A DNA stretch of 64,000 nt from assembly GCA_022870745.1 (NCBI GenBank), contig CP085323.1:5084001-5148000 (forward strand), given 5' to 3'. This document shows positions 1 to 64,000 of the stretch, in pieces. The notes beneath the pieces are model-generated. The model was not told the DNA's origin, ran no database searches, and saw nothing but the letters and a program-made list of their open reading frames with translations. The position numbers were made by a program, and so were the translations under genes. Position 1 is the first letter of the stretch, and each line of letters starts with the position of its first letter. This DNA is from Silvibacterium acidisoli. Its GTDB lineage: Bacteria; Acidobacteriota; Terriglobia; Terriglobales; Acidobacteriaceae.

Positions 1-86
1 TTGACACTGTCCAAGGAGGACTCGAGCGTATAGGTGATGCGGCTTGCCTGCTGTCCGGTCAAATGCATTTCCTCGCGTTGTGCCAT
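1..86 (-). CDS. N-terminus of an unfinished gene, possibly anti-sigma/ATP-binding protein
   Basis: The first 28 codons of a minus-strand gene run off the left edge. An ATG at 86 is preceded by a purine-rich stretch (CAGGGAGCCGG) that can serve as ribosome binding site. The peptide begins MAQREEMHLTGQQ and continues into ITYTLESSLDSV. That ending resembles the first strand and helix of anti-sigma/histidine-kinase-like ATPases of the RsbW type, but 28 residues are too few to be sure. It is divergent from the MgtE-like gene, with about 227 bp between them holding nothing I can name. Confidence 0.4.
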   Translation of the reverse strand, partial: MAQREEMHLTGQQASRITYTLESSLDSV

Positions 87-313
87 CCGGCTCCCTGGAG
101 ACCTCGCCGGGCCTTTGAGGCAGTTTGCTTGCTGGGCAAAGCATTGTCAAGCAAAGACATTGCCTTCGGCCGGGAAGACTGGCGTCGCGGACGCCAGTCG
201 CGGGCGCAAGCCCGCTGCGAAGTCGGATTAATAGGACAGCGCGCAGGCCTTTGCGGGTTGCCCGCCGCGTCCCCGCAGCCTGTTAGACTGCATCGAAGAC
301 ACCGGTTTTTATC

Positions 314-1567
314 ATGCGGGATAATCTCGATCACCCTACATTGACGACCATGCTCGGCACTCCCGTGGTGGATGCCTCGGGAACACCACGGGGGCGCGTG
401 CGCGACCTGGCCGTGGGCACCGGCGCCGACGCGGGAAAGGTTGCCGGCCTGGTCCTAAAGAGCCGCAACGGCATGGAACTGGTATCGGCCACCGAGGTCA
501 CCCGCACCCCGAGCGGCGCGCTGGAACTGCGGGCCAATGCCAGTGTGCGCACCTTGAACGAGCTCGACAACTTCATCCTGCTGCGGCAGGACCTGCTCGA
601 CCGCCAGATCATTGATGTTCACGGGCGCAAGGTCGTCCGGGTAAACGACGTCGACCTGGGCTGGTTTCAGACGAATGGGGTAGAAGACCTCCGCGTCTGT
701 GAGGTCGAGGTGGGCGTTCGCGGTGCGATGCGCCGGCTCCTGGTGGGGCTCCTTCCGAAACAGACATTGATTTCTTTCGCCCGAAGGCTACCCGCGCGCG
801 TGATTCCCTGGGAATTTGTCGACATGATCGAGATCGATCCGGCGCGGCGCGTGAAGCTGAATATCGAGCATGAACGGCTCGCCCAGCTGCACCCATCCGA
901 CATCGCCGACATTCTCGAAGATCTGCCGCCTGCCGAGCGCGAGGCCGTCTTGACCACCCTGGACGAGGAGGTCGCCGCCGAAGCACTCGAAGAGGTCGAT
1001 CCACGGTTGCAGAAGTCAATGCTTGAGGGACTCGATTCCGAGACAGCCGCAGGCATCGTTGAGGAGATGGACCCATCCGCGGCAGCCGACCTGCTGGCCG
1101 AACTTCCCGAGGAGCGGTCCGAGGCAATTCTCGAAGAAATGGCCCCCGAAGACCGCCAGGAGGTCGAAGAGCTGCTGGAGTTCCGCGAGGATTCGGCTGC
1201 CGGCCGCATGACGACCTCGTATGTCTCGGTGACGGTTGGCGCAACGGTGGCCGACGGCATCCAGGCTCTGAAAGATTTCGACGGGGATATTGAAACCGTG
1301 ACAGAGATCTATTTAACCGACGAAGGCGACGTGCTGAGGGGTGTGATTCCCCTTTCAAGGCTGGTGCTGGCCTTACCGGCAACCAGGCTGAACGTGCTGA
1401 CCGAACGCCGCATTATTTCCTGCCCGGCGGACGCACATCAGAACCATGTCGCCGACCTCTTCGACCGCTATAACCTGCGAGCGTTGCCGGTGCTCGATAC
1501 CAGGGAGCGGCTGGTCGGGGTCATTGAGGCGGATCACGTGATTGCGTTTCTGCGAGGGAGGCATTAA
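314..1567 (+). CDS. Soluble PRC-barrel / MgtE-N / CBS domain protein
   Basis: A 417-residue protein without membrane helices. Residues about 1-160 look like PRC-barrel sheets. Residues about 190-290 are the superhelical MgtE_N repeat (LHPSDIADILEDLPPAERE, then EEMDPSAAADLLAELPEE). Residues about 300-417 form a CBS pair. In MgtE channels these modules sense cytoplasmic Mg2+; the pore domain is absent here, so a regulatory or sensing role is inferred. The gene probably belongs with the Nramp-related transporter downstream, from which it is separated by a small four-helix gene. Length and absence of a pore argue against a broken mgtE. Confidence 0.85.
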   Translation: MRDNLDHPTLTTMLGTPVVDASGTPRGRVRDLAVGTGADAGKVAGLVLKSRNGMELVSATEVTRTPSGALELRANASVRTLNELDNFILLRQDLLDRQIIDVHGRKVVRVNDVDLGWFQTNGVEDLRVCEVEVGVRGAMRRLLVGLLPKQTLISFARRLPARVIPWEFVDMIEIDPARRVKLNIEHERLAQLHPSDIADILEDLPPAEREAVLTTLDEEVAAEALEEVDPRLQKSMLEGLDSETAAGIVEEMDPSAAADLLAELPEERSEAILEEMAPEDRQEVEELLEFREDSAAGRMTTSYVSVTVGATVADGIQALKDFDGDIETVTEIYLTDEGDVLRGVIPLSRLVLALPATRLNVLTERRIISCPADAHQNHVADLFDRYNLRALPVLDTRERLVGVIEADHVIAFLRGRH

Positions 1568-1570
1568 AGG

Positions 1571-2049
1571 GCAGGATTTAGGAAATAGGAATTAGGGATT
1601 AGCACTGACGTAACGCAATCTGACTTGCTGAAGCGCAGAAAAACCGCAATGTGCTTTTAGACTGCACGCATGATCGAGTCTTATCGCGACCTTATCGTCT
1701 GGCAGAAAGCGATTCAGTTGTGCCTGGCAATTTATCGATTCACTGCTAAGTTTCCCCAGAACGAAACGTATGGCCTCGTGACTCAGCTCCGCCGCGCTGG
1801 CGTGTCCATTCCAAGCAATATTGCAGAAGGCTATGGAAGAAGTTCGACCGGCGAGTATAAACACTTCCTCGGCATCGCCCGTGGTTCCAACTTTGAGATT
1901 CAAACGCAACTTGTGATCGCACATGAGCTGAACCTCGGCTCTCAACAAGATCGAGCGGCAACAGAAGCGCTATCAACGGAAGTAGGTAAGATGTTGGTAG
2001 CGATCATGAAGCGGATCTGACCTCTAATCCCTGTTTCCTAAATCCTGAC
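1571..2049. repeat. Inverted repeats bracketing the four-helix-bundle gene
   Basis: The left copy (1571-1602) and the right copy (2024-2049, opposite orientation) share the blocks CAGGATTTAGGAAA and GGGATTAG. The left copy has six extra bases between the blocks. Together they frame only the 116-residue gene, so the unit looks like a small inserted cassette of about 480 bp between the MgtE-like and Nramp genes. Confidence 0.6.
1670..2020 (+). CDS. Four-helix bundle protein (S23 / 23S rRNA intervening-sequence type)
   Basis: A 116-residue protein with the family signature: an N-terminal YRDLIVWQKAIQLCLAIYRF helix, then LRRAGVSIPSNIAEGYGR and EYKHFLGIARGS. Members were named from ORFs inside 23S rRNA intervening sequences and are related to the Avd accessory protein of diversity-generating retroelements; most chromosomal copies have no known function. 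No strong ribosome binding site precedes the ATG. The gene lies within inverted repeats and splits two genes that look functionally linked, which suggests a mobile origin. No reverse transcriptase or variable-protein gene is nearby, so a retroelement role here is unlikely. Confidence 0.85.
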   Translation: MIESYRDLIVWQKAIQLCLAIYRFTAKFPQNETYGLVTQLRRAGVSIPSNIAEGYGRSSTGEYKHFLGIARGSNFEIQTQLVIAHELNLGSQQDRAATEALSTEVGKMLVAIMKRI

Positions 2050-2063
2050 CCCTGATTTTAAAT

Positions 2064-3308
2064 ATGCTAAGACGTTGGAGAACCCGGATACTTTTGTTCC
2101 TCGCCGTGCTCGGTCCGGGGTTCATCACTGCCAATGTGGACAACGACCCTAACGGCATCCTGACCTATTCGCAGGCGGGCGCGAAGTATGGCTATTCCCT
2201 GCTGTGGATGATCATTCCGATCACGCTGGCACTGATCATCGTGCAGGAGATGTGCGCGCGCATGGGCGTGGTTACGGGCAAGGGCCTGAGCGACCTGATC
2301 CGCGAAGAGTTTGGCCTGCGCATGACGGTGATCGTGCTCTTCCTGCTGGTCATTGTGAACTTCGGCAACGTGATCGGTGAATTTGTCGGCCTCGCCAGCA
2401 GTCTCGACCTCTTCCACGTCTCGAAATACATCTCCGTGCCCATCTGCGCGGTACTGGTGTGGCTACTCGCGGTAAAGGGCGACTACAAGAGTGTCGAGAA
2501 GATCTTTCTGACCGCGTCAGTTTTTTACATCGCCTACATCGTGACCGGCGTTTTATCGCAGCCGAGCTGGCACACTGCTCTGGCCGCAACCGTGAAGCTG
2601 CCGAAGATGTCGACCTGGCACGACAATCAGTATTTGTATCTCGTTGTGGGAACAATCGGCACCACGATCGCACCGTGGATGCAGTTTTATCTGCAATCCT
2701 CGGTGGTCGAAAAAGGCACCAGCATCAAGAACTACAACGCATCGCGTATCGACGTGATTGTCGGTTCGATCTTTACCGACGTGGTGGCCTGGTTCATTAT
2801 CGTGGCCTGCGCGGCTACGCTCTGGGTGCATGGAACCGGCAACATCCAGGAAGCGGCCGATGCTGCAGAGGCCATGAAGCCGCTGGCCGGTCAGTATGCT
2901 TTCCTGCTGTTCGCCTTTGGACTTTTCAATGCCTCGTTCTTTGCGGCATCGGTGCTGCCACTCTCCACGGCTTATGTTGTGTGCGAAGGACTGGGCATGG
3001 AGTCGGGCGTCGATAAGAAATTTCGCGAGGCTCCCGTCTTCTACTGGCTCTACACGATTCTGATCGCCGGCGGCGCGGCGGTGGTGCTGATTCCGAACTT
3101 CCCGATGATGCCGTTCGTAATCTTCTCGCAGGTGCTGAACGGAATCCTTTTGCCGATCGTCATCGTCTTCATGCTGCTGCTCATCAATCGCAAAGACCTG
3201 ATGGGCGAGCACACCAACTCCAGGCTCTTCAATCTCGCCGCATGGGCGACTGCGGTGATCGTAATCGCGCTGGCGGTCGTGCTGATGTGGCAGCAGATCT
3301 TCGGATAA
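2064..3308 (+). CDS. Nramp-related divalent cation transporter with atypical metal site
   Basis: A 414-residue inner-membrane protein of the Nramp fold with about 11 hydrophobic segments. Helix 1 carries GPGFITANVDNDPNG (residues 17-31) where classical Nramps have DPGN. Helix 6 has GTIGTTIAPWM (196-206), aligning with the usual ATVMPHN, so the metal-selective Met is Ala203 and the following His is Trp205. Loss of the Met is the hallmark of Nramp-related Mg2+ transporters. Together with the soluble MgtE-like sensor upstream this suggests Mg2+ or broad divalent transport rather than Mn2+/Fe2+ uptake. Substrate is inferred, not shown. Confidence 0.85.
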   Translation: MLRRWRTRILLFLAVLGPGFITANVDNDPNGILTYSQAGAKYGYSLLWMIIPITLALIIVQEMCARMGVVTGKGLSDLIREEFGLRMTVIVLFLLVIVNFGNVIGEFVGLASSLDLFHVSKYISVPICAVLVWLLAVKGDYKSVEKIFLTASVFYIAYIVTGVLSQPSWHTALAATVKLPKMSTWHDNQYLYLVVGTIGTTIAPWMQFYLQSSVVEKGTSIKNYNASRIDVIVGSIFTDVVAWFIIVACAATLWVHGTGNIQEAADAAEAMKPLAGQYAFLLFAFGLFNASFFAASVLPLSTAYVVCEGLGMESGVDKKFREAPVFYWLYTILIAGGAAVVLIPNFPMMPFVIFSQVLNGILLPIVIVFMLLLINRKDLMGEHTNSRLFNLAAWATAVIVIALAVVLMWQQIFG

Positions 3309-3315
3309 CGAGCGG

Positions 3316-3648
3316 TTAAACGGCCGCCTTTCCGGGCATGTAGAACACCTCCTGCATCAGCTTGAGTCCTGTGTCGGACATTGGATTGCCTCCCGGCTCG
3401 AACAAGGGGGCCATCATCGCCTGCCAACGCTGGTTGGCCTCACTCGCCTCCATCGCGGCAACAAACAGATCCCAGTCCTGCACGTGCAGGAAGAGAAAAA
3501 GTTGCGTGTCCTGGCGGAAGATGGAATATTCGGACGCGCCGGCTTGCTCCAGATCCCGGATCAGTTCCGGCCATACATGATGGTGCGCCTCGTCATACTC
3601 CTCGATCTTTCCTGGACGTATTCGCAATTGGAACGCGACTCGGGGCAT
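3316..3648 (-). CDS. rhaM: L-rhamnose mutarotase family protein
   Basis: A 110-residue ferredoxin-like alpha/beta-barrel protein. It has the RhaM landmarks: an N-terminal VAFQLRIRPGKIEEYDEAHHHVWPE segment with the His and nearby Tyr used in anomer exchange, a central YSIFRQ strand, and WQAMMAPLFE near the end. RhaM interconverts alpha- and beta-L-rhamnose. No other rhamnose genes are in the window, so the sugar in this organism is unproved. It converges on the Nramp gene with only a few bases between the stops. Confidence 0.85.
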   Translation of the reverse strand: MPRVAFQLRIRPGKIEEYDEAHHHVWPELIRDLEQAGASEYSIFRQDTQLFLFLHVQDWDLFVAAMEASEANQRWQAMMAPLFEPGGNPMSDTGLKLMQEVFYMPGKAAV

Positions 3649-3784
3649 AGCAAAATTCCCTTCCTGTAGGTGCGAAATTCTCTATTGCAGGTTCGGGACT
3701 GCATCGGTGGATGCCAAGGCGACGCGATCCACGCATGCGGCATTTCTACATCGACCGGCCCCTTCCTGCGAGTCAGGGTAAATC

Positions 3785-3813
3785 ATTGATGACTCAAGAC
3801 AAATCATCAATGG
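3785..3813. promoter_or_regulatory. Inverted repeat upstream of the tRNA
   Basis: CATTGATGA and TCATCAATG form a perfect 9-bp inverted repeat around an 11-base spacer, in the interval between the mutarotase start and the tRNA. It could be an operator or a hairpin; there is no T-run, so a terminator is less likely. Confidence 0.35.
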
Positions 3814-3888
3814 AGTCCTCAAAGCAACGCCAGGCGGACACAGTCCGGGCCTGTTGACCGAATCATGTACCCATTGTTAATATCAATT

Positions 3889-3967
<79 letters not shown>

Positions 3968-4006
3968 CAAATCAACAACTTACAAGCTGATTTCGATTGA
4001 TGGCTC

Positions 4007-4033
4007 CTTCAGATTCACTCCCACTGACTCCCA
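4007..4033. repeat. Putative integrase arm-type site, left end
   Basis: CTTCAGATTCACTCCCA followed by CTGACTCCCA lies about 40 bp inside attL. A near-identical segment with CTTCAAATTCACTCCCA and ACTCACTCCCA is found just inside the other end at 41822-41849. Paired short repeats inside both ends fit arm-binding sites of a tyrosine integrase, though both copies face the same way on this strand. Confidence 0.5.
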
Positions 4034-4050
4034 TTCGCAAAATCCAGTTT

Positions 4051-5307
4051 TCAGGCGCTCGCTTTCATTGGCTTGAGCACCATCTCCACGACCTTGCTAT
4101 TGGCTTCTCTCTTCGATGACGACATAGCCTGTCCATAGACATTCATCGTCGTCTGGATGGAGGCATGACGCATCAACTCCTGCTGCACTTTCATTGGCGC
4201 TCCGGTCTCGTCCAGCCAAGAACGATAGGTATGGCGGAACGTATGCCAACCAATCGAGCTGTACTTCCCGGCAGCGGCCTGCCGTTCCTCATGGATGAGT
4301 AGCCGTTTGCCGTTCGGGGTCGGTTTGACCTGGCTGCACCAGACGCCGATTCCCGCACCACACTTCGGACACGCCACAAGGCAGCACCCCGCAGGACGAA
4401 TGTGCCGCTTTTGAATCTCGGTCGTCTGGTAGGGCTTGTTCGTCAAAGGGCTTGCGAAGACCCAGCCTTCTTCCGTCGGCGTGGCCTCCTTGCTCCATGC
4501 GAGCAGAACCTCTACAAGCGCCGCATCCAGCGGTACATGATCCCGCGAATACTCCGTCTTCACGTCATCGACTTGCCCGTTCACGATGCTCCGCTGCACG
4601 AGAAGCTGCTGACGCTCGAAATCGAAGTCTTGCCACTGAAGCGCCGCGATCTCGCTTACGCGAAGACCGAGGCACTGCGCCACAATCACCATCGTCCGGA
4701 ATGGTTCTTTCAGCAGACCAAGGATGGTTTCGTACTCCTGCACAGTCAACACGGTTGGGCGACGGCGGCGCTTGCTGCCGTCCTTGACCCGGACGATCTG
4801 GATGGGATTGCGACGGTCGTTGAACAGTTCCCAACGCGCCGCGCACTCGAACATCAGGTGCATGACGCTGCGGATGTGTGCCTTCGACTTCGGGGCCATA
4901 TCCATGTTCTTCAACCATCCCTCGACCACCATCGGCCGGATCTGGTGCAACAAGTAACGCTCCCACCTCGGGCGAATATGCAGCTTGATATTCGACAGAT
5001 ACGACTTCCGGGTTGAGTAACGCTGTGGCAACTCTTCCTCGATGTATCGGTCGCAGATTGCGCCGAAGGTGACAGCACCCAGGTGATGCTGTGGTTTTTC
5101 TTCGTTGAGTTTTAGGAGAAGGGCCTCTACTGCAACCCGTGCGTCTGACTTGTTCTTGTACTGATTCGTGGTTCCGACGAAGGTAGCTTTACGCTTCCTT
5201 GTTCCATCGGCCTGCGTCTCGTAATACCGGAACTCCCAAACGTCGGCTCCCTTCGCCCGCTTCTTGAGCGTGACGCTTCCAAATTGGTATCTCGTGCGAT
5301 CTATCAA
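4051..5307 (-). CDS. int: ICE tyrosine integrase with cysteine-rich insertion
   Basis: A 418-residue tyrosine recombinase that should catalyse integration and excision at the tRNA-fMet site. The N-terminal arm-binding and SAM-like core-binding regions cover about 1-175. The catalytic domain shows Arg216 (GLRVSE), His355 and Arg358 (WHTFRH), His381 (RHASIQTT) and the Tyr391 nucleophile (NVYGQ). Between the catalytic Arg and the HxxR box, residues about 308-340 hold an insertion with Cys308/309, Cys313-x2-Cys316, Cys324 and His339, resembling a small zinc-binding finger. The gene is read toward the tRNA end, with the excisionase gene upstream on the same strand. Confidence 0.95.
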   Translation of the reverse strand: MIDRTRYQFGSVTLKKRAKGADVWEFRYYETQADGTRKRKATFVGTTNQYKNKSDARVAVEALLLKLNEEKPQHHLGAVTFGAICDRYIEEELPQRYSTRKSYLSNIKLHIRPRWERYLLHQIRPMVVEGWLKNMDMAPKSKAHIRSVMHLMFECAARWELFNDRRNPIQIVRVKDGSKRRRRPTVLTVQEYETILGLLKEPFRTMVIVAQCLGLRVSEIAALQWQDFDFERQQLLVQRSIVNGQVDDVKTEYSRDHVPLDAALVEVLLAWSKEATPTEEGWVFASPLTNKPYQTTEIQKRHIRPAGCCLVACPKCGAGIGVWCSQVKPTPNGKRLLIHEERQAAAGKYSSIGWHTFRHTYRSWLDETGAPMKVQQELMRHASIQTTMNVYGQAMSSSKREANSKVVEMVLKPMKASA

Positions 5308-5409
5308 GGTATTTTCTCCTCGACTTCACAGCACGAATGGCTACTTCTAGGGTACTGCCTTCATGCGTGAAAATCACTAAAAACACCGCTTTTACTATGG
5401 TTCCGCGCT

Positions 5410-5640
5410 CTAGCTGGCTACATCCCGGTCGATCCATGCAGTGAGCGCAGACGGTTTGAAACGCCATAACTTCCCCACATGAACGGCTGTGATCTCGCCA
5501 CGATGCACGAGCCTCTGAAGCGTTCTCGGATGGACTTTGAGCATGGCCGCTGCCTGATGACTGTCGAGCAATGGCTCGCGGTCGATTCGGGGGCGGCCAT
5601 CTGCTCCTACACTTGCCGGTGGTTTTTTCTCGTCGGACAT
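5410..5640 (-). CDS. Excisionase / MerR-like helix-turn-helix protein
   Basis: A 76-residue protein with a single winged-helix domain of the HTH_17 excisionase type: LLDSHQAAAMLKVHPRTLQRLVHRGEITAVHVGKLWRF. Such proteins bend att DNA and turn the integrase toward excision. The ATG at 5640 was chosen because AAGGGAG sits six bases upstream; a longer reading from 5685 lacks a comparable site. It lies directly upstream of int on the same strand and divergent from the LysR gene. The intervening region holds a palindrome shared with the T4SS promoter. Confidence 0.85.
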   Translation of the reverse strand: MSDEKKPPASVGADGRPRIDREPLLDSHQAAAMLKVHPRTLQRLVHRGEITAVHVGKLWRFKPSALTAWIDRDVAS

Positions 5641-5712
5641 GATGACTCCCTTCTGTACGCCAATGCTGCCTTGGCTCTTGTACAAGCGAGAGTCGCGCTT
5701 CGTGCCTCAATC

Positions 5713-5718
5713 GTCCAA
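5713..5718 (-). promoter_or_regulatory. Putative -35 hexamer of the excisionase promoter
   Basis: TTGGAC on the minus strand, inside a TCATTGGACGATT block conserved with the T4SS promoter. Seventeen bases farther on, only a poor -10 (CGACTC at 5690-5695) is seen, which would suit a promoter that needs an activator. Confidence 0.4.
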
Positions 5719-5731
5719 TGAAAAGTAGGGA

Positions 5732-5760
5732 GAGCGCCATTCCAAATTGGAATGACGCTC
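5732..5760. promoter_or_regulatory. 29-bp palindromic operator, copy 1 (xis promoter)
   Basis: GAGCGCCATTCCAA and TTGGAATGACGCTC flank a central A, with one mismatch between arms. The inner ATTCC-N5-GGAAT contains the T-N11-A spacing of LysR-family boxes. On the minus strand, toward the excisionase, a TTGGAC hexamer follows with the palindrome centre 33 bases from its first base. The same arrangement recurs at 32899-32927. Confidence 0.7.
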
Positions 5761-5877
5761 CTGCTTTGCTTGGTGTGAGTCGGTCCAATTCGGAGTTAGA
5801 ATGTTCGCATTCGGCGTAGGTCGCCAGTTTTGATCTATTTGCTGTCCTTCCCAGAATCCCCATCTTGGAGGATGGTC

Positions 5878-6813
5878 ATGGTCTTACCGGACATTCGATT
5901 GCTGCAAGCCGCGATTGTGCTTGCTGAAGAGTTGCACTTCTCAAGGGCAGCGGATCGGCTGCACATCACCCAATCCGCACTTAGCAAACAGATTTCTAAA
6001 CTTGAGGATGAAATCAGCTTTCAGCTATTTATCCATAACCATCAGGTCGTCGAGATCACGGAAGCGGGCCGGGTATTCGTAGAAGAGGCGCGAGAGGCGG
6101 TCTTTCATGCCGAACGAGCCGTCCTATCGGGGCGAGCGATTGCGAATGGAGCTGAAGAGCTACTCAATCTCGGCAAGTCCGCCTACACTGATCCCTTCCT
6201 CGTCTCAACTCTCCTGTCCATTCATCTCCCACTTTTTCCAGGCATGAAAACAAAGGTGTGGAGCAATTTCTCGAATGACCTCGTACAGCAGGTTATTGCC
6301 GGAAGCATTGATGTCGCCGTGGTAACGGGCGTACCTGACAACTCCAAGCTCCGGCTCGAAACGATAGCGAATAATCCCTTCTACATCGCCATGTCAATGC
6401 AGGACGATTTGGCTCGACATCGTGAGATTCGTCTCGCAGACATGAACAATCGGAACTGGATACTTCTCGGCCAACATGCGAACCCCTATCTCTACGACAT
6501 GATTCAAACTGTCGCCTCGGAGCGAGGCATACGTCCCTTGGAGATTCATCCCTTTACAAGCCCAGATGAAGCTTCGGAACTAATTCGTGAGTATCAGGGA
6601 TTGGCATTTTTGCCGCGAACAGCGGCATGGCGAATTGCGAGGGACGGTATCACCATGCGGCCCTTAGCGGAGGACCGGCTTCGGTTGGTCGCCAGACTTG
6701 CAGTCCGCAGCAACAACAAGTCTCGCCTCGTTAACGAATTTGTCCATACGGCAATGAGGAAGCTAAGGAGCGTCGGACAAACCGTCCAGACGAAACTTCC
6801 CCTGACCGGATGA
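5878..6813 (+). CDS. LysR-family transcriptional regulator (ICE)
   Basis: A 311-residue LysR-type protein. It has a winged helix-turn-helix at residues about 5-62 (LQAAIVLAEELHFSRAADRL, then SALSKQISKLE) and a periplasmic-binding-fold effector domain from about 90 on, with FTSPDEASELIREYQGLAFLP near the end. The second of two close ATGs (5878) is preferred because GGAGG lies at a suitable distance. It is divergent from the excisionase across a palindrome with a T-N11-A core, the classic layout for LysR autoregulation and activation of the neighbour. The same palindrome precedes the T4SS operon, so this protein may control ICE transfer. The effector is unknown. Confidence 0.9.
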   Translation: MVLPDIRLLQAAIVLAEELHFSRAADRLHITQSALSKQISKLEDEISFQLFIHNHQVVEITEAGRVFVEEAREAVFHAERAVLSGRAIANGAEELLNLGKSAYTDPFLVSTLLSIHLPLFPGMKTKVWSNFSNDLVQQVIAGSIDVAVVTGVPDNSKLRLETIANNPFYIAMSMQDDLARHREIRLADMNNRNWILLGQHANPYLYDMIQTVASERGIRPLEIHPFTSPDEASELIREYQGLAFLPRTAAWRIARDGITMRPLAEDRLRLVARLAVRSNNKSRLVNEFVHTAMRKLRSVGQTVQTKLPLTG

Positions 6814-6814
6814 T

Positions 6815-7078
6815 CTACTTTTCATCCGATTGCTCAGATATTTCTCGTATTTCGACATTAAGCGGTCCTTCGATACCGCATTTCGGACAGAGCAATATCC
6901 CTGATGTGAGCGCTCGCCCTTCAAACTCTTCGCGACGAGTTGCGGTGCCACAATGCTTGCACACATGAAAATGTAATAGAGGAGGATACGATTCGTTCGG
7001 CCTCGTTGGCATCGTGCTTTGCTTGCTCCTTCCAGTATCTTGCTCTGCATACGGAGAAGGTCTGCTCGTTGTTGACAT
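6815..7078 (-). CDS. Small zinc-ribbon-like protein
   Basis: An 87-residue reading whose last 60 residues contain two CxxC pairs (HVCKHCG and LLCPKCG, about 25 residues apart) followed by a conserved-looking EGPLNVEIREI tail, as in small zinc ribbons. A shorter product from the ATG at 7012 is equally likely, since the first 22 residues are low-complexity and no start has an ideal ribosome binding site. It is convergent with the LysR gene with no space between stops. Role unknown. Confidence 0.55.
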   Translation of the reverse strand: MSTTSRPSPYAEQDTGRSKQSTMPTRPNESYPPLLHFHVCKHCGTATRREEFEGRALTSGILLCPKCGIEGPLNVEIREISEQSDEK

Positions 7079-7387
7079 CCTGCCGCGCTGCTGTGTAGGC
7101 GTAGTGCGGATATTGCGATATCGCTATCAGTGCTGACAGACGAACTGGAGCACAATTCGTCGGTTCGGTCCGAATCCTCAAGACTGATATTGCTTAGCGA
7201 TGTCTTAATACCTTCATTAATCCTACGCAGAGGTTCGTTGACGATGCGGTGCCTCATCATCCCGCAGATGCCTTGAACGGCTGCGCAACTGTTTATCAGT
7301 GGACGACCATCAACGCGGCGATAACCTCAAGCGTGCTGGTGGTAGTCGGAGGACTTGTCGTGAACCAGCCCTCCGGTCGCCACGGTG
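7079..7387. other. Interval without a supported gene
   Basis: About 310 bp between the zinc-ribbon gene and the hydrolase 3' end. Open frames here lack family features. It should contain the promoter of the zinc-ribbon gene and the end of the hydrolase transcript. I see no strong hairpin. Confidence 0.4.
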
Positions 7388-8209
7388 CTACGCATTAAGG
7401 AATTCGAGAAGGCTTTTGTTGATTACATCTGCGTGGGTCACACAAATACCATGTGGAGCACCCGGCACGATCTGGAGTTTGGCATTCTTCACCAATTTCA
7501 CAGCAAGAACGGAGGCATCATTTGCGGGTACGATCTGGTCATCCTCGCCATGGATGAAAAGGGTCGGAACGTCGATCTTCTTCAGATCTTCGGTGAAATC
7601 ATCCTCCGAGAACGCCTTCACGCAATCGTAGGAACCAATGACAGAAGACTGAAGGCCAAGCCGCCAGAATTCCAGCTTTACCCCTTCGTCCACCTTTACG
7701 CTTGGCCGGTTGTAGCCAAAGAACGGCGTGCTGACATCCAGATAAAATTGGGCGCGATTCCCGGCGATACCATTGCGAATGCCGTCAAACACAGACAATG
7801 GGAGGCCACCTGGATTTTTCTCCGTTTTCAGCATCGTCGGAGGCACAGCGCCGATAAAGACCATCTGCTTGAGGCGTTTGGTGCCGTGGCGACCCACATA
7901 TCGTGCAATCTCTCCGCCTCCCATCGAATGGGCAACAAGCGTTACATTTTTCAGGTCCAGCTTTTCGATAAGGGTCGCCAGATCGTCAGCGAACGTGTCG
8001 TTGTTGTACCCGGACCACGGCTGGCTTGAACGACCATGCCCACGGCGATCATGCGCGACAACGCGATAGCCATGATGTCCGAGAAAGAGCATCTGTGCGT
8101 CCCAGGCATCGGCGCAAAGCGGCCAGCCGTGAGAGAAGAGGACCGTCTCGCCCGCTCCCCAATCCTTGTAATAGATTTGTGTGCCATCTTTGGTAGTGAC
8201 GAAGCTCAT
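7388..8209 (-). CDS. Alpha/beta hydrolase (non-haem chloroperoxidase/esterase type)
   Basis: A complete 273-residue alpha/beta hydrolase. It has the oxyanion region FSHGWPLCADAW, the nucleophile elbow AHSMGGG with Ser, the acid in LFIHGEDDQIVP and the base in GAPHGICVTH. The sequence matches the cofactor-free haloperoxidase/arylesterase subgroup, typically 270-280 residues. No signal peptide is visible, so it is cytoplasmic. It sits downstream of an SDR gene on the same strand as ICE cargo. The natural substrate cannot be told from sequence. Confidence 0.9.
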   Translation of the reverse strand: MSFVTTKDGTQIYYKDWGAGETVLFSHGWPLCADAWDAQMLFLGHHGYRVVAHDRRGHGRSSQPWSGYNNDTFADDLATLIEKLDLKNVTLVAHSMGGGEIARYVGRHGTKRLKQMVFIGAVPPTMLKTEKNPGGLPLSVFDGIRNGIAGNRAQFYLDVSTPFFGYNRPSVKVDEGVKLEFWRLGLQSSVIGSYDCVKAFSEDDFTEDLKKIDVPTLFIHGEDDQIVPANDASVLAVKLVKNAKLQIVPGAPHGICVTHADVINKSLLEFLNA

Positions 8210-8298
8210 GCTGTTCTCTCCTTAATTCGATGGTATTGAGCGACTTTGCTTCAGCCATTGCTGGTAACACCAGAATGGCCCCCGTTGCTGCGCTGGCA

Positions 8299-9195
8299 TT
8301 ATGCTCCCGCTGGTGTCAGCAGATCGGCAAGGCCGATGTTTCGCAGAAACTCGATGCGAATCCTGTCAGCAACAGCGTTGACCACCTCGGCTCCGTCCTG
8401 CGAGGGATCAATATGGACACGGAAAGGGCGCTTGCCAAAGGGTGCATCTACGACGGCGACAATGGCTTTCGCTACCTCAGCAACGTCGGCATCTGGAGGC
8501 GATAGGCGCGTAAATCCCTTCAGGATGTCCTCTTCAATGCCTTTGTATGGCCCGTGAGCATACTCTTCGGCCCGTGTCTGATCTTCCGGATGGCCTGCAT
8601 GGGCGAAGTGATTGGTGCCGCTCGTAAACGCGCCAGGGACGACAATACTGGTTTCGATTCCCCAACGTGAGAGTTCAGCGGCGTATGTGACTGCCAGTGA
8701 ATCCATTCCTGCTTTTGCAGCAAAATAAGGCCCTAAGTATGGCGGCGTACCGCCACGGGTGCTTGTACTACCCACCCATAGAATCAAGCCCTTCTTTTGC
8801 GCTCGCAAATGAGGGAGCGCCGCCCGATTTACCCGTTGCGTGCTCAGTACATTTACATCGTAGAGTTCGGCAAGCTGCTCGGGAGTGAATGCCTCCAAAG
8901 GTCCGAAAACCATGTGGCCCGCATTATGGATAACAACGTCCAGGTGTCGATGGTTTTCGATGATCGTCCCAATCGCCGAATCCACAGATGTCTGAGACGA
9001 AACATCCATTTCAAGAGGGTGCAGGTCTACGCTATTGTCGTTTGCAAATGTTTTTGCCGCATCTGCCTGTGCTGCATTACGGCTGCCAATGTCACGCATA
9101 CCGGCATAAACGACATGCCCGGCAGTAGCCAATGCTCGCGCTGCGAGAGCACCAAAACCACTGGATGCCCCGGTAATCACAACTATGTTCTGCAT
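8299..9195 (-). CDS. SDR-family oxidoreductase
   Basis: A 298-residue classical short-chain dehydrogenase. It has the TGASSGFG nucleotide-binding glycine motif at residues 7-14, HNAGHMVFG, the catalytic Ser in WVGSTSTRGG and YLGPYFAAKAG with the YxxxK pair. The ATG at 9195 is supported by GAAGGGA upstream; a longer reading from 9231 is not. It probably reduces or oxidises a small carbonyl or alcohol using NADP(H). It lies between the hydrolase and a truncated second SDR in ICE cargo and may be co-transcribed with them. Confidence 0.88.
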   Translation of the reverse strand: MQNIVVITGASSGFGALAARALATAGHVVYAGMRDIGSRNAAQADAAKTFANDNSVDLHPLEMDVSSQTSVDSAIGTIIENHRHLDVVIHNAGHMVFGPLEAFTPEQLAELYDVNVLSTQRVNRAALPHLRAQKKGLILWVGSTSTRGGTPPYLGPYFAAKAGMDSLAVTYAAELSRWGIETSIVVPGAFTSGTNHFAHAGHPEDQTRAEEYAHGPYKGIEEDILKGFTRLSPPDADVAEVAKAIVAVVDAPFGKRPFRVHIDPSQDGAEVVNAVADRIRIEFLRNIGLADLLTPAGA

Positions 9196-9263
9196 AGAAG
9201 TCCCTTCCCGTCCGAGAAATATCCTTGGCAATTTCTAAAGTGATGAAATGGGAGAACAGTTGG

Positions 9264-9758
9264 CTATGCGAAACCGCCGTTCGCACGAATGACCTGCCCG
9301 TTTATCCATGCTCCATCTGGACCGGCCAGGAAGGAGACTACTCGCGCGATGTCTTCGGGCTGACCAAGGCGCTCCAATGGAGCCAACTTGGAGAGTTGGT
9401 CTATCTGTTCCTGACTCTTGCCTTTCAAAAAGAGGTCCGTGCCGGTAGGCCCGGGGGCGACCGCATTGACCGTCACTTTACGTCCCCGCAACTCGTTGGT
9501 CAGGACGTGGACAAGCCCTTCTACACCGGCTTTTGACGCGATGTACGGACCATACGTCGGAAAGTTCTTGGCGAGAACACTGCTGGATAGTGCAATGATC
9601 CGTCCGCCCTCAGAGATATGGGAAACAGTCTCTGCGAGAACAACGAAGGCCCCACGGAGGTTTGTATGAATGACCGAGTCGAAGGCTTCGATATGGTCTT
9701 CGCCAATAGTAGCGAGGGGCATGATCCCGGCATTATGGACAACAACATCAATGGATGC
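9264..9758 (-). pseudogene. SDR-family gene, N-terminal third deleted
   Basis: The minus strand reads IDVVVHNAGIMPLATIGEDH and on through the YxxxK region (YGPYIASKAGVEG) to a normal SDR C-terminus (GAWINGQVIRANGGFA). The Rossmann glycine motif and first 80 or so residues are absent. The reading changes abruptly at about 9757-9760 into the interior of a group II intron reverse transcriptase. Both partners are truncated at the join, so this is a deletion or recombination junction, not a clean insertion. An internal ATG at 9722 could give a 152-residue fragment without cofactor site. Confidence 0.85.
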
Positions 9759-10642
9759 TCGACCACATACCCACAGATAAAGAGGTGCTGGCGAAGTGGC
9801 TGAAGGCGGGCTTCATCGAAAATCGAACGCTGTTTCCTACGGAGGCAGGTACCCCGCAGGGAGGGATCATCTCGCCCACGTTGGCGAACCTGACGCTGGA
9901 TGGGTTGGAGCGGCTACTTAAGGAGACCTTCCGCAGGAAGGAAATCCAAGGGAAACCCTACAACCCGAAGGTAAACTTCGTGCGTTATGCCGATGACTTC
10001 ATCATCACCGGTTGCTCGAAAGAGCTACTGGAAAATGAAGTCAAGCCACTGGTCGAACGATTCATGTCCGAACGGGGCTTGCAGCTCTCACCTGAGAAAA
10101 CCTGCATCACGCATATCGAACAGGGCTTCGACTTCCTGGGGCAGAACCTGCGCAGATATGGCGACAAGCTCCTGGTCACTCCATCCAAGAAGAACATGCA
10201 CGCCTTCCTGGAGAAAGTGCGTGGTGAGATTCGTTCGAATCGAACCTTGAAGCAGGAGTATCTGATTAGGCTGCTCAACCCGATCATCGGTGGTTGGGCA
10301 TACTATCACCGTCATATCGAGGCGGGTCATGCGTTTCGGAAAGTAAGAATGGCCATCTGGCACTCGCTCTGGCGATGGGCAACGCGAAGGCATCCGAACA
10401 AGCCCGGTACCTGGATCGTAGATCGGTACTGGGACTGCTCCGGACGCAAGTGGTACTTCGCTGTACTGGCTGGTTCTCACGCGCAACGATCGCGTTCGGA
10501 TGTGGTCCGGTTGGCTGATCCCACCGATATACCCATCCTGCGCTACGTAAAGGTGAAGTCGGACGCCAACCCGTTCGACCCGCACTGGCGCGGCTACTTC
10601 GAGTCTCGGAAGAGATTCAGGAAAAACAGCCGCCATCGCTGA
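9755..10642 (+). pseudogene. ltrA: Group II intron reverse transcriptase/maturase, 5'-truncated
   Basis: 295 residues remain. They hold the RT palm with TEAGTPQGGIISP, the catalytic VRYADDFIITG, and the maturase (domain X) region up to DPHWRGYFESRKR. The N-terminal RT motifs are gone. The C-terminal HNH endonuclease with its zinc cysteines, common in this subclass, is also absent: the frame ends at RHR just before the intron RNA tail. The ATG at 9755 is fortuitous at the junction. Confidence 0.88.
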
Positions 10643-10769
10643 TCCTGTGTGTTGTGTTCTACCGGCTCCGCTCACGCGGGGCTTTCCACGGCTTGAGCCG
10701 GATGACGGGAAACTGTCATGTCCGGTTCTTAGGGGAGGGAGCGGCAGCAATGCCGTTCCCTTACCCGAC
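9757..10769 (+). mobile_element. 3' remnant of a group II intron
   Basis: The remnant starts inside the reverse transcriptase and ends with intact-looking RNA domains V and VI. The intron 5' half (domains I-III, RT N-terminus) is missing, so it cannot splice or move by itself. It separates the truncated SDR from the helicase-nuclease gene and may mark where the defence cargo was joined to older metabolic cargo. Confidence 0.88.
10695..10769 (+). ncRNA. Group II intron domains V and VI
   Basis: Domain V is the 34-nt hairpin 10695-10728: GAGCCGGATG on one side, a GAAA tetraloop, and CATGTCCGGTTC on the other. Domain VI follows (10729-10769) as a GGGAGCGGCA/TGCCGTTCCC stem with an AC 3' end. 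These are the most conserved parts of the ribozyme, and they fix the intron 3' boundary. Confidence 0.8.
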
Positions 10770-10780
10770 CCCTTCCCGAT

Positions 10781-10839
10781 AGAAGGGTCTACTATCGGTT
10801 TCACTGAATTAGCCCTGCCAAATCGACAAGAACCCTTCT
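10781..10839. repeat. Short inverted repeat before the helicase gene
   Basis: AGAAGGGT (10781-10788) and ACCCTTCT (10832-10839) are perfect complements 43 bases apart, in the interval between the intron end and the helicase start. They may be chance or part of an original flanking structure. No clear promoter is seen. Confidence 0.25.
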
Positions 10840-10927
10840 TGTAAAAAGATCGAACTTTGGCACCGCGTTCTATGATGGAGAATCACAGAAATGCCCGTTT
10901 CAAGGTGCAGGACCAGAGCAAATCCCT

Positions 10928-13900
10928 ATGCCCGACGCTCGTACAGACAGAACTCAAATGGGAACAACGGTTGATCTCGCGCAGGCTGAACTGGTGCGGC
11001 GGGGACTGGAGAGCATTCGCCGACGTCTTCTCGACCTCACCAATCGGAACAAGCTAATTAGTTTCCGGCACGGGAGATCGTCTCTCAGAATTGTTGACGT
11101 TGATCTCGACTCCGTTTACCAGAGCCTTTTGGATGAAAAGAAGTTTCCGTTTGTTCCTGTGCCAGAACCGAGTAAAGAGTACGTTGCCGAGTTGGGCGAG
11201 AAGCCCACGGCCAAGGACTATGCCGAAGAGATCGGATGGTCTACCTCGTACGATCTGGCGAAAGCTACCGGACAAACGGAGTGTCTGCCTGTTCTGTTCT
11301 ATCAGGAAGATTTTGAAACTATCATCCGCAAGATTGGCACCAGTGCAAGAACAGCTATTGAAGAATCAGGTGCAAACATATTGCATCTTGTTTTCGGCTT
11401 TTTGGAATGGCGTGAGTCGGATGACTCTACACAAGTACGACAAGCGCCCCTTCTCGTAGTTCCTGTAAGCCTGACAACTCCAAAGGCGAAGGAAGAGGAT
11501 CGTTCGATTCGCCTACAGTACACCGGAGAGGATCTGACTACGAATCTTTCTCTTGTTGAAAAGCTGCGACGCGATTTTGGTTTGGAAATGCCTTATATCG
11601 AAGAGGATGAAACTCCCGAGCACTATTTCGAGCGGTTCGCTCCTATCCTAAAGCTGAAACAGGATTGGCGAATTTGCCGACAGGTCTCCCTCGCCCTCCT
11701 GAGCTTCGGCAAACTCCTGATGTATTTAGACCTAGATGCGGAGCGGTGGCCGACCGAAGTACCGCTGGAAAAGCATTCGAGACTGATCGATCTATTTTCT
11801 GGTAACACTCCCGAAGGTCTTTCCTTTGCAACCGAATTTGATATTGACCAAGAGGCGATCAAGGGAGATGTTCCCGCGCTCGTATGCGATGCCGATAGCT
11901 CGCAACATAGTGCATTGATTGATGCAGCGCGGGGCAAAAATCTCGTGATCGAAGGACCTCCGGGGACAGGTAAATCGCAGACGATTACAAACCTTATCGC
12001 AGCGTCGATTGGCAGCGGGAAGCGTGTTCTATTCGTGGCAGAGAAAATGGCGGCGTTAGAGGTCGTGAAGCGGCGTCTGGATAATTCTGGCTTGGGAGAT
12101 TTCTGCCTCGAACTGCACAGCCACAAGACAAGCAAGATTAGTTTGCTGAAGTCACTCGAAGATCGGATTCAGGCATCCCCAAGGTTCTCCGCTCCTACCA
12201 CGCTCGCCCAAAAACAGGGACTCCTGAACTACAAGCGGGAGGAACTTACCAAGTATGTTTCGCTCTTAAACACGCCTTACGGAGCAATCGGCAAAACGCC
12301 GTTCGAGCTGATTTGGCAACGTGATGCACTGCGGCAAGGAGTGCCGGAGTCTCTTCGAGATATAAACACTGTTTCCTTTCCCGAAGCATATAGCTGGGAT
12401 TATCGAGCACTGCATGAGCGCAAAGATATGGTATCGACCTATGCTGCCCATCTGCGCCGAATGTCTGAAGCAGGGGGAGTTGCCGAGAAAAAGGAAAATC
12501 CCTGGGGTTGGCTTCCCAATATTGAGTTGAGTCTCGCAGACCAAGAACGGTTGTTGACCGCTCTTCCCATTCTCAGTAGTCAATGCACCCGTCGTATCGC
12601 CCTCATCGAAGCTTTGAGCCGCACGTTTTCGCATATATCGGTGGATGTGAGCGAGTGGTTGGGAACTGTGAATCAATGGTTCGGCACGCCAACTGCGGTC
12701 GCCGAACACAAGATTGATGTTGGAGATTGGCTAACGGGTGTCGATCAATGGTCGGCTGACATACCGAATGAAAATGATTGCCACTATGATCTGCTAGGCA
12801 CGCTATCCGAACAGAAGCGATTCGCGGCAACAGAACATTTTTTAGGTGCGTGTGAACGGTATAATGCGCTTGTCTCTGCCCTGCCGGGTGACGACACACT
12901 GTTGGATAGCAGTATCCCCGTACAGTTTCAGAGCCAGGACGCAAAGTTGCGTGATCTTGGCATGTCTGACTATTCGATCGGTAGCCTGTTGGCGTTGGCT
13001 AAGGCACTCTCCGATTCCGAAAGGCACGTTACACGCGCCAAAAATGCAACCAGTGAATTGAGTCAGGCATTAGGAGTCCGATCATCTTTCACTTTAAGAT
13101 GCGTCACTGATTTGGTTGCTGCGCGTCAGCTATTGACGACAGCTCCCCTCCATCTGGCGCATCTGCGTGGTCCAGATTTTGCTAAAGACGGTTTAGCGCA
13201 TCTTCTGGAACTCGGACAAAAGGAATGCGCCTCGCTCGTGGCAGAGCGAGATAGCCTCTCCGAGCATTTCGTTATAGACAGTCAAACAAACTCTAGCGAA
13301 TTGTTAGAAGCTGCCACCACGTTAGACAACACTCCTTGGTACGGCAGACTAGGAAAGGCGTATCGCCATGCCGGGATGCTCTACAAGGCTCACTGCCATA
13401 CGAATGCAAAACGGACGCGTAGCCAAAAGGCAGCCTGCTTGCGATTGCTGGCACACAATCGCGCCAAGATTGATGTCTTTTCAAGCAAGGCCGAATATGC
13501 CGTGCCATTGGGAGAACACTTCTCTGGCTTGACGACATCTTGGAATGATCTCGTCGTCGTAACGAAGTGGCATGAGGAAGTGTTTGCCCGCCTGCCAGAG
13601 CATCAGGTCTTTGCCTCCGAGATTCGCTCTGCACTGTTGACGTTGCCAGCGACACGCTTGAGAAGCATACTCGGCGTCGCCAGCGGAAGCCTGCCGCTTC
13701 CGGAAGAGTTAGAGGATGCACTGAAGCTGCTTACAGACTTGCATTCTCGTGTTCCCAATCTCACGTTTGACCATGTAGATGCAGAAGTCGATGTGTTTCT
13801 CAAAGAAGTACGGTCTATCGTGTCGGTGGCTGCGGAATTGTTGGAGATTTTGAAACCGATTCAGCTTCCAGAGTCTACTGCCAGAACCGAAATTGTAGAG

Positions 13901-16003
13901 CTGTTCGATTCGGTTGTCGCGGCCCGTACCCTCCGTGACTCGCTCAACAATAATCAGGAGGCAAGGAACATTTTAGGGGACCACTATAAGGGTGTTGCAA
14001 CGTCTCCTGCTCCCATCACTCATGCGCTATCTATTGTTCGTGCCGTCGATGCGTCCAATCTGCCTCTGGAAGTTCGAGGTTGGCTACTGACAAATGAATT
14101 TCTGATAAGGCTTCAGTGGCTCCGAGACTGGATCAAAGATTTTGGTGACAATGGCAATTCTTTGTCGGCTGCCGAGCGGGAGGTAATAGCCGCACTTCAT
14201 TCGGAGATTCACTTTGCCAAGCGTACATCGATAACTGCTCTACAGAAAGCTGTAACCTCGATTGAACGCTGCCGAGACTCGCAGGCATTGCTCCCTATCT
14301 GGATTGATGCACAGCGTTCCGCAAAACACTTGCACATGGCAGGACTCGAATACTTGGTCACTTTATGCTTGAACGGGTCGCTTCAACATGAAGCCTTGGT
14401 AAGCACGTTTGAATATCTGTTCTGTGACACGCTTCTGCGACGGTTGTTCAGTGAACATCCCGACTTGTGGCGTCTCAGTGGAGTTTCGCATGAGGAAGCC
14501 CGTTCCCAGTTCGCATCTCTGGATCAGTCTGTCATCAACCTTAGTCAACTCGACTTAGCGTATCGCGCAAGTCGGCGTCCTATTCCGCCGGGTATACGCG
14601 GCTCCGTTGTTAAAGAAACGACGGAGTTTGCGTTGGTGCAACACGAGATTGCAAAGCAACGTGCCCACATTCCGATCCGGCAGTTGATGCTTCGGGCTGG
14701 GCGGGCTGTTCAAGGACTGAAACCCTGCTTCATGATGAGTCCGATGTCTGTTGCACAATTTCTGGCTCCAGGGCAGCTATCCTTTGACCTTATTGTGATG
14801 GATGAGGCATCGCAGCTTCGTCCTGAAGATGCTTTGGGCGCGGTTGCACGAGGTACGCAATTGGTTATCGTAGGGGACCCGAAGCAGCTTCCTCCCACGT
14901 CCTATTTTCAGCGAACCATTGACGATGAAGCAGAAGAGGAAGAGGACAAATCCGCAGTAGCGGAAGGCGAAAGCATACTTGATATTGCACTGAGTCGTTA
15001 TCAGCCGGTTCGCAGGCTGCGGTGGCACTACAGGTCGCAGCATCACAGCTTGATTGCGTTTTCCAACTCCGAGTTTTATGACGGTAATCTGGTTGTTTTT
15101 CCTTCGGCTTATCACGAACACAGCGACCTTGGAGTGAAGTATGTGGATGCGAAAGGGATCTATGAAAATCGTAGAAATCCCTTGGAAGCTGAACGTGTTG
15201 TGGATGCCATTTTGGAACACATTATGCTGTATCCCTCGGAATCGTTGGGCGTTGTAACCATGAATTTCGAGCAGCGTGAGCTGATTGAAGAACTGCTGGA
15301 CGCGAAGTTGAAGCAGGACTCATTCTCTAATGGATGGATAGAGACCAAAGAGGCCACTCCCGAACCGTTCTTCATCAAGAATCTGGAGAACGTCCAAGGG
15401 GATGAGCGCGACGTTATCTTTATCTCCGTAACGTATGGCCCGGATTCTCAGGGCAACTATTTTCAACGATTCTCCGGCATCAACAGTCAGAGCGGACAGC
15501 GCCGCTTGAACGTCCTGATTACCCGAGCGAAGAAACGAACAGTAGTATTCAGTTCGCTTGATCCAGACATGATCCGCTCAGAGCCGAGCACTCCCTGGGG
15601 AGTCCGTGCATTGAAGGGCTACATGCAATTTGCAAAAAATGGAATTTCAGCGAGACCGGAAATTTCGCCAGGTGCGGAACCATCGAACGAGCACGAAGCT
15701 GCCGTGGGAGCTGTCCTGAAAGCAGAAGGGTACGATGTTGTACCGCAAGTCGGTGTCAGTGGGTATTTCATCGATCTGGCGGTACGTCATCCCAAAAAGC
15801 CCGGAGCATTTTTACTTGGTATTGAGTTTGATGGGAAAAGCTACCATTCAGGACGATCTGCACGTGACCGGGATAGGTTACGTCAGATGACCCTAGAGAA
15901 CCAGGGTTGGAAGATACATCGGGTCTGGTCTACAGATTGGTTTAAGAACCGGGACGGAGAGATTGAGCGATTATTAAAACGTGTCCGCATGTTAGAGATA
16001 TAG
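10928..16003 (+). CDS. DUF4011 - SF1 helicase - Vsr-like nuclease (Hhe-type defence candidate)
   Basis: A 1691-residue protein. The N-terminus has the DUF4011 motif LLDLTNRNKLISFRH (residues about 36-50). The split helicase core has Walker A GPPGTGKS at about 343, Walker B VMDEAS at about 1290, VGDPKQLPP near 1315, WHYRSQH near 1365, VQGDERDVIFIS near 1490 and VLITRAKKR near 1528. These are Upf1-like SF1 motifs. The last 100 residues are a PD-(D/E)xK fold of the Vsr/MTES_1575 type (FIDLAV, then GIEFDGKSYHSG). This matches, from memory, the single-protein Hhe defence architecture of Gao and colleagues (2020). It is probably DNA- or RNA-directed. The start could also be the ATG at 10958; neither has a good ribosome site. 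Confidence 0.88.
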   Translation: MPDARTDRTQMGTTVDLAQAELVRRGLESIRRRLLDLTNRNKLISFRHGRSSLRIVDVDLDSVYQSLLDEKKFPFVPVPEPSKEYVAELGEKPTAKDYAEEIGWSTSYDLAKATGQTECLPVLFYQEDFETIIRKIGTSARTAIEESGANILHLVFGFLEWRESDDSTQVRQAPLLVVPVSLTTPKAKEEDRSIRLQYTGEDLTTNLSLVEKLRRDFGLEMPYIEEDETPEHYFERFAPILKLKQDWRICRQVSLALLSFGKLLMYLDLDAERWPTEVPLEKHSRLIDLFSGNTPEGLSFATEFDIDQEAIKGDVPALVCDADSSQHSALIDAARGKNLVIEGPPGTGKSQTITNLIAASIGSGKRVLFVAEKMAALEVVKRRLDNSGLGDFCLELHSHKTSKISLLKSLEDRIQASPRFSAPTTLAQKQGLLNYKREELTKYVSLLNTPYGAIGKTPFELIWQRDALRQGVPESLRDINTVSFPEAYSWDYRALHERKDMVSTYAAHLRRMSEAGGVAEKKENPWGWLPNIELSLADQERLLTALPILSSQCTRRIALIEALSRTFSHISVDVSEWLGTVNQWFGTPTAVAEHKIDVGDWLTGVDQWSADIPNENDCHYDLLGTLSEQKRFAATEHFLGACERYNALVSALPGDDTLLDSSIPVQFQSQDAKLRDLGMSDYSIGSLLALAKALSDSERHVTRAKNATSELSQALGVRSSFTLRCVTDLVAARQLLTTAPLHLAHLRGPDFAKDGLAHLLELGQKECASLVAERDSLSEHFVIDSQTNSSELLEAATTLDNTPWYGRLGKAYRHAGMLYKAHCHTNAKRTRSQKAACLRLLAHNRAKIDVFSSKAEYAVPLGEHFSGLTTSWNDLVVVTKWHEEVFARLPEHQVFASEIRSALLTLPATRLRSILGVASGSLPLPEELEDALKLLTDLHSRVPNLTFDHVDAEVDVFLKEVRSIVSVAAELLEILKPIQLPESTARTEIVELFDSVVAARTLRDSLNNNQEARNILGDHYKGVATSPAPITHALSIVRAVDASNLPLEVRGWLLTNEFLIRLQWLRDWIKDFGDNGNSLSAAEREVIAALHSEIHFAKRTSITALQKAVTSIERCRDSQALLPIWIDAQRSAKHLHMAGLEYLVTLCLNGSLQHEALVSTFEYLFCDTLLRRLFSEHPDLWRLSGVSHEEARSQFASLDQSVINLSQLDLAYRASRRPIPPGIRGSVVKETTEFALVQHEIAKQRAHIPIRQLMLRAGRAVQGLKPCFMMSPMSVAQFLAPGQLSFDLIVMDEASQLRPEDALGAVARGTQLVIVGDPKQLPPTSYFQRTIDDEAEEEEDKSAVAEGESILDIALSRYQPVRRLRWHYRSQHHSLIAFSNSEFYDGNLVVFPSAYHEHSDLGVKYVDAKGIYENRRNPLEAERVVDAILEHIMLYPSESLGVVTMNFEQRELIEELLDAKLKQDSFSNGWIETKEATPEPFFIKNLENVQGDERDVIFISVTYGPDSQGNYFQRFSGINSQSGQRRLNVLITRAKKRTVVFSSLDPDMIRSEPSTPWGVRALKGYMQFAKNGISARPEISPGAEPSNEHEAAVGAVLKAEGYDVVPQVGVSGYFIDLAVRHPKKPGAFLLGIEFDGKSYHSGRSARDRDRLRQMTLENQGWKIHRVWSTDWFKNRDGEIERLLKRVRMLEI

Positions 16004-16070
16004 TGATCGCAATGCACTGAAGCGGCTCTTACAATAGCAGCGGTGAGAGGAGAGTGCAGGGGAGGTCGCC

Positions 16071-16286
16071 ATGCTCATACTCGTTCCGTGGAAGCCGGTT
16101 GCCATCTTCGTCCTGGTTATGGCTGCGTTCATCATGTTCGGTTATTTCGCATCCGCTTTCATGCGGGGCCAGAATCCCTTTGCTGAAGACTGGAAAAATG
16201 CAAAGCAGATTATGGCTGGGCAATCCGTCACCCATGCAACTCCCACGCACAAGACGAAACGGGCTGCACTACACGCCGCACAATAA
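16071..16286 (+). CDS. Small single-pass membrane protein
   Basis: 71 residues with one hydrophobic segment (residues about 7-30, WKPVAIFVLVMAAFIMFGYF) and a basic C-terminus. GGGGAGG lies five bases before the ATG, an excellent ribosome site, which is why I accept so short a gene. It follows the helicase-nuclease gene on the same strand and converges on the relaxase gene. Function unknown; it could be part of the transfer region or accompany the helicase. Confidence 0.6.
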   Translation: MLILVPWKPVAIFVLVMAAFIMFGYFASAFMRGQNPFAEDWKNAKQIMAGQSVTHATPTHKTKRAALHAAQ

Positions 16287-16309
16287 CTTATGGTCGTCGG
16301 CTATCTTGC

Positions 16310-19075
16310 TTAGAGCGATAGCTCCAAGCCTTCCATGTTCTGCACCTTCTGTTGCCCCACACTCTGTTCAGGCGCATTACTCTGTGCCTTTGTGAAGTCC
16401 AGTGCGGCGCTCTTACTCACATCGCGGCTGAGGTTATCTCCGAGAGACGCGGCATTATCGGTGTAGACGTGGGCCTCATGCGAAGCCCGCGAGATGGAGA
16501 CATAGGCAAAGCGTGAATTGATGAGTTCGGGATGGACATTGCTGTCGATGTTCACCAAGACGCGCTCTGCGGTAAGTCCCTGCGAACTGTGAGAGGTCAC
16601 GGCATAGCCGTGATCGAAGTGCTGCATCTCGTTTGCATCAAACGTGACGGATTTTCCGTTATCCATGCGAACGGCAAGTTGTCCGTCCCTTGTGATCTGC
16701 TCGATGGTGCCGAGGTCTCGATTGGCAACACGCAGCTCCCGATTCGGCGCGGTAAATTGCAGCCGGTCGCCTACGGAAAACTCACGCTCGATTTCACGGT
16801 AGGCGCTGATACCACGCAGCCGTGAAGGATCATAACTTACCTGCTCTCCATTCTGCTTTTGCACTGTGATGAGGTTTTCTTTCGGATACGTGGTGACGAC
16901 CGTTGCATAGCTGCGCTGTTCGATGCCGAGGTCTTTGCTTCCACGCTGGTAATGCAGTATGTCGCCCACTTGATACCGTGCGGCCCATGCACGGTCGGCT
17001 CCTGTCATATCGGAGCGCGGCGACAGCACGCGCATGGTGTAATCGGCGGACTGAACCATACCTAGCGACTGCAACTCTGCACGGACGGCCTGATTGATCT
17101 CACGGCGCGAGGCGTTGTCGGGCGAGACGATGATCGTATTTTCGGGATGAGCCGCATAATTCTTTGCAATCGCTTCGATGCGCTGTGGCGCGTCTGCAAT
17201 TTCAGTGATGTGGCCCTGCTGTTGCAGCATCGCAATGCCGGGAGCAATTTCTCCTTTGGACAGGTGTTCGACGGCTTTCAGCAGCTCCGGGGCTTTCTGG
17301 CGCACGATCTGATCAAGCTGCGCGGTGTGCATCCCGGCCTGTACAAGCTGCTCGAAGGGCTTTCCGGCTTCGACGCCCTGATGCTGCCGCGTATCGCCGA
17401 TCAATAAGACTCTATCCTGCGGAGCAATCTTGTTGAGGAAGTCACGCATTTGTTGGGTTGATGCCAGGGAGGATTCATCGACCATATAAAGATGCTTGCT
17501 CGCAGGATCGCCGGCGGCCTGCAGGCCGCCGCCTGCGAGGAAGTGTTGCAACGTATCGGCCTTTATTCCGGCATCACGAAGCTGGTTCGCGGCACGAGAC
17601 GTAGGGGCGAATCCTTCCACGATGTAACCGTGTTGCTCCGCACCTTCACGGACAGCAATCAAGGCGCTCGTCTTGCCCACGCCCGCACTGCCTTGCAATC
17701 CCTGCATCGTATCGTGAGAGGTCAATATCTGTTCTATAGCACGATGCTGGGCCGCGTTGAGCTGCTGGCGCGAGTCGGTGAGCGCGACGGCATCCTGAAT
17801 GGACATGATCTGCGGAGCCTGATTCTGCCCCTGCTCCATCCGGCGAATCACATCCTGCTCGGCTCGGATGGTCAGCGCGGTGGTGAACTGCCGTCCCGTT
17901 TCATGCTTTTGTCCCGGTACTTCCTGAAACTCGCCCGAAGCAATCCGCGCCTCGAAGGTGGCGCGAACCTGCGGATAGGTCATCTCTCCCATGCCCCGCT
18001 GCAAGGCATCACGGAAGATATCGCGCTCATCGGTGACGGCTTCGCGCTCAAAACTGCGGTCGCGGGCATAGGTGACGGTTTCCTGTGCCCGTAGCTGCGA
18101 AGCCTCCGGCGTCCGCTCCTCGGCATGGCCGCGCTGCCGCGCCTGAGCAACTACGCGGTCGGCCTGATTGCCGAACTCAGCGGCGACCTGCCGGTGCGCC
18201 TCCAAGACTTCGGCGGGAGTATGAATTTCCTTTTTATCGCGGGTGGAGTGGGCGGCGATCTGCGCAGCTTCCGGTCCTTCATAGCCGGTCTTTTCAAGGT
18301 AGTCGCGTATCTGCTGGCGGCGCGGGCTGGATGCATCCAGGTACTCCTGCGAGTAGCCTTTGATCTCGGGAGCGCCGCTCCGACCTGGTTCGATCTCATA
18401 GCCGAGATTGCGGAGCCGGTACATCAGTTCGGATTGATAGACGGCGGTAGCAAACTGCTGGCTATCGAATAAACCCTGCGGCTGGAGAGCGCGGAAAGTT
18501 CCATTGTCGCGCTCGGTCATATTGAAAATTACCGTATGGGTGTGAAGCTGCGGAGCGGCGTAGCCATCTACGGGCCGCGCGGTGTCATGCTCGAATTTGG
18601 CAGCCACAAATTGTCCGGTCGTCTCGGCGGGATGATTGCCGCCGATGCGGGCCTGAGTGTACCGTTCCAACTCGTTCAACGCGGCATTGACGGCCTCGCG
18701 ATGTGCCTCACGCACACGGTCATCTCCGCCGACAAGTGCCGTGAGCGATACGGATTTTGGGGCGGAAAACGTGGCATCCCAACCGGCACGATGCTCGACA
18801 GAGGTAACGATCTTTCCATCTGTTGTCTGGTACTCGTGCCGCTGGCGATGCTGGACAAGCTGGTCGCCGATCTGCGGATGCTGGCCTTCACTCAGACGCG
18901 CAAATTCTTCTGCGCCGATGGCCCCGGCAAGGCCGAACTTCCCAGCGAGTCTGCCATGCCACTCGCCTAAGATCGTGTCGCCCTGCTTCCAGTAGTTCTG
19001 CGCGGCAGAGGTGAACTCCTTTTCGTGATAGGTCTGCGCCTGCGATGCCGAGAGCGGTTTCGAGATATTCAGCAT
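16310..19075 (-). CDS. traI: MobF-family conjugative relaxase (TrwC/TraI-like)
   Basis: A 921-residue relaxase-helicase that should nick oriT and unwind the transferred strand. The relaxase domain has candidate catalytic tyrosines Tyr16 and Tyr28 near the N-terminus, SAPKSVSLTAL, and the metal-binding His163 with His178-x-His180 (LHTHTVIFN). The SF1 helicase half has Walker A GSAGVGKTS at 462-470, then VDESSLAS and IGDTRQHQGVEAGKPF. Size is near that of TrwC. The coupling-protein gene ends two bases upstream, so they are in one operon. It is the last gene of the minus-strand transfer region. Confidence 0.95.
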   Translation of the reverse strand: MLNISKPLSASQAQTYHEKEFTSAAQNYWKQGDTILGEWHGRLAGKFGLAGAIGAEEFARLSEGQHPQIGDQLVQHRQRHEYQTTDGKIVTSVEHRAGWDATFSAPKSVSLTALVGGDDRVREAHREAVNAALNELERYTQARIGGNHPAETTGQFVAAKFEHDTARPVDGYAAPQLHTHTVIFNMTERDNGTFRALQPQGLFDSQQFATAVYQSELMYRLRNLGYEIEPGRSGAPEIKGYSQEYLDASSPRRQQIRDYLEKTGYEGPEAAQIAAHSTRDKKEIHTPAEVLEAHRQVAAEFGNQADRVVAQARQRGHAEERTPEASQLRAQETVTYARDRSFEREAVTDERDIFRDALQRGMGEMTYPQVRATFEARIASGEFQEVPGQKHETGRQFTTALTIRAEQDVIRRMEQGQNQAPQIMSIQDAVALTDSRQQLNAAQHRAIEQILTSHDTMQGLQGSAGVGKTSALIAVREGAEQHGYIVEGFAPTSRAANQLRDAGIKADTLQHFLAGGGLQAAGDPASKHLYMVDESSLASTQQMRDFLNKIAPQDRVLLIGDTRQHQGVEAGKPFEQLVQAGMHTAQLDQIVRQKAPELLKAVEHLSKGEIAPGIAMLQQQGHITEIADAPQRIEAIAKNYAAHPENTIIVSPDNASRREINQAVRAELQSLGMVQSADYTMRVLSPRSDMTGADRAWAARYQVGDILHYQRGSKDLGIEQRSYATVVTTYPKENLITVQKQNGEQVSYDPSRLRGISAYREIEREFSVGDRLQFTAPNRELRVANRDLGTIEQITRDGQLAVRMDNGKSVTFDANEMQHFDHGYAVTSHSSQGLTAERVLVNIDSNVHPELINSRFAYVSISRASHEAHVYTDNAASLGDNLSRDVSKSAALDFTKAQSNAPEQSVGQQKVQNMEGLELSL

Positions 19076-19077
19076 GG

Positions 19078-21039
19078 CTACTCATTTCCGAGTGTGAAAC
19101 GGTCCTGCGTCTGTGCCTGCGCGTCGTCTGTATCCTCTTCAGAGGGATCGTCTGCCGCTTCTTCGGCGCTCTCATCCACCGACTCCGGTTTTCGCGCCTG
19201 GAGCGTTTTGGGATCAAAGGAAAGCTCGTCGTCCTCCAACGTGCGTGGCTCAAAAGCGGGCTGTGTCTTCGGCAGGTCGCTATAGGAAAACGAGAAGCGG
19301 GCAACGTGGTTTCCTAGCTTGAGAAAGGCGTGCATCGGATCAAGGCCGGAGATTTCCGAGTCCATCACAAGTGGCTCGGCCTGCCGGTCCAGACTGAAGT
19401 TCTTGCCCGCGCGGGAGCCGTCGAAGTGCGTCTCTCGCATCCGCTCGATTTCGACTTTTCCGATAGCGGCGCTCACCCACTCGGCGGCCTTCGGCTCGGT
19501 GGTCTTGAGAAAGATCTTGGTGGCTGGCTGCGATAGCATCACCTCGGCAATATGGCCGTAGATGACCTCTAATTGGGCTTTACCCTGAAAGCCAAGCACC
19601 AGCGGATTTTTCGATTTCCGGTTCTCGGTGATGGCGGTGTGCAACTGCGGAAGCCGTTGCAGACTCGCCAGCTCGTCCAGCACAAACCACACCGGGCGCT
19701 GGTTCTCAGTAGGCGCATTCAGGAGCCGCAATACCAGCAAATCGATCCAGAGACTATTGAGCGGGCGCAATGCCTCGCGCTCGCTTGGCTGCGAGGTAAT
19801 GAATATCCAGCCCTGCCGTTCTTTCGCCCATTCGGTCGCGCTCCATGTGCGCTTCGCCTGGTCTTTCCGAGGCAGCATACGCAGGCTGTCGGCAATCAAC
19901 CCAAGCGAAGCCAGAACGCCGTTGCGCTGCTGCTGTGCGCCTTTGGCAATCATCATCGCCATCTCGGTTCCTTGCACACGGCGGTCGATCTCATCGGGGT
20001 TCGCCATCCACTGCACAAGCTCCTGCGGGGATGGGCCGAAGGTCAACAAGTGGGCAAAAATCTTCTGCGGCGTCTCTACGAAAAACTCGCCCTTTTTGTC
20101 GGTGGTGGGCTGGTACAGGGATGCGGCGATAGCCTTTGCTTCGGCCTTGCGCCGCAACTCTTCGGCTGGCCCCCAGTAGGGGCAGCGCCGATCCAAAGGA
20201 TTGAGAATAATGTCACCATTCTCCGGCCTATAAAATCTCTGTACGAACTCACAGGCCGGGTCATACACGATCGCCGAATGGCCTCTGCTTTGCACCTGCC
20301 GGAGTATCTGCATTATCAGGGTCGTTTTGCCCGAACCCGTGTCGCCCATCAGTTCGATATGCTGGTCTTCCACGCGCAGCGGAATCCGCATCATCTTGTC
20401 GTAGTCATCGGTTTTGATGCCGATGCCGTCGCCCTGCACGGCCTTGTTGAAGCCTTTGGGCGAGACAAGAAACGGGCCTTTCAAGCGCCGTCCATACTTC
20501 ATCTCCTTGCGGCGGCGGATGTCTTTGACGATGGAAAACGGAAGCTGCAAGCCAAGCGCCAGTACACCGAAAAGGATGGGCATTTTGAAGATGTTCCATA
20601 AGCTGTCACCTCCATACACGGCACTCTGAAAGTATGCGTTCAAGAGCTTGTTCTGATACGGAATGGATGGTCCACGATAGAGCGAGCGGAAGCCAGCGGC
20701 GCGGGCGGCTGCCGAAAGCTTAAGCGGTATATGCTTGCCGTCTGCCGTGGGCGTAGTCCCTGCCGTAACGTCGCTTTCGGTGACGATGTGGGCGTGGTTT
20801 TTGTCATCCGCGAGGGCGAGCAACTGGTACTTGTCGGTCTTGTGTATCATCCCGGCAATGCCGGTGCGGAGATAGTACGGAAGATAGAACTGCTGCAACG
20901 GCGTGAGCACGAAACTGAAACGTAAGTAGACGAACAAGCCTGCGGCGACAAGGGAAAGAAAGATCGCGCCATAGGTATAAATCGGGGAGTGCGGAGGAAA
21001 GATGACAGTCTCTTTCCGGCCCCATTGTGTCGTCGCCAT
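19078..21039 (-). CDS. Type IV coupling protein (VirD4/TraD/TrwB family)
   Basis: 653 residues. Membrane helices lie at about 22-45 and 155-172. An AAA+ ATPase follows with Walker A GDTGSGKTT at 232-240 and Walker B VWFVLDELASLQRLPQL. The TrwB-like FKAN-region is replaced by ENRKSKNPLVLGFQGKAQLE. It docks the relaxase-DNA complex to the secretion channel and drives DNA export. The acidic C-terminus (rich in Asp/Glu) is usual for relaxosome contacts. It lies immediately upstream of the relaxase and just downstream of a small DNA-binding protein gene. Confidence 0.95.
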   Translation of the reverse strand: MATTQWGRKETVIFPPHSPIYTYGAIFLSLVAAGLFVYLRFSFVLTPLQQFYLPYYLRTGIAGMIHKTDKYQLLALADDKNHAHIVTESDVTAGTTPTADGKHIPLKLSAAARAAGFRSLYRGPSIPYQNKLLNAYFQSAVYGGDSLWNIFKMPILFGVLALGLQLPFSIVKDIRRRKEMKYGRRLKGPFLVSPKGFNKAVQGDGIGIKTDDYDKMMRIPLRVEDQHIELMGDTGSGKTTLIMQILRQVQSRGHSAIVYDPACEFVQRFYRPENGDIILNPLDRRCPYWGPAEELRRKAEAKAIAASLYQPTTDKKGEFFVETPQKIFAHLLTFGPSPQELVQWMANPDEIDRRVQGTEMAMMIAKGAQQQRNGVLASLGLIADSLRMLPRKDQAKRTWSATEWAKERQGWIFITSQPSEREALRPLNSLWIDLLVLRLLNAPTENQRPVWFVLDELASLQRLPQLHTAITENRKSKNPLVLGFQGKAQLEVIYGHIAEVMLSQPATKIFLKTTEPKAAEWVSAAIGKVEIERMRETHFDGSRAGKNFSLDRQAEPLVMDSEISGLDPMHAFLKLGNHVARFSFSYSDLPKTQPAFEPRTLEDDELSFDPKTLQARKPESVDESAEEAADDPSEEDTDDAQAQTQDRFTLGNE

Positions 21040-21041
21040 GA

Positions 21042-21428
21042 TTATTCTCCTGTACCGTTGCGATAGCTTTTCATGAGGTCAGCGGCTACTTTGCGCTTGT
21101 TCGATTTCACGTAGCGAAGCATTTCTTTGAACTGCTCCGCTGTCCATTTCTCCCCGCGTAGAAGAGGCTCAAGCGCGTTGATGAGGATGAGGCGGAGCCC
21201 CTGCACCTCAGCAAATATCGCGCTCTCATCGTGCAGACGCGAGCCACGCGCCGCCTCCAACAGAACCTCACGCGACCATTCGCGGAGATTCATGCCCCGG
21301 TCGGAAGCGACCCGCAACAGGGCCTTTTCTTCCGCCCTGGTGAAGCGTGTGGCGATGCTCTGGCTGCGGCTTTCGCGGCCTTTCATGTGCTGGAGACGGC
21401 TCTCAATTCCTAATGAGTCTGTCGGCAT
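21042..21428 (-). CDS. Relaxosome accessory DNA-binding protein (MobC/TrwA-like)
   Basis: 128 residues. Residues about 20-62 (QSIATRFTRAEEKALLRVASDRGMNLREWSREVLLEAA) form a ribbon-helix-helix-like unit typical of plasmid mobilisation proteins, with a helical C-terminal part. Such proteins bind near oriT and help relaxase nicking. Its stop is two bases before the coupling-protein start. A 199-bp gap lies upstream, the largest between the relaxase gene and ssb, which is where oriT would be expected. The start at 21428 follows GAGGTGAGAG. Confidence 0.75.
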   Translation of the reverse strand: MPTDSLGIESRLQHMKGRESRSQSIATRFTRAEEKALLRVASDRGMNLREWSREVLLEAARGSRLHDESAIFAEVQGLRLILINALEPLLRGEKWTAEQFKEMLRYVKSNKRKVAADLMKSYRNGTGE

Positions 21429-21627
21429 CTCTCACCTCAAAGCTGTGTTTTGAGCGTGGTTGCAGATGGAAACGCGAGATTCACGCTGCGCCTGCAACCG
21501 CTCTGTTTTCTGCATGGTTCCCGATGGAACCGGAACGGTTCCAAACGCAACCCTTTCAGGGGTGGAGTGTCGAAATTGTTCCGGTGCGGAGCACCGTTGT
21601 GTCCACGCCACGGATTCCGATGGAGAT
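21429..21627. other. Candidate oriT
   Basis: A 199-bp interval rich in inverted repeats between two DNA-binding protein genes. GGTTCC-4-GGAACC (21516-21531) overlaps GGAACC-5-GGTTCC (21526-21542). CGGTGC-3-GCACCG lies at 21582-21596. Proximity to the relaxosome accessory gene and the structure are the only grounds; I do not recognise a known nic sequence. Confidence 0.5.
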
Positions 21628-21942
21628 TCATGCCTTTAACCTCTGCACAGAATCACTGGACTCCACCCCGGCAGCAGGCTTCTTGGAAGCCTGCTCAACC
21701 GCATCAGCAACGGCAGCTCTGCGGACACGCAGAGTCGGCGTGATTCGCTGCGCTTCAGGTGTCCGAAGGAAGTCCTGAAAGTCGCGGTCCTTCGAGAAGA
21801 CATAGGCGAGGGCTTTGTCCACTACATCGTCAGCCGATGCGTGGATGAAAGCGGCGTATTGATCGACCTGCGCAGCGGTCGTTTCATCGAGCCGCACGGT
21901 CGCGTTGACGTATCGGATTTGGGTGACTTCTATCAGTGCCAT
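21628..21942 (-). CDS. Small DNA-binding-like protein of the transfer region
   Basis: A 104-residue protein. The ATG at 21942 follows AAGGAGAACACCA, so the longer upstream frame is ignored. It opens IRYVNATVRLDETTAAQVDQYAAFIHASADDVVDKALAYVF, a strand followed by two helices as in ribbon-helix-helix repressors. It lies between the primase gene and the candidate oriT. A role as oriT-binding or copy/transfer regulator is inferred from fold and place only. Confidence 0.65.
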   Translation of the reverse strand: MALIEVTQIRYVNATVRLDETTAAQVDQYAAFIHASADDVVDKALAYVFSKDRDFQDFLRTPEAQRITPTLRVRRAAVADAVEQASKKPAAGVESSDSVQRLKA

Positions 21943-21965
21943 TGGTGTTCTCCTTATGGGTGAAA

Positions 21966-22913
21966 TCAGGCCAGCTTGCGGCGGGCAATCATGCGCTGCG
22001 CGGTAGCCGCAATCTCCCGCGCACGAGCGGAGCAAAGTGCGGCGGGAATCTCAAAGCGGCGGCTGGATTCGAGCATCGTAATCACGTCGTCGATGAGGAT
22101 GCCTTCGATAAGCCAAAGGCGAGCCGAAGCAACGTCAACCGTTCGCTGCGCGTAATAAAGTGGGTTGGGTTTATCGGAACGCCGGGACGCCAGCAACCGC
22201 GTCAGCTTCACCGCATCTTTTCCGTAAGCAAGCTCATGGGAAACCCATGCCCAATCGTGTTCTGAATGAGTATGTTTTTGGGGTGGTTTTCGACCACTAT
22301 TCGAGGGCGGCAAGAACGACGATTGGGCAGCCTGAATATCGAGCCGGAAATCGCTCGGATTCCATACCGCATCGCAGGGATATTCGACAGTGACGCGGCG
22401 GGCTGGATCGTACTTGCAGTTCAGCAGTCCGGGGAGGCGGAGAACCCGGTTGCAGTCGGTGCAGGCCGGATCGCCGCCGAAGGCGATGGCGAGCAGCTTG
22501 AGCATGGTTTCCTGACGCTCAAAGTCGAATCCATCGACCCGCCAAAGCACCTGATACTTGCCCGACGATGTGGACAGGATTGCGGTCGGTGTAGGCACGG
22601 CATACGATGCCTGGAGCGCAGCAAGCCGGGCATCCCCATCCTCGTCTATGTCGAGGTACAGATGACGGACGGAAGCGATGCTCTCTTTCGTCCGCTTCCG
22701 GCTACCGGAGCGGAGTGGATTGGCGGCAACATAGACATTCGCTCCAGTGCTGTTCTCATGCGCAAGCCAGCCGAGGTAACGAGGCGCAAGCGCCTGTTCT
22801 AGCCGCACGACTCGCTGCGTCGTAAAGACGGGATTCTCCCGGCGAAGCAGGACGGCAATCGTCTCGTCTGGAGCGAAGCAACGGGTGAGAAATTCGGCGG
22901 CAATACTCTTCAT
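21966..22913 (-). CDS. RepB-like DNA primase domain protein
   Basis: 315 residues of the RepB primase family (small archaeo-eukaryotic primase fold). VRHLYLDIDEDGD holds the metal-binding acidic pair, followed by TPTAILSTSSGKYQVLWRVDGF and GDPACTDCNRVLRLPGLLNCKY. Such enzymes prime the transferred single strand or replication of the excised circle. The start at 22913 overlaps the VirB11 stop by four bases (ATGA). With SSB next door this gives the ICE its own lagging-strand start function. No separate replication initiator was seen. Confidence 0.85.
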   Translation of the reverse strand: MKSIAAEFLTRCFAPDETIAVLLRRENPVFTTQRVVRLEQALAPRYLGWLAHENSTGANVYVAANPLRSGSRKRTKESIASVRHLYLDIDEDGDARLAALQASYAVPTPTAILSTSSGKYQVLWRVDGFDFERQETMLKLLAIAFGGDPACTDCNRVLRLPGLLNCKYDPARRVTVEYPCDAVWNPSDFRLDIQAAQSSFLPPSNSGRKPPQKHTHSEHDWAWVSHELAYGKDAVKLTRLLASRRSDKPNPLYYAQRTVDVASARLWLIEGILIDDVITMLESSRRFEIPAALCSARAREIAATAQRMIARRKLA

Positions 22914-23866
22914 GGCTGCACCTCGAAAACAGGCTCGATCTGGAAGCGTTTGGCGTCGCGGTCATAGCCACGAAGCGCCAGCACTTCGCGGATGACGCGG
23001 CGGCCCGGTCGCCGCTCGACATGGACGATGAACTCGACCGCTTCGGCAATCTCCGCCTCTACGTCCGAGAAGGTAGCTTGCGAGTGCGAACGCATAACAA
23101 GATTGGCGAAGCGATCCAGAGCTTTTTCAGCGGAGTTAGCGTGGATCGTGGCGAGCGAACCGGAGTGGCCCGTATTAAGCGAATCGAGCAATGTGCGGGC
23201 CTCGACGCCGCGCACTTCGCCAAGAATGATCCGGTCTGGTCGCCAGCGAAGAGCGGACTTCAGAAGGTCGTCGAAGGTGATGTTTGCCTTGAACGTGTCC
23301 GTCTGACATTCGACGGCCAGCAGGTTCGGCTTATGGAGATGCAACTCCGACGTGTCTTCGATGACCACGATGCGCTGGTCTTCGGGAATCGCGCTTGCCA
23401 GAGCACGGAGCACGGTGGTCTTTCCCGTCGAGGTTCCACCGCTGATGAGGAGTGTCTTTCCTGCGCCGATTTGCTCTGCCAGGAACCCGGCAAGCGGCAG
23501 GGTAAGTGTGCCGCGAGTAATGAGGTCATCGACCGTGAAATGACGGCTGGGGAACTTCCGAATGGTGAGTGCCGGAGCAGGCCGAACGACTGGCGGAATC
23601 ACCGCCGCAAGGCGGCTCCCATCGGGGAGCTGCGCGTGCAGCAATGGATTGTCTTCGTCCAGATGTCTGCCAAGCTGGTTGGCAATCACTTCGAGGCCGG
23701 TGCGGAGCCTCTGCCCGTCGAAACGGATGGTCTTTTCCTGATGGAGAATGCCATCGCGTTCGTACCACCACGAGGCATCGGGATTGCCCATGATCTCGCT
23801 AATGGAATCATCCAGCAACAGCGGCTCAATGGGACGGAGGAATGGAAGGATCAAATCGAAACTCAT
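22910..23866 (-). CDS. virB11: VirB11/TrbB-type secretion ATPase
   Basis: A 318-residue hexameric traffic ATPase. It has an N-terminal domain, then Walker A SGGTSTGKTT at about 142-151, the Asp box VVIEDTSELHL, Walker B ALRWRPDRIILGEVRG and the His box TGHSGSLATIHANS. It works at the cytoplasmic base of the T4SS in pilus assembly and DNA translocation. It lies between ssb and the primase gene, overlapping the latter by four bases. Confidence 0.95.
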   Translation of the reverse strand: MSFDLILPFLRPIEPLLLDDSISEIMGNPDASWWYERDGILHQEKTIRFDGQRLRTGLEVIANQLGRHLDEDNPLLHAQLPDGSRLAAVIPPVVRPAPALTIRKFPSRHFTVDDLITRGTLTLPLAGFLAEQIGAGKTLLISGGTSTGKTTVLRALASAIPEDQRIVVIEDTSELHLHKPNLLAVECQTDTFKANITFDDLLKSALRWRPDRIILGEVRGVEARTLLDSLNTGHSGSLATIHANSAEKALDRFANLVMRSHSQATFSDVEAEIAEAVEFIVHVERRPGRRVIREVLALRGYDRDAKRFQIEPVFEVQP

Positions 23867-23931
23867 AGCGTGAACCTCAAGCGTTGGAAGCCCGGCGTGT
23901 GCCGGGCTTCCGCGAGGGATAAGGAAGTGGC

Positions 23932-24306
23932 CTATGCGGCCACTTCCTCGTCGGGGATCTCATCGAACTCTTCTTCGGGCGCAGCGGCTTTCTCGGCACG
24001 GTCGAGCTTGAGGATGGACCGGACGCGAATCTGATCTCTCTTCGTGCCCTTGTAGGCGGTGTGCTCGATCTTGCCTTCGATCTCGATATGAGCGCCCTTC
24101 TTGAGCTTGGCTGCGAAGTCTCCCAGCTTGCCGGAGACAATCAGGTTGTGCCATTCGGTGAAGTCCGTGTACTTGCCGGTCTCCCTGTCCTTCAACGACT
24201 CCTTCGTAGCGAGGGAGAGCGTGGTGAACGGCTTATTGTTTTTGCCGGTGCGAACGACGGCATCGCCGCCGAGGAAGCCCATGAGGATTGCTTTGTTCTT
24301 GTACAT
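23932..24306 (-). CDS. ssb: Single-stranded DNA-binding protein
   Basis: 124 residues with one OB fold (AILMGFLGGDAVVRTGKNNKPFTTLSLAT, then TEWHNLIVSGKLGDFAAKLKKGAHIEIEGKI). It ends in a short acidic tail (EEEFDEIPDEEVAA) instead of the usual DDDIPF-like tip. The ATG at 24306 follows GGAG at seven bases. It should protect the ssDNA entering the recipient and may work with the RepB-like primase. It is separated by about 440 bp from the T4SS genes upstream, so it may have its own promoter. Confidence 0.92.
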   Translation of the reverse strand: MYKNKAILMGFLGGDAVVRTGKNNKPFTTLSLATKESLKDRETGKYTDFTEWHNLIVSGKLGDFAAKLKKGAHIEIEGKIEHTAYKGTKRDQIRVRSILKLDRAEKAAAPEEEFDEIPDEEVAA

Positions 24307-24750
24307 GTTGTGTCTCCGTTTTGAAATTCCCGATCTGCTCGGATCACGAAATAAGCGAGGGGCCATGCTCCCTAGTGCCGAAGCTCTGCATTTGCGGAAG
24401 GTTCGGAAAATCTTTTTGCGTTCGTTGCACAAAAGTTTTCTGAAAGCCGTAAAAGCAGAAGAGCGAGTCGCCGACGGGCGCATGAAAAGCCCCGAAGCCG
24501 TGACCGTGCAGAAAGCGGGATACATGCGGGAGACACACGCAAGAACAATCCTCGTTGTCCGCTTCCTGGTGATGCCATGTACCGGCAATCGCCGTTCACT
24601 TTCCCTGCGTACAGAGTCGAATAGGAGCCGCAAGCCACCACCGAAGTCACCTGTCTTCCGGCAACTGCCGCCATGCTCAGGAGCACACCTCGAAGGGGCA
24701 GGATTCGATGCTGTACCTGGGGCATGAAGTGGCATAACGAGTCCGGTTCC
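24307..24750. other. 444-bp gap inside the transfer region
   Basis: This lies between the VirB8-type stop and ssb, in an otherwise tightly packed minus-strand run. Open frames across it show no family features, signal peptide or good ribosome site. It probably carries the end of the T4SS transcript and the ssb promoter. A decayed gene or untranslated RNA cannot be excluded. Confidence 0.4.
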
Positions 24751-25434
24751 TCAGTTGAACGCCTGATCCGCACGGAAGCGCACAATGGTGAGGCCGAGAG
24801 GATTCACGGCAAGCTCGTTGTTCTTTACCACCTCGCGGAAGACATAGGTAACGCTGGCGGTCCACCGTTCCCGCTTGAGTTCGGTATGATCTGCTGGATT
24901 CGTGTACACCCTTTCAAATTCGATTCGAGCCGAATAGGGCGACTGCCGGAGGTCGTCAAGGATGACGTTCTTCACTTCCACATCGACATACGGAAGGTTG
25001 CCGTCCTTCACGTAGTTTTGAATGACTCCTTCTCTACGCTCCTGGTCGATCACAGCCCGTTGCACGTCGCTGTTTAAGAAATACAGAGAGTGCTCTTGGT
25101 CCCGTTCAATCGTGAAGCGATTGCGGCTGAAGTACAGCTCCGTCCAGCGTGTGAGGTAATACTTGTTTTCGGCCTCTTGGGGGCGGTACTGGAAGTTGCG
25201 GTAATCAATAGCCTCGGCCCGGCCCACGTCGCTCACGCGGATAATCAAGGGGTGCATGTTGGCAAGCGCTCTTTGGCTCTTGTAGATCAATACTCCCAAC
25301 ATCAGGCATACGGCGCATAGGACAAGGATCGTCACCTTGAGATAGGTATTCATTACCAGCGGGTCGCCGTACTGCTCAAGGTAGCGTTCCGCTGCGCGGG
25401 TGATTTCCGGTGTCGCCTTTGTTGCTGTGGTCAT
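24751..25434 (-). CDS. VirB8/TrbF-type T4SS inner-membrane protein
   Basis: 227 residues. A cytoplasmic N-terminus is followed by one membrane helix at about 33-52 (VTILVLCAVCLMLGVLIY) and a periplasmic NTF2-like domain with YYLTRWTELYFSRNRFTI and TASVTYVFREVVKNN, as in TrbF/VirB8. It scaffolds the channel between inner-membrane ATPases and the outer core. It follows the TrbL-type gene by 12 bases. Confidence 0.88.
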   Translation of the reverse strand: MTTATKATPEITRAAERYLEQYGDPLVMNTYLKVTILVLCAVCLMLGVLIYKSQRALANMHPLIIRVSDVGRAEAIDYRNFQYRPQEAENKYYLTRWTELYFSRNRFTIERDQEHSLYFLNSDVQRAVIDQERREGVIQNYVKDGNLPYVDVEVKNVILDDLRQSPYSARIEFERVYTNPADHTELKRERWTASVTYVFREVVKNNELAVNPLGLTIVRFRADQAFN

Positions 25435-25446
25435 AACTTGCGCTCC

Positions 25447-26313
25447 TTATCCCATCAGTCCTGTAAGCACCAACGATGTTGCGAGTCCTGTACCCGCATC
25501 GTGACCGCCCGTACCGCCGCCGAATAAACTCTGCGTCATGGCCGGAATCTTGAAGAGGATGTAAATGCTGACCAGCACCAGCAGGACAAGCAGCGGCAAG
25601 GTCTGAACGATGGTGGCGGGATCGGAAAGGCTCTGGCCGAGGGAGACGTAGAAGTTGGTCAGAACATGCGACAGAACACTCATGGAAGCGGCGGCGACCA
25701 CCTTGTAAAACGAGAATCCAAGATATGCCTTGAGCCATCCCCAAAACAGCCAATCGAGCTTGTCGAAAACAAGGAACGGAATGAACAGCGGCCCTAGCAG
25801 GCCGATGATCGTAGAGGCAATCGCACCATAGGCGAGGATCGCGGAGACAACGGCTGCAAAGACAGCCAAAAGAAACTGCACGACGAAGTACACCAGGGCG
25901 TAATAAGGCGACATCATGGTCGAGAGCATGGATGGCCCAGTTTTGGACGATGCCGCATGAATCTGATTCAGCATCGAAGTCGAGCCGTCGGCTCCGATCA
26001 CGTTCACAAGGTTGGCGGTGCCTCCATCAATGAATCCCTTGAGGGAGAAACCGAGTCCAGGGATGGCGCTGTCGTAGTAGTTCACCATCGCGTAAGCGAA
26101 GGTGAGCAGCATGAAAAGATTGAGAAACCTTGCCATGCTGAACCCCGGCCCGCCGTGGGCAGAGGCAAGGGACTCCTGCACACCGAACCAGACAAGCATG
26201 ATAGTGGCCAGCGCCAGGACGATGTGCGTGCCCATCGTGGTAACGGAAGGCGCTGCCGTCGCCGCAAGCGACTGGCAAGCCTGGGAGATGTAATCGAAGA
26301 GTCCCGTGCCCAT
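25447..26313 (-). CDS. TrbL/VirB6-type polytopic T4SS protein
   Basis: 288 residues with about six hydrophobic segments (for example 30-45, 130-165, 168-185, 235-252) and the central conserved region GAIASTIIGLLGPLFIPFLVFDKLDWLFWGWLKAYL of TrbL/VirB6 proteins. It forms part of the inner-membrane DNA channel. The Gly-rich C-terminus (GGGTGGHDAG) is common in the family. Confidence 0.9.
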   Translation of the reverse strand: MGTGLFDYISQACQSLAATAAPSVTTMGTHIVLALATIMLVWFGVQESLASAHGGPGFSMARFLNLFMLLTFAYAMVNYYDSAIPGLGFSLKGFIDGGTANLVNVIGADGSTSMLNQIHAASSKTGPSMLSTMMSPYYALVYFVVQFLLAVFAAVVSAILAYGAIASTIIGLLGPLFIPFLVFDKLDWLFWGWLKAYLGFSFYKVVAAASMSVLSHVLTNFYVSLGQSLSDPATIVQTLPLLVLLVLVSIYILFKIPAMTQSLFGGGTGGHDAGTGLATSLVLTGLMG

Positions 26314-26333
26314 GTCTGTACCCTCTGGTTTTC

Positions 26334-27221
26334 TCAGTACGACTGCGTGAGAAGATTGGCCGCGCCGCTGCTGGTCGTGGTGATGTTGGCGTTGTAGTAG
26401 CTCTGATATCCGGCTGAGTCACGGAAAGCCGACTTCATCGCGTCCTGCTGCTGCTTCTGTACGACCATCTGTTGCAATGCCGCATTTGCGTTGATCTGGT
26501 TGGCGTCCTGCATGGTGCGGAGTTGCAGAAGCAGGGCGCGGTTGATCCGCTGAAGCACAGCCATCTCCGATTGCTGGGTGGCATCGGTGGAGTTGGTCGC
26601 GTTCTCAAGCGCAGTAATGTCGGCCTGCCGCGCTGCTTGATTTGCCTTGATGGTCCCAATGGTCTGGAGTTCGGTGGCAGCAACCGAATCTCCGAGGTCC
26701 ACAGTCGCGCCCTGCGCGGCGAGTTGCTGCTGTCCCGCATACGTCGCAACGCTCGCGGTCGGAATGGTTGCCGTGAGTGGAGGCAGACTGGCAAGCTGAA
26801 TCGAAGACGCCGCGGCTGTGCCTGTATTCGAGGCATTGACCCATGAACTGCCGGAGCCGTTGCCGTAGTGATTGGCAAGCTGTTGCGTCATCATCAGGTC
26901 TGCCTGCGGAGAGAGAAAGCGCCCATAAAGCATCTGCGGCGCAACCATCATTTCGTGATAGAGGTTGTACTGCTGGACGATTTGGTTATAGGTCTGCAAG
27001 GCAGTGGATGCGATCTTCACGGTGTTGGTGAAAATCTGCTGGCCGTTCTCGATCTGCTGCATCTGGTTGCTGATGGACTGTTCTTCATGTGAGATTTGGG
27101 TAATGGCATGGGCGGATTGTGTTGGGTCATAGACGATGCCGGAACCGAACTGCCCCTGTGCTGCGGGTGCGAGCAACGCGGCAAGCCCGAGGGCAAATGC
27201 GGTTGGGATGAGCTGCTTCAT
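26334..27221 (-). CDS. TrbJ/VirB5-type secreted T4SS protein
   Basis: 295 residues with a cleavable signal peptide (MKQLIPTAFALGLAALLAPAAQG) and a long helical, Gln-rich body: YDPTQSAHAITQISHEEQSISNQ, then IVQQYNLYHEMMVAP. This is the pattern of TrbJ/VirB5 minor pilin-tip proteins, which depend on coiled helices. Place between TrbL and the lipoprotein gene supports the call. Confidence 0.85.
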   Translation of the reverse strand: MKQLIPTAFALGLAALLAPAAQGQFGSGIVYDPTQSAHAITQISHEEQSISNQMQQIENGQQIFTNTVKIASTALQTYNQIVQQYNLYHEMMVAPQMLYGRFLSPQADLMMTQQLANHYGNGSGSSWVNASNTGTAAASSIQLASLPPLTATIPTASVATYAGQQQLAAQGATVDLGDSVAATELQTIGTIKANQAARQADITALENATNSTDATQQSEMAVLQRINRALLLQLRTMQDANQINANAALQQMVVQKQQQDAMKSAFRDSAGYQSYYNANITTTSSGAANLLTQSY

Positions 27222-27252
27222 AGTGGTGTCCTTTCGTTAGCGGTTGTTGGGT

Positions 27253-27549
27253 TTATTGCTGTGCGGCAAGAATCTGCCGCTGAATATCTGCGAGATGGTC
27301 GGCCTGCGGCTTGCATCGTGCATCCTGCGCTTTCTTCTTTGCTTCAAGGGCTGCTATCTGCGCTGCGGTCAGTTTTTCGCCGGTAAGCATCCGTGCGGCC
27401 CCGGAGGTGTTGTCATCCGGGCAGGCATTGGTATAAGCCGCATACGCGGCGTTGTATTGCTCCTGTAGCTGTTGCAGCTTGTGGGCTTTGCTCTCGCAAC
27501 CAGCGAGGGTAAGAACGGACAGAAGAACGAGGGCGATGGCAGGGCACAT
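27253..27549 (-). CDS. T4SS-associated small lipoprotein
   Basis: 98 residues with a lipobox (LTLAGC at 15-20) and a charged helical remainder with three more cysteines. VirB7 or TrbK entry-exclusion lipoproteins occupy this kind of position, but sequence alone does not decide between them. It starts 10 bases after the VirB10-type stop. Confidence 0.75.
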   Translation of the reverse strand: MCPAIALVLLSVLTLAGCESKAHKLQQLQEQYNAAYAAYTNACPDDNTSGAARMLTGEKLTAAQIAALEAKKKAQDARCKPQADHLADIQRQILAAQQ

Positions 27550-27558
27550 GGAACCTCC

Positions 27559-28878
27559 TTAGTACGTCTGCGGGATGGTGTGGTTGGAGTAGGCAGGCAG
27601 CAACATATCCTGCGTGAAGTAAATCTTGACGCGATGGCCCTCCCGAATCGTGATCGTCGGCGGTATCTGCATGAAGCGGTCAAGGATGCTGGTGGCCGAC
27701 TGCGAGATGCTGGCGGATGATCCGGTGACGAACGCCTGGGAACCGCTGGTACTGATCGTGCCGCCGCCTTCCTCGATCTCCCCAGCTCCGGCAATCACTC
27801 CCAGGGCAATCGAAGTCCCGAAGATTTGGAGGTAATGGTTGTTGACCTTATCTTTCAGACCTTGCTCTCCGATCTGGTCGAGACCGTGGAACTGGTCGAG
27901 GTCCACGCTGTAGCCGTCCGGCATGATGAGGCGATGAAAGACAACCGCCATGCGGCGCTGCTGGCCGAAACCAGCCGCGCCAATCTTCTTGGCCTCTCCA
28001 AGCACCACAGCGCCATCGGGGATGAGGACGTGCTGGCGGTCATGGGAGTAGACAGGATTCGACACGAGTACCTTGACCGGGCCTGCGGCATCCCCGTCCA
28101 GACGATTCATCAAAACCGCGTCGAGCACGGTGCCTTCATATAGGAGATAGGGCTGCCCTGTGGCCGAGTCGATGTTTGCCTCTACAGGCCGCTTGTAACC
28201 TTCACTGTTTTCCGGCTGCTGCTCTCCTGCCGGGCGTGAAGGAACAAGACTGCTCTCTGGCTTCTGTTGGTTGGCAGACGCCACCGGCCCCGCTGTCTTT
28301 ACCTGTTGCGGCTGGTCGGGGCCGCGAACGTAGACAAGATTGGAAGCAAAACGCGACTCGTCAGCGCGTTCGCGTTCCTTCGCGGCAATCTGCTGCGCCT
28401 GCTGTTGTTCGGGTGTTAGCTGCGGCTGCGCGTTGCTAGGCTGACCATAGCCGGACTGGGCCGGTGGGCAGGGCTGGCCCGGCGCACACTGGCCGGTCGG
28501 AGTGAGCGAACCGATAGCGGCCTGCTGCGCGGGTGTTGCGGGGGCAAGCGCGGGATCTCCTTGAGCGGCGGCGATAGCCGCCTGCTGCTGCTCCTTCAGG
28601 CGCTCGGCATGAAGCTGGTTCTTCAAGTCCTGCACGTTGTTGTCAGTGTTGTCCTGAATCATGGGCTGTGGCGGCTGATTCTTGCCAGTGGCCTGTTGTC
28701 CCGGCGTCTTCTTGCCGGAAGAACTAAAGATGGCCGCGACAATCACCAGCAAGGCCGCACCGAGATATACGAAGGTCTTGAGGTTCTTTTGCAGTACGCC
28801 TTTTGGAGCTACGCTCGTCTGACGCAACTCCGGCTCCATCTGTGGCTGTGCTGGTGGAATGATATTGTTTTCGGCCAT
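27559..28878 (-). CDS. VirB10/TrbI-type T4SS core protein
   Basis: 439 residues. A cytoplasmic tail is followed by one membrane helix (about 31-50, TFVYLGAALLVIVAAIFSS), a Pro/Gln-rich periplasmic linker (100-190) and the VirB10 beta-barrel domain. The domain has LYEGTVLDAVLMNRLDGDAAGPV, then LIPDGAVVLGEAKK and GYSVDLDQFHGLDQIG. It spans the envelope and senses ATPase energy. Upstream of it is the VirB9-type gene. Confidence 0.93.
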   Translation of the reverse strand: MAENNIIPPAQPQMEPELRQTSVAPKGVLQKNLKTFVYLGAALLVIVAAIFSSSGKKTPGQQATGKNQPPQPMIQDNTDNNVQDLKNQLHAERLKEQQQAAIAAAQGDPALAPATPAQQAAIGSLTPTGQCAPGQPCPPAQSGYGQPSNAQPQLTPEQQQAQQIAAKERERADESRFASNLVYVRGPDQPQQVKTAGPVASANQQKPESSLVPSRPAGEQQPENSEGYKRPVEANIDSATGQPYLLYEGTVLDAVLMNRLDGDAAGPVKVLVSNPVYSHDRQHVLIPDGAVVLGEAKKIGAAGFGQQRRMAVVFHRLIMPDGYSVDLDQFHGLDQIGEQGLKDKVNNHYLQIFGTSIALGVIAGAGEIEEGGGTISTSGSQAFVTGSSASISQSATSILDRFMQIPPTITIREGHRVKIYFTQDMLLPAYSNHTIPQTY

Positions 28879-28883
28879 GACAC

Positions 28884-29648
28884 TTACCCCTTCCGCGTGA
28901 AATCCATCCGCTTCTTGCCAAGCTCGACGTACCCGTTATCCATAACCTTCGGGATGATGTAGGTGTTGTCGCGCAGCTCGTAGTTCACGAGGTTAGGTTT
29001 GCCGTCCCGCATCTCATACACGCTGAACTTCTCCGGTGCATTGGTCTTGATGTAGGTGAACTTGTCATCGTGGTAAATCGACTGAATATCGAAGGGCGCT
29101 TCGTTGGCACGGAACGTGTAATCGAATTTCAACTGAAGTGGATACGCGCTCTTATACTCGTCCACAGCCTGCGCGACATGCGACTGCACAGCGGCAAGCT
29201 GCTGTTGCGACTGCGCCAGTTGCGTGGCGGGCACGAACTGCGGTGGACCGCTGGCGGCAACAATTGCGGAGCGATCGGCAGGTTCCACGATCACCTTGAG
29301 GTCGGGAGCATCTGGGGTTGCAGAAATGTCCTGCAACGTGAAGCTGTAGATGTTGCCCTTGTCGGTAATCAAATTCAAATTGGAGCTGATGCCTTGCTTG
29401 GCCGGATGCACGAAGCAGAAGTTCCCAACCACATCGACTATCCAGGAATCCTTATCGCCGGTCGCGGCCTCCATGATCTTTTCGGTTGGCGGCACTTCGA
29501 TAAGCGTGGTGTATTTCACTTTCGCCCGAATGGGAATGATGTCCTGCGAGTGGTACTGCACGGTGCGGGCGGACGCATCCTGTGCTGAAGCCATACCGGA
29601 GGAAAGGCCGAAGGCAAGCCAGGCGAGAGTGGGAACGCACTTCTTCAT
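28884..29648 (-). CDS. VirB9/TrbG-type T4SS core protein
   Basis: 254 residues with a signal peptide ending at about ASAQDA and two beta domains. The N-terminal half has IIPIRAKVKYTTLIEVPPTEKI, and the C-terminal half FDYTFRANEAPFDIQSIYHDDKFTYIKT as in VirB9/TrbG/CagX. It joins VirB7 and VirB10 in the outer-membrane core. The start overlaps the VirB4-type stop by four bases. Confidence 0.92.
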   Translation of the reverse strand: MKKCVPTLAWLAFGLSSGMASAQDASARTVQYHSQDIIPIRAKVKYTTLIEVPPTEKIMEAATGDKDSWIVDVVGNFCFVHPAKQGISSNLNLITDKGNIYSFTLQDISATPDAPDLKVIVEPADRSAIVAASGPPQFVPATQLAQSQQQLAAVQSHVAQAVDEYKSAYPLQLKFDYTFRANEAPFDIQSIYHDDKFTYIKTNAPEKFSVYEMRDGKPNLVNYELRDNTYIIPKVMDNGYVELGKKRMDFTRKG

Positions 29649-32143
29649 TGGGAGACTCCTTGTTTGGGTTTGGCGGAAGTGAGCGAGCGAGGTTGGAAAG
29701 GATGATCCTGAGCGAGGCGGCGCAGCCCTTCGGCAATGCCGTACCGCTCGAAATATTCGCGCTTCTTGAGGTTGTCGCGGGCGTTGTTAGTAGCAGTCCA
29801 ATGTGAGACGGAATCGACGTTGAGCTGAACCTTTTTGGAAGACTGCGCCTTGCGAATAAGCATCTGGCCGGGCGGCACAAGCCCGGCAATCAACTCAAGC
29901 TCGGTATCGTTCAGATGGAACGCTTCGCGGTATACGTCGCGGTCCATCTCCGGGTTTGCCAGAAAGATTTTTGTAGGGCAGCTCTCCGCGACAATCTGCA
30001 ACATGCCCGATTCCTGTAACTCTTTGAGCGATTGCGTCGCAAGGATCATGGCGGCGTTCAATTTTCTCCATGTCTTCTGCGCCTGAATCACATAGCTGCG
30101 GATGGTCTCGTTGCGGATAAAGAGCCATGCCTCATCCAGAAGAAACATCTTGAACGTGGCAAGGTTCGCCGGGTCTGCAATCTCATTGCTGGCTCGGTGA
30201 AGGACGTAAAATAGCAGCGGCTCCAACACATCGGGCGCATCGCCCCAACCTGCGAAATTGAAGGTCTGGAAACGGCTGAAGGAAAGCGTGTCCTCGGCAT
30301 TGTCGAAAAGAGAGCCATACTGCCCGCCGCGCATCCAGCGATGCAGACGCTCTTTTAGCTCACCAATGATGTTGCCGAAGTTGGAGACGGTTCGCTGGTC
30401 CGGCTCCAACATATACATGCGCTCGATGCCATCCCATAGCTTGCGTTCCTCTTTGAAGTCGAGCCGATAACGCTGGCCGTTGCCTTCAATCAACACACGG
30501 AAGAAACTGAAAAGAAATTGCAGGTTCTCTTTGGATTGCGGCAAAGAAAAGGGATTGATGGTGAAGTCCCGCGTATCCTGGCCGACATTCAAATAGCTTC
30601 CGCCGAATATGTGGGTTAGTGACTGAAAGCTGCCGCCAATGTCGAAGATGAAGGTCAACGGTGCGTATTTCTGCGCGTTCTGTAGCAGGAATGAGCACAG
30701 ATAGCTTTTGCCCGATCCAGTCATCCCGAGGATGAGCGTGTGCGGAACTTCGCCGTTATGCAGGTTCAAAAAGTAGGGCGTGCTGTTGTCCGTTTCAAGC
30801 ACGGCAAGGTATTCAGCGCCGAGATGTGCATTGCGCTTTTCGCCGGGGAGAATAGTAAAAAGAAACGAAAGGTCGGCGTAGTTGGTATTGAGCAGATACA
30901 GCTTGCGGAGATTCGTGGCGTACCCGCCCGGCACAGTAGCAAAGTATGCGTTGAGCTGGTTGTACGTTTCGACGTAGAGATTGCCGTCCGCATTGGTAAA
31001 GACGCTGGCGAACTCTCCAATGAGCTGGTCTGTCTCTGCCTTCGTGGGCGCATACACCACAATCGTCAGCGAGAAGTCGCCCAACGATTGCCCGTCACCC
31101 AGGGCACGCAGGCAATCACCAAGATTTTCTATATCGGCCTGCTTCGATTCATCCACCAGCACATCGCGGGGATTCGTCTTCGTCGCATCGTTGCCCATCT
31201 GCGAGACGAAGCCGGTCTTCGACATATTGAAATGGCGGCGGCGCTTGTTGACTTCCTTTCGTGCCTTGTCGGTGGCAAGTGGTGTCCATTCCGTGACGAC
31301 GTAGAAGTTCGCTGGAATCTTCAGTAGCGCGTCCAGCACCAAAGGCCGTGTCTCGGTGATGGCCTCTTTCATCGTGAGGGCACGAACGACATGATCGCCA
31401 ACGCGGAGATGATCGCGCTCGGCTTCGATGTTGGAATTGACTACCTGATAGTCAAGGAACTGCGTGGATTGCGGCTTACCCGCGATGCGCCACTCGTCGT
31501 AGTTGAGCAAGCGGCGGAAAAGCCAGAACTGCTCCTGCTGGCCCAACACTTCGATCTGCATGAAGTCGGCAAGCTGGCGGCTGAATGCCTGTACCTTCTG
31601 CTCCAGCCGCGCAAGCTCGCTCTCGATCTGCGAACGCAGCAAGACCTTCATGCTGTCATTGGTGAACTGTGTGCGAAGCTCGCCCATCGCCCCGGCAGGA
31701 TCGCGGAAGAGTTGGGCGAGGGCTGCGCCGACGCCACTCTTCGAGCGCGGGCCTTCGAGCACGATGGCATAGAAGATTTCAACCTGATAGAGATGGTCGT
31801 GCTTGGCCTCGAACAACTGCCGCCGTTGCTCGATGGCTGCCTCTACAACCGGGTCGTCATAGTGGGCAAACGGAATCTCAGGCCGGTTCGACTTGAAAAG
31901 GTACTGATAGACGTGGAAACCTGGGCCGAAGGCTTTGAGCGCGGCTTCGAGGCGCTTGACGGCATACTCCTGCTGCGCGTGGTCGAGGCTTTCGTAGTCC
32001 ACGCCTGGCACATTCAGAACCATGCCTACATCGCCGCTCTTGGTGAGGAAGGCGGTCTCATTCCAGAAGCCGTACAGGTTGATGTGGTCGTTGAGGGACG
32101 CCGCTTCTTTCCACGGCTTGATGACTTTATCCAGTCGCAGCAT
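29645..32143 (-). CDS. virB4: VirB4/TrbE-type conjugation ATPase
   Basis: 832 residues from the ATG at 32143, chosen because GGAGGTGCGCTG precedes it and it overlaps the VirB3-type stop (TGATG). The N-terminal half is the CagE/TrbE domain (INLYGFWNETAFLTKSGDVG). The C-terminal ATPase has LILGMTGSGKSYLCSFLLQ (Walker A), FIFDIGGSFQSLTH, FLLDEAWLFIRN (Walker B) and ATQSLKELQ. It powers pilus biogenesis and substrate transfer. Confidence 0.95.
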   Translation of the reverse strand: MLRLDKVIKPWKEAASLNDHINLYGFWNETAFLTKSGDVGMVLNVPGVDYESLDHAQQEYAVKRLEAALKAFGPGFHVYQYLFKSNRPEIPFAHYDDPVVEAAIEQRRQLFEAKHDHLYQVEIFYAIVLEGPRSKSGVGAALAQLFRDPAGAMGELRTQFTNDSMKVLLRSQIESELARLEQKVQAFSRQLADFMQIEVLGQQEQFWLFRRLLNYDEWRIAGKPQSTQFLDYQVVNSNIEAERDHLRVGDHVVRALTMKEAITETRPLVLDALLKIPANFYVVTEWTPLATDKARKEVNKRRRHFNMSKTGFVSQMGNDATKTNPRDVLVDESKQADIENLGDCLRALGDGQSLGDFSLTIVVYAPTKAETDQLIGEFASVFTNADGNLYVETYNQLNAYFATVPGGYATNLRKLYLLNTNYADLSFLFTILPGEKRNAHLGAEYLAVLETDNSTPYFLNLHNGEVPHTLILGMTGSGKSYLCSFLLQNAQKYAPLTFIFDIGGSFQSLTHIFGGSYLNVGQDTRDFTINPFSLPQSKENLQFLFSFFRVLIEGNGQRYRLDFKEERKLWDGIERMYMLEPDQRTVSNFGNIIGELKERLHRWMRGGQYGSLFDNAEDTLSFSRFQTFNFAGWGDAPDVLEPLLFYVLHRASNEIADPANLATFKMFLLDEAWLFIRNETIRSYVIQAQKTWRKLNAAMILATQSLKELQESGMLQIVAESCPTKIFLANPEMDRDVYREAFHLNDTELELIAGLVPPGQMLIRKAQSSKKVQLNVDSVSHWTATNNARDNLKKREYFERYGIAEGLRRLAQDHPFQPRSLTSAKPKQGVSQ

Positions 32144-32439
32144 CAGCGCACCTCCACGCGGGGAACCTGTTGCTTGGCCGCGTCGTAGCGCAGCTTGTAC
32201 TTCTCCGACTTGGCGAGGATGCGAAGAAAAGCCGGGTCGCTGCTTGTCACCCAATGGCCGAAAGCAAAGCCGCCGATGAAGACGGCGATACCGGCGAGGA
32301 TCGAATTGAAGATGTTGAAAGCGCCCACTGCTCCGACGCAGACGAAATAAAATAGGGTGCGTTCGACGCCGAGATAGGTAAGGGGCTTATGCAGGCTCTT
32401 GAAGACGCGATTGCTGCGAGTTGTGGGTTGTTCTGCCAT
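32143..32439 (-). CDS. VirB3/TrbD-type T4SS protein
   Basis: 98 residues with two adjoining membrane helices (about 25-62, YFVCVGAVGAFNIFNS and ILAGIAVFIGGFAFGHW). The N-terminal SLHKPLTYLGVERT is the typical VirB3 opening. It pairs with VirB4, whose start overlaps this stop by one base. Confidence 0.9.
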   Translation of the reverse strand: MAEQPTTRSNRVFKSLHKPLTYLGVERTLFYFVCVGAVGAFNIFNSILAGIAVFIGGFAFGHWVTSSDPAFLRILAKSEKYKLRYDAAKQQVPRVEVR

Positions 32440-32487
32440 AAGCCCCTCGCTGTGCTGAGTGGGTTGGTGGGAGTGAAGAGAAGCGCC

Positions 32488-32814
32488 TCAGACGCCCCAT
32501 AGCCAGGTCAAAACATTGACCGCCAAGACAGCGATGCCTGTACCGGCAGCGACTCCGGCGAGGGCTTTCTTTGCACCCGGTTCTCCATGGGCAAAGCCGT
32601 AGCCTCCGATCACGATGGCGACAAGGCTGGCGACCTTGGCAATCGTGCCGGTGAACAACGTCTGGATGGCGGTAAAGCCTGTATCGAAGGGAGAGCCGCT
32701 GGATTGCGCGTGCGCCGCCAGCGGCAGTAACAGGATGGTGAACGCGAAAAGACCCGCAACACGAGGTCGAAGTATCAACCTGTTCCTGCGGGCCGGACGA
32801 CGAGCCTTGAGCAT
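32488..32814 (-). CDS. VirB2/TrbC-type conjugative pilin
   Basis: 108 residues. A basic N-terminus leads to a long signal sequence (RVAGLFAFTILLLPLAAHAQ). The mature region has two hydrophobic helices (IAKVASLVAIVIGGYGFAHGE and GVAAGTGIAVLAVNVLTWLWGV), the usual prepilin layout. It is the first gene of the minus-strand T4SS operon and is preceded by a recognisable promoter and upstream palindrome. Confidence 0.9.
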   Translation of the reverse strand: MLKARRPARRNRLILRPRVAGLFAFTILLLPLAAHAQSSGSPFDTGFTAIQTLFTGTIAKVASLVAIVIGGYGFAHGEPGAKKALAGVAAGTGIAVLAVNVLTWLWGV

Positions 32815-32856
32815 ATTGCACCTCCGCTGACTCAGGTGTTGTCAGCTATGGCGCAA

Positions 32857-32885
32857 AGCTAAGTGCATTGCGTGGAATCGTCCAA
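32857..32885 (-). promoter_or_regulatory. Predicted promoter of the T4SS operon
   Basis: On the minus strand, TTGGAC (32885-32880) and TTAGCT (32862-32857) are separated by exactly 17 bases. Transcription would start near 32850, about 35 bases ahead of the pilin ATG. The palindrome at 32899-32927 is then centred near -63, a normal site for a LysR-type activator. Confidence 0.6.
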
Positions 32886-32898
32886 TGAAAGTTTGGGA

Positions 32899-32927
32899 GA
32901 GCATCATTCCAAAATGGAATGACGCTC
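32899..32927. promoter_or_regulatory. 29-bp palindromic operator, copy 2 (T4SS promoter)
   Basis: Arms GAGCATCATTCCA and TGGAATGACGCTC around AAA, one mismatch. It shares the outer GAGC/CGCTC ends and the ATTCC-N5-GGAAT core with the copy at 5732-5760. The downstream conserved block with TTGGAC is at the same spacing. Confidence 0.7.
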
Positions 32928-32939
32928 CCGGTCGCGTGC

Positions 32940-33158
32940 CTAGATTTCGTAGTCGCGGAGGACCTGGGGAGTTCCGGCACCACCTCTATATAGGATGGCT
33001 TTTGCGACCGGAGTTTGGCAGACGGAATACGAAAAGCTGGTTCCGTCCGTCAGGTTAATTTGAATCTCCGTTCCATCCCCGGTGTCCTTATAAATGCGAA
33101 GCGTCTGGATTATTTTGCCGGAAAGTTCGGAACACTCGATGCTATTTTCATCATTCAT
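32940..33158 (-). CDS. Small conserved-looking protein of unknown function
   Basis: 72 residues, predicted all-beta (IIQTLRIYKDTGDGTEIQINLTDGTSFSYSV) with no signal or membrane segment. GAGGTGAAGCAGG precedes the ATG, a good ribosome site. It is divergent from the XRE regulator across a 31-bp palindrome, so it is probably repressed by it. Its stop lies just upstream of the T4SS promoter region. I do not recognise the family. Confidence 0.65.
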   Translation of the reverse strand: MNDENSIECSELSGKIIQTLRIYKDTGDGTEIQINLTDGTSFSYSVCQTPVAKAILYRGGAGTPQVLRDYEI

Positions 33159-33229
33159 CCTGCTTCACCTCTTTTCTCACGGCTGACCGTGGCAGTCCGA
33201 TATCACACTCATAATGTGTAGACTCATAG

Positions 33230-33260
33230 TGGTCACAATTCAAGTATTGAAGTGTGACCA
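33230..33260. promoter_or_regulatory. 31-bp palindrome overlapping the XRE start
   Basis: TGGTCACA-A-TTCAA and TTGAA-G-TGTGACCA form a near-perfect dyad (one mismatch outside the centre) in the divergent region. Its right arm overlaps the GTG start codon of the XRE gene at 33254. It is very likely the XRE autoregulatory operator and would also cover the promoter of the 72-residue protein. Confidence 0.7.
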
Positions 33261-33475
33261 TCCGTTCCGTAAAGTCTCGATTCGGTTCTACACTGCGAAG
33301 GTTGCGCGATGAGCGCGGCTACTCGCAGGAGGAACTGGCCGAACGAGCGGGACTGCATCGCAATTACGTCGGCGGGGTAGAGCGTGGTGAACGGAATGTG
33401 GCCTTGGAGAATATCGTAAAACTGGCAAAAGCTCTTTCGGTGCCACCGAAAGAGCTTTTTACGGACTTTTCCTAA
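33254..33475 (+). CDS. XRE-family transcriptional regulator
   Basis: 73 residues, essentially one Cro/C1 helix-turn-helix: [59 protein letters not shown] start at 33254; no Shine-Dalgarno is evident because an operator occupies that stretch. It is convergent with the RES toxin gene. The last codons contain a perfect 16-bp stem hairpin. Likely a regulator of ICE functions. Confidence 0.88.
33427..33460. terminator. Bidirectional intrinsic terminator inside the XRE coding end
   Basis: AAAAGCTCTTTCGGTG (33427-33442), one base, then its exact complement (33444-33459) followed by a further T. The hairpin has A- and T-tracts on opposite sides, so it can stop transcription from either strand. It encodes residues [10 protein letters not shown] of the XRE protein and lies about 27 bp before the end of the convergent RES gene. 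Confidence 0.75.
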
Positions 33476-33486
33476 AAGGTAGAGTT

Positions 33487-34146
33487 TCAAGGTACGAGAA
33501 GAACGTCGAGACGGACGGCAAGACTGAGAACTTCCATGCGGGCGCTCCCGTCCGGCTGCAACAGGGAAAATGCATCGGCTTCCACTTCGAGCGTACCCGG
33601 CATAACTCGGTTCCCAAACAAGAGGATGGCTTTCGCATCATCATCTCTGCGAGAGGTCCAGATAAAGCCCTGGGCGGTGGGGTTTTGCTCATACAGAGCA
33701 AGCGCCCACTCCCGCGATGCGGCATAATAAGCGGCTTCTGTCTGTGTGAGGTCGGCTGGAGCGACGCCTAGTTTGTGGAGCGCCACCGAACTCAGATCCA
33801 CGAGTTGAAGATCAGCGGTCAGATGAAGACTTGAACAGATTGCGCCTTCGACATGCTTTGCTTTGGATACAGTCTTGAGGCCCGCTCGATACGGAACATC
33901 GTGGAAGATACTCTCCATCAGAGCGCAATCGAGAGTGGTTCCAGCATAGAGCGTGGGAATGACTGCCTTGCGTCCAGCATCCATGAGTGGACTGAACCTC
34001 GCATCCCCCTTATGGCTGTCGTTGAATTGATCGGCTTTGTAAATGGAGCGGTGGACACGAAAGACAGTCCTGCCTTTGCCCCACGGAATCAGGGTAGCGT
34101 TCAACTTTCCTGCTGGTGGCCGTACCCCGGCCACGGACTCAGCCAT
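33487..34146 (-). CDS. RES-domain toxin (NAD+-targeting)
   Basis: 219 residues from the ATG at 34146, which overlaps the antitoxin stop by eight bases. The RES landmarks are RVHRSIYKADQFN with Arg, then DARFSPL, TLYAGTTLDCALMESIFHD with Tyr and Glu, and a Ser-Lys segment AKAILLFGN. RES toxins degrade NAD+ by phosphorolysis or hydrolysis and stall growth. With its partner it would stabilise the ICE or act in abortive infection. A longer upstream frame reading (241 residues) lacks its own ribosome site. Confidence 0.85.
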   Translation of the reverse strand: MAESVAGVRPPAGKLNATLIPWGKGRTVFRVHRSIYKADQFNDSHKGDARFSPLMDAGRKAVIPTLYAGTTLDCALMESIFHDVPYRAGLKTVSKAKHVEGAICSSLHLTADLQLVDLSSVALHKLGVAPADLTQTEAAYYAASREWALALYEQNPTAQGFIWTSRRDDDAKAILLFGNRVMPGTLEVEADAFSLLQPDGSARMEVLSLAVRLDVLLVP

Positions 34147-34789
34147 GCTGGAGTCCTTCTGCCTCCGCTCGCGCAGCACGCAACAATGGTTCCGGCGCAT
34201 CAGCCAATACATCCTGCGGTCGCTTGCCGCTCAGGTAACTATTCACGCTGCCAAACCAGAACGCCGTACTCCACGAGTCCTTCGAGCCGGAGAAGAGGCG
34301 TAGCACATCGGCCACGACTGGGCGGGGACGATAGCCGTCCGCTGGATCGAGAGCATAGAGAGGGTAGTAATCCGAACCCCGGTGATGAATGGCAAATATC
34401 TGGCCCAACCGCTTCCAGCGGTTGGGCTGCGAACTGGGATTCTTCGCGCTGAACTTGCCCAACCGCGCAATGTCTGCTGCGGTGACAAAATCCTGGCCCT
34501 CTAGTATCTGAGTCATTGCGGCACTCTTCATCTCTGCCTCAAGTACCTTCGTCTGAGAGAGGGCAACATCGGGCGTAAGGGCTTCGACCAAAGCGTCCCA
34601 TTTCTGGATGCGGCGTTTTTCAAGTAAGGCTGGCATCATCTCTGCTACCTGTTTGAGAACGGAGACCGTGGCCTCTGCCGTTTTGGGGTCTACGCCCTCG
34701 TCCGTTATCACCTGCGTTTGCCCGCCGTACTGCACCGTAAAGATGAGGTCATGAGTGTTATGAACGCTTGCCGTGCGGGTAGAAGACAT
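34139..34789 (-). CDS. Xre/MbcA/ParS-type antitoxin for RES
   Basis: 216 residues. The C-terminal 60 residues (SWSTAFWFGSVNSYLSGKRPQDVLADAPEPLLRAAR) match the toxin-binding domain of Xre/MbcA/ParS antitoxins. Residues about 98-115 (VTAADIARLGKFSAKN) look like the DNA-binding helix-turn-helix. The N-terminal 90 residues are an extension seen in longer members. Encoded ahead of and overlapping the toxin, in the standard order. A perfect-arm operator lies before the start. Confidence 0.82.
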   Translation of the reverse strand: MSSTRTASVHNTHDLIFTVQYGGQTQVITDEGVDPKTAEATVSVLKQVAEMMPALLEKRRIQKWDALVEALTPDVALSQTKVLEAEMKSAAMTQILEGQDFVTAADIARLGKFSAKNPSSQPNRWKRLGQIFAIHHRGSDYYPLYALDPADGYRPRPVVADVLRLFSGSKDSWSTAFWFGSVNSYLSGKRPQDVLADAPEPLLRAARAEAEGLQHG

Positions 34790-34804
34790 GAGATGTCCCT
34801 CCGT

Positions 34805-34845
34805 GTGCGATACGTATTATCAATTTCTATTGTAATACATATCGC
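34805..34845. promoter_or_regulatory. Inverted repeat at the toxin-antitoxin promoter
   Basis: TGCGATACGTATTA (34805-34818) and TAATACATATCGCA (34832-34845) are complementary but for one position, 13 bases apart, and start about 15 bp upstream of the antitoxin ATG. This fits autorepression by the antitoxin complex. Confidence 0.6.
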
Positions 34846-35130
34846 AGAAGGAATAGCAAAATTTGCTACCGAAGGACGTGAGAACGATCAAGAACCGCTG
34901 GTGGATTTGACCAAGGTTGTTCCAAGTCGCGAGAGCTAAGATATTGCACACTAACCATTTGGATCGGTCGCACTCTTAGATCGCCCCCCACAACACCCAA
35001 AAATCGATTGGGAACGTGATTCATCGCGGAAATTTTACGATTTCTATAGCTTACTTCGATTATCTGCTCTCCCTTCCGACTCCCAGATAAGCGGATGGGG
35101 ATTTGGAGTCAAGAACCAAGTGGCTGCAGG

Positions 35131-35892
35131 TTAAGCAGAATTGCCTTCGAGGGCCTTGTCTGCTTCCAGTCTGGATAACAAAGTGCGAAAGTTCGTTGCG
35201 AGCTGGAACTCGACATCGCTTGGTGAGCAGCCCCACAATACGGCCAACTCTGCCACGACTTGGCGAAGATGAGCGGGACGGGCGGCTGTGCTTCCGGTTT
35301 TTGTGTATGGGCCATCCGTTTCGAGGAGCAGAGATGCCTTCGGCAAACTAGCGATGAGTGGCCTCATGCGTTTGGAATCAAGCATTGCTCCATTCACAGA
35401 GACGTAGTGCCCAGAGTCGACCACCTGAACGAGTGCCGATTCAGGGCCAGAAAACCAGTGAAAGACTGCGGTCTCGATCCGTCCAACTTTCAGACGTTGC
35501 AACACAGTTTCCTCAGCTCCCCGAGAATGGATCGAAATCACCTTGCCTTGCTTCTCGATAACCTCCAAGACATGCTCAAAGGATTCAATCTGCGCAGTTT
35601 TCGTGGCCACGCCTTCCTTCGAAAAATCCAGGCCAACCTCTCCAATGTAGGACGTGGCAGAGGCCAATTGAGTAAACAGAGTTATTTCCGAGGCGGAATG
35701 CGGAGCGAGCAGAGGATGCAGACCAAGGGATAGACGTACATTTTTCAACGCGGCAACAGGTGTCCGGCCTTGCTGAAAATGGCTCGGGAGATTTGTGACC
35801 GCGATGATGTTGACTCCAGCCCTCGCAGCCTCGCTCGCAACTTTGGCCGGATCGCGATACCGATCGAGGTGGCAATGCATATCCAGGATCAA
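35131..35892 (-). CDS. qatD: QatD: TatD-family metal-dependent nuclease
   Basis: A 253-residue TatD-type TIM-barrel hydrolase. Metal ligands are visible: His6 and His8 (DMHCHLD), Glu85 (GEVGLDF), His122 (SIHSRGAEE), His145 (FHWFSG) and Asp193 (ETDGP). The family has DNase activity. Here it is the last gene of a qatABCD operon and overlaps QatC by four bases. In Qat systems QatD is needed for phage resistance; its target is not established. All ligands are present, so it should be active. Confidence 0.9.
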   Translation of the reverse strand: MILDMHCHLDRYRDPAKVASEAARAGVNIIAVTNLPSHFQQGRTPVAALKNVRLSLGLHPLLAPHSASEITLFTQLASATSYIGEVGLDFSKEGVATKTAQIESFEHVLEVIEKQGKVISIHSRGAEETVLQRLKVGRIETAVFHWFSGPESALVQVVDSGHYVSVNGAMLDSKRMRPLIASLPKASLLLETDGPYTKTGSTAARPAHLRQVVAELAVLWGCSPSDVEFQLATNFRTLLSRLEADKALEGNSA

Positions 35893-37232
35893 TTGAGTAT
35901 TCCCGCCATTCTCTTGAGTGTGGCATCCCCTTTGTCACGGAAGAGTTGGCGGATCTCCTGAAAAGCACGGATGACAAGATCGGAATACTCTTCCATCTGA
36001 TCGAGACGAAGCGAACCGTTCGCCAGAAGCAAGGTAGCGACCTCGTCATGCTTCGGATTGCGTTGAATGAAGGAGACGCAGGCTCGAAGGTCACCAGGTC
36101 CAGTGGTCGAGGTATCGTTAAAGTCCACTTCGCCGGTACAAACGTCCCGACCATACACTTCCGTGTCCAGCCCGGCTCGGTGAAGCGCCGCACGGCGATA
36201 AATACAAGGCATACACATGCCACATCCTTTTGCACTGCGATTGATCCATGTGCGTTTGTGTCCTCTCTTTGCGCATGAAACAGACGCGGTCGCAAGCTGA
36301 GCGAAAAGGGCTTTGTTGGCGCACGTGGCAGCAACCTCTCCTTTGGTCTTGTTCTGCAACGGATTCTCGATCGAATACTTGAGTCCGACCTTCGCAAACA
36401 CAGCTTGTAGCTGTTCAACGTAATACGGGTGTGCTGTTCGCGTGCTGCAGGAACCTCGTCGCGAGGGACTGAGCGGAACGTTGAGAGCGATCGTCCCGTT
36501 CTCAGGAAGGATGAGCGAGCCCTCGAAGCCGTTACCCGATGCGATACACACGGCTGCGGCAATGAAAACCAGCGACCGTCCTCGCAAGGTGATCTCTGGG
36601 GAGTCTCCCGTATTCCCAACCCGAACCAACGTGCTTCTGATGCGGTTTGGATAGACTTTGCGGAGAGCAGGAAGAAGGTTCTCCTGATCTCCGAGTGGCC
36701 CCGGCATCTGCTTGTCGTGGTGCCCGGCCAGGAGCAGGCCCTCCTTTGGATGTGCCTCTAGCCAGTCGATCACACCTGCGAGCGAATCCATCCCACCGGA
36801 AAATAAAGAAACGGCCCCGATATCGGCGACATGCGGTACGATCTTGGCCATTGACGTTCGTCCAAAAAGTTCGCGTTTGCGTTGAATAAACTCGAATTGC
36901 CAGTCGTCCCCGGTCAAGAAAGATACGCACCGGCCTAGCTCGGCGGTTGCGCCACGCCAGATGGAGACGTCTGAGACCGGAATAGTCAGTTTGAACAATC
37001 GTGTCCACGCATTATGCGTTGCCGACCGGGACGCAAGCTTATCTAGCGCGTAAACTACGGCACCAATGAGGAGGAAGTCGGCGGCGATGGCGTTTGGAAG
37101 CCGTCGGAAACCGAACGCCGTCGATTGAACGTCTAGTGTGGCAATGGCTGCACCGTCGCCATTCAGAATTCGCGTAACCGGAAATTTCTCGGATGTACTC
37201 GCGACCTTATCAATCTCAACTGTGTAATTCAT
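35889..37232 (-). CDS. qatC: QatC: QueC-like ATP-pyrophosphatase
   Basis: 447 residues from the ATG at 37232, which overlaps the QatB stop by one base. An N-terminal domain of about 130 residues precedes the PP-loop SLFSGGMDS (142-150). The zinc site Cys320, Cys337, Cys340 and Cys343 (KGCGMCMPCIYRR) matches QueC, which makes 7-cyano-7-deazaguanine. The same fold in QatC is thought to modify a protein or nucleotide rather than tRNA. No queD, queE or queF is nearby, which supports a defence role. Confidence 0.9.
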   Translation of the reverse strand: MNYTVEIDKVASTSEKFPVTRILNGDGAAIATLDVQSTAFGFRRLPNAIAADFLLIGAVVYALDKLASRSATHNAWTRLFKLTIPVSDVSIWRGATAELGRCVSFLTGDDWQFEFIQRKRELFGRTSMAKIVPHVADIGAVSLFSGGMDSLAGVIDWLEAHPKEGLLLAGHHDKQMPGPLGDQENLLPALRKVYPNRIRSTLVRVGNTGDSPEITLRGRSLVFIAAAVCIASGNGFEGSLILPENGTIALNVPLSPSRRGSCSTRTAHPYYVEQLQAVFAKVGLKYSIENPLQNKTKGEVAATCANKALFAQLATASVSCAKRGHKRTWINRSAKGCGMCMPCIYRRAALHRAGLDTEVYGRDVCTGEVDFNDTSTTGPGDLRACVSFIQRNPKHDEVATLLLANGSLRLDQMEEYSDLVIRAFQEIRQLFRDKGDATLKRMAGILN

Positions 37233-37966
37233 CAGGCCCCAAAGACCTCCAAAGTCTGCGAACAAATTTCGCTGATGACGTTTGCGCCCTGAGGGCCACC
37301 CCAGTCGATGCCAGAGAGATCCCGTTCGGCAGCTCGGTTGGCTAGCGCCGATTGGATAAATTCTCGAATTTGGCCAAGAAATGCTACGGCTTGCTGTGCT
37401 CCGACGCGCTGGACTAACCGCTCGTAGAAGACCCTACTGAATTGCTCAAAAATATAATGACCAAAGAATCGTTCCAACAGGTTCTCAAGGTCGAGCGTGT
37501 CGCTCGAAAGAATTTCCTGTACCTCCTCGAACGTCTGCGCGTCGGCAAGTAGCTCCTGCTGAAGGTCGGACAGAGCTTGGCGGGCGTCCGCATCGTCGAT
37601 AGAACTCGCGTTCCCTCCGAGGCGATCGAGCAGAGTGTTGAGAATGTCTCCGACTGACTTGCCAGTCAGGTCGCCGAGGCCAGCCCGCTCCGCTGCTGCT
37701 GCAAAGCCGTTCTGCCGAACATCCGCGATAAAGCTTGCGAAACGGCTCGCTACGTCGCGGGCAGGAGCGGCAGACCCCGCGCTGCCAGCGGCTCCTTGTC
37801 GGCCACCCGAAGCCATTTCAGTTCGCCCACCATTGCCTCGAACAACGCCTTGAATGAGACGCCGTAATTGGGGGGCAGTCAGATTGGCTTCATGAGCGAG
37901 TCTGGTAACCTCACTTTTCAATTCGCCCCAATTCGGAGGCGCGTCATAAGGAGCCGATGTGCCCAT
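37232..37966 (-). CDS. qatB: QatB: Qat defence component
   Basis: 244 residues without a familiar catalytic motif. Residues about 1-80 include a Gly/Ala-rich linker (NGGRTEMASGGRQGAAGSAG). The rest is helical, ending FQ-rich segments such as FFGHYIFEQFSRVFYERLVQRVG. Its identity rests on position between the KAP NTPase and the QueC-like gene with one-base overlaps at both ends, and on a fit to the size of QatB proteins. QatB is reported to be a substrate or partner of QatC; I recall this only generally. Confidence 0.82.
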   Translation of the reverse strand: MGTSAPYDAPPNWGELKSEVTRLAHEANLTAPQLRRLIQGVVRGNGGRTEMASGGRQGAAGSAGSAAPARDVASRFASFIADVRQNGFAAAAERAGLGDLTGKSVGDILNTLLDRLGGNASSIDDADARQALSDLQQELLADAQTFEEVQEILSSDTLDLENLLERFFGHYIFEQFSRVFYERLVQRVGAQQAVAFLGQIREFIQSALANRAAERDLSGIDWGGPQGANVISEICSQTLEVFGA

Positions 37967-39900
37967 CAGTTTTTCCTACCTTTGCTCGAACTTTGCATGG
38001 CGGCTCCGATTCGATCCTTCGATTTTTCGAGGCGCTCCTGAGCCGACGTGAAGATCGGGCGGAGGTCTTGCCGTCGGGTGAGGAGCGATTGGACGTCGAG
38101 TCCGACGGCTGGGTTCGCGAGGTTCAGAGGTACCGCCGTCAGAATTTCATTGAACTTTTCTGCGGCTCCGGGCAGATTCTTTTCAGTCAAGGTGCGAATA
38201 ACATCATAGGCATTCTTTTCCTCGGGCTTCCGCATGATGGCCTGTTCCAGGAATCCCAAGAGGGATGCTAGCTCCTGTTGGGAGAGCTTTGTGGCGCTCT
38301 CAATGCCCGCGATGCGTTGCGGCGCTGTGCCTGCGAGCAAATCATTAAGTACGGCGCGTGTCATGGGGCTGATCATCGAAAGTCCGGAGAACGTTGCATC
38401 CAGCTTGTCGCGGGCAATCCAGAAGTAGTCGCGAAGGTCTATGCCGCTGAGCGCGGGAGCAAGTGCTAACCACGCCTTCATGCCGTTACCTAACCATGCG
38501 CTTTTGAGTGCCTTCGCAGTCTCATCGTATCCAGTCCCTTCCGCGATGGCCTTCTCCAATCTCGCCAATTCAACCGGGAATCCCGCCTGCCTCGCTTGTA
38601 AGTTGAACAACTCGAGAAACAATTCGTCGTTCGTATATTCGAGGATCATTAGCTTCACAAGTACTTCGTCTTTGATGTTTTCCAGGCGGGCTACTTTAGC
38701 TAGCTTTTTCCGCAGAGTAAAAGCATTCAGGAACCGCTTTACCTGGCGCGGATTTCCTTCGAGACCATCCGCGATCAGCGGAGCTGCGGAGGAGCAAAAA
38801 ATAAGCGACTCGGTCAGTGGAGCGCTTAGTTCGCGCCCACCGAGCGATTCCTTCACCTGTGCATACCCGTAGGCGCTGTATCGGTTCGCATCTCGCTCTT
38901 TCTTGCTGCGTGAAACGCACTTTTCGGCATCCTCCGGGCCCAGGTACAGGCCACAGAAGAGTAATGCCATATAGCTTTCGATCTCCGAGCTGGAAAGACG
39001 GGGCAGACGATATGGAACCTGAATGACTTTCTCCAGATAGTCCTTCACGAGCCGATTTGATTCTTCTATGCTTGCGCTGCCGGAGCGTTCCGCGTAACGC
39101 AACCGAATAGCGTGTTCAACAATTCGAGGATCGGCACCGATCACAAACGCAGTGGAAGGCACACTCAGGAAAAGCTTGATCGCTTCCAGGTTCTCGATCA
39201 CTCGTTCAGGGCTGCACCGATCAAGATCGTCGATCAGCACCACGAGCGACTCGATGTCACTATCCTTCAAGAGTTGGTCAAAGCGCTCTCGGAAGGTCCT
39301 CACGTTGAAGGCGTGCTCTTCTTCCTTCGCCTTGAACCAGGCAGAGCCGTCCTCACTCGCTCCCTCTGCCTTATCGGTTGCCTTCTCTGGTTTTACCGCC
39401 GCTCCGACGTGAGACAGGCCCGTGCTCAGTCCAACGGCTGCGGGAATCGCTGCAACGCCTCCCGTTGCTAGCGCTGCCGCTGCTGGAATCGCTATGTGTT
39501 TCAGACCGGCTTTGGTGACGCGCATCCAGTCAACGGACTTGAGAAGGGATAAGGCCTTCTCTCGGATTTTCGGGCCGAAGCGCTTGTGATCCCCCAGAGC
39601 GAGAAGGATCGACGAAAGAATTGCGGCTTTCGCATCGTCATATCCCTCAAAGAGCCAGCCATTGAAGTAGACGACGGCGATCCCTTTGTACAGTAGCTGC
39701 TTTGGATCGGAGTCTGGCCAGCGATCAGCGTCGAGGTCACGCTCCAGCATTTTCATGATGCTGGTCTTGCCGCCTCCCCAGTCTCCGAAGACGCCGATGG
39801 TGAGCGGGAGCATCTTGTCATCTGTCACGACCTCGCGGATCAGGTCAGCATGGACCTGAAATCCGATCAGATCGTCAGCAGTTTCGTTGTCTGACCACAT
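37966..39900 (-). CDS. qatA: QatA: KAP-family P-loop NTPase
   Basis: 644 residues from the ATG at 39900 (GGAG nine bases upstream); a GTG at 39957 would add 19 residues. It has Walker A GDWGGGKTS (39-47), a hydrophobic stretch at about 133-168 inserted in the P-loop domain as usual in KAP NTPases, and Walker B VVLIDDLDRCSP (220-231), followed by NPRQVKRFLNAF. KAP ATPases are often membrane-linked defence proteins. It is the first gene of the four-gene overlapping operon and is divergent from a 545-residue unknown. Confidence 0.92.
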   Translation of the reverse strand: MWSDNETADDLIGFQVHADLIREVVTDDKMLPLTIGVFGDWGGGKTSIMKMLERDLDADRWPDSDPKQLLYKGIAVVYFNGWLFEGYDDAKAAILSSILLALGDHKRFGPKIREKALSLLKSVDWMRVTKAGLKHIAIPAAAALATGGVAAIPAAVGLSTGLSHVGAAVKPEKATDKAEGASEDGSAWFKAKEEEHAFNVRTFRERFDQLLKDSDIESLVVLIDDLDRCSPERVIENLEAIKLFLSVPSTAFVIGADPRIVEHAIRLRYAERSGSASIEESNRLVKDYLEKVIQVPYRLPRLSSSEIESYMALLFCGLYLGPEDAEKCVSRSKKERDANRYSAYGYAQVKESLGGRELSAPLTESLIFCSSAAPLIADGLEGNPRQVKRFLNAFTLRKKLAKVARLENIKDEVLVKLMILEYTNDELFLELFNLQARQAGFPVELARLEKAIAEGTGYDETAKALKSAWLGNGMKAWLALAPALSGIDLRDYFWIARDKLDATFSGLSMISPMTRAVLNDLLAGTAPQRIAGIESATKLSQQELASLLGFLEQAIMRKPEEKNAYDVIRTLTEKNLPGAAEKFNEILTAVPLNLANPAVGLDVQSLLTRRQDLRPIFTSAQERLEKSKDRIGAAMQSSSKGRKN

Positions 39901-40064
39901 AGGACTTCGCTCCAGAGTGAGAACGGTTCGCCCCGCCTCCTTCCGAGCACTCGTCACTAAGGTTTGAGACCCTTGCGTAGGATCAGCAACTCAGAAATGG
40001 AGTAATTCATCAGTAAGGCTGGATGAACCATGATAAATGTGAGGGCGAAGGCTAGGATGTTCGT
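39901..40064. promoter_or_regulatory. Divergent promoter region between qatA and the 545-residue gene
   Basis: 164 bp that must hold promoters for both directions. I see no convincing paired hexamers or long palindrome. The close back-to-back layout makes joint control plausible. Confidence 0.4.
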
Positions 40065-41702
40065 ATGAAAGATTATTGGTCTCTGCCCACACACGAACTC
40101 GAGGCACTCGCCACCAAGTTTGGCATTGGGGACTACGCCGATCGGCATGGCCATGTTGATCGCGGCATCATCATCGAGCAGCTTCTAAAGCGAGATAACC
40201 ATCTAGGCAATCTTGACGATGACGACAAAACAGTAACTTCCGGCGGCGTTTTGCGGTTCAGGGCGTACAAGATTCTGACAGAGTTGTTGGACAAGGCTGT
40301 TGATCTTCAATCAGAACCCTTCAGTTCTCCAAAACGCGAGGAGTGGACCAACACCGTCAACGCTGCTCTTCGAAAGATTTTCGGCGCGAGCGATCCTGTC
40401 ATCAAGAATTTCGGTAGGGCTCAGGGCATCATCTTCAAACAGGGCGATACGCAAGAGAACCTTCGTAAGGCGGCCAACGATACGCTCGCCTCAGAGGAGG
40501 CGGTCCTGCGCAGCGCAATCACTCAGCTAGGCTGGGACGATCCCCCGATCCGAGAAGCGCGCCCTGAAGAGGGCCCAATGGAGGGAGTCGAGATAGCCGT
40601 GAACGGTCATACGTATTTCCTCCGTGACGGGTTTGTCTTTGAAGATGATGAAGTATGGGAAGACGCTGAAGTCGATATTCGAGGCAATGGTGCAGCGCTC
40701 GTTGGCATCTTCAAAGGTGAAAGCGTCCAGAAAGTTTCCCGTCTCCCGTTCACATTGATTCGGCGGCTCTTCCATGACATTGAGATCTGGCTTCCCGATG
40801 CAGAAAAGAACCCCCTCGATTGGGAGTTTGCCTACATGGAGATCGGGGCGCTGCCGGAGAGTGGCGATAGTATTAGGGTTCAATTCCGGATCGAGTACGA
40901 CTTGGAGTTCTGGAAAAAGAATTACTCCCTCTCCGATCTTGCAAGTGCGATTGAAAATGTCTTGGCGACGAACGAATTTCGCTTCGAGTACTGGCAGGAA
41001 GACAAGAATACCGCAATCAGTGGGTTCGGAGTCTCCACAACACTGAATGGGGAACAACGCGTCGGCGACGGATTGGCATTGAAGAAGGAGCTTTCCAGGC
41101 TTTCGAATCTCGTTCGGATCAAGCTCAAGGACATGGAAGGCACCGCGCTACAGGTTTCTTTCGACTTTCCTGCGCCCATCAAGAACGCATGCGAGCAGTA
41201 CTTGATGTACTTCAGCCAGTTTTTGCAAGATTTGGGAATCAACGCAATTGCCAAATTGGAAGAGAGCGCACACTCCGTGCTATTCAGCGTCATCCCGGAA
41301 GACGGCAAGGAAGCTCTCGAGAAGGTCGAGGAGGCATTGCGGATTTACCTTAGGATGCCCACCGCTCCGGATTTCGCAGATGAGGCCGACAAACACACTG
41401 ACATTGCCGTCGCACAGTTGCAGGCGAATGTTCTCCATCTGCAGTCGCAGGTCATGATGGCAAAAGCAGTATTTCAAGCTCAAGTGGCTACTATTGAGGC
41501 TAAGGACCAGACAATACTAGCGCTTCAGGAACGCCTCGACTTGAGAGCACTTCAGCCAATCACACCCGTTGCGAAAGAGGGGGAGGATAAGGAAGAGTTG
41601 GTTAAAGATTTAGTCGCCATCAAGAAGTTCGATTACAAATTCTTCGAGTTTAACCTTCCCGAAGTGCTCCGAAGGATGAAGCGCGCGTTTAGCAAAGATT
41701 AG
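40065..41702 (+). CDS. Unknown protein beside Qat, SAP-like N-terminus and coiled-coil C-terminus
   Basis: 545 residues, soluble. Residues 1-46 (SLPTHELEALATKFGIGDY, then DRGIIIEQLLKRD) resemble a SAP/LEM-like helix pair. About 65-130 is a helical unit with EEWTNTVNAALRKIFGASDPVIKNF, like N-terminal modules seen before effector domains in defence proteins. About 175-300 is beta-rich. About 380-440 (YFSQFLQDLGINAIAKLEESAHSVLFSVIPEDGKEALEKVEEALRIY) is a compact alpha/beta unit. About 450-500 is a coiled coil (VAQLQANVLHLQSQVMMAKAVFQAQ). No nuclease or NTPase motif is visible. Its place between Qat and attR suggests defence or regulation, but no function is recognised. Confidence 0.8.
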   Translation: MKDYWSLPTHELEALATKFGIGDYADRHGHVDRGIIIEQLLKRDNHLGNLDDDDKTVTSGGVLRFRAYKILTELLDKAVDLQSEPFSSPKREEWTNTVNAALRKIFGASDPVIKNFGRAQGIIFKQGDTQENLRKAANDTLASEEAVLRSAITQLGWDDPPIREARPEEGPMEGVEIAVNGHTYFLRDGFVFEDDEVWEDAEVDIRGNGAALVGIFKGESVQKVSRLPFTLIRRLFHDIEIWLPDAEKNPLDWEFAYMEIGALPESGDSIRVQFRIEYDLEFWKKNYSLSDLASAIENVLATNEFRFEYWQEDKNTAISGFGVSTTLNGEQRVGDGLALKKELSRLSNLVRIKLKDMEGTALQVSFDFPAPIKNACEQYLMYFSQFLQDLGINAIAKLEESAHSVLFSVIPEDGKEALEKVEEALRIYLRMPTAPDFADEADKHTDIAVAQLQANVLHLQSQVMMAKAVFQAQVATIEAKDQTILALQERLDLRALQPITPVAKEGEDKEELVKDLVAIKKFDYKFFEFNLPEVLRRMKRAFSKD

Positions 41703-41772
41703 CCTGTGCGGAGTCAACGCCGGTTCCGTTTGTGATTGAGCCGCGGGAAACCTCTGCCGAACTCTGCACAGG
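41703..41772. repeat. Inverted repeat after the 545-residue gene
   Basis: CCTGTGCGGAGT (41703-41714) and ACTCTGCACAGG (41761-41772) pair at 11 of 12 positions with a 46-base spacer, starting right after the stop codon. There is no T-run, so it may be a boundary feature of the ICE end rather than a terminator. Confidence 0.35.
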
Positions 41773-41821
41773 TCGACGTAGCATAGTGACGTTCGGATCA
41801 ACGATGTGCCTCCAACCTTGC

Positions 41822-41849
41822 CTTCAAATTCACTCCCAACTCACTCCCA
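41822..41849. repeat. Putative integrase arm-type site, right end
   Basis: CTTCAAATTCACTCCCA followed by ACTCACTCCCA, the counterpart of 4007-4033. It lies about 85 bp inside attR and has the same orientation as the left copy. Confidence 0.5.
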
Positions 41850-41933
41850 AATCCCTGACCAGTGGGTACTTTTCCGTACTTCCGGGTAGCCATTCGTCCT
41901 GTAAAGTCTTGTATTTACGCGAGTTCCCGGTGA

Positions 41934-41980
<47 letters not shown>

Positions 41981-42622
41981 GAAACTACAGATTCTACGCG
42001 GCTTGGGAGATTACGGCTCCTGAGCCATTTTTATTGGTAGCAGTTAAGCAGCAGTTAAGGATTGTGTGCAAGGACTCAACTGCCATCTGAATCTCTGCCC
42101 CTGCCCTTTTCCCGCTGCTGAGTTCCTCTTAAACTCCGGTTGTCCACCGTATACGTCCAAGGTGAAGCTTCCCGTGAGTGCATCCCCGATCCGTTCCTGA
42201 ATCGTCTTCAACGGAACGTGTAAGGCGCATCAGTCTTGCCGGCTCCAGCTCAAGTATGGCCTCACGAATGTAAGGCGCTACCAGGAGGCAATGGCTCTCG
42301 TAAAAAACCTCTTCAAGTAGGAAGGCGTGCGCTTGCAACACGGCATGATTACGTCCGTGGGACGGCTCTATGAAGGATGGAACGTATGGGAGATCGAAGA
42401 CCTCGGACATGTAGCTCGTGCGATGGCCAGGATGATCCACCACCTGGAAACCACACGAGCCACTGAGATGCTTGCGGAGGTCGTCGAATACGAGAGCATT
42501 CACTACCTCGATAGTCTGCCGTTCTCACCTTCAACCTAGGCAGAAGAAGCTGACTGTGCGAAGCGTGCCAGAATGCAGCGGGACATCTGGCTTGAGCACT
42601 CGTCGAGCTGGGCCGGACAATC
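41981..42622. other. Interval outside attR with possible decayed gene
   Basis: About 640 bp without an intact recognised gene. On the plus strand, a frame ending at 42539 reads ALVKNLFK, a stop at about 42318, then EGVRLQHG and VGRLYEGWNVWEIEDLGHVARAM. This looks protein-like across one stop codon but matches nothing I know. A 124-residue minus-strand frame overlaps it and has no family features. Possibly a remnant left by earlier insertions at this tRNA. Confidence 0.3.
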
Positions 42623-43384
42623 TCAAACAGAGGCGGCTTCTAGAATCAGATCCGTTACTTCTTTTGCGTGGGAAATCATAGAGAGATGTCCCCCGGCGAT
42701 ATCGATCGTTCGGGCTTTCATGCGCCTGGCCATGAAGCGTTCGAACTCGGGATGGATGGTGCGATCTTGAGTACACACAGCGTAGAACGATGGTTTCGTG
42801 CGCCAGGCGGCCTGCGTGGTCTTCGCAGCGGTCAATGCCTTATGAAAAGGCTGCTGAACGGCGTACAACACCTTCGCTTTCGCCGTGGGAATACCATTGG
42901 CAAAGTCCTCCAGAAAAGCCTTCTCCGTGAGCTGTCCGATGTCGCCATCGAAGACAATGCCGGCGGTTGCTGGTGGCTGAGGAAATTGTCTGGTCAATGC
43001 TGCGAAGTCCTCGCCAGCATCGGGCCCACGAGCCGCGATATATACCAACGCGCTCACGTTATCAGCAACACCCGCCTGACTGATGATGGTTCCTGCAAAG
43101 GAGTGCGCTACAAGCACGGTAGGGCCAGTCTGTTGCTTAAGAACTCGACTGGTCTCTGCTACAGCCTCATCCAAAGTCGTCAGCGGATTCTGTACCGCAG
43201 TTGCATTTAGACCGGCGGCTTGCAGCCCACTGATCACCTCGGACCAGCACGATCCGTCAGCGAACAACCCGTGGGCGAGAACAACGTTCTTTACTCGGGG
43301 CGTACTGGCCAAGGCGGTACGGAGGGCGGGCACTGCCAGAACCGACGTTGCGGCAGCCGACATCACGAAACTTCTTCTATTCAT
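42623..43384 (-). CDS. Secreted alpha/beta hydrolase
   Basis: 253 residues. The N-terminus MNRRSFVMSAAATSVLAVPAL is a Tat-like signal (RRSF). The hydrolase core has LAHGLFADGSCW, the nucleophile in VAHSFAGT, the acid near YAVCTQDRTIHPE and the base in AGGHLSMI. This resembles the small esterases related to hydroxynitrile lyase and salicylate esterase. Substrate unknown. It lies upstream, on the same strand, of nothing obviously co-transcribed. Confidence 0.88.
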   Translation of the reverse strand: MNRRSFVMSAAATSVLAVPALRTALASTPRVKNVVLAHGLFADGSCWSEVISGLQAAGLNATAVQNPLTTLDEAVAETSRVLKQQTGPTVLVAHSFAGTIISQAGVADNVSALVYIAARGPDAGEDFAALTRQFPQPPATAGIVFDGDIGQLTEKAFLEDFANGIPTAKAKVLYAVQQPFHKALTAAKTTQAAWRTKPSFYAVCTQDRTIHPEFERFMARRMKARTIDIAGGHLSMISHAKEVTDLILEAASV

Positions 43385-43449
43385 TTCAGGTCTCCTTCTT
43401 TACTGCTGTCCTCTGATTCACAGAGCGCGCGAAGCTGCACTCGATGGGA

Positions 43450-44430
43450 TTAGGCGGAAGGCCACATCCAACTCGCTGGTTCCCAATGAAAAGCGTTACC
43501 AACACGCACAATGTGACCCACACCAGGAAAAGGCAGATGGTAACCACTGACGAGGGTTCGGTCTGCTGCCGCTCGATCGAGGAACGCGATACGCGACTTC
43601 GCGGCCAGCGGCTTGTCCTGATCAAACCCGAAAGGCCATTCCGGATGGGCGAAGTCGACGGGGTAGTTCACCACAACGTCCGACGTCAGAAGCAACTGGT
43701 CGTTGCCCGAGTGGAGAAGCACAGACATGTGGCCCGGAGTGTGTCCAGGTGTCGAAATAGTGGTCAATCCAGGGAGAACCTCTGCACCAGCCTTGATAAG
43801 CCGGAGGCGCGGAGCAGCAAGCTTGAGGTTCGCGCGAGTGACATCGGGCTTTAGCGCAGGACTCACATTGACCGTAAGTTCAGGTGAATTCCAGAACTTC
43901 ACTTCTGTTTCATCGGCGACAAACTCAGCGTTCGGAAAGAGCAGGACTTCGTTCTGCAAATCGCTGATGCCCCAAAGATGGTCGGAGTGACCGTGAGTGA
44001 TCAGGACCATATCGATCTGATCTGGTCTGTAACCGGCCGCAGCGATGTAGTCGAGCAACCTTCCCGCGGTTGGCTGGAACTTACCGCCAGGACCGCTGCC
44101 GGCATCGACAAGCACCAGCTTGCCGCCCACGCGAATCAAGGTCGTGTTTTGTTGTAGCGCCACGTGGTCTTGTGGAAGGAAATGTGTCGCGAGTTCTTTT
44201 TGCGCCTCCTCGATGTGGCCGGGAAACAGGGTCTTTATCGGAAAGTTGAGCGGGCCATCGCTCAACACGGTAACTTCGCTCGCGCCCACGTTGAAGCGGT
44301 AAAAACCAGGTTGTGCCGATTTTTGAGAAACAGGCGCCTGGGCAATGGCGGTAATGGCTGAGCTCAGTGAGACAGCTCCGGCTGCAGCGGCGCCAGTGAG
44401 ACAAAAGTGGCGTCTACTGATCATTGACAT
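43450..44430 (-). CDS. Exported MBL-fold metallo-hydrolase
   Basis: 326 residues from the ATG at 44430 (GGAG six bases upstream), with a Tat-type signal (ISRRHFCLTGAAAAGAVSLSS). The metal site is clear: THGHSDHLWG (HxHxDH), the later His in STPGHTPGHMS, Asp in LLTSDVV and His in SGYHLPFPG. Lactonase, methyl-parathion hydrolase and similar enzymes share this form. Divergent from the LysR gene, so probably controlled by it. Confidence 0.9.
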   Translation of the reverse strand: MSMISRRHFCLTGAAAAGAVSLSSAITAIAQAPVSQKSAQPGFYRFNVGASEVTVLSDGPLNFPIKTLFPGHIEEAQKELATHFLPQDHVALQQNTTLIRVGGKLVLVDAGSGPGGKFQPTAGRLLDYIAAAGYRPDQIDMVLITHGHSDHLWGISDLQNEVLLFPNAEFVADETEVKFWNSPELTVNVSPALKPDVTRANLKLAAPRLRLIKAGAEVLPGLTTISTPGHTPGHMSVLLHSGNDQLLLTSDVVVNYPVDFAHPEWPFGFDQDKPLAAKSRIAFLDRAAADRTLVSGYHLPFPGVGHIVRVGNAFHWEPASWMWPSA

Positions 44431-44684
44431 AAGTATTCTCCGTTCTAGGTCACTCCCGTGACATGGCAAGCAAGCATAGTGAGCGGTCGAAGTGCATACT
44501 TCGTGCCGCTCATCTTCAAGCAAGCTACAGACGTATCAGACGCGCACTTTCGATCCGCGAACCATCAATCGCATGGATACGTGCTATCCATGCTGAAATG
44601 AGCTTGGTAGCATCTGAACCACGAACGGAATGCAAACCAGCACCAAGGCCGTATTTGGCAGGCGTCTCGAACATCGGAGGAACT

Positions 44685-45614
44685 TTGCGATACAACACCA
44701 TCGAGCAGCTTGATCTGGATCTTCTGATTGCACTCGACGCTTTGCTCCGCCTGGGTAACGTCAGCCAGGCTGCCCAGGAACTCGGCGTCTCGCAGCCAGC
44801 CTTGTCCAGTCGCCTGTCGCGCCTTCGTAAACTTTTCGCAGACAAGCTGTTTGTCCCAGCCACTTCAGGCAGGGGGATCGTTGCTACACCACGCGCGGAG
44901 GCGCTCAGACTGCAGTTAGCAGGCGTCTTATCGCAACTGCATGCGATGGTTTCCTCACCGGAGTCGTTCGAACCGTTGCGGAGTGAAAAGAGCTTCATTC
45001 TCGGACTTCATCAGAACCCTGCTGCCATGGTGGCGCCCGATCTGGTTCCCTACGTTATGGCCCTGGCGCCTAACATTCGTTTAGCTTTCACATGGCCACC
45101 CGGTGAGCAGATCGTTGAGCAGCTGGAGGCCGGCACAATCGATCTCGTTCTCGGCGCGGACTTCCCTCTCCATGGGGATCTGATCTCACGAACGCTTCTG
45201 GAAGAGCCGCTCATGACGGCCCAACGAGTGGGCCATCCACGAGGCTCGGAAGTGATGGATATCGATGCTTTTTGTGACTACCCTCATCTGGTCGCTTCCG
45301 AGTCGGGCGCGTCTTTCAGTGACTCCATCGACGAGCGGCTCGCTGCTCAGGGTCGTTCACGAAAAGTCGTCGCCTCGATATCCCGATATGCAGTGATCCC
45401 ACGAGTGGTGGAGAAGAGCGACTGCTTGTGCACGCTTCCAAAAAGCTTCCTCGAGCGCTATGGGGAAACTCTCGAACTCTTTCAGCCGCCCGTCGAATTG
45501 GAGCCCGCAAGACTCTGCGCGTACTGGCACCCTCGTTCACATGACGATTCTGCACATATCTGGCTCCGCGCTGTCATCTCCGACCTTCTCGCAGGTAAAG
45601 GAATTGAGAGATAA
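44685..45614 (+). CDS. LysR-family transcriptional regulator
   Basis: 309 residues from a TTG at 44685, chosen because GGAGG precedes it and the protein then opens like other family members (LRYNTIEQLDLDLLIALDALLRLGNVSQAAQELG). An ATG at 44598 would add 29 residues of no known type. The helix-turn-helix is followed by SALSSRLSRLRKLF and a NodD/SyrM-like effector domain. It is divergent from the MBL-fold gene, its likely target. Confidence 0.88.
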   Translation: MRYNTIEQLDLDLLIALDALLRLGNVSQAAQELGVSQPALSSRLSRLRKLFADKLFVPATSGRGIVATPRAEALRLQLAGVLSQLHAMVSSPESFEPLRSEKSFILGLHQNPAAMVAPDLVPYVMALAPNIRLAFTWPPGEQIVEQLEAGTIDLVLGADFPLHGDLISRTLLEEPLMTAQRVGHPRGSEVMDIDAFCDYPHLVASESGASFSDSIDERLAAQGRSRKVVASISRYAVIPRVVEKSDCLCTLPKSFLERYGETLELFQPPVELEPARLCAYWHPRSHDDSAHIWLRAVISDLLAGKGIER

Positions 45615-45669
45615 AAGTCTAAAGCGCTGCGACGTCATGCACACGTAAAGCGAAGTGACTGCGCCAAAG

Positions 45670-46308
45670 CTAGCTTAAGAACCAATCTACGTTTTCCAGG
45701 AGCCGCTTTTTCCCGTCTGCGATGCTCAATTCGGACTCCTTCGCATCGAGGTTCCATGCCTTGTCGACGATTACGCTTCGTAGATTGTGCACACCGATGA
45801 GCGAAAGCCAGAAGTCGATATAAGGAGCCTGGTGGTCAAAGCGCGATGCAGGGATTGCCGATCCTTCGAGAAATTGAGAGCCGCGAGTGTAAAGAGTAAT
45901 CGCCTTATCGATGCTGAGCGCCAGCCCATACTCATTTCCGTCGTAGGTAAAGAGAAAGTTTCGCTGGGCGACCAGATCAATGAGTTGCTTCAACTTGTAG
46001 GGCACACTGAAGTTCCACATCGGTGCTCCTAAGAGGATGCGGTCCGCCTTCTGAAAGCGCCCAATTAGCGATTGAATGCGCGTCCAGACCTCAGTTTCTC
46101 TAGCGTCCAATCCAACACCCTTAATCGCTTTGTACTTCGCGCCAATCGCCCCGGCGTCAAACTCGGGAAGATTCTCGGTCCATACATTGAGTGTGTCGAC
46201 AGAGACTGTATCCTTCGTAGCTTGGCAGGCCGATATAAAGGCGTTTGTGAGTTCGATTGAGTTCGAGGACTCTGCTCGTGGCGAGGACTGGATATGGAGG
46301 ATATTCAT
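45670..46308 (-). CDS. azoR: FMN-dependent NADH:quinone oxidoreductase / azoreductase
   Basis: A 212-residue flavodoxin-like enzyme. MNILHIQSSPRAESSNS carries the FMN phosphate loop, APMWNFSVPYKLKQLIDLV the flavin-contact region, and LYTRGSQF a further conserved stretch. AzoR-type enzymes reduce quinones and azo dyes with NADH. The frame stays open upstream to 46707, but the conserved start is at 46308. Several nearby genes also suggest quinone or electrophile detoxification. Confidence 0.92.
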   Translation of the reverse strand: MNILHIQSSPRAESSNSIELTNAFISACQATKDTVSVDTLNVWTENLPEFDAGAIGAKYKAIKGVGLDARETEVWTRIQSLIGRFQKADRILLGAPMWNFSVPYKLKQLIDLVAQRNFLFTYDGNEYGLALSIDKAITLYTRGSQFLEGSAIPASRFDHQAPYIDFWLSLIGVHNLRSVIVDKAWNLDAKESELSIADGKKRLLENVDWFLS

Positions 46309-46851
46309 GGCGTTTTCAATTCCTAAAATTACTCGTGATGCAAAGGGGTTCGTGTCCGGTAAGACCGGCATTTGTAAACTTGTCAGACGACAGTCCGAGT
46401 CTGCGTTTCCGCACTTAAGTCGTATCGCTGTTTCGTCACTTGCCTCATTAGATGTCCAAAGGCGTTGATCGGCATCTGTGGTTCGTTCGCGGCAGTTTAT
46501 GGGTCCCATAAATACAGCCACTATCAAAACGACGACCTTGCGCACAAATGTACGGCTGCTGCGGCGTATGTTTGCAATGCCACACTCAGCCGAGCAGTTT
46601 GGACTACCCCGTTCGCCTGCCGGTAGATAACCGATGGACAGAACACCACGAGCTCCACCAGGGGCGAGCGAACTCTGGTTGAACAGCGATCTGCGGAATG
46701 TCGTCACAGGGAGCTCGGCAGACGGCCAAGTTCAGTCGATAGAAGCTGGCAACCAGCCAAAAACGGTGTATAAGGGCGATCCGGCAGGTGCTGGACCCCA
46801 GCCAGTGAAAAATCATGAATCCAATCCTACTAGTCGGTAGTCTACTTCAGT
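46309..46851. other. Interval without a supported gene
   Basis: About 540 bp between the azoreductase start and the TetR gene. Open frames on both strands are compositionally noisy and lack family features. Promoters for both genes must lie here. The TetR operator candidate is at its right end. Confidence 0.4.
46827..46840. promoter_or_regulatory. Candidate TetR operator
   Basis: CTACTAGTCGGTAG, with CTAC/GTAG ends, lies 11 bp before the TetR start. A related CTACTAGATGGGTG occurs at 47481-47494 ahead of the next operon, and CTATCACTTGGTAG precedes the paralogous TetR gene. Confidence 0.45.
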
Positions 46852-47433
46852 ATGCAGAATGATACGGCAGAACGAATTCTCGATGCGGCGAACGCTCTAC
46901 TGGTCGACAGAGGATACTCCGCTTTCAGTTACGCCGACATTGCGGCGACCGTGAACATCCGCAAGGCGAGCATCCACCATCACTTTCCGACGAAAGCTGG
47001 ACTAGTTGTCGCCGTGCTAAGGAGGCACCGCGAACGCATCTCGCAGGGCATGGAGGCACTCGACGCTGAGATAGACAATCCCGCGGTTCGCATCAAGAAC
47101 TATTTGAAGTATTGGGAGGAATGCATTGAAGGTAAGACGGTGTCCTTCTGCATCGGAGCGCTTCTCGGGGCCGAGCTGCCGTCGCTGCCAGTAGAGGTCC
47201 AGGCGGAAGTGCAACTCCATTTCTCTCTGCTTACGGCCTGGTTCGAGAAAACACTCAAGAGCGGTTGCAAATCGCGCACTCTAACACTTCAGGAGAGCGT
47301 TGCGACCGAAGCGCAACTCCTGATCGCAGTGATGCACGGAGGCATGCTTTCCGCTCGCGCCACAAAAAACGTTAAAGTCTTTCGATCTGTCACCCATGCG
47401 GCGCTGGATCGGATATCCTTAGTTCACTCGTAA
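46852..47433 (+). CDS. TetR-family regulator
   Basis: 193 residues. The N-terminal helix-turn-helix is standard (ADIAATVNIRKASIHHHFPTKAGLVVAVLRRHRER) and is followed by a TetR_C domain. It is close in sequence and identical in length to the regulator at 62559-63140. Just downstream lie a membrane protein, OsmC/Ohr, SDR and cupin genes on the same strand, which it probably represses. It likely senses an electrophile or peroxide. Confidence 0.92.
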   Translation: MQNDTAERILDAANALLVDRGYSAFSYADIAATVNIRKASIHHHFPTKAGLVVAVLRRHRERISQGMEALDAEIDNPAVRIKNYLKYWEECIEGKTVSFCIGALLGAELPSLPVEVQAEVQLHFSLLTAWFEKTLKSGCKSRTLTLQESVATEAQLLIAVMHGGMLSARATKNVKVFRSVTHAALDRISLVHS

Positions 47434-47480
47434 ACATCTCCGGGCTTTAAATCGCTGTGATTGCAAAAGTCTTAACCTAC

Positions 47481-47494
47481 CTACTAGATGGGTG
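47481..47494. promoter_or_regulatory. Second candidate TetR box
   Basis: CTACTAGATGGGTG shares CTACTAG and GG with the TetR operator candidate and lies about 85 bp before the DUF308-like gene. Weak evidence by itself. Confidence 0.3.
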
Positions 47495-47576
47495 ACTTGA
47501 GAGTCATACCGGACGGTAGAGCACTTCATTCAGGGCACATCCTGTTCCCTACCAACTAGAAGCTAGCGAGGCAGAC

Positions 47577-48149
47577 ATGAAACTTGGTTCGATCCACTCC
47601 ACACGCTCTTTGCGAAATCTATATTTCGTTCGTACTGCCTTCCAGGTGCTTTGGGCGGCAGCCGTCATCTCCACGGCGGCACACCAGCCGCAAGTGGCTG
47701 CAGTGCTGTTCCTTCTTTACCCGCTCTGGGACGTCGCGTGCACGATCTACGATCTCAACACGTTTAGCAAGTCGGGGTCGTCACGCACCTCGCAGATCGT
47801 TAATGCCGTAATCGGCGTCGCGGCAGCTATTGGCATTGGCCTGACGGTCTTTCAGACACCAATCTATGCGGTCGCCATCTTTGGCGTATGGGCCTTAGGC
47901 GCTGGCGTGCTCCAGTTCGTGGTGGGTTTCATTCGCCGAAAGGAGTTGGGCGGTGGCCAATGGAGCATGATTTTGAGCGGTGTTCAATCCGCGCTCGCTG
48001 GTGCATTCTTCATCATTCTTGGGCTCAAGGACAAAAAGCACATCGGCGATATCGGAGGCTATGCAATCTTTGGCGCCTTCTACTTCCTCATCGGCGGAAT
48101 CCTGCTAAGCCGGAAGCTCGCAAAAACCAATGCGATGGCAACGAACTAG
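47577..48149 (+). CDS. Polytopic membrane protein (DUF308-like)
   Basis: 190 residues with about six membrane helices in pairs (for example 20-38, 40-56, 75-92, 94-112, 128-146, 157-175), a layout shared with DUF308/HdeD-type proteins. No catalytic motif is visible. First gene after the TetR regulator, followed by OsmC/Ohr at 62 bp, so probably one operon. Function unknown. Confidence 0.8.
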   Translation: MKLGSIHSTRSLRNLYFVRTAFQVLWAAAVISTAAHQPQVAAVLFLLYPLWDVACTIYDLNTFSKSGSSRTSQIVNAVIGVAAAIGIGLTVFQTPIYAVAIFGVWALGAGVLQFVVGFIRRKELGGGQWSMILSGVQSALAGAFFIILGLKDKKHIGDIGGYAIFGAFYFLIGGILLSRKLAKTNAMATN

Positions 48150-48211
48150 AACGTTTTCAGATCCAGCCGTCCGCGACTACCCACTTAACCTCTCAACGAA
48201 AGGAACTCGCA

Positions 48212-48643
48212 ATGTCTATCGACGTGAAGTATCGCACTGCAGCCACAGCAACCGGCGGACGTGATGGAAGGACCCGCTCCGAGGACGGCAAACTCGATCT
48301 GCAGCTTACCCTCCCGAAGGAACTCGGAGGACCAGGTGGAGATGGCGTGAACCCCGAGCAGCTCTTCGCAGCCGGTTATGCAGCCTGTTTCCTGAGCGCG
48401 GTCAAAAGCGCGGGACAGAAGCTGAAGGTCAGGCTGTCGCCCGAATCCACAGTCAAAGCGACTGTCGGCATTGGGATGAATCCGGAGGGCGGATTTGGAC
48501 TCGCGATCGAACTGGCCGTAAACTTTCTCGATGTAGACCAGGCGCAAGCCCAGCAGGTTGTCGAGCTTGCCCATCAGATATGCCCCTACTCGAACGCTAC
48601 GCGAAACAACGTTGATGTTCAGCTCAGCGTGATCTCAGAGTGA
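48212..48643 (+). CDS. ohr: Organic hydroperoxide resistance protein (Ohr/OsmC)
   Basis: 143 residues from the ATG at 48212 (AAAGGAA upstream). The Ohr signature is present: TATATGGRDGRTRSEDGKLDL, then VNPEQLFAAGYAACFLSAV with the peroxidatic Cys and QICPYSNATRNNVDV with the resolving Cys. It reduces organic hydroperoxides using lipoylated partners. MarR-type OhrR is the usual regulator; here a TetR gene is closer. Confidence 0.93.
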   Translation: MSIDVKYRTAATATGGRDGRTRSEDGKLDLQLTLPKELGGPGGDGVNPEQLFAAGYAACFLSAVKSAGQKLKVRLSPESTVKATVGIGMNPEGGFGLAIELAVNFLDVDQAQAQQVVELAHQICPYSNATRNNVDVQLSVISE

Positions 48644-48774
48644 TCTGGAACGTTGCTCACGCCTCACGACCGCGATCGTGGGGTATGGCTTTCTACGGGA
48701 GGCGTTGGATCGCGATCAGGGTGCAACTCAAGCGTGACTGCTCTGTCACCCAACAACTGCGACAGGAGGCACCC

Positions 48775-48890
48775 TTGCTGGAACATTTTGATGCAATCGT
48801 CATCGGTGCGGGTCAGCCCGGACCAGCCCTTGCTACAACTCTCGCCGGTGGAGGCCAGTCAACGGGATGCACGCTTATCCACAAGTCACG
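48775..48890 (+). pseudogene. Remnant of a pyridine-nucleotide-disulphide oxidoreductase
   Basis: AGGAGG and a TTG start are followed by LLEHFDAIVIGAGQPGPALATTLAGG, the FAD-binding start of mercuric/lipoamide-type reductases. The frame then jumps to STGCTLIHKS, where intact proteins have a longer loop before the CxxxxC redox site, and soon ends. The rest of the gene is gone. Confidence 0.65.
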
Positions 48891-49045
48891 CCCAGTTTGG
48901 GTCTCCCACGACCGTTGGCGTCGAAGAGCGGTTGCGACGCTTTATGAAGAACTTGCAAATGCCGCAAACATGAGCATGGCCCGTTTTCTCAGGGTGCGTC
49001 AAAATGCGTAACAATTGATCTAAAAAACGGATTGTGGAGGAAAAC

Positions 49046-49798
49046 ATGAATGTGTTCGTCACAGGCGCGACGTCGGGTTTCGGAGCAGCCATCGCTAGGC
49101 GTTTTGCGGAGGCTGGCCACCTGGTCACCATTACCGGCCGTCGTGAAGACCGCCTGCTGGAGTTTCAGAAACTCTTTTCGCCCGGCCAGATCAATGTGGT
49201 TGAACTAGACGTGCGAAACCGCGAACAAGTCCAAAGTGTGATTGCGGGGCTCCCAGATCGCTTCGCTGAGATCGATCTACTCGTGAACAATGCCGGCCTG
49301 GCAGCTGGGATAGAACCCGCTCAGAGCGCAGATCTTGACGCCTGGGAGACGATGGTCGATACGAACATCAAGGGCGTGCTGTACCTCACCCGTGCCGTTC
49401 TACCCGGCATGGTGGCCCGCAATCGCGGACACATCATCAACATCGGCTCGATAGCCGGTACCTATCCCTATCCTGGAGGAAATGTCTACGGCGGCACCAA
49501 GGCGTTCGTGCGTCAATTCTCTCTGAATCTCAGGGCCGATCTGTTCGGCACACGGATCCGCGTGAGCGAAATCGAACCGGGCTTGGTGGGTGGCACAGAA
49601 TTCTCCTCTGTGCGCTTTGGCGGAGACGAAGAACGCGCCAAGCAACTTTATGATGGGGCCAACGCGCTCACTCCCGAGGATATTGCGGAATCGGTCATGT
49701 GGATGGCGAACCTCCCCTCCCATGTCAACGTAAACACGATCGAGTTGATGCCGGTTTCGCAGGCATTCAATCCTCTCGCCGTCCATCGCAGTTCCTAA
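49046..49798 (+). CDS. SDR oxidoreductase (YdfG-like)
   Basis: 250 residues from the ATG at 49046 (GGAGGAAAAC upstream). TGATSGFGAAIARRF is the cofactor loop; NNAGLAAG, INIGSIAGTYPYPGG and YGGTKAFVRQF give the catalytic Ser, Tyr and Lys. It is closest to the YdfG group, NADP+-dependent dehydrogenases of 3-hydroxy acids such as serine or malonic semialdehyde. Followed directly by a cupin gene. Confidence 0.92.
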   Translation: MNVFVTGATSGFGAAIARRFAEAGHLVTITGRREDRLLEFQKLFSPGQINVVELDVRNREQVQSVIAGLPDRFAEIDLLVNNAGLAAGIEPAQSADLDAWETMVDTNIKGVLYLTRAVLPGMVARNRGHIINIGSIAGTYPYPGGNVYGGTKAFVRQFSLNLRADLFGTRIRVSEIEPGLVGGTEFSSVRFGGDEERAKQLYDGANALTPEDIAESVMWMANLPSHVNVNTIELMPVSQAFNPLAVHRSS

Positions 49799-49850
49799 CG
49801 TGATTTCCATCTCGGCCAGACAACGACCTTACCTGGAAAGGAATCCCTCC

Positions 49851-50264
49851 GTGCGCTCTCAATTCGTCTGCTTCCTGCTGCTCAGCCTTCCGCTCGTTTA
49901 CCCGGCTCGCGCCCAGGACTACCCGCCGCTGCAAAGAGAGCCTGTTCTCGATGCCACAATCCCAGCCGCTAATCCGCCCATAAGTCTGGTACATGGCGCC
50001 CGTATCCAGTTCGCACCGAAACAGCCGACTGGACTTCATCGGCACCCAGTTTCTGTGGTGGGCGTGGTGACCGAAGGCAGTTTTATCTTTCAACCTGAGG
50101 GAGAACCGGCACGAACTATAAAGGCCGGCGACAGCTTTTTTGAACCCGCTGGGAAGACAATCCTACACTTCGACAACGCATCCCCTACCAAGAAGGCAGC
50201 GATCATTGCGTTCTATCTCACCGACTCCAACAGCAGGCCGCTTATCGAGCCACTAGAAAAGTAA
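49851..50264 (+). CDS. Secreted cupin-domain protein
   Basis: 137 residues from the GTG at 49851 (AAAGGA upstream), which begins a clean signal peptide (VRSQFVCFLLLSLPLVYPARA). The cupin has GLHRHPVSVVGVVTEG with two His, KAGDSFFEPAG and an ILHFDNASP strand. Periplasmic small cupins of this type often lie next to SDR or reductase genes. Substrate unknown. A GTG at 49800 would hide the signal peptide. Confidence 0.82.
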   Translation: MRSQFVCFLLLSLPLVYPARAQDYPPLQREPVLDATIPAANPPISLVHGARIQFAPKQPTGLHRHPVSVVGVVTEGSFIFQPEGEPARTIKAGDSFFEPAGKTILHFDNASPTKKAAIIAFYLTDSNSRPLIEPLEK

Positions 50265-50474
50265 AGACCCAGGGTAGAACGCAACTGGCGGGTTGCGGTC
50301 CTCAGAACCCAGCTTCAACCGGTTTGAGATAGGGTTGCTCGAGAAGCACCTTCGCGAAGTCTGGAGCGCTTCGACAGCCTGCAAGCGACGTTGGCCATTG
50401 CGTCATTGCAGAGACGGACGATTGAGACCGCCTTCGAAGAAAGACTTAGAGGAAGACGCTTCTCGCCAGTTCGG

Positions 50475-50903
50475 CTAAGCCCGTTTAAACACCGCCAAAC
50501 CGACAGCCGTAAGCAACATTGCAATATTTACAAGTCCGATGAAGAGTTGTGCAGGCATCCCCATAGCCCTCGGGTTGGTTGAAGCGAACTCGGGATCACT
50601 GAATGCGGTTCCCGGAAATACAGGAGCGGCAAAGATGCATAGCCAGTAGATCGATGCGAGCAGGGCTGACAACATCAATCTGTTTGAATCTAGATGTGGC
50701 CTTTGGAAGAGGAGCACAAGTGACAACACTCCCAGTACAAATCCCATGAGTATGGATTGGGCGTTGTGGAACTTGGCATGAGGAGGCCATCGAGGATTTT
50801 TGATGTGCTGCGCTCCAGATCCGGGAATAAAGTAGTCCGCCAGAAGTCCCCCAATCGCGGTCGTAAGCGCCACAAACGCCACAAGCCATCGCGCAAGTTC
50901 CAC
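50475..50903 (-). CDS. Small polytopic membrane protein
   Basis: 142 residues with four membrane helices (about 4-24, 48-68, 75-95, 118-138) and a conserved-looking loop WPPHAKFHNAQ after the first helix. Similar acetyltransferase-adjacent membrane proteins are annotated as DUF6640-like. ATG at 50903, in the same orientation as the SnoaL-like gene upstream. Function unknown. Confidence 0.75.
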   Translation of the reverse strand: MELARWLVAFVALTTAIGGLLADYFIPGSGAQHIKNPRWPPHAKFHNAQSILMGFVLGVLSLVLLFQRPHLDSNRLMLSALLASIYWLCIFAAPVFPGTAFSDPEFASTNPRAMGMPAQLFIGLVNIAMLLTAVGLAVFKRA

Positions 50904-50960
50904 TGTATTTCTCCTTATCCTGAATTGAAGTTTCGGTCATGCGAATCGCTACATAACGCT

Positions 50961-51311
50961 CTAGAAGAAGCCGATCAGTTTCTTCAGGCGTCCCTGGTCG
51001 TTGAAGATACCGTAGGTGTGCGCCGTTGTCACAGCAGTGCCGTCGGCTTTGTACAGGGTCCATTCCGTCAGCACTTGTTCATGGTGGAATTTCAGCGAGT
51101 TGATTTTGAAATATGAACCGGGAAGCCGCTGCTGGAACTTCTCCACATGCGTCACGAGATTCTCCAAACCATGAGTGTCGTCTCCCGGATTTATAGAAAG
51201 CACGTCATCACTTACGCTCTCTTTGAGAAGCCGCTTTCGATCCTCGCCTGACACACTGCCATAGGCTTCGAGATAAGAGTTCCAAACCTTTTCCACCGCA
51301 TCCTTAGTCAT
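50961..51311 (-). CDS. SnoaL-like (NTF2-fold) protein
   Basis: 116 residues from the ATG at 51311, preceded by GGGGGAAACG. Alpha-plus-beta NTF2 fold with WNSYLEAYGS, NPGDDTHGLENLVTHVEKFQQRLPG and EWTLYKADGTAVTTAHTYGIFND. Many such proteins are isomerases or scavengers of small ligands. Catalytic residues cannot be assigned. Confidence 0.85.
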   Translation of the reverse strand: MTKDAVEKVWNSYLEAYGSVSGEDRKRLLKESVSDDVLSINPGDDTHGLENLVTHVEKFQQRLPGSYFKINSLKFHHEQVLTEWTLYKADGTAVTTAHTYGIFNDQGRLKKLIGFF

Positions 51312-51651
51312 CGTTTCCCCCTTTGCTCTTGATCCGGTTCTACCGGACTTCTTCAATCTACGAGCGAAGGGCTGCGGGGTCGATAATCTTAAAGCCGAAG
51401 ATGTTTACGTGCCGTCCAATTCTTCACGAATCCATTTCTCGACCTGATAACGGCTGCTGCGATTCGCACGATATTGCCGGCAGGCATCCATTGGATCGCG
51501 GACCCGCGCCCTCCAAAGTTTGGGCTGATACCTTCGTTGATTCACATTTCCAAGACTGACTCGGTTTCGTAGAACATTTTTCAATCAGGAGCAAGGCGGC
51601 CGAGGCCGATAATGCTGAAACCGCAAGCGTCTATCTCTAGTCCAATCTTTT
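51312..51651. other. Interval without a supported gene
   Basis: About 340 bp of divergent upstream sequence between the SnoaL-like and AraC genes. No family-like peptides and no outstanding palindrome seen. Confidence 0.4.
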
Positions 51652-52578
51652 GTGGACCCCTTTCTCGAATTGATCTCATTGCTTCGCCCGCGCGCAATGT
51701 TGACCGCAGGCATCCACGCCACAGGAAAGTGGGGCGTGTCATTTCCGCAGCGGGAAGATGTGCTCTTTTGCTGGATCGAGTTGGGCGAGTGCCAGTTGGT
51801 CAGGGCTCAGGGAGAGCCCTTGCACCTGCGGCAAGGGGATTTCGTGTTGATCCGCACTACAGCCTCATTCACACTCACGTCAGATCCATCCATTGAGCCG
51901 GAAGACAGTACCAGGATCGTGGCGGAAACAAGCGACCCGGTGCTCAGGTTGGGAGAAGGTGCTCGGGATCCGGTGATTCTCCGAGGGGGAAGATTTGTCT
52001 TCGACACGAGCAACGAACAACTGTTAACCGGCCTTCTCCCTCCGATCATTCATGTCAGAGGAGATGACAGTTCCTCCTGGCGCATCCACACCTTATTGAA
52101 GTTGAATCAGACGGAGGCTGCGCAGCCCGGGCATGGCAGCGAGTTTGTCGCGATCCGCCTTTTGGAAGTGATCTTGGTGGAGTTACTTCGACAGAGGTCC
52201 ATAAGGGAAGATACTCAACAGGCAGGTCTGATTGCGGGCCTGGCCGATCCAATCACCGCGCGCGCTTTGTTGGCAATGCATGAAAAGGTTGCGCACGACT
52301 GGACGGTCGCCAGCCTGGCGCGACTCTGTGGTGTCTCGCGGTCGACCTTTGCCGCTCATTTCCGCGATGTCATCGGAATCGGTCCGATCGAGTATCTTTT
52401 GCGGTGGAGAATGGCACTTGCCAAGGACGAGCTACGTCGTGGTAAACGATCAATTGGAGAGATCGCATTAGCGATCGGGTTCCAATCCTCCAGTGCTTTC
52501 AGCACTGCCTTCACCAAGGCAGAGGGTGTATCGCCGAGGGCTTTCATGCAAATACCCGTGACTTCATCGAACGATTAG
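51652..52578 (+). CDS. AraC-family regulator (cupin_6 type)
   Basis: 308 residues, GTG start. The N-terminal cupin-like ligand domain (FCWIELGECQLVRAQGEPLHLRQGDFVLI) is followed by two helix-turn-helices at the C-terminus (WTVASLARLCGVSRSTFAAHFRDVIG and SIGEIALAIGFQSSSAFSTAF). This is the AraC subgroup that controls neighbouring dehydrogenases or reductases. It converges on an SDR gene and is divergent from the SnoaL-like/membrane-protein pair. Confidence 0.92.
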   Translation: MDPFLELISLLRPRAMLTAGIHATGKWGVSFPQREDVLFCWIELGECQLVRAQGEPLHLRQGDFVLIRTTASFTLTSDPSIEPEDSTRIVAETSDPVLRLGEGARDPVILRGGRFVFDTSNEQLLTGLLPPIIHVRGDDSSSWRIHTLLKLNQTEAAQPGHGSEFVAIRLLEVILVELLRQRSIREDTQQAGLIAGLADPITARALLAMHEKVAHDWTVASLARLCGVSRSTFAAHFRDVIGIGPIEYLLRWRMALAKDELRRGKRSIGEIALAIGFQSSSAFSTAFTKAEGVSPRAFMQIPVTSSND

Positions 52579-52689
52579 CCTCATGCCCTTTCCGGCTATT
52601 GTTGTTAGTTTGGTATCGATCAGCGTTCAGGCTGCTTTTCACTGCCAAAGGCACTCTCCAGTCAGAAACTCACCAACGTCCCTGATCAG

Positions 52690-53451
52690 TCACGAAGCAT
52701 CGGGGACCATCTTTGCCATCTGGCTGAACGGCAACCCTGGAGCCACGCGGCTAAGGGTGTACAAAACATTGCTCAGGCCGGGACGGATCTCTATCTTCCC
52801 TGACTCGATGCCAGCGATGGCTTTCTCGACCAGAGTTTTCACAGGCATGGCCTTCTGCCCTTTCATCTCCAGTTCGAATTCGCCACGGAAGAGTGGGGTC
52901 TCCGTCCCAGGAGGAGCCAACTCCACAACTCCTACACTGGTGCCTTTCAGCTGAACACGTAAGCATCGCGTGTAGGCATGGAGGCCGGCCTTTGCTGCGC
53001 TGTATACCGGCGATAAAGGAAAAGGCACAAAGGCGAGCCCCGAAGAAACGTTTACGATTAGCGCCTCCGGTCGCGTTTTCAGCAACGGCAGAAACGCCTG
53101 AATCATCTGTGCCGGCGCCTTGAGTCCAAGATCGATCTCCTGCGTAACATCTGTGAGCGGTCGCTCTCCGTTCAAGTTGAGGTTGCGCATCATGCCGGCG
53201 TTATTGATCAAAACATCAAGCTGGAATTCGCGACCAACCCGCTCCTTGAGCGCTTCAATCTCTTTAATATCTGTGGCATCATTCCGAATCGCATACACGC
53301 CTCGTAAACTGGCTTGCGCTTTCGTGAGTTTCTGCGGATCTCGTCCCGTGATGAGCACAGTATTGCCGCGCGGTATCAGTTGCCTGGCGAGCTCCAAACC
53401 GATGCCACTGGTGCCACCGGTAATCAGTATTGTCTTACCTTTAAGAATCAT
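52690..53451 (-). CDS. SDR oxidoreductase (DltE-like)
   Basis: 253 residues: ITGGTSGIGLELAR cofactor loop, NNAGMMRN, VNVSSGLAFVP with Ser, and YSAAKAGLHAY with the Tyr-Lys pair. The subgroup is often labelled DltE, with unknown substrate. It is upstream of nothing on its strand and follows a small membrane-protein gene (53491-53877) in the same direction. Confidence 0.92.
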   Translation of the reverse strand: MILKGKTILITGGTSGIGLELARQLIPRGNTVLITGRDPQKLTKAQASLRGVYAIRNDATDIKEIEALKERVGREFQLDVLINNAGMMRNLNLNGERPLTDVTQEIDLGLKAPAQMIQAFLPLLKTRPEALIVNVSSGLAFVPFPLSPVYSAAKAGLHAYTRCLRVQLKGTSVGVVELAPPGTETPLFRGEFELEMKGQKAMPVKTLVEKAIAGIESGKIEIRPGLSNVLYTLSRVAPGLPFSQMAKMVPDAS

Positions 53452-53490
53452 CGTGTACCTCTCGTGAGTTAGTTGCGATATCAGTTGAGT

Positions 53491-53877
53491 TCAGGCGGTG
53501 AATCTCGCGCCAAGCAGCAGTACAACGAATAAGAAAACCGTCGCGGGTGGTTGCGAGTACTCCAGAAATCGCAAGCAGATGGTGAGCCATGCCGAAGCAG
53601 CGAATAGTCCGAGCGTGATCCCGGGCCACCTGCCTAATGCGCTGAGGACTTGGCGAATGGCGAAAAGGGCGAGCAGCGCGAACAGAATCTGACTCAGAGC
53701 ATAGGCACTGTTCAGGCCGTAATAAAGGTTCGTTTCAGCACCCGGCGTTCGCTTCCCACGAATTGCTTGAGAAATCACGTCGATGACGAATTGCAGAAGA
53801 CCGCTCAGCAACAGCCAGCCGTACGCGGAGTAAAGCAGCGTTTCGTGGATGCGTTTGCTATGGAAAAATGCATGCAC
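53491..53877 (-). CDS. Small four-helix membrane protein
   Basis: 128 residues from a GTG at 53877, chosen because GGAGG lies five bases before it; a longer frame from 53964 adds no hydrophobic segment. Helices at about 17-35, 55-75, 80-98 and 103-122. It is divergent from the HxlR regulator and just ahead of the SDR gene. Probably regulated with them; function unknown. Confidence 0.72.
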   Translation of the reverse strand: MHAFFHSKRIHETLLYSAYGWLLLSGLLQFVIDVISQAIRGKRTPGAETNLYYGLNSAYALSQILFALLALFAIRQVLSALGRWPGITLGLFAASAWLTICLRFLEYSQPPATVFLFVVLLLGARFTA

Positions 53878-53999
53878 AGCGGCCTCCGTTGGGAAGATTG
53901 TCCAAGCGATCAGTCTCCCTGTGAGACACTCTAGGCGTGCCGCTCTCTTTTGGGAAGTAGGCACTTAGAGGTTCAATATGCACCTAAAGGAGAGTGAGA

Positions 54000-54449
54000 A
54001 TGCCCACGAGAGTGGCACTCAGCGCAGAGCAGATCACGGCCCTTCAGGAGTACGAAGCATGCACGGCTCCTGCCGCGCCTGATGCGCGAGTGGAGAGGCT
54101 GGTCACAGAATTGATAGAGCGAGTCGCTGACAAATGGACAATGCTTTTGATCGAAGTTCTGACCGAAAAAGGGGAGCTACGATTCACTCGCCTACGCGAG
54201 TGTGTGCCAAGCATCAGCTACAAGATGCTGACGCAGACTTTGCGTTCGATGGAACGAGAAGGGCTTGTAGCCAGGACCGTACATCCTGTCATTCCGCCAA
54301 AAGTTGAATATAGGCTGACCCTGCTGGGACTGAGCCTCAGCGCCGCGTTTTGCGGTGTCTGGATGTGGGCAGAAAAACACATCGCAGAGGTAGAGCAAGC
54401 CCGTACCACGTTTGACCGGGCCAGAGATTGCGGCACCGTCCCAGAATAG
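54000..54449 (+). CDS. HxlR-family regulator
   Basis: 149 residues from the ATG at 54000 (AAGGAG upstream). The HxlR winged helix is plain: ERVADKWTMLLIEVLTEKGELRFTRLRECVPSISYKMLTQTLRSMEREGLVARTVHP, then PPKVEYRLTLLG. These proteins sense electrophiles and control nearby oxidoreductases. Divergent from the membrane protein/SDR pair, its likely target. Confidence 0.92.
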   Translation: MPTRVALSAEQITALQEYEACTAPAAPDARVERLVTELIERVADKWTMLLIEVLTEKGELRFTRLRECVPSISYKMLTQTLRSMEREGLVARTVHPVIPPKVEYRLTLLGLSLSAAFCGVWMWAEKHIAEVEQARTTFDRARDCGTVPE

Positions 54450-54507
54450 CCAGACACTATAGACGATCGAAGCCAGGCGCGCATGTTCCACAACTCACGA
54501 GACCCTC

Positions 54508-54852
54508 TCAGGCGCCCTCTTGAGTTTCCTTCCACAGCGAATACGCAAGCACGCAGTTGATGATCGCAAACGCAAGAGGACCATAAGTCTCGAAGGGATT
54601 GTGCCCCACGAGCCCAATCCATGCATCCAGCAACTGCACGAAAGACATGCACCAAGCCATGACTAAGACCCCAACCCTCCGCCCGAAAAAGACGGAGAGC
54701 AGGGTGATCAGCAACAGGGACACGCTCCGAGATGCTGCGTATTGAGCGAACACATCCCCGCGGGCTCCCATAAGGCCGGTGATGGAATAAAACGCACTCA
54801 CACTGCTGCTTATCAACGTCATTCCAGCGCACAACCAAAACCGTCTGCTCAT
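54508..54852 (-). CDS. Small membrane protein
   Basis: 114 residues with three or four hydrophobic segments (about 5-27, 45-70, 85-107). No signature recognised. It converges on the HxlR gene. The ATG at 54852 is the only reasonable start. Confidence 0.65.
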   Translation of the reverse strand: MSRRFWLCAGMTLISSSVSAFYSITGLMGARGDVFAQYAASRSVSLLLITLLSVFFGRRVGVLVMAWCMSFVQLLDAWIGLVGHNPFETYGPLAFAIINCVLAYSLWKETQEGA

Positions 54853-55479
54853 TCCACGTCCCTCACGTGGATTGGATTCCGCAACACACTAAAAGTAGCT
54901 GGTAAATCGGCGGAGTAGAGCGTTCAAGTCAGATGAGCAAGGACGCTGTGTCCGTGTTCATGCACTCGACCACATCCGCGGGCAATCCCGCCGCCTAAGC
55001 CGCCTCGCGAGCCGCCATCCTGACGGCATCTACGATAGCGCTGGCTTGAGAGCTGTAGGCTGCGTGAGCACCAGCCACCTCCGCCACCTTGCTCTTGCTA
55101 AGCTGCTACATAAACCTTGCAGTTCGGGGCCTGGTTCGCAATCTTCCATGGGAACGATGGCATAGTGGGGCTTCTCGTACCAGGTTGGAATCGAACGACA
55201 GCATTGACCAACTCAACACAAGGTTGGGCAGCGCAGGTGACGGCGGAAGCCGCTTTCGACTCAGACTGGCTTCACAAACCAGTTAGGAAGATAAGTCTTA
55301 CTGACGGAGAGGCCCAGATCAGGCAGTACGTTTTGAAGCTTTTCGATCGAGAAGAAGAGTCAGAAGGAGAATGACGCTCGTCACCGGCCCACTACTGGTC
55401 CCAGAACTTGCCCTTCATATTGAGTCGATTGAGAAAGACCCAACGTTTGTCCCAGCGCTTTGCCGTGAGCGCTCGCGCT
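54853..55479. other. Interval with two tiny overlapping reading frames
   Basis: No recognised gene. A plus-strand frame (55117-55374) ends QIRQYVLKLFDREEESEGE; a 44-codon frame (55371-55505) begins at its stop with ATGA overlap after GAAGGAGA and reads MTLVTGPLLVPELALHIES. The coupling looks gene-like, but neither peptide is recognised. They may be the tail of a decayed operon. Confidence 0.3.
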
Positions 55480-56289
55480 TTATGGACGCCATGGATGAAC
55501 ATTGAGATCACGCGAAAGCATCAGTTTCAGTGTCCATTTGTCGGAAGCGCCAGTCATCCCATATCCCACGCCGGTCTCGACATGCAGGCCGAGGAACTTG
55601 CTTCCTGAATAATCCGTCGTCGCCCAGACTTCGTGGAACTGCTGCGAGAGAGGTAAAAAGGCGTGGAGAGGACCGAAGCCGTCATACTCTTCCGCAGCCA
55701 ATGCCCAACGATCGTTGAAGTTGTAAGCTACTCGGCCAGAGGGGTTGTACTGCAGGTTGCCGAGACCGCCCGTGTAATCCGTGTCTACAATCGGGTTATA
55801 TATCAAATCCCACTGGTGCAGATGCATTCCTACGATTGGGCGAATCTCAGAGGTGATGGTCCTGGATTCCCAGTAATGATGGTTGACGCTGAACTCAAAA
55901 TTGGCCGCATAAAAAAACTTGTGATCGCGGCCATTCGGTCTCGTAAAGAGCTCTCGAATCTTGAAGCCATTGATCGTTGAGCCCTCGTTTGTCGAGTAGG
56001 GCGAGGTTACGGGCATGTAGAGCCCTTGTTCGAACCAGGGCGTGACGCCATAGGCCCACTCCGCCGTCACCTGATAAGAGTGATTCGCGATGATCGCGCC
56101 GGGATAGTCGGGCGTCCGCCTCCCCTTCGGCGTGAAGTTGTTATGGACCATTAGATTGAAGATTCCAGGTGCCGCAATCTCACCGTCGTACACCTGGATT
56201 TCATCCGTCTGCGCATGTGCGGCCAACGACCTGACGAAGAGACACACTAAGATTGCAATAACGAGACGGGGCTTCATTGTGCTTGGCAT
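55480..56289 (-). CDS. Predicted outer-membrane beta-barrel protein
   Basis: 269 residues with a signal peptide (MKPRLVIAILVCLFVRSLAAHA). The body is made of alternating aromatic beta-strands (SYQVTAEWAYGVTPWFEQGLYMPV, HKFFYAANFEFSVNHHYW, GRVAYNFNDRWALAAEEYDGF). It ends in LMLSRDLNVHPWRP. It resembles small porin-like or phenol-degradation MetA-type proteins, but identity is not clear. The real start may be Met5 at 56277. Confidence 0.7.
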   Translation of the reverse strand: MPSTMKPRLVIAILVCLFVRSLAAHAQTDEIQVYDGEIAAPGIFNLMVHNNFTPKGRRTPDYPGAIIANHSYQVTAEWAYGVTPWFEQGLYMPVTSPYSTNEGSTINGFKIRELFTRPNGRDHKFFYAANFEFSVNHHYWESRTITSEIRPIVGMHLHQWDLIYNPIVDTDYTGGLGNLQYNPSGRVAYNFNDRWALAAEEYDGFGPLHAFLPLSQQFHEVWATTDYSGSKFLGLHVETGVGYGMTGASDKWTLKLMLSRDLNVHPWRP

Positions 56290-56362
56290 TTTCAGGCAGC
56301 GACTCTAAGCCGATCGTACCCTCAGGAACTACGGTCTTCGGCTAGCTGAATGGATTGTCATC

Positions 56363-56926
56363 TCAGTTGGTAATCTTTCCAACAAGCTTGAGCGAAATCG
56401 CCACATCGTTATCCGCCTTCCAAATAAAGAAGCTCGGATTCTTGAGTCCCCACTGGACATACGGGACCGTGAATTGCGCCTCTGCCGTTGCGTTCGTCGC
56501 GTCGATGTGGATCTGCATCGGGATGGTTATATCGTGCGGCGTACCGAGCAACGTAAACACTCCGCTTACCTGAATCGTCGAATCGCCAGAAGAAGCAATC
56601 GTTCCGCTGTAGGTCTTAGGCGCAAACGAAACGGTCGTGAACTGATCGGATTTCAGGATGTCCTTATTCATCTTCTTATCGCGGCTACCATTGCCCGTAT
56701 TGCCGCTTCCTGCCGCGACAACGACAGTGCCTGAGATAGTCGCATGCGCGCTGTCGAAGTCGATCGTTCCCGATTGCACATGGAATGTACCGTTGACCAC
56801 TTCATGCGTTGTATTGAGCTTCATCCTGATTTCGCTGGTGCCGGTGTCCACGGCAAATGTCCGATGCTGAGCGGACGCGGCTGTAACGGACAGGACAGTG
56901 AGAACTATGGCTGCTACGGTCTTCAT
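56363..56926 (-). CDS. YceI-family periplasmic lipid-binding protein
   Basis: 187 residues from the ATG at 56926 (GGGAGA at a normal distance; an in-frame ATG at 56935 overlaps that site). Signal peptide MKTVAAIVLTVLSVTAASA, then the YceI lipocalin-like barrel with TSEIRMKLNTTHEVVNGTFHVQSG, IDFDSAHATISG and GVFTLLGTPHDITIP. YceI proteins bind isoprenoid or other long-chain lipids. It lies directly downstream of the FAD oxidoreductase of the polyketide group, which is of interest if that group makes an alkyl lipid. Confidence 0.9.
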   Translation of the reverse strand: MKTVAAIVLTVLSVTAASAQHRTFAVDTGTSEIRMKLNTTHEVVNGTFHVQSGTIDFDSAHATISGTVVVAAGSGNTGNGSRDKKMNKDILKSDQFTTVSFAPKTYSGTIASSGDSTIQVSGVFTLLGTPHDITIPMQIHIDATNATAEAQFTVPYVQWGLKNPSFFIWKADNDVAISLKLVGKITN

Positions 56927-56967
56927 GGCAATCATTCTCCCTCAGAAATCTTGCGGTTCGTCTGAAA

Positions 56968-58098
56968 TCAACCTGGCAGCGGTTGCGGAGCAACGGTTGG
57001 TGGCTGTGTAACACGTGTCAGGCGGGCCGTAACTCGCATTGCTCCGGGCCACACTCGTAGACAGAACGGAAGCACAGCTCGCGCAAAGGCGTTGCTCAGT
57101 CCATTCGCAGCAGCCTCGGCCAAACGCATTTGCGGCAGCATAGCGGCCCGTAATTTCGATTGAAAGACTGGAGCGGTCTCCCCGCCAAGATAGGCTGCTA
57201 CAGCACTGCGGGCAGTGTGTAGAGCGATGGATATGCCATCGCCGGTGAACGACGGAATAACGGCAGCCTGGTCGCCAATGCAGTAGAGGCCGTCTTCGGT
57301 TGTGCGGCGCATGAAGCCATAAGGAATATGCGTGACGGCGATAGGCTTGTGGAGCAACGGCTCAGCGCCGGTGAGCCGCATGGCGAGGTGAGGACAATCG
57401 TGCTGCATCTTCGCAAGCAGGCCCTCCCATCGCAGACCTGCGCGGGCGAAATAGCTTCGTTGCACCACGCAGCAAAAATTCACCATACCGTCTTCCACGG
57501 GTTGAATACCACCGTAGCCTCCGGCGTAGAGCGTCAATTCGGAGGCGTCCGCTAGATCGGCGAATTGAGACGGAGACACCCGATAGTACATCTTGAAGGC
57601 TACCCACTGTTGAGGATCTTTGGGCCGCCCGTAGCCACGCAGATCAAGCTTGCCCGTGGAGAGAAACGTTGTCGGAGCCTCGTAAGTGCTTCCGTCGTCC
57701 AACGTGGCTTGCCACTGATTTGTGCCAGTGCGGTCGAGCGAACGGACACCCACCCCGCGTTTCACCTGTACACCGGCAGCGATCGCGGCGGCGATCAAGG
57801 CAGTATCCAGGGTCTTTCTTGTAAGTGACGCGGCTGGAAAAGGCAGTGGAGCCTGCGCAGCACGTCTCGCTGCAGCCAGGCGGACGTAGTTGATTGGTAC
57901 AGCACCAAGGGAGGCAACGTCGATGCCCAGCGCATGCAAGTCTTCAAGCGCCTCGCCGCTCAAAAACTCTCCACAAACCTTGTGCCGCGGAGTCAGCTCA
58001 CGCTCAATCAGCGTGACGCTTCTTCCTTTACGGGCGAGCGCAATCGAAGCCGCACACCCCGCAACACCACCACCAATAATTACAATTTCTTCTTGCAA
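56968..58098 (-). CDS. FAD-dependent oxidoreductase of the polyketide group
   Basis: 376 residues. IIGGGVAGCAASIALARKG is the dinucleotide fold; KVCGEFLSGEALEDL is the geranylgeranyl-reductase/monooxygenase-type second motif; YCIGDQAAVIPSFTGDGISIAL binds the flavin. Proteins of this kind often accompany type III polyketide synthases and methyltransferases and oxidise the phenolic product. Same strand as those genes but separated by a plus-strand gene, so possibly a separate transcript. Confidence 0.88.
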   Translation of the reverse strand: MQEEIVIIGGGVAGCAASIALARKGRSVTLIERELTPRHKVCGEFLSGEALEDLHALGIDVASLGAVPINYVRLAAARRAAQAPLPFPAASLTRKTLDTALIAAAIAAGVQVKRGVGVRSLDRTGTNQWQATLDDGSTYEAPTTFLSTGKLDLRGYGRPKDPQQWVAFKMYYRVSPSQFADLADASELTLYAGGYGGIQPVEDGMVNFCCVVQRSYFARAGLRWEGLLAKMQHDCPHLAMRLTGAEPLLHKPIAVTHIPYGFMRRTTEDGLYCIGDQAAVIPSFTGDGISIALHTARSAVAAYLGGETAPVFQSKLRAAMLPQMRLAEAAANGLSNAFARAVLPFCLRVWPGAMRVTARLTRVTQPPTVAPQPLPG

Positions 58099-58287
58099 GC
58101 CTTACTCCTGGTCCATCGAACATCTGACCGCATTTCGCGAGAGTCCTGTCTCTATTCAATCTGATAGACGGGTGGTGAGCGTCGTCGAATCCCCAGTCTG
58201 TACGAATCGTCATTTTCAGGGTCATTCCTGCCAGCTATGGTGAGAGAGGATGCATGTCTCACTGAAGGCGCGAGAACGAGGTATTCG

Positions 58288-59067
58288 ATGAAAAGAATCA
58301 ACATCATTGCAGCCGTCATCTCGTGGGCCTTGCTTGGCGCTGTAGCGCACGCCGATCCGATGGTGGTCCGACGTCTTCAACGCCCGTTCCGCCAGACGAT
58401 GGTGGTGCGCTCCGAGGGCGGGAGCATCCTTGCCAATGGAGAGTTTTCCCAGACCGTGGAAGGTGACATGGTCACGATGCACCTGATCTATCACTTCCTG
58501 GATGGGTCGATGGACGAAGAGACAACGACCTATCGGCAGCAAAACACATTCCAGTTGGTGCGCGACCATCATGTTCAGCAGGGTCCGTTCTTCACCAGGC
58601 CTTTCGACTTTGAGGTGGATGCCGACGCCAAGACGGCGACGAGCTGGACTACCGACAGCAACGGCGCAGTGAACATCAATACACGTGACATGAGACTGCC
58701 GCCCGATCTGGCGAACGGATTTATCGGATCCCTGCTTTTGAATGCCGCCGAGAATACGAAGGCGTTCAACACGGAGATGGTGGTGCCGTTCAACGGTGGG
58801 CGATTGGTGCGCCTTCGCGTTTCCAGGGAAAACGGACTATCCCTCGTCAGCGACGGAAAGAACCTCAAGGTAACGGTGTATCGCATCCATCCCAACCTGG
58901 GAGGATTCATAGGTGTCCTCGCCGGCCTGCTGGGACTCAAGCCGAAAGATGTGAACGTTTGGATCACGCAGGGCGATGAGCCCGTTGTGATCAGAACCAT
59001 AGGTCAACTCGGTGGCTACGGCCCGGTGGTGATCGCGGATGTCAAAGAAACGAGCTTTACGAGATAG
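58288..59067 (+). CDS. Secreted protein of unknown function
   Basis: 259 residues from the ATG at 58288 (GAGGT at a fair distance). Signal peptide MKRINIIAAVISWALLGAVAHA. The body is beta-rich, with GEFSQTVEGDMVTMHLIYHFLDGSMDEETTTYRQ and later DEPVVIRTIGQLGGYGPVVIADV. It resembles DUF3108/lipoprotein-sorting-type beta shells but I cannot assign it. It lies, in the opposite direction, inside the polyketide gene group. Confidence 0.75.
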   Translation: MKRINIIAAVISWALLGAVAHADPMVVRRLQRPFRQTMVVRSEGGSILANGEFSQTVEGDMVTMHLIYHFLDGSMDEETTTYRQQNTFQLVRDHHVQQGPFFTRPFDFEVDADAKTATSWTTDSNGAVNINTRDMRLPPDLANGFIGSLLLNAAENTKAFNTEMVVPFNGGRLVRLRVSRENGLSLVSDGKNLKVTVYRIHPNLGGFIGVLAGLLGLKPKDVNVWITQGDEPVVIRTIGQLGGYGPVVIADVKETSFTR

Positions 59068-59099
59068 GCTCCTGCTCGCTCGAGGATGCAAATGGAGAG

Positions 59100-59744
59100 T
59101 TATTCACGGCGGGTTGTGAGTTCTCGCCAGTTGATGCCTAAATCAACCAGGACGATCGAGGCGAGAGTGAAGGCGATCACACCGACTGCCGCAAGAACGT
59201 CGCCCAGATGGCTCCAATAGGCCGGTACTAGATTGAGTACACGGCTGGAAACAAACGTAAATGTGACCGCGTAAGAGCGAGCCATCCATTGACGATGAAC
59301 CGCGATTTGACGGTTCCGTGCTGTGATGAAAGCGGCGGTCGTACATACCATCCAGGCCGCGGCCTGCATCGACGTTCCGGGAAAACCGGGTCGTCCTGCC
59401 GCGAGAGCGATCCCGGTGAACGAGCCAACAAAAACACTTACGACGTAGAGCCGGCCAAGGACACGATGGAGTTGCATGTGCCTCTGCCGGAACCGGGTGG
59501 AGAACTGGAACGGGCCAGCCAGGAGGGCGAAAGTTCCACTCAGCGTATGAGGGATAAGCAGGTGCCGGTCATGAATGACCTGCAGCCTGTAAGCGTGATA
59601 CATCGGGTAGTCAACGGCGAGAAACACCTCCGACGTGATGAATACAAACAGCGTAGTAACGCCGAGGGCGATCCAGAGAGTGGCTTTGAACCCAGAACCA
59701 GCTGGCTTAACGGCTGACATAGCGGAAGTTGGATTCATTTCCAT
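59100..59744 (-). CDS. DUF2306-type membrane protein
   Basis: 214 residues with six membrane helices and the DUF2306 pattern: HAYRLQVIHDRHLLIPHTLSGTFALLAGPFQF, then HRVLGRLYVVSV, RNRQIAVHRQWMARSYAV. Repeated His residues in helices suggest haem or quinone contact, but this is not known. The start (59744 or 59738) overlaps the methyltransferase stop, so translation is coupled to the polyketide genes. Confidence 0.85.
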   Translation of the reverse strand: MEMNPTSAMSAVKPAGSGFKATLWIALGVTTLFVFITSEVFLAVDYPMYHAYRLQVIHDRHLLIPHTLSGTFALLAGPFQFSTRFRQRHMQLHRVLGRLYVVSVFVGSFTGIALAAGRPGFPGTSMQAAAWMVCTTAAFITARNRQIAVHRQWMARSYAVTFTFVSSRVLNLVPAYWSHLGDVLAAVGVIAFTLASIVLVDLGINWRELTTRRE

Positions 59745-60445
59745 CGCCCCACACACAGCCTTCCGGGGCGCCACTTCTCAATTGTTGCGCTTGCCTCCGG
59801 AATTCGGGCCTGATTGAGAAGACTGCGCCAATCTTCGGTTCGGAAGGCACGCCGGAAGGATACCGGGCCGTCATGCCGCACGATGGGGTGCCAGCGCACC
59901 CAGCCGAACATCCGATAGCTCCACTCCGACCGTTCGAGATCGTTGATAAACCATCCCATACGGGATGTTGCTTCCATCCACTGAACCAGCCGGACGATCT
60001 GCTCATCCTCCAGGTGATGGGCCATCAGCGAGCTAACGATGATGTCGACGGGCTCTTGCGGTTGATACTCCATCGCATTACCAGTAATCCATCTGATAGA
60101 CGACTCTCGCGGGGTGAGTTCGATCGCTGCACGAGTCGCAAGAGGGTTCATATCTATACCGGTCAGGCGTACTGCAATGTTATGCCGTTCCGCCCAAACT
60201 GCGATTCGCCGCAACAGGTCACCCCCGCCGCTACCTACATCGACAATGTGTATAGGCTGAAGCCGGCGCGGCGCCCTTTCCAGCCAGGCCAATGTCGGAC
60301 GATAGCCTAAAAGCCAGCGGTTGATCTTTCCCAGGCTGAGCAGGCAAGCCCGGAAGTCTTCATAACTGCAGTCGCCATCCATCCATTCCGGAAGCTCTTT
60401 CGGAGGAACGCGGCGGCTGAAATCGATCCTGGAGCTAGACGGCAT
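59735..60445 (-). CDS. SAM-dependent methyltransferase of the polyketide group
   Basis: 236 residues, class I fold. Motif I is IVDVGSGGGDLLRRIA, followed by TGIDMNPLATRAA, and ISSLMAHHLEDEQIVRLVQWM-type post-motif helices. The start overlaps the polyketide synthase stop by 11 bases. In related clusters the enzyme methylates a resorcinol or related phenol made by the synthase. Confidence 0.88.
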   Translation of the reverse strand: MPSSSRIDFSRRVPPKELPEWMDGDCSYEDFRACLLSLGKINRWLLGYRPTLAWLERAPRRLQPIHIVDVGSGGGDLLRRIAVWAERHNIAVRLTGIDMNPLATRAAIELTPRESSIRWITGNAMEYQPQEPVDIIVSSLMAHHLEDEQIVRLVQWMEATSRMGWFINDLERSEWSYRMFGWVRWHPIVRHDGPVSFRRAFRTEDWRSLLNQARIPEASATIEKWRPGRLCVGRWK

Positions 60446-61496
60446 GAAAACGCATCGTCTCCGCTGTTAATCCTGGCCCAAAGGACATCGCACATCCGCG
60501 TTGTCCCGGTCGTGCCTGTTCCATGATGGCTTTCAGCACAAACATTACGGTTGCTGACGACATGTTGCCAAAGTTCGAGAGCACCTCGCGCGAAGCGGCC
60601 AATGCCTCTCGCGGCAACTCGAGTCCTTTCTCCACCGCATCCAGGACAGACCTCCCTCCGGGATGCACCGCCCAGAGGTCGATATGGTCCCGGTTTTTCA
60701 TGAGTTCGCCTCCATGAAGCGCTTGACTCAACTCGCCCGGCACCTGGCCTGAGAGCAGCATGTCAAAACCGAGCCCACGCACTTTCCACGTGATTAGCCG
60801 ACGCGTCTCCGGCACCATGATCGCTTCGAAGCTATCCAGGGCCAGCCCCTGCTCTTGAGCCGTGATCAGGCTTGCCGCCGCGCCATCGGCAAAGACGAGG
60901 AAGGAAAGCACCTGTTCCAAATCCTGCGTTTCCTGGAAGTGCAGAGTGCAAAGCTCCAGGTTCAGCATCAGTACGCTTGCCTTGGGCTCTGAGCGCACAA
61001 TATGCCGCGCCAGCTTTAATCCATTGATTGCGGCATAGCAGCCCATGAAACCGACCATCGTGCGCTCCACTTTGGGAGAGAGGCTGAGATGATCCACGAT
61101 CTCAAAATCCAGGCCGGGCGCATACAGCCCGGTGCAACACGTAACGATGACATGCGAGATGCTGTTACGCTCGTGTTCGCTGAGAGCAAGCCTGTCGATC
61201 GTCTTTCGCATCAGCACCGGAGCGCACTCTTCGAACAACTCCATGCGATGCGTTGTGCCGGGAAAATTGCCTAACCGATAGAATTCGTTCGCGTCATGGG
61301 ACTGGAAGCGAGTAGGACGTTTCACCGGATCAAGAAACGAATAGCGATGCGCGATCTCAGCTCGGCTCACCATGCGACGGAAAACCGCGCGAAGCCTCGA
61401 GTCCGTCAACATCTCTTCAGCAAAGGTGACGAATACCTGGTGAACATCGTGCTCCGGCGCTGCCGTCGCGATACGGTTTATGTATGCGGTTGTCAT
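60435..61496 (-). CDS. Type III polyketide synthase (chalcone/stilbene synthase family)
   Basis: 353 residues of thiolase fold with the full catalytic triad Cys153 (FMGCYAAINGLK), His278 (WAVHPGGRS) and Asn311 (NFGNMSSATV). Bacterial members extend fatty-acyl starters with malonyl-CoA to give alkylresorcinols or alkylpyrones. First gene of a coupled minus-strand run with the methyltransferase and DUF2306 gene. The starter cannot be read from sequence. Confidence 0.93.
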   Translation of the reverse strand: MTTAYINRIATAAPEHDVHQVFVTFAEEMLTDSRLRAVFRRMVSRAEIAHRYSFLDPVKRPTRFQSHDANEFYRLGNFPGTTHRMELFEECAPVLMRKTIDRLALSEHERNSISHVIVTCCTGLYAPGLDFEIVDHLSLSPKVERTMVGFMGCYAAINGLKLARHIVRSEPKASVLMLNLELCTLHFQETQDLEQVLSFLVFADGAAASLITAQEQGLALDSFEAIMVPETRRLITWKVRGLGFDMLLSGQVPGELSQALHGGELMKNRDHIDLWAVHPGGRSVLDAVEKGLELPREALAASREVLSNFGNMSSATVMFVLKAIMEQARPGQRGCAMSFGPGLTAETMRFHAV

Positions 61497-61813
61497 GCTA
61501 AAAGGGCCCTCATTCGGAATGGTTTCGATCTTTCTTTGTCCCTGCTATCAGAAGGCATCTGGTCCGGCCACAAACTTCACTCATCCGTTGGCGGAGGCTG
61601 CTCTGAGATCGCGAACGAAGACATCTCTTTGCTGAGACGGGTCCCTTATTCCTTTGATAGCACTTTGCGCCGGGGAGGCAGGATGACGATTCGTTCAGGA
61701 TTGTGCTGGGACGAGACTTGGCATCTCCGCCGGTGTGCTACGTTACGAATCAGTAAGCCTGAGAATATATCGCACCGGGTGCATCTCGGTGCCTGAAAGA
61801 TCGGTAGATCGAG
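61497..61813. other. Divergent promoter interval
   Basis: About 320 bp between the polyketide synthase and the PepSY-like gene, transcribed away from each other. A GCACCGGGTGC dyad lies near 61775-61785, close to the plus-strand start. Otherwise nothing recognised. Confidence 0.35.
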
Positions 61814-62284
61814 ATGACGCTCGCGACTCGCCTTAAAGCCTTCCGCCTGACGCACAACTACCTTGGTGTGTTTTTTGCGCCGACTATCCTCTTTTTCTCC
61901 ATCACTGGCGGTCTTCAAATGTTCGGTTTACACGAGACCAGCCGTGGGAGCTCCTATACTCCGCCGGCCCTCCTTGTTCACCTGTCGCAACTCCACAAGA
62001 AGGGTACCCTTTACCTTCCCCCATCCAAGACAGCAAAGACGGCCGCCCCCAAGCCGGATTCCGCCAAACCCAATATTCCAAAGGCCACTGAGGCGCCGAC
62101 ATCGATGCCGGCGCCTCCGAACCCTCTTCCGATGAAAATATTCTTCGCCGCGGCGGCGCTGGCGCTCGTGTTGTCTACCTGCACCGGACTGTTCATGGCC
62201 TGGGTGTACGCACGGAGGAAAATTCTAGTGGCTGGAGTGTTTGCGGCAGGCATCATCTGTCCGCTCGTAGCGCTGCTTCTCTAA
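61814..62284 (+). CDS. PepSY-type membrane protein
   Basis: 156 residues. The N-terminal helix region LKAFRLTHNYLGVFFAPTILFFSITGGLQMFGLHE matches the start of PepSY-associated transmembrane proteins. A Pro/Ala/Lys-rich linker (75-110) leads to two more helices. Shorter than classical PepSY_TM reductases and without haem-linked core, so a reduced member. Divergent from the polyketide genes. Confidence 0.8.
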   Translation: MTLATRLKAFRLTHNYLGVFFAPTILFFSITGGLQMFGLHETSRGSSYTPPALLVHLSQLHKKGTLYLPPSKTAKTAAPKPDSAKPNIPKATEAPTSMPAPPNPLPMKIFFAAAALALVLSTCTGLFMAWVYARRKILVAGVFAAGIICPLVALLL

Positions 62285-62558
62285 GCGTCATCGTCCCCGT
62301 GCCCACTCTCTCCGCCAGACCCTCAACGAATTCACCTTGATCAATCCGAGATTGGCGCAATCGTTGTTTGTTCGTATCAACGACGATGCGCCCAATCGGA
62401 TAGCTCAGCTGCTCTCTGTACATCAAGGCCAGTAAACCTGGGCTGCGATACCGTGTGCAGTTCCGTCGAGTGCTGTCTTTCGAACATGTTCACTCTCCCT
62501 CTTTCTACTCGTTGGCAACCATTGGCACGTGAGACTTAGCGGCGGCCGCGCAGAATCC

Positions 62559-63140
62559 TCAGCGCCTGGCAGCAGCGAGTTTCTTTAGCGCTGAGGATGT
62601 AATTTCCCGGAATGCATCGCAAGTGCCTGAAACACGCGATGCAAGAAGCGCGCCGTGAACGACTGCCATGAAGGCATCCGCCTCGACGCTGAATGAATCC
62701 TGGACGCGGATCTTACCGTTCTTCACTCCTGCCTCCAGGGTTTTCCTGATCCACTGCTTGAGACTTGCGAAATGCAGCTTGAGTTCAGCTGCTACTTCAG
62801 CTGGAAGCCCCGGCAATTCGGCTGCCAAGAGAGCCGCAACACAGAATGGCTGTGTCCCGTCTGCAAGACACCCTTCCCAATACTTCACATAAGCACCCAG
62901 GCGTTTGAGAGGGTCCTGAATATTCTTATCGATCGCCTGAGTGCCACCGATCAGGCCCTCACGGTGTTTTCTAAGAACCGCAACAGCCAACTCCGCCTTT
63001 GTTGGGAAGTGATGATGGATACTGGGCTTACGGATACTCACTCGTTCAGCGATATCGGCGTAGCTGAAACCCGCATATCCTAACTCGGCCATCAATGAAT
63101 GAGCGGCGGCGAGAATTCGATCTGCTGTATCGTTTTGCAT
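62559..63140 (-). CDS. TetR-family regulator (paralogue)
   Basis: 193 residues from the ATG at 63140, starting MQNDTADRILAAA like the regulator at 46852 (MQNDTAERILDAA). The helix-turn-helix SYADIAERVSIRKPSIHHHFPTKAELAVAVL is nearly the same, and the two match along their whole length. A CTATCACTTGGTAG dyad lies about 15-30 bp before the start. The target genes are probably the damaged SDR/RidA remnants or the oxygenase to the right. Confidence 0.92.
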   Translation of the reverse strand: MQNDTADRILAAAHSLMAELGYAGFSYADIAERVSIRKPSIHHHFPTKAELAVAVLRKHREGLIGGTQAIDKNIQDPLKRLGAYVKYWEGCLADGTQPFCVAALLAAELPGLPAEVAAELKLHFASLKQWIRKTLEAGVKNGKIRVQDSFSVEADAFMAVVHGALLASRVSGTCDAFREITSSALKKLAAARR

Positions 63141-63423
63141 TATGCCTCGCAGTCTACCAAGTGATAGGCGCCGGAGCAAACTGCGGCTTTCCGCGCTATG
63201 AAGTAGAGATGTCCGTTCAGTTGATCGACGCTCGGACGATCCGTTCCAGACTCATTCCCTCCTCGCATATCAAAACCGCCGCCCGTCGGCCGAGGATTAG
63301 AAGTTACGCAGGGAGTATGGGCGACGGGTGTCGCAGTTGGAAAGCCGTGAAGGAACCACTACAACCGCAATCCACTATCAACTGCGATAACCAGATACCG
63401 TTATTGCCTTCGCTCTAAGCAGA

Positions 63424-63510
63424 TGCTTGGCGCAGAAGACCACCGAAGCTCGCTACGTCACTGGTGAAGTGCTTCACGTAGACGGCGGCCTGCACGCAGA
63501 TAAATGGTAA
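63424..63510 (+). pseudogene. SDR C-terminal remnant
   Basis: The plus strand reads LAQKTTEARYVTGEVLHVDGGLHADKW then stop, the typical end of a classical SDR (YVTGEVLHVDGG). No SDR body precedes it. Confidence 0.65.
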
Positions 63511-63531
63511 TGGCTACCTCTATCGACGCTC

Positions 63532-63795
63532 AATGCGCTGGCCGCTGCGCGAGCACATCTCGGATCTCTGGACGCCATCGGCAAGGTGCTCAAGACCGGC
63601 GTCTACGTTGTAGCTACCGAGAATCTCACCAGGCAGTTCCCGAAGATCGCTGATGGGCTTCCGAATTGCTTCATGATGTTTCCGGCGAGGCTGGGCTTTC
63701 TGTTAGAAGGGTTATGGGGCTGACGAATATTCCAGTAGGAGTGCCCGCCATGGTGGAGCTACTCCTTGAAGTTAGGCAGGGGCTGCAAGCTAAGG
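63532..63795 (+). pseudogene. RidA-family gene with a frameshift
   Basis: The first frame reads NALAAARAHLGSLDAIGKVLKTGVYVVATENL and FPKIADG; a +/-1 shift near 63657 continues in another frame as SELLHDVSGEAGLSVRRVMGLTNIPVGVPAMVELLLEV. Joined, this is the C-terminal two-thirds of a YjgF/RidA protein. The start of the gene is missing too. Confidence 0.7.
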
Positions 63796-63832
63796 GGCCT
63801 CTGAATGAATTCAGCAGCGGGAAGGTAGTGAT

Positions 63833-64000
63833 ATGCAGAACGAGAACAAACCCTCTTGGCGGAAAAATCGCGTAACGGCTGAGTTGGATATTGAATACCC
63901 CATCATTCAGGGCGCTTTGGGAGGATTCTCTTCCGAGCGCCTTACTTCAGCGGTTTCGAACTTTGGCGCGCTTGGGACATTTGGAGCTTACAGCAAAGAT
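63833..64000 (+). CDS. Nitronate monooxygenase-like protein, N-terminus
   Basis: 56 codons before the window ends. After a short basic lead (MQNENKPSWRKNRVTAELDI) the sequence EYPIIQGALGGFSSERLTSAVSNFGALGTFGA is the first strand-loop of the FMN-binding barrel of nitronate monooxygenase / 2-nitropropane dioxygenase enzymes. The start ATG at 63833 follows GGGAAGG at about ten bases. Confidence 0.75.
   Translation, partial: MQNENKPSWRKNRVTAELDIEYPIIQGALGGFSSERLTSAVSNFGALGTFGAYSKD

Follow-up and report, generated by a model that had tools for sequence, protein, structure and literature searches.

The hhe-like gene and its surroundings

The window, which is the whole stretch of 64,000 nucleotides of Silvibacterium acidisoli DNA that was analysed, holds an intact gene that begins with ATG and is the longest entry in the window's list of open reading frames (Table 1). 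Its product had been read from the sequence alone as a DUF4011 domain followed by a UPF1-like SF1 helicase and a Vsr-like nuclease, and this domain order is borne out by Pfam. Matches to AAA_19 and AAA_30 cover the Walker A motif (residues 326-384), AAA_11 matches residues 1285-1324, and the nuclease domain scores 116.2 bits against a Pfam cut-off of 38.2. The marks of a UPF1-like SF1 helicase were all found, namely Walker A, a motif II of the form DEAxQ and a RecA1 fold. Structural alignment of the predicted model places the RecA1 part close to UPF1 (Z 16.9, 224 residues aligned, rmsd 4.0), and this fold is common to the SF1B helicases Dna2, UPF1, SETX and IGHMBP2, all with Z about 16-17 and with Dna2 as joint best match. 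K349 is kept in 93 of 94 aligned members of the family and D1292 and E1293 in all 94. The acidic residues D1616 and D1635 (94/94) and E1633 (93/94) are probably the catalytic residues of the nuclease. K349 in Walker A and D1292 in motif II are 943 residues apart, in agreement with the earlier estimate of about 940. Promoter and terminator scans gave signals no higher than in shuffled sequence.

Table 1. Features at the locus; residue numbers refer to the 1691-aa product of the hhe-like gene
Feature	Position	Strand	Remarks
Left attachment repeat	3921..3967	+	47 bp exact; starts inside tRNA-Met (3889-3965), ends 2 bp beyond
Tyrosine integrase	4051..5307	-	between repeats
5'-truncated group II intron: C-terminal reverse transcriptase/maturase and catalytic domain	9755..10838	+	both edges inferred
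Hhe-superfamily gene (by profile): DUF4011, SF1 helicase with helical arm, MTES_1575/Vsr-like nuclease	10928..16003	+	1691 aa
DUF4011 domain	11024..11566	+	residues 33-213, Pfam E 5.6e-37
RecA domain 1, first part, Walker A GPPGTGKS	11888..12313	+	residues 321-462
Arm module U1, A type	12500..12943	+	residues 525-672; approximate edges
Arm module U2, A type	12944..13390	+	residues 673-821; approximate edges
Arm module U3, B type	13391..13852	+	residues 822-975; approximate edges
Arm module U4, B type	13853..14302	+	residues 976-1125; approximate edges
RecA domain 1, second part, motif II DEASQ	14678..14947	+	residues 1251-1340
RecA domain 2	14948..15607	+	residues 1341-1560; AAA_12 at 1349-1542
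MTES_1575/Vsr-like nuclease domain	15695..15982	+	residues 1590-1685, Pfam E 7.1e-34
MobF relaxase	16310..19075	-	convergent with hhe-like gene
TrwB/TraD coupling protein	19078..21039	-	between repeats
Type IV secretion: T2SSE/VirB11-type ATPase, TrbL/VirB6, TrbI/VirB10, VirB4 type, also SSB	22910..32254	-	
QatABCD defence operon	35131..39957	-	all four genes matched
Right attachment repeat	41934..41980	+	47 bp exact copy of tRNA-Met end

The tRNA-Met repeats enclose an integrase, a relaxase, a coupling protein, VirB-type genes and QatABCD, so the element that carries the gene as cargo is integrative and conjugative; it measures 38 kb and is inserted in tRNA-Met. A 29-bp part of the attachment repeat occurs only twice in the genome when up to 3 mismatches are allowed. 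A RES-domain protein is also encoded between the repeats. The arrangement recurs in L054 (Granulicella sp. L60, the closest full-length relative, 87% identical) and in L056 (Edaphobacter aggregans), where the gene is also convergent with a relaxase gene that is similar in DNA, and at the corresponding place in L034 there is DNA that matches the relaxase in its C-terminal part (window 16449-17675). The flanking genes on the side away from the relaxase differ between L054 and L056.

The broken intron reported upstream of the gene was confirmed as a truncated group II remnant. Its reverse-transcriptase reading frame (9755-10642) covers only positions 97-205 of the 205 in Pfam RVT_1, and Rfam matches the group II catalytic domain at 10693-10769. 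A short-chain dehydrogenase reading frame (9264-9722, reverse strand) abuts it and, judged by eye, seems to have lost its N-terminal part. Alignment of the upstream DNA begins at 10840 against L054 and at 10838 against L056, so about 90 bp of common upstream sequence is left before the gene.

Placement in the Hhe superfamily

Judged by profile matches, the protein belongs to the Hhe superfamily but falls outside Hhe as curated, as a diverged form without the tail. Hhe is reportedly described first by Gao et al. 2020. The Hhe profile (NF042953) gives a single colinear match, with residues 27-1689 on positions 2-1683 of 1797, and the Hhe order of DUF4011, SF1 helicase and Vsr-like nuclease in one chain is present. 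The score of 1418.5 bits is under the curated cut-off of 2000, which is passed by L134 (2735.3) and L071 (2318.2). The last 110 or so profile positions, corresponding to the C-terminal tail of Hhe, are absent: 20 residues follow the last tryptophan of the nuclease (W1671), as compared with 146 in L134. This annotated Hhe, one of those on Klebsiella pneumoniae plasmids, shares DUF4011, the SF1 helicase and the MTES_1575-type nuclease with the window protein and has a likewise large insert between motifs I and II (934 residues as aligned), but the two are only 18% identical in the insert and lie in separate clades. Of the suggestion that the protein fits the Hhe defence type, superfamily membership and colinearity are upheld; the score below the cut-off, the missing tail and the separate clade speak against Hhe in the strict sense.

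The ProA profile (NF058533), which has the same core fusion, gives 1147.2 bits, below its cut-off of 1500, and the ProA member L042 passes with 1618.1. L042 carries a DUF3320 winged-helix tail, as do L043 and L044, whereas Pfam gives no DUF3320 match in the window protein at E<=1. The best PADLOC model is PDC-S37, with 1258.8 bits in three stretches as compared with 981.1 for Hhe; the library sets no cut-off for it, and we take it to be a candidate single-gene system only. Giant fusions of an SF-I helicase, the same Vsr-like nuclease and C-terminal winged helices overlapping DUF3320 were described in 2013 (PMC3710099), where the winged helices were predicted to recognise invading DNA and the proteins to act without a modification partner. 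The window protein shares their helicase and nuclease but, unlike them, has no Pfam match to HEPN, transglutaminase or DUF3320.

The best 80 of 472 relatives were kept (78 distinct loci), of which 61 gave a full-length row. A quick tree with SH-aLRT support, built from 94 rows and 872 columns without the arm, groups the window protein with L054 (100), L034 (99) and L055, L058 and L067 (100); every one of these comes from Acidobacteriota. In contrast, the K. pneumoniae protein annotated as Hhe is in another clade, beside a Pantoea protein and together with Pseudomonas ones. The tree program flags L155, L137, L053 and L135 as long branches that may be wrongly joined.

Helical modules and length classes of the arm

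Pfam has no match inside the insert, and to that extent it holds no recognised domain, as had been stated; it nevertheless lies at the place of a known subdomain and holds repeated helical modules. An AlphaFold2 model of residues 215-1345, made with 58 sequences, shows an all-helical insert (pLDDT 81.9), with the relative placement of the parts unsure because of a pTM of 0.45. The insert sits between two RecA1 strands, one at CLELH and one at CFMM. According to these model strands and the topology of UPF1 as we understand it, it occupies the place of UPF1 subdomain 1C, which has about 60 residues in UPF1 and would have about 800 in the window protein.

The insert contains helical modules of about 150 residues, two related ones in each half, in the order A-A-B-B. 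When the profile of the insert was compared with itself, residues 828-942 matched 983-1090 and residues 531-653 matched 679-778, with offsets of 148-155 residues. The match between U3 and U4 has a probability of 97.6 and a score of 67.9; the highest score in 100 column shuffles is 16.1. For U1 and U2 the probability is 70.3 (61-83 according to the segment chosen) and the score 32.4, against a maximum of 14.9 in the same number of shuffles. Column shuffles lose helical periodicity, and module pairs that are not partners are a better control. The other four pairs are equally helical and reach a probability of 2-5 in three cases and 29 for U2 and U4.

U2 and U3 folded alone give a model with pLDDT 89.3 and pTM 0.78. 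Foldseek found no match to it at E<=0.001 in PDB or among viral models, which does not in itself make the fold new, and the larger model had three matches at that threshold, each with TM below 0.1 and to a long chain of coiled-coil or axonemal type. When the U2-U3 model was compared with known structures, with an SMC-like or dynein-like coiled-coil stalk in mind, the best alignments had Z 6.3 for Mgm1 (rmsd 11.3), 5.5 for JetABC (rmsd 15.6) and 5.4 for MukB, all under the stated noise level for helical models and not to be taken as evidence of kinship. These weak alignments are spread over the SMC-like chain ranges, often with rmsd above 10, and the aligned ranges presumably take in both the outgoing and the returning arm strands. 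In the open-access literature searched, no published description of the modular arm was found.

Comparison of inserts among homologues had been proposed, and it shows that the large insert is real but not special to the window protein. Motifs I and II are 618-1215 residues apart in 91 members including the window protein, and the idea that the insert is unique to this protein was rejected. The distances fall into a short class of 618-629 (21 members), a medium class of 843-971 (62) and a long class of 1205-1215 (7), with a single member, L044, at 709. The class medians are 620, 923 and 1210, giving steps of 303 and 287. The 91 are the 94 full-length rows minus L096, L083 and L134, which lack a motif match (929, 929 and 934 as aligned). 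Class sizes are not natural frequencies because 17 of the 21 short members were fetched as known to be short; several medium-class rows are also near-copies of one another. A survey of 44 places where both halves were matched, leaving out those matched in one half or in one piece, gave 22 at 625-641, 17 at 879-984 and five elsewhere (540, 597, 721, 845 and 1771, the reading frame being broken in the last of these).

The medians on either side of this region shift by no more than 13 residues between the classes. From motif II to E1633 in the nuclease they are 348, 341 and 343 (range 327-355), and from N41 to K349 they are 309, 322 and 312. The N-terminal side is not constant in length because the latter distance spans 261-412 within the medium class.

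Profile comparison gives a single A and a single B module for the short class. Both U1 and U2 land on one segment of the short-class profile (probabilities 92.6 and 97.4, scores 52.2 and 77.4 against maxima of 15.2 and 26.7 in 40 shuffles), and both U3 and U4 land on the next (96.9 and 94.8, scores 71.0 and 52.8 against 16.4 and 16.1 in 40 shuffles). The training set of the repeat HMMs was made up of medium-class rows together with two rows of the long class, for which reason counts are given for held-out members; two A and two B modules are seen in 51 of the 54 medium rows used for training. Two B modules were found in eight of nine held-out members with a medium arm and in none of the short ones (0 of 21). 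The ninth is the annotated Hhe L134, medium by its aligned spacing, with two A and one B, and among the eight L155 has its two B modules only by weak matches (E 0.03 and 0.003). Two A modules were recognised in four of the nine, while 20 of the 21 short members have at most one A and the remaining one has two; one A and one B were both recognised in 11 of the 21. L044 has two A and one B.

For the long class a third module in each half is less sure and rests mainly on length. The extra segment in the first half resembles U2, with a probability of 58 against U2 of the medium class and 94.8 against the long class's own U2, whereas the extra segment in the second half resembles none of the compared modules, and the HMMs find two modules per half, not three, in six of the seven members. 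Matches from this comparison of 520-660 with 640-805, 940-1085 with 1070-1255 and 1070-1255 with 1240-1375 were discarded as overlapping segments. On the tree the long class is one clade. The class labels need six changes, a count on which the flagged long branches bear, and arm length has therefore probably changed several times.

Because the insert both starts and ends on RecA1 and its two halves grow in parallel, an out-and-back stalk fits. Such a stalk could pair U1 with U4 and U2 with U3. Identity to the window protein is at one level for U1/U4 and at another for U2/U3 in its four closest relatives: 77.0/77.3 vs 83.2/85.1% in L054, 48.4/50.7 vs 68.5/68.8% in L034, 28.9/32.6 vs 49.0/52.6% in L058 and 33.1/30.6 vs 49.0/49.4% in L055, comparisons that all share the window protein's own branch. 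The pattern is missing in L067 (32.3/34.0 vs 27.5/33.6%). Partial correlations of unit divergence over 1521 pairs were dropped as proof of pairing; they were highest for U2 and U4 and did not favour U1 with U4 or U2 with U3. On balance we lean towards the reading that the Hhe/ProA superfamily has, within the first motor domain of the helicase, a stalk of the form (A)n(B)n, with n of 1, 2 or 3. Evolution would alter how far the stalk extends by the gain or loss of single rungs, each made of one A in the outgoing and one B in the returning strand, and this would give the immune motor-nuclease an arm resembling a ruler or lever.

Probable function of the arm and of the enzyme

The protein is probably a single-protein enzyme against phages or mobile elements, a tail-less member of the Hhe superfamily in which subdomain 1C of RecA1 has expanded into a helical stalk that serves as a lever or sensor arm. 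The motor, of the UPF1/Dna2 type, would bind and move along nucleic acid and load on invading DNA, and the C-terminal Vsr-like nuclease would cut nucleic acid. The stalk may leave the motor through the A modules U1 and U2, turn, and return through the B modules U3 and U4, with U1 packed on U4 near the motor and U2 on U3 at the tip. It would evolve mostly in steps of about two module lengths, giving one, two or probably three rungs. The most likely role for the arm is contact with a cue or partner, which may be a structure in phage DNA, a protein of the phage or another copy of the enzyme; only after this contact would the motor feed DNA to the nuclease, which would then be released to cut. A gated enzyme is known from Hna, an SF2 protein that resembles the window protein in outline, as helicase and nuclease in one defence protein, with no kinship claimed. 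Hna shows that such gating occurs in defence, in that its inhibited dimer is destabilised by a phage single-strand-binding protein (PMC13381803).

It is possible, though rather unlikely, that the insert is instead a target-recognition region diversified by an arms race, as the sequence-only reading had supposed. The insert has the lowest identity of all parts (63% in L034, with 48% in U1 and 51% in U4, as compared with 89-96% in the RecA parts), and since the winged-helix DUF3320 tail, proposed as the DNA-recognising part of related giant proteins (PMC3710099), is absent, the arm and DUF4011 are left as candidates for recognition. Against L054 the protein sequence of the insert diverges at roughly three times the rate of the helicase core (dN 0.098 vs 0.015-0.037). 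However, its dN/dS is only 0.071, near the 0.056 of the whole gene and above the 0.015-0.040 of the RecA parts (Nei-Gojobori, rough figures because dS is about 1.2). By these ratios the gene is under purifying selection, and diversifying selection on the insert was rejected at the level of the gene average, with no signal of positive selection. Arm length and modular plan also recur across phyla, as would be expected of a mechanical part, and in the window protein's clade conservation is higher in the presumed tip pair than in the pair at the base. The arm stays a candidate for specificity but is not favoured in this over the mechanical role.

A helper in DNA repair or replication, acting in Dna2-like end processing or in the maintenance of the conjugative element, is an unlikely alternative to an immune effector. 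The nuclease-helicase Dna2 is a joint best structural match of the RecA1 part. In L054 the gene adjoins others whose products have a RecA domain, an IMS domain (Y-family polymerase) or a DNA polymerase III alpha domain and which we take to be in the order ImuA-ImuB-DnaE2, and the five L054 neighbours scanned against PADLOC had no match; an SRAP-domain gene is found near the gene in L056. In Pseudomonas aeruginosa, DUF4011 genes are core, flanking a defence hotspot in every isolate studied (PMC10250203), so not all members of the family are mobile cargo.

On the other hand, the family is patchy in Acidobacteriota, with a match at E<=1e-30 in 39 of 399 genomes of the class and 26 of 396 of the phylum, four of them, including the window's own, being in both sets. 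Plasmids gave 352 records at the same threshold, all below 60% identity and 243 of them from Klebsiella. No relative was confirmed in the IMG/VR scan, and the phage records scanned gave one, unannotated. Both curated families of this architecture, Hhe and ProA, are labelled anti-phage by NCBIfam. The defence association that had been anticipated was found to some degree: QatABCD is on the same element, and type I restriction-modification genes directly adjoin family members in L041, a second member in the window's own genome, and in L049. In L056 a 960-aa ATPase has Ppl as its best PADLOC model (E 1.3e-27), and another neighbour has an Abi_alpha match just under threshold (27.5 bits vs a cut-off of 29). 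Flanks of 14 family loci in the bacterial class, with 93 reading frames of at least 150 aa, match 72 PADLOC models at E<=1e-20 (25 of them among the matches listed), as compared with 7 for 119 reading frames taken elsewhere in these genomes, from 14 regions. This excess is evidence from two of the 14 loci, because the restriction-modification operon at L041 alone matches 52 models (5, 34 and 13) and that at L049 largely the same ones, and it was rejected as broad evidence of defence. None of four further flank proteins from three loci matched a PADLOC model. Taken from sequence, the genomic context supports a defence role.

A single large helical domain lacking repeats, in which the likeness of the parts is due to helical composition only, is an improbable reading of the insert: all-helical proteins do yield spurious profile matches, shuffles destroy the helical periodicity and U1 matches U2 at only 61-83, but equally helical non-partners mostly reach 2-5 (one 29) and partners 97.6 and 70, the offsets are 148-155 residues, the length classes step by about 300, and on the short-class profile the two A modules converge on one segment and the two B modules on a different one.

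The preferred reading, of an anti-phage or anti-mobile-element enzyme with an expanded 1C arm, makes the protein ordinary as defence cargo, and it is the stepwise modular arm that is of interest. To our knowledge, the defence systems of Acidobacteriota are little studied, and in the window an Hhe-like protein and QatABCD are naturally paired on a single conjugative element of this phylum. Hhe and its kin are widespread candidates for single-gene defence, and no mechanism for them was found in the literature searched. The earlier observation of a large insert pointed towards the modular arm from sequence alone. A repeated arm of stepwise length makes up nearly half of the protein, and this replaces a region of no recognised domain by a structure that can be approached experimentally.

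Other cargo of the conjugative element

The hhe-like gene shares its integrative conjugative element with a QatABCD operon, all four components of which were matched (see table). The element also carries a gene for a RES-domain protein with an adjoining ORF, which together form a possible toxin-antitoxin pair; neither of the two has a PADLOC match. The gene adjoining the right end of the element encodes a protein of 545 amino acids that has a weak match to PDC-S35 and no Pfam match at E<=0.001. Upstream of the hhe-like gene, the 5' end of a short-chain dehydrogenase gene is, when the sequence is read by eye, apparently cut at the start of the truncated group II intron, which suggests a deletion between the two.

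Features in the window and the second family member of the same genome
Feature	Position	Strand	Remarks
Short-chain dehydrogenase gene	9264-9760		5' end apparently cut
RES-domain protein and adjoining ORF	33487-34789	-	on element
QatABCD operon	35131-39957	-	QatA E 6.5e-104, QatB 4.2e-12, QatC 1.8e-91, QatD 3e-63
545-aa protein	40065-41702	+	PDC-S35, E 5.2e-5
Second, diverged family member	L041:7195-11942 (C1:989296-993308)		two ORFs, 1116 and 447 aa

Sequence variation among relatives

The Edaphobacter aggregans gene (L056:8001-13078, identity ~87%) is divided between two ORFs, 867 and 825 amino acids long, that overlap; this state might reflect decay, sequencing error or frameshifting. The Walker A lysine is replaced by asparagine in another relative (L037:484-5790, the same locus as L060), with conservation at the remaining motor and nuclease positions that were compared; either the motor of this protein is naturally dead or the sequence contains an error. 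In one member of the long-arm class (L104:7233-14354, 2373 amino acids) the tail that follows the nuclease is unusually long, at 383 residues.

Genes neighbouring the hhe-like loci

In Granulicella sp. L60 the hhe-like gene is adjoined on the element by three genes (L054:1824-7310) whose products carry RecA, IMS and DNA polymerase III alpha domains and which are arranged like an ImuA-ImuB-DnaE2 mutagenesis cassette. An SRAP-type gene lies near the hhe-like gene in the same locus (L054:1037-1675), in E. aggregans (L056:6312-6959) and in a close relative (L034:16269-16988); it was identified by a Pfam match in E. aggregans, and the other two share its start MCGRY. The second family member is immediately adjoined by a type I restriction-modification operon.
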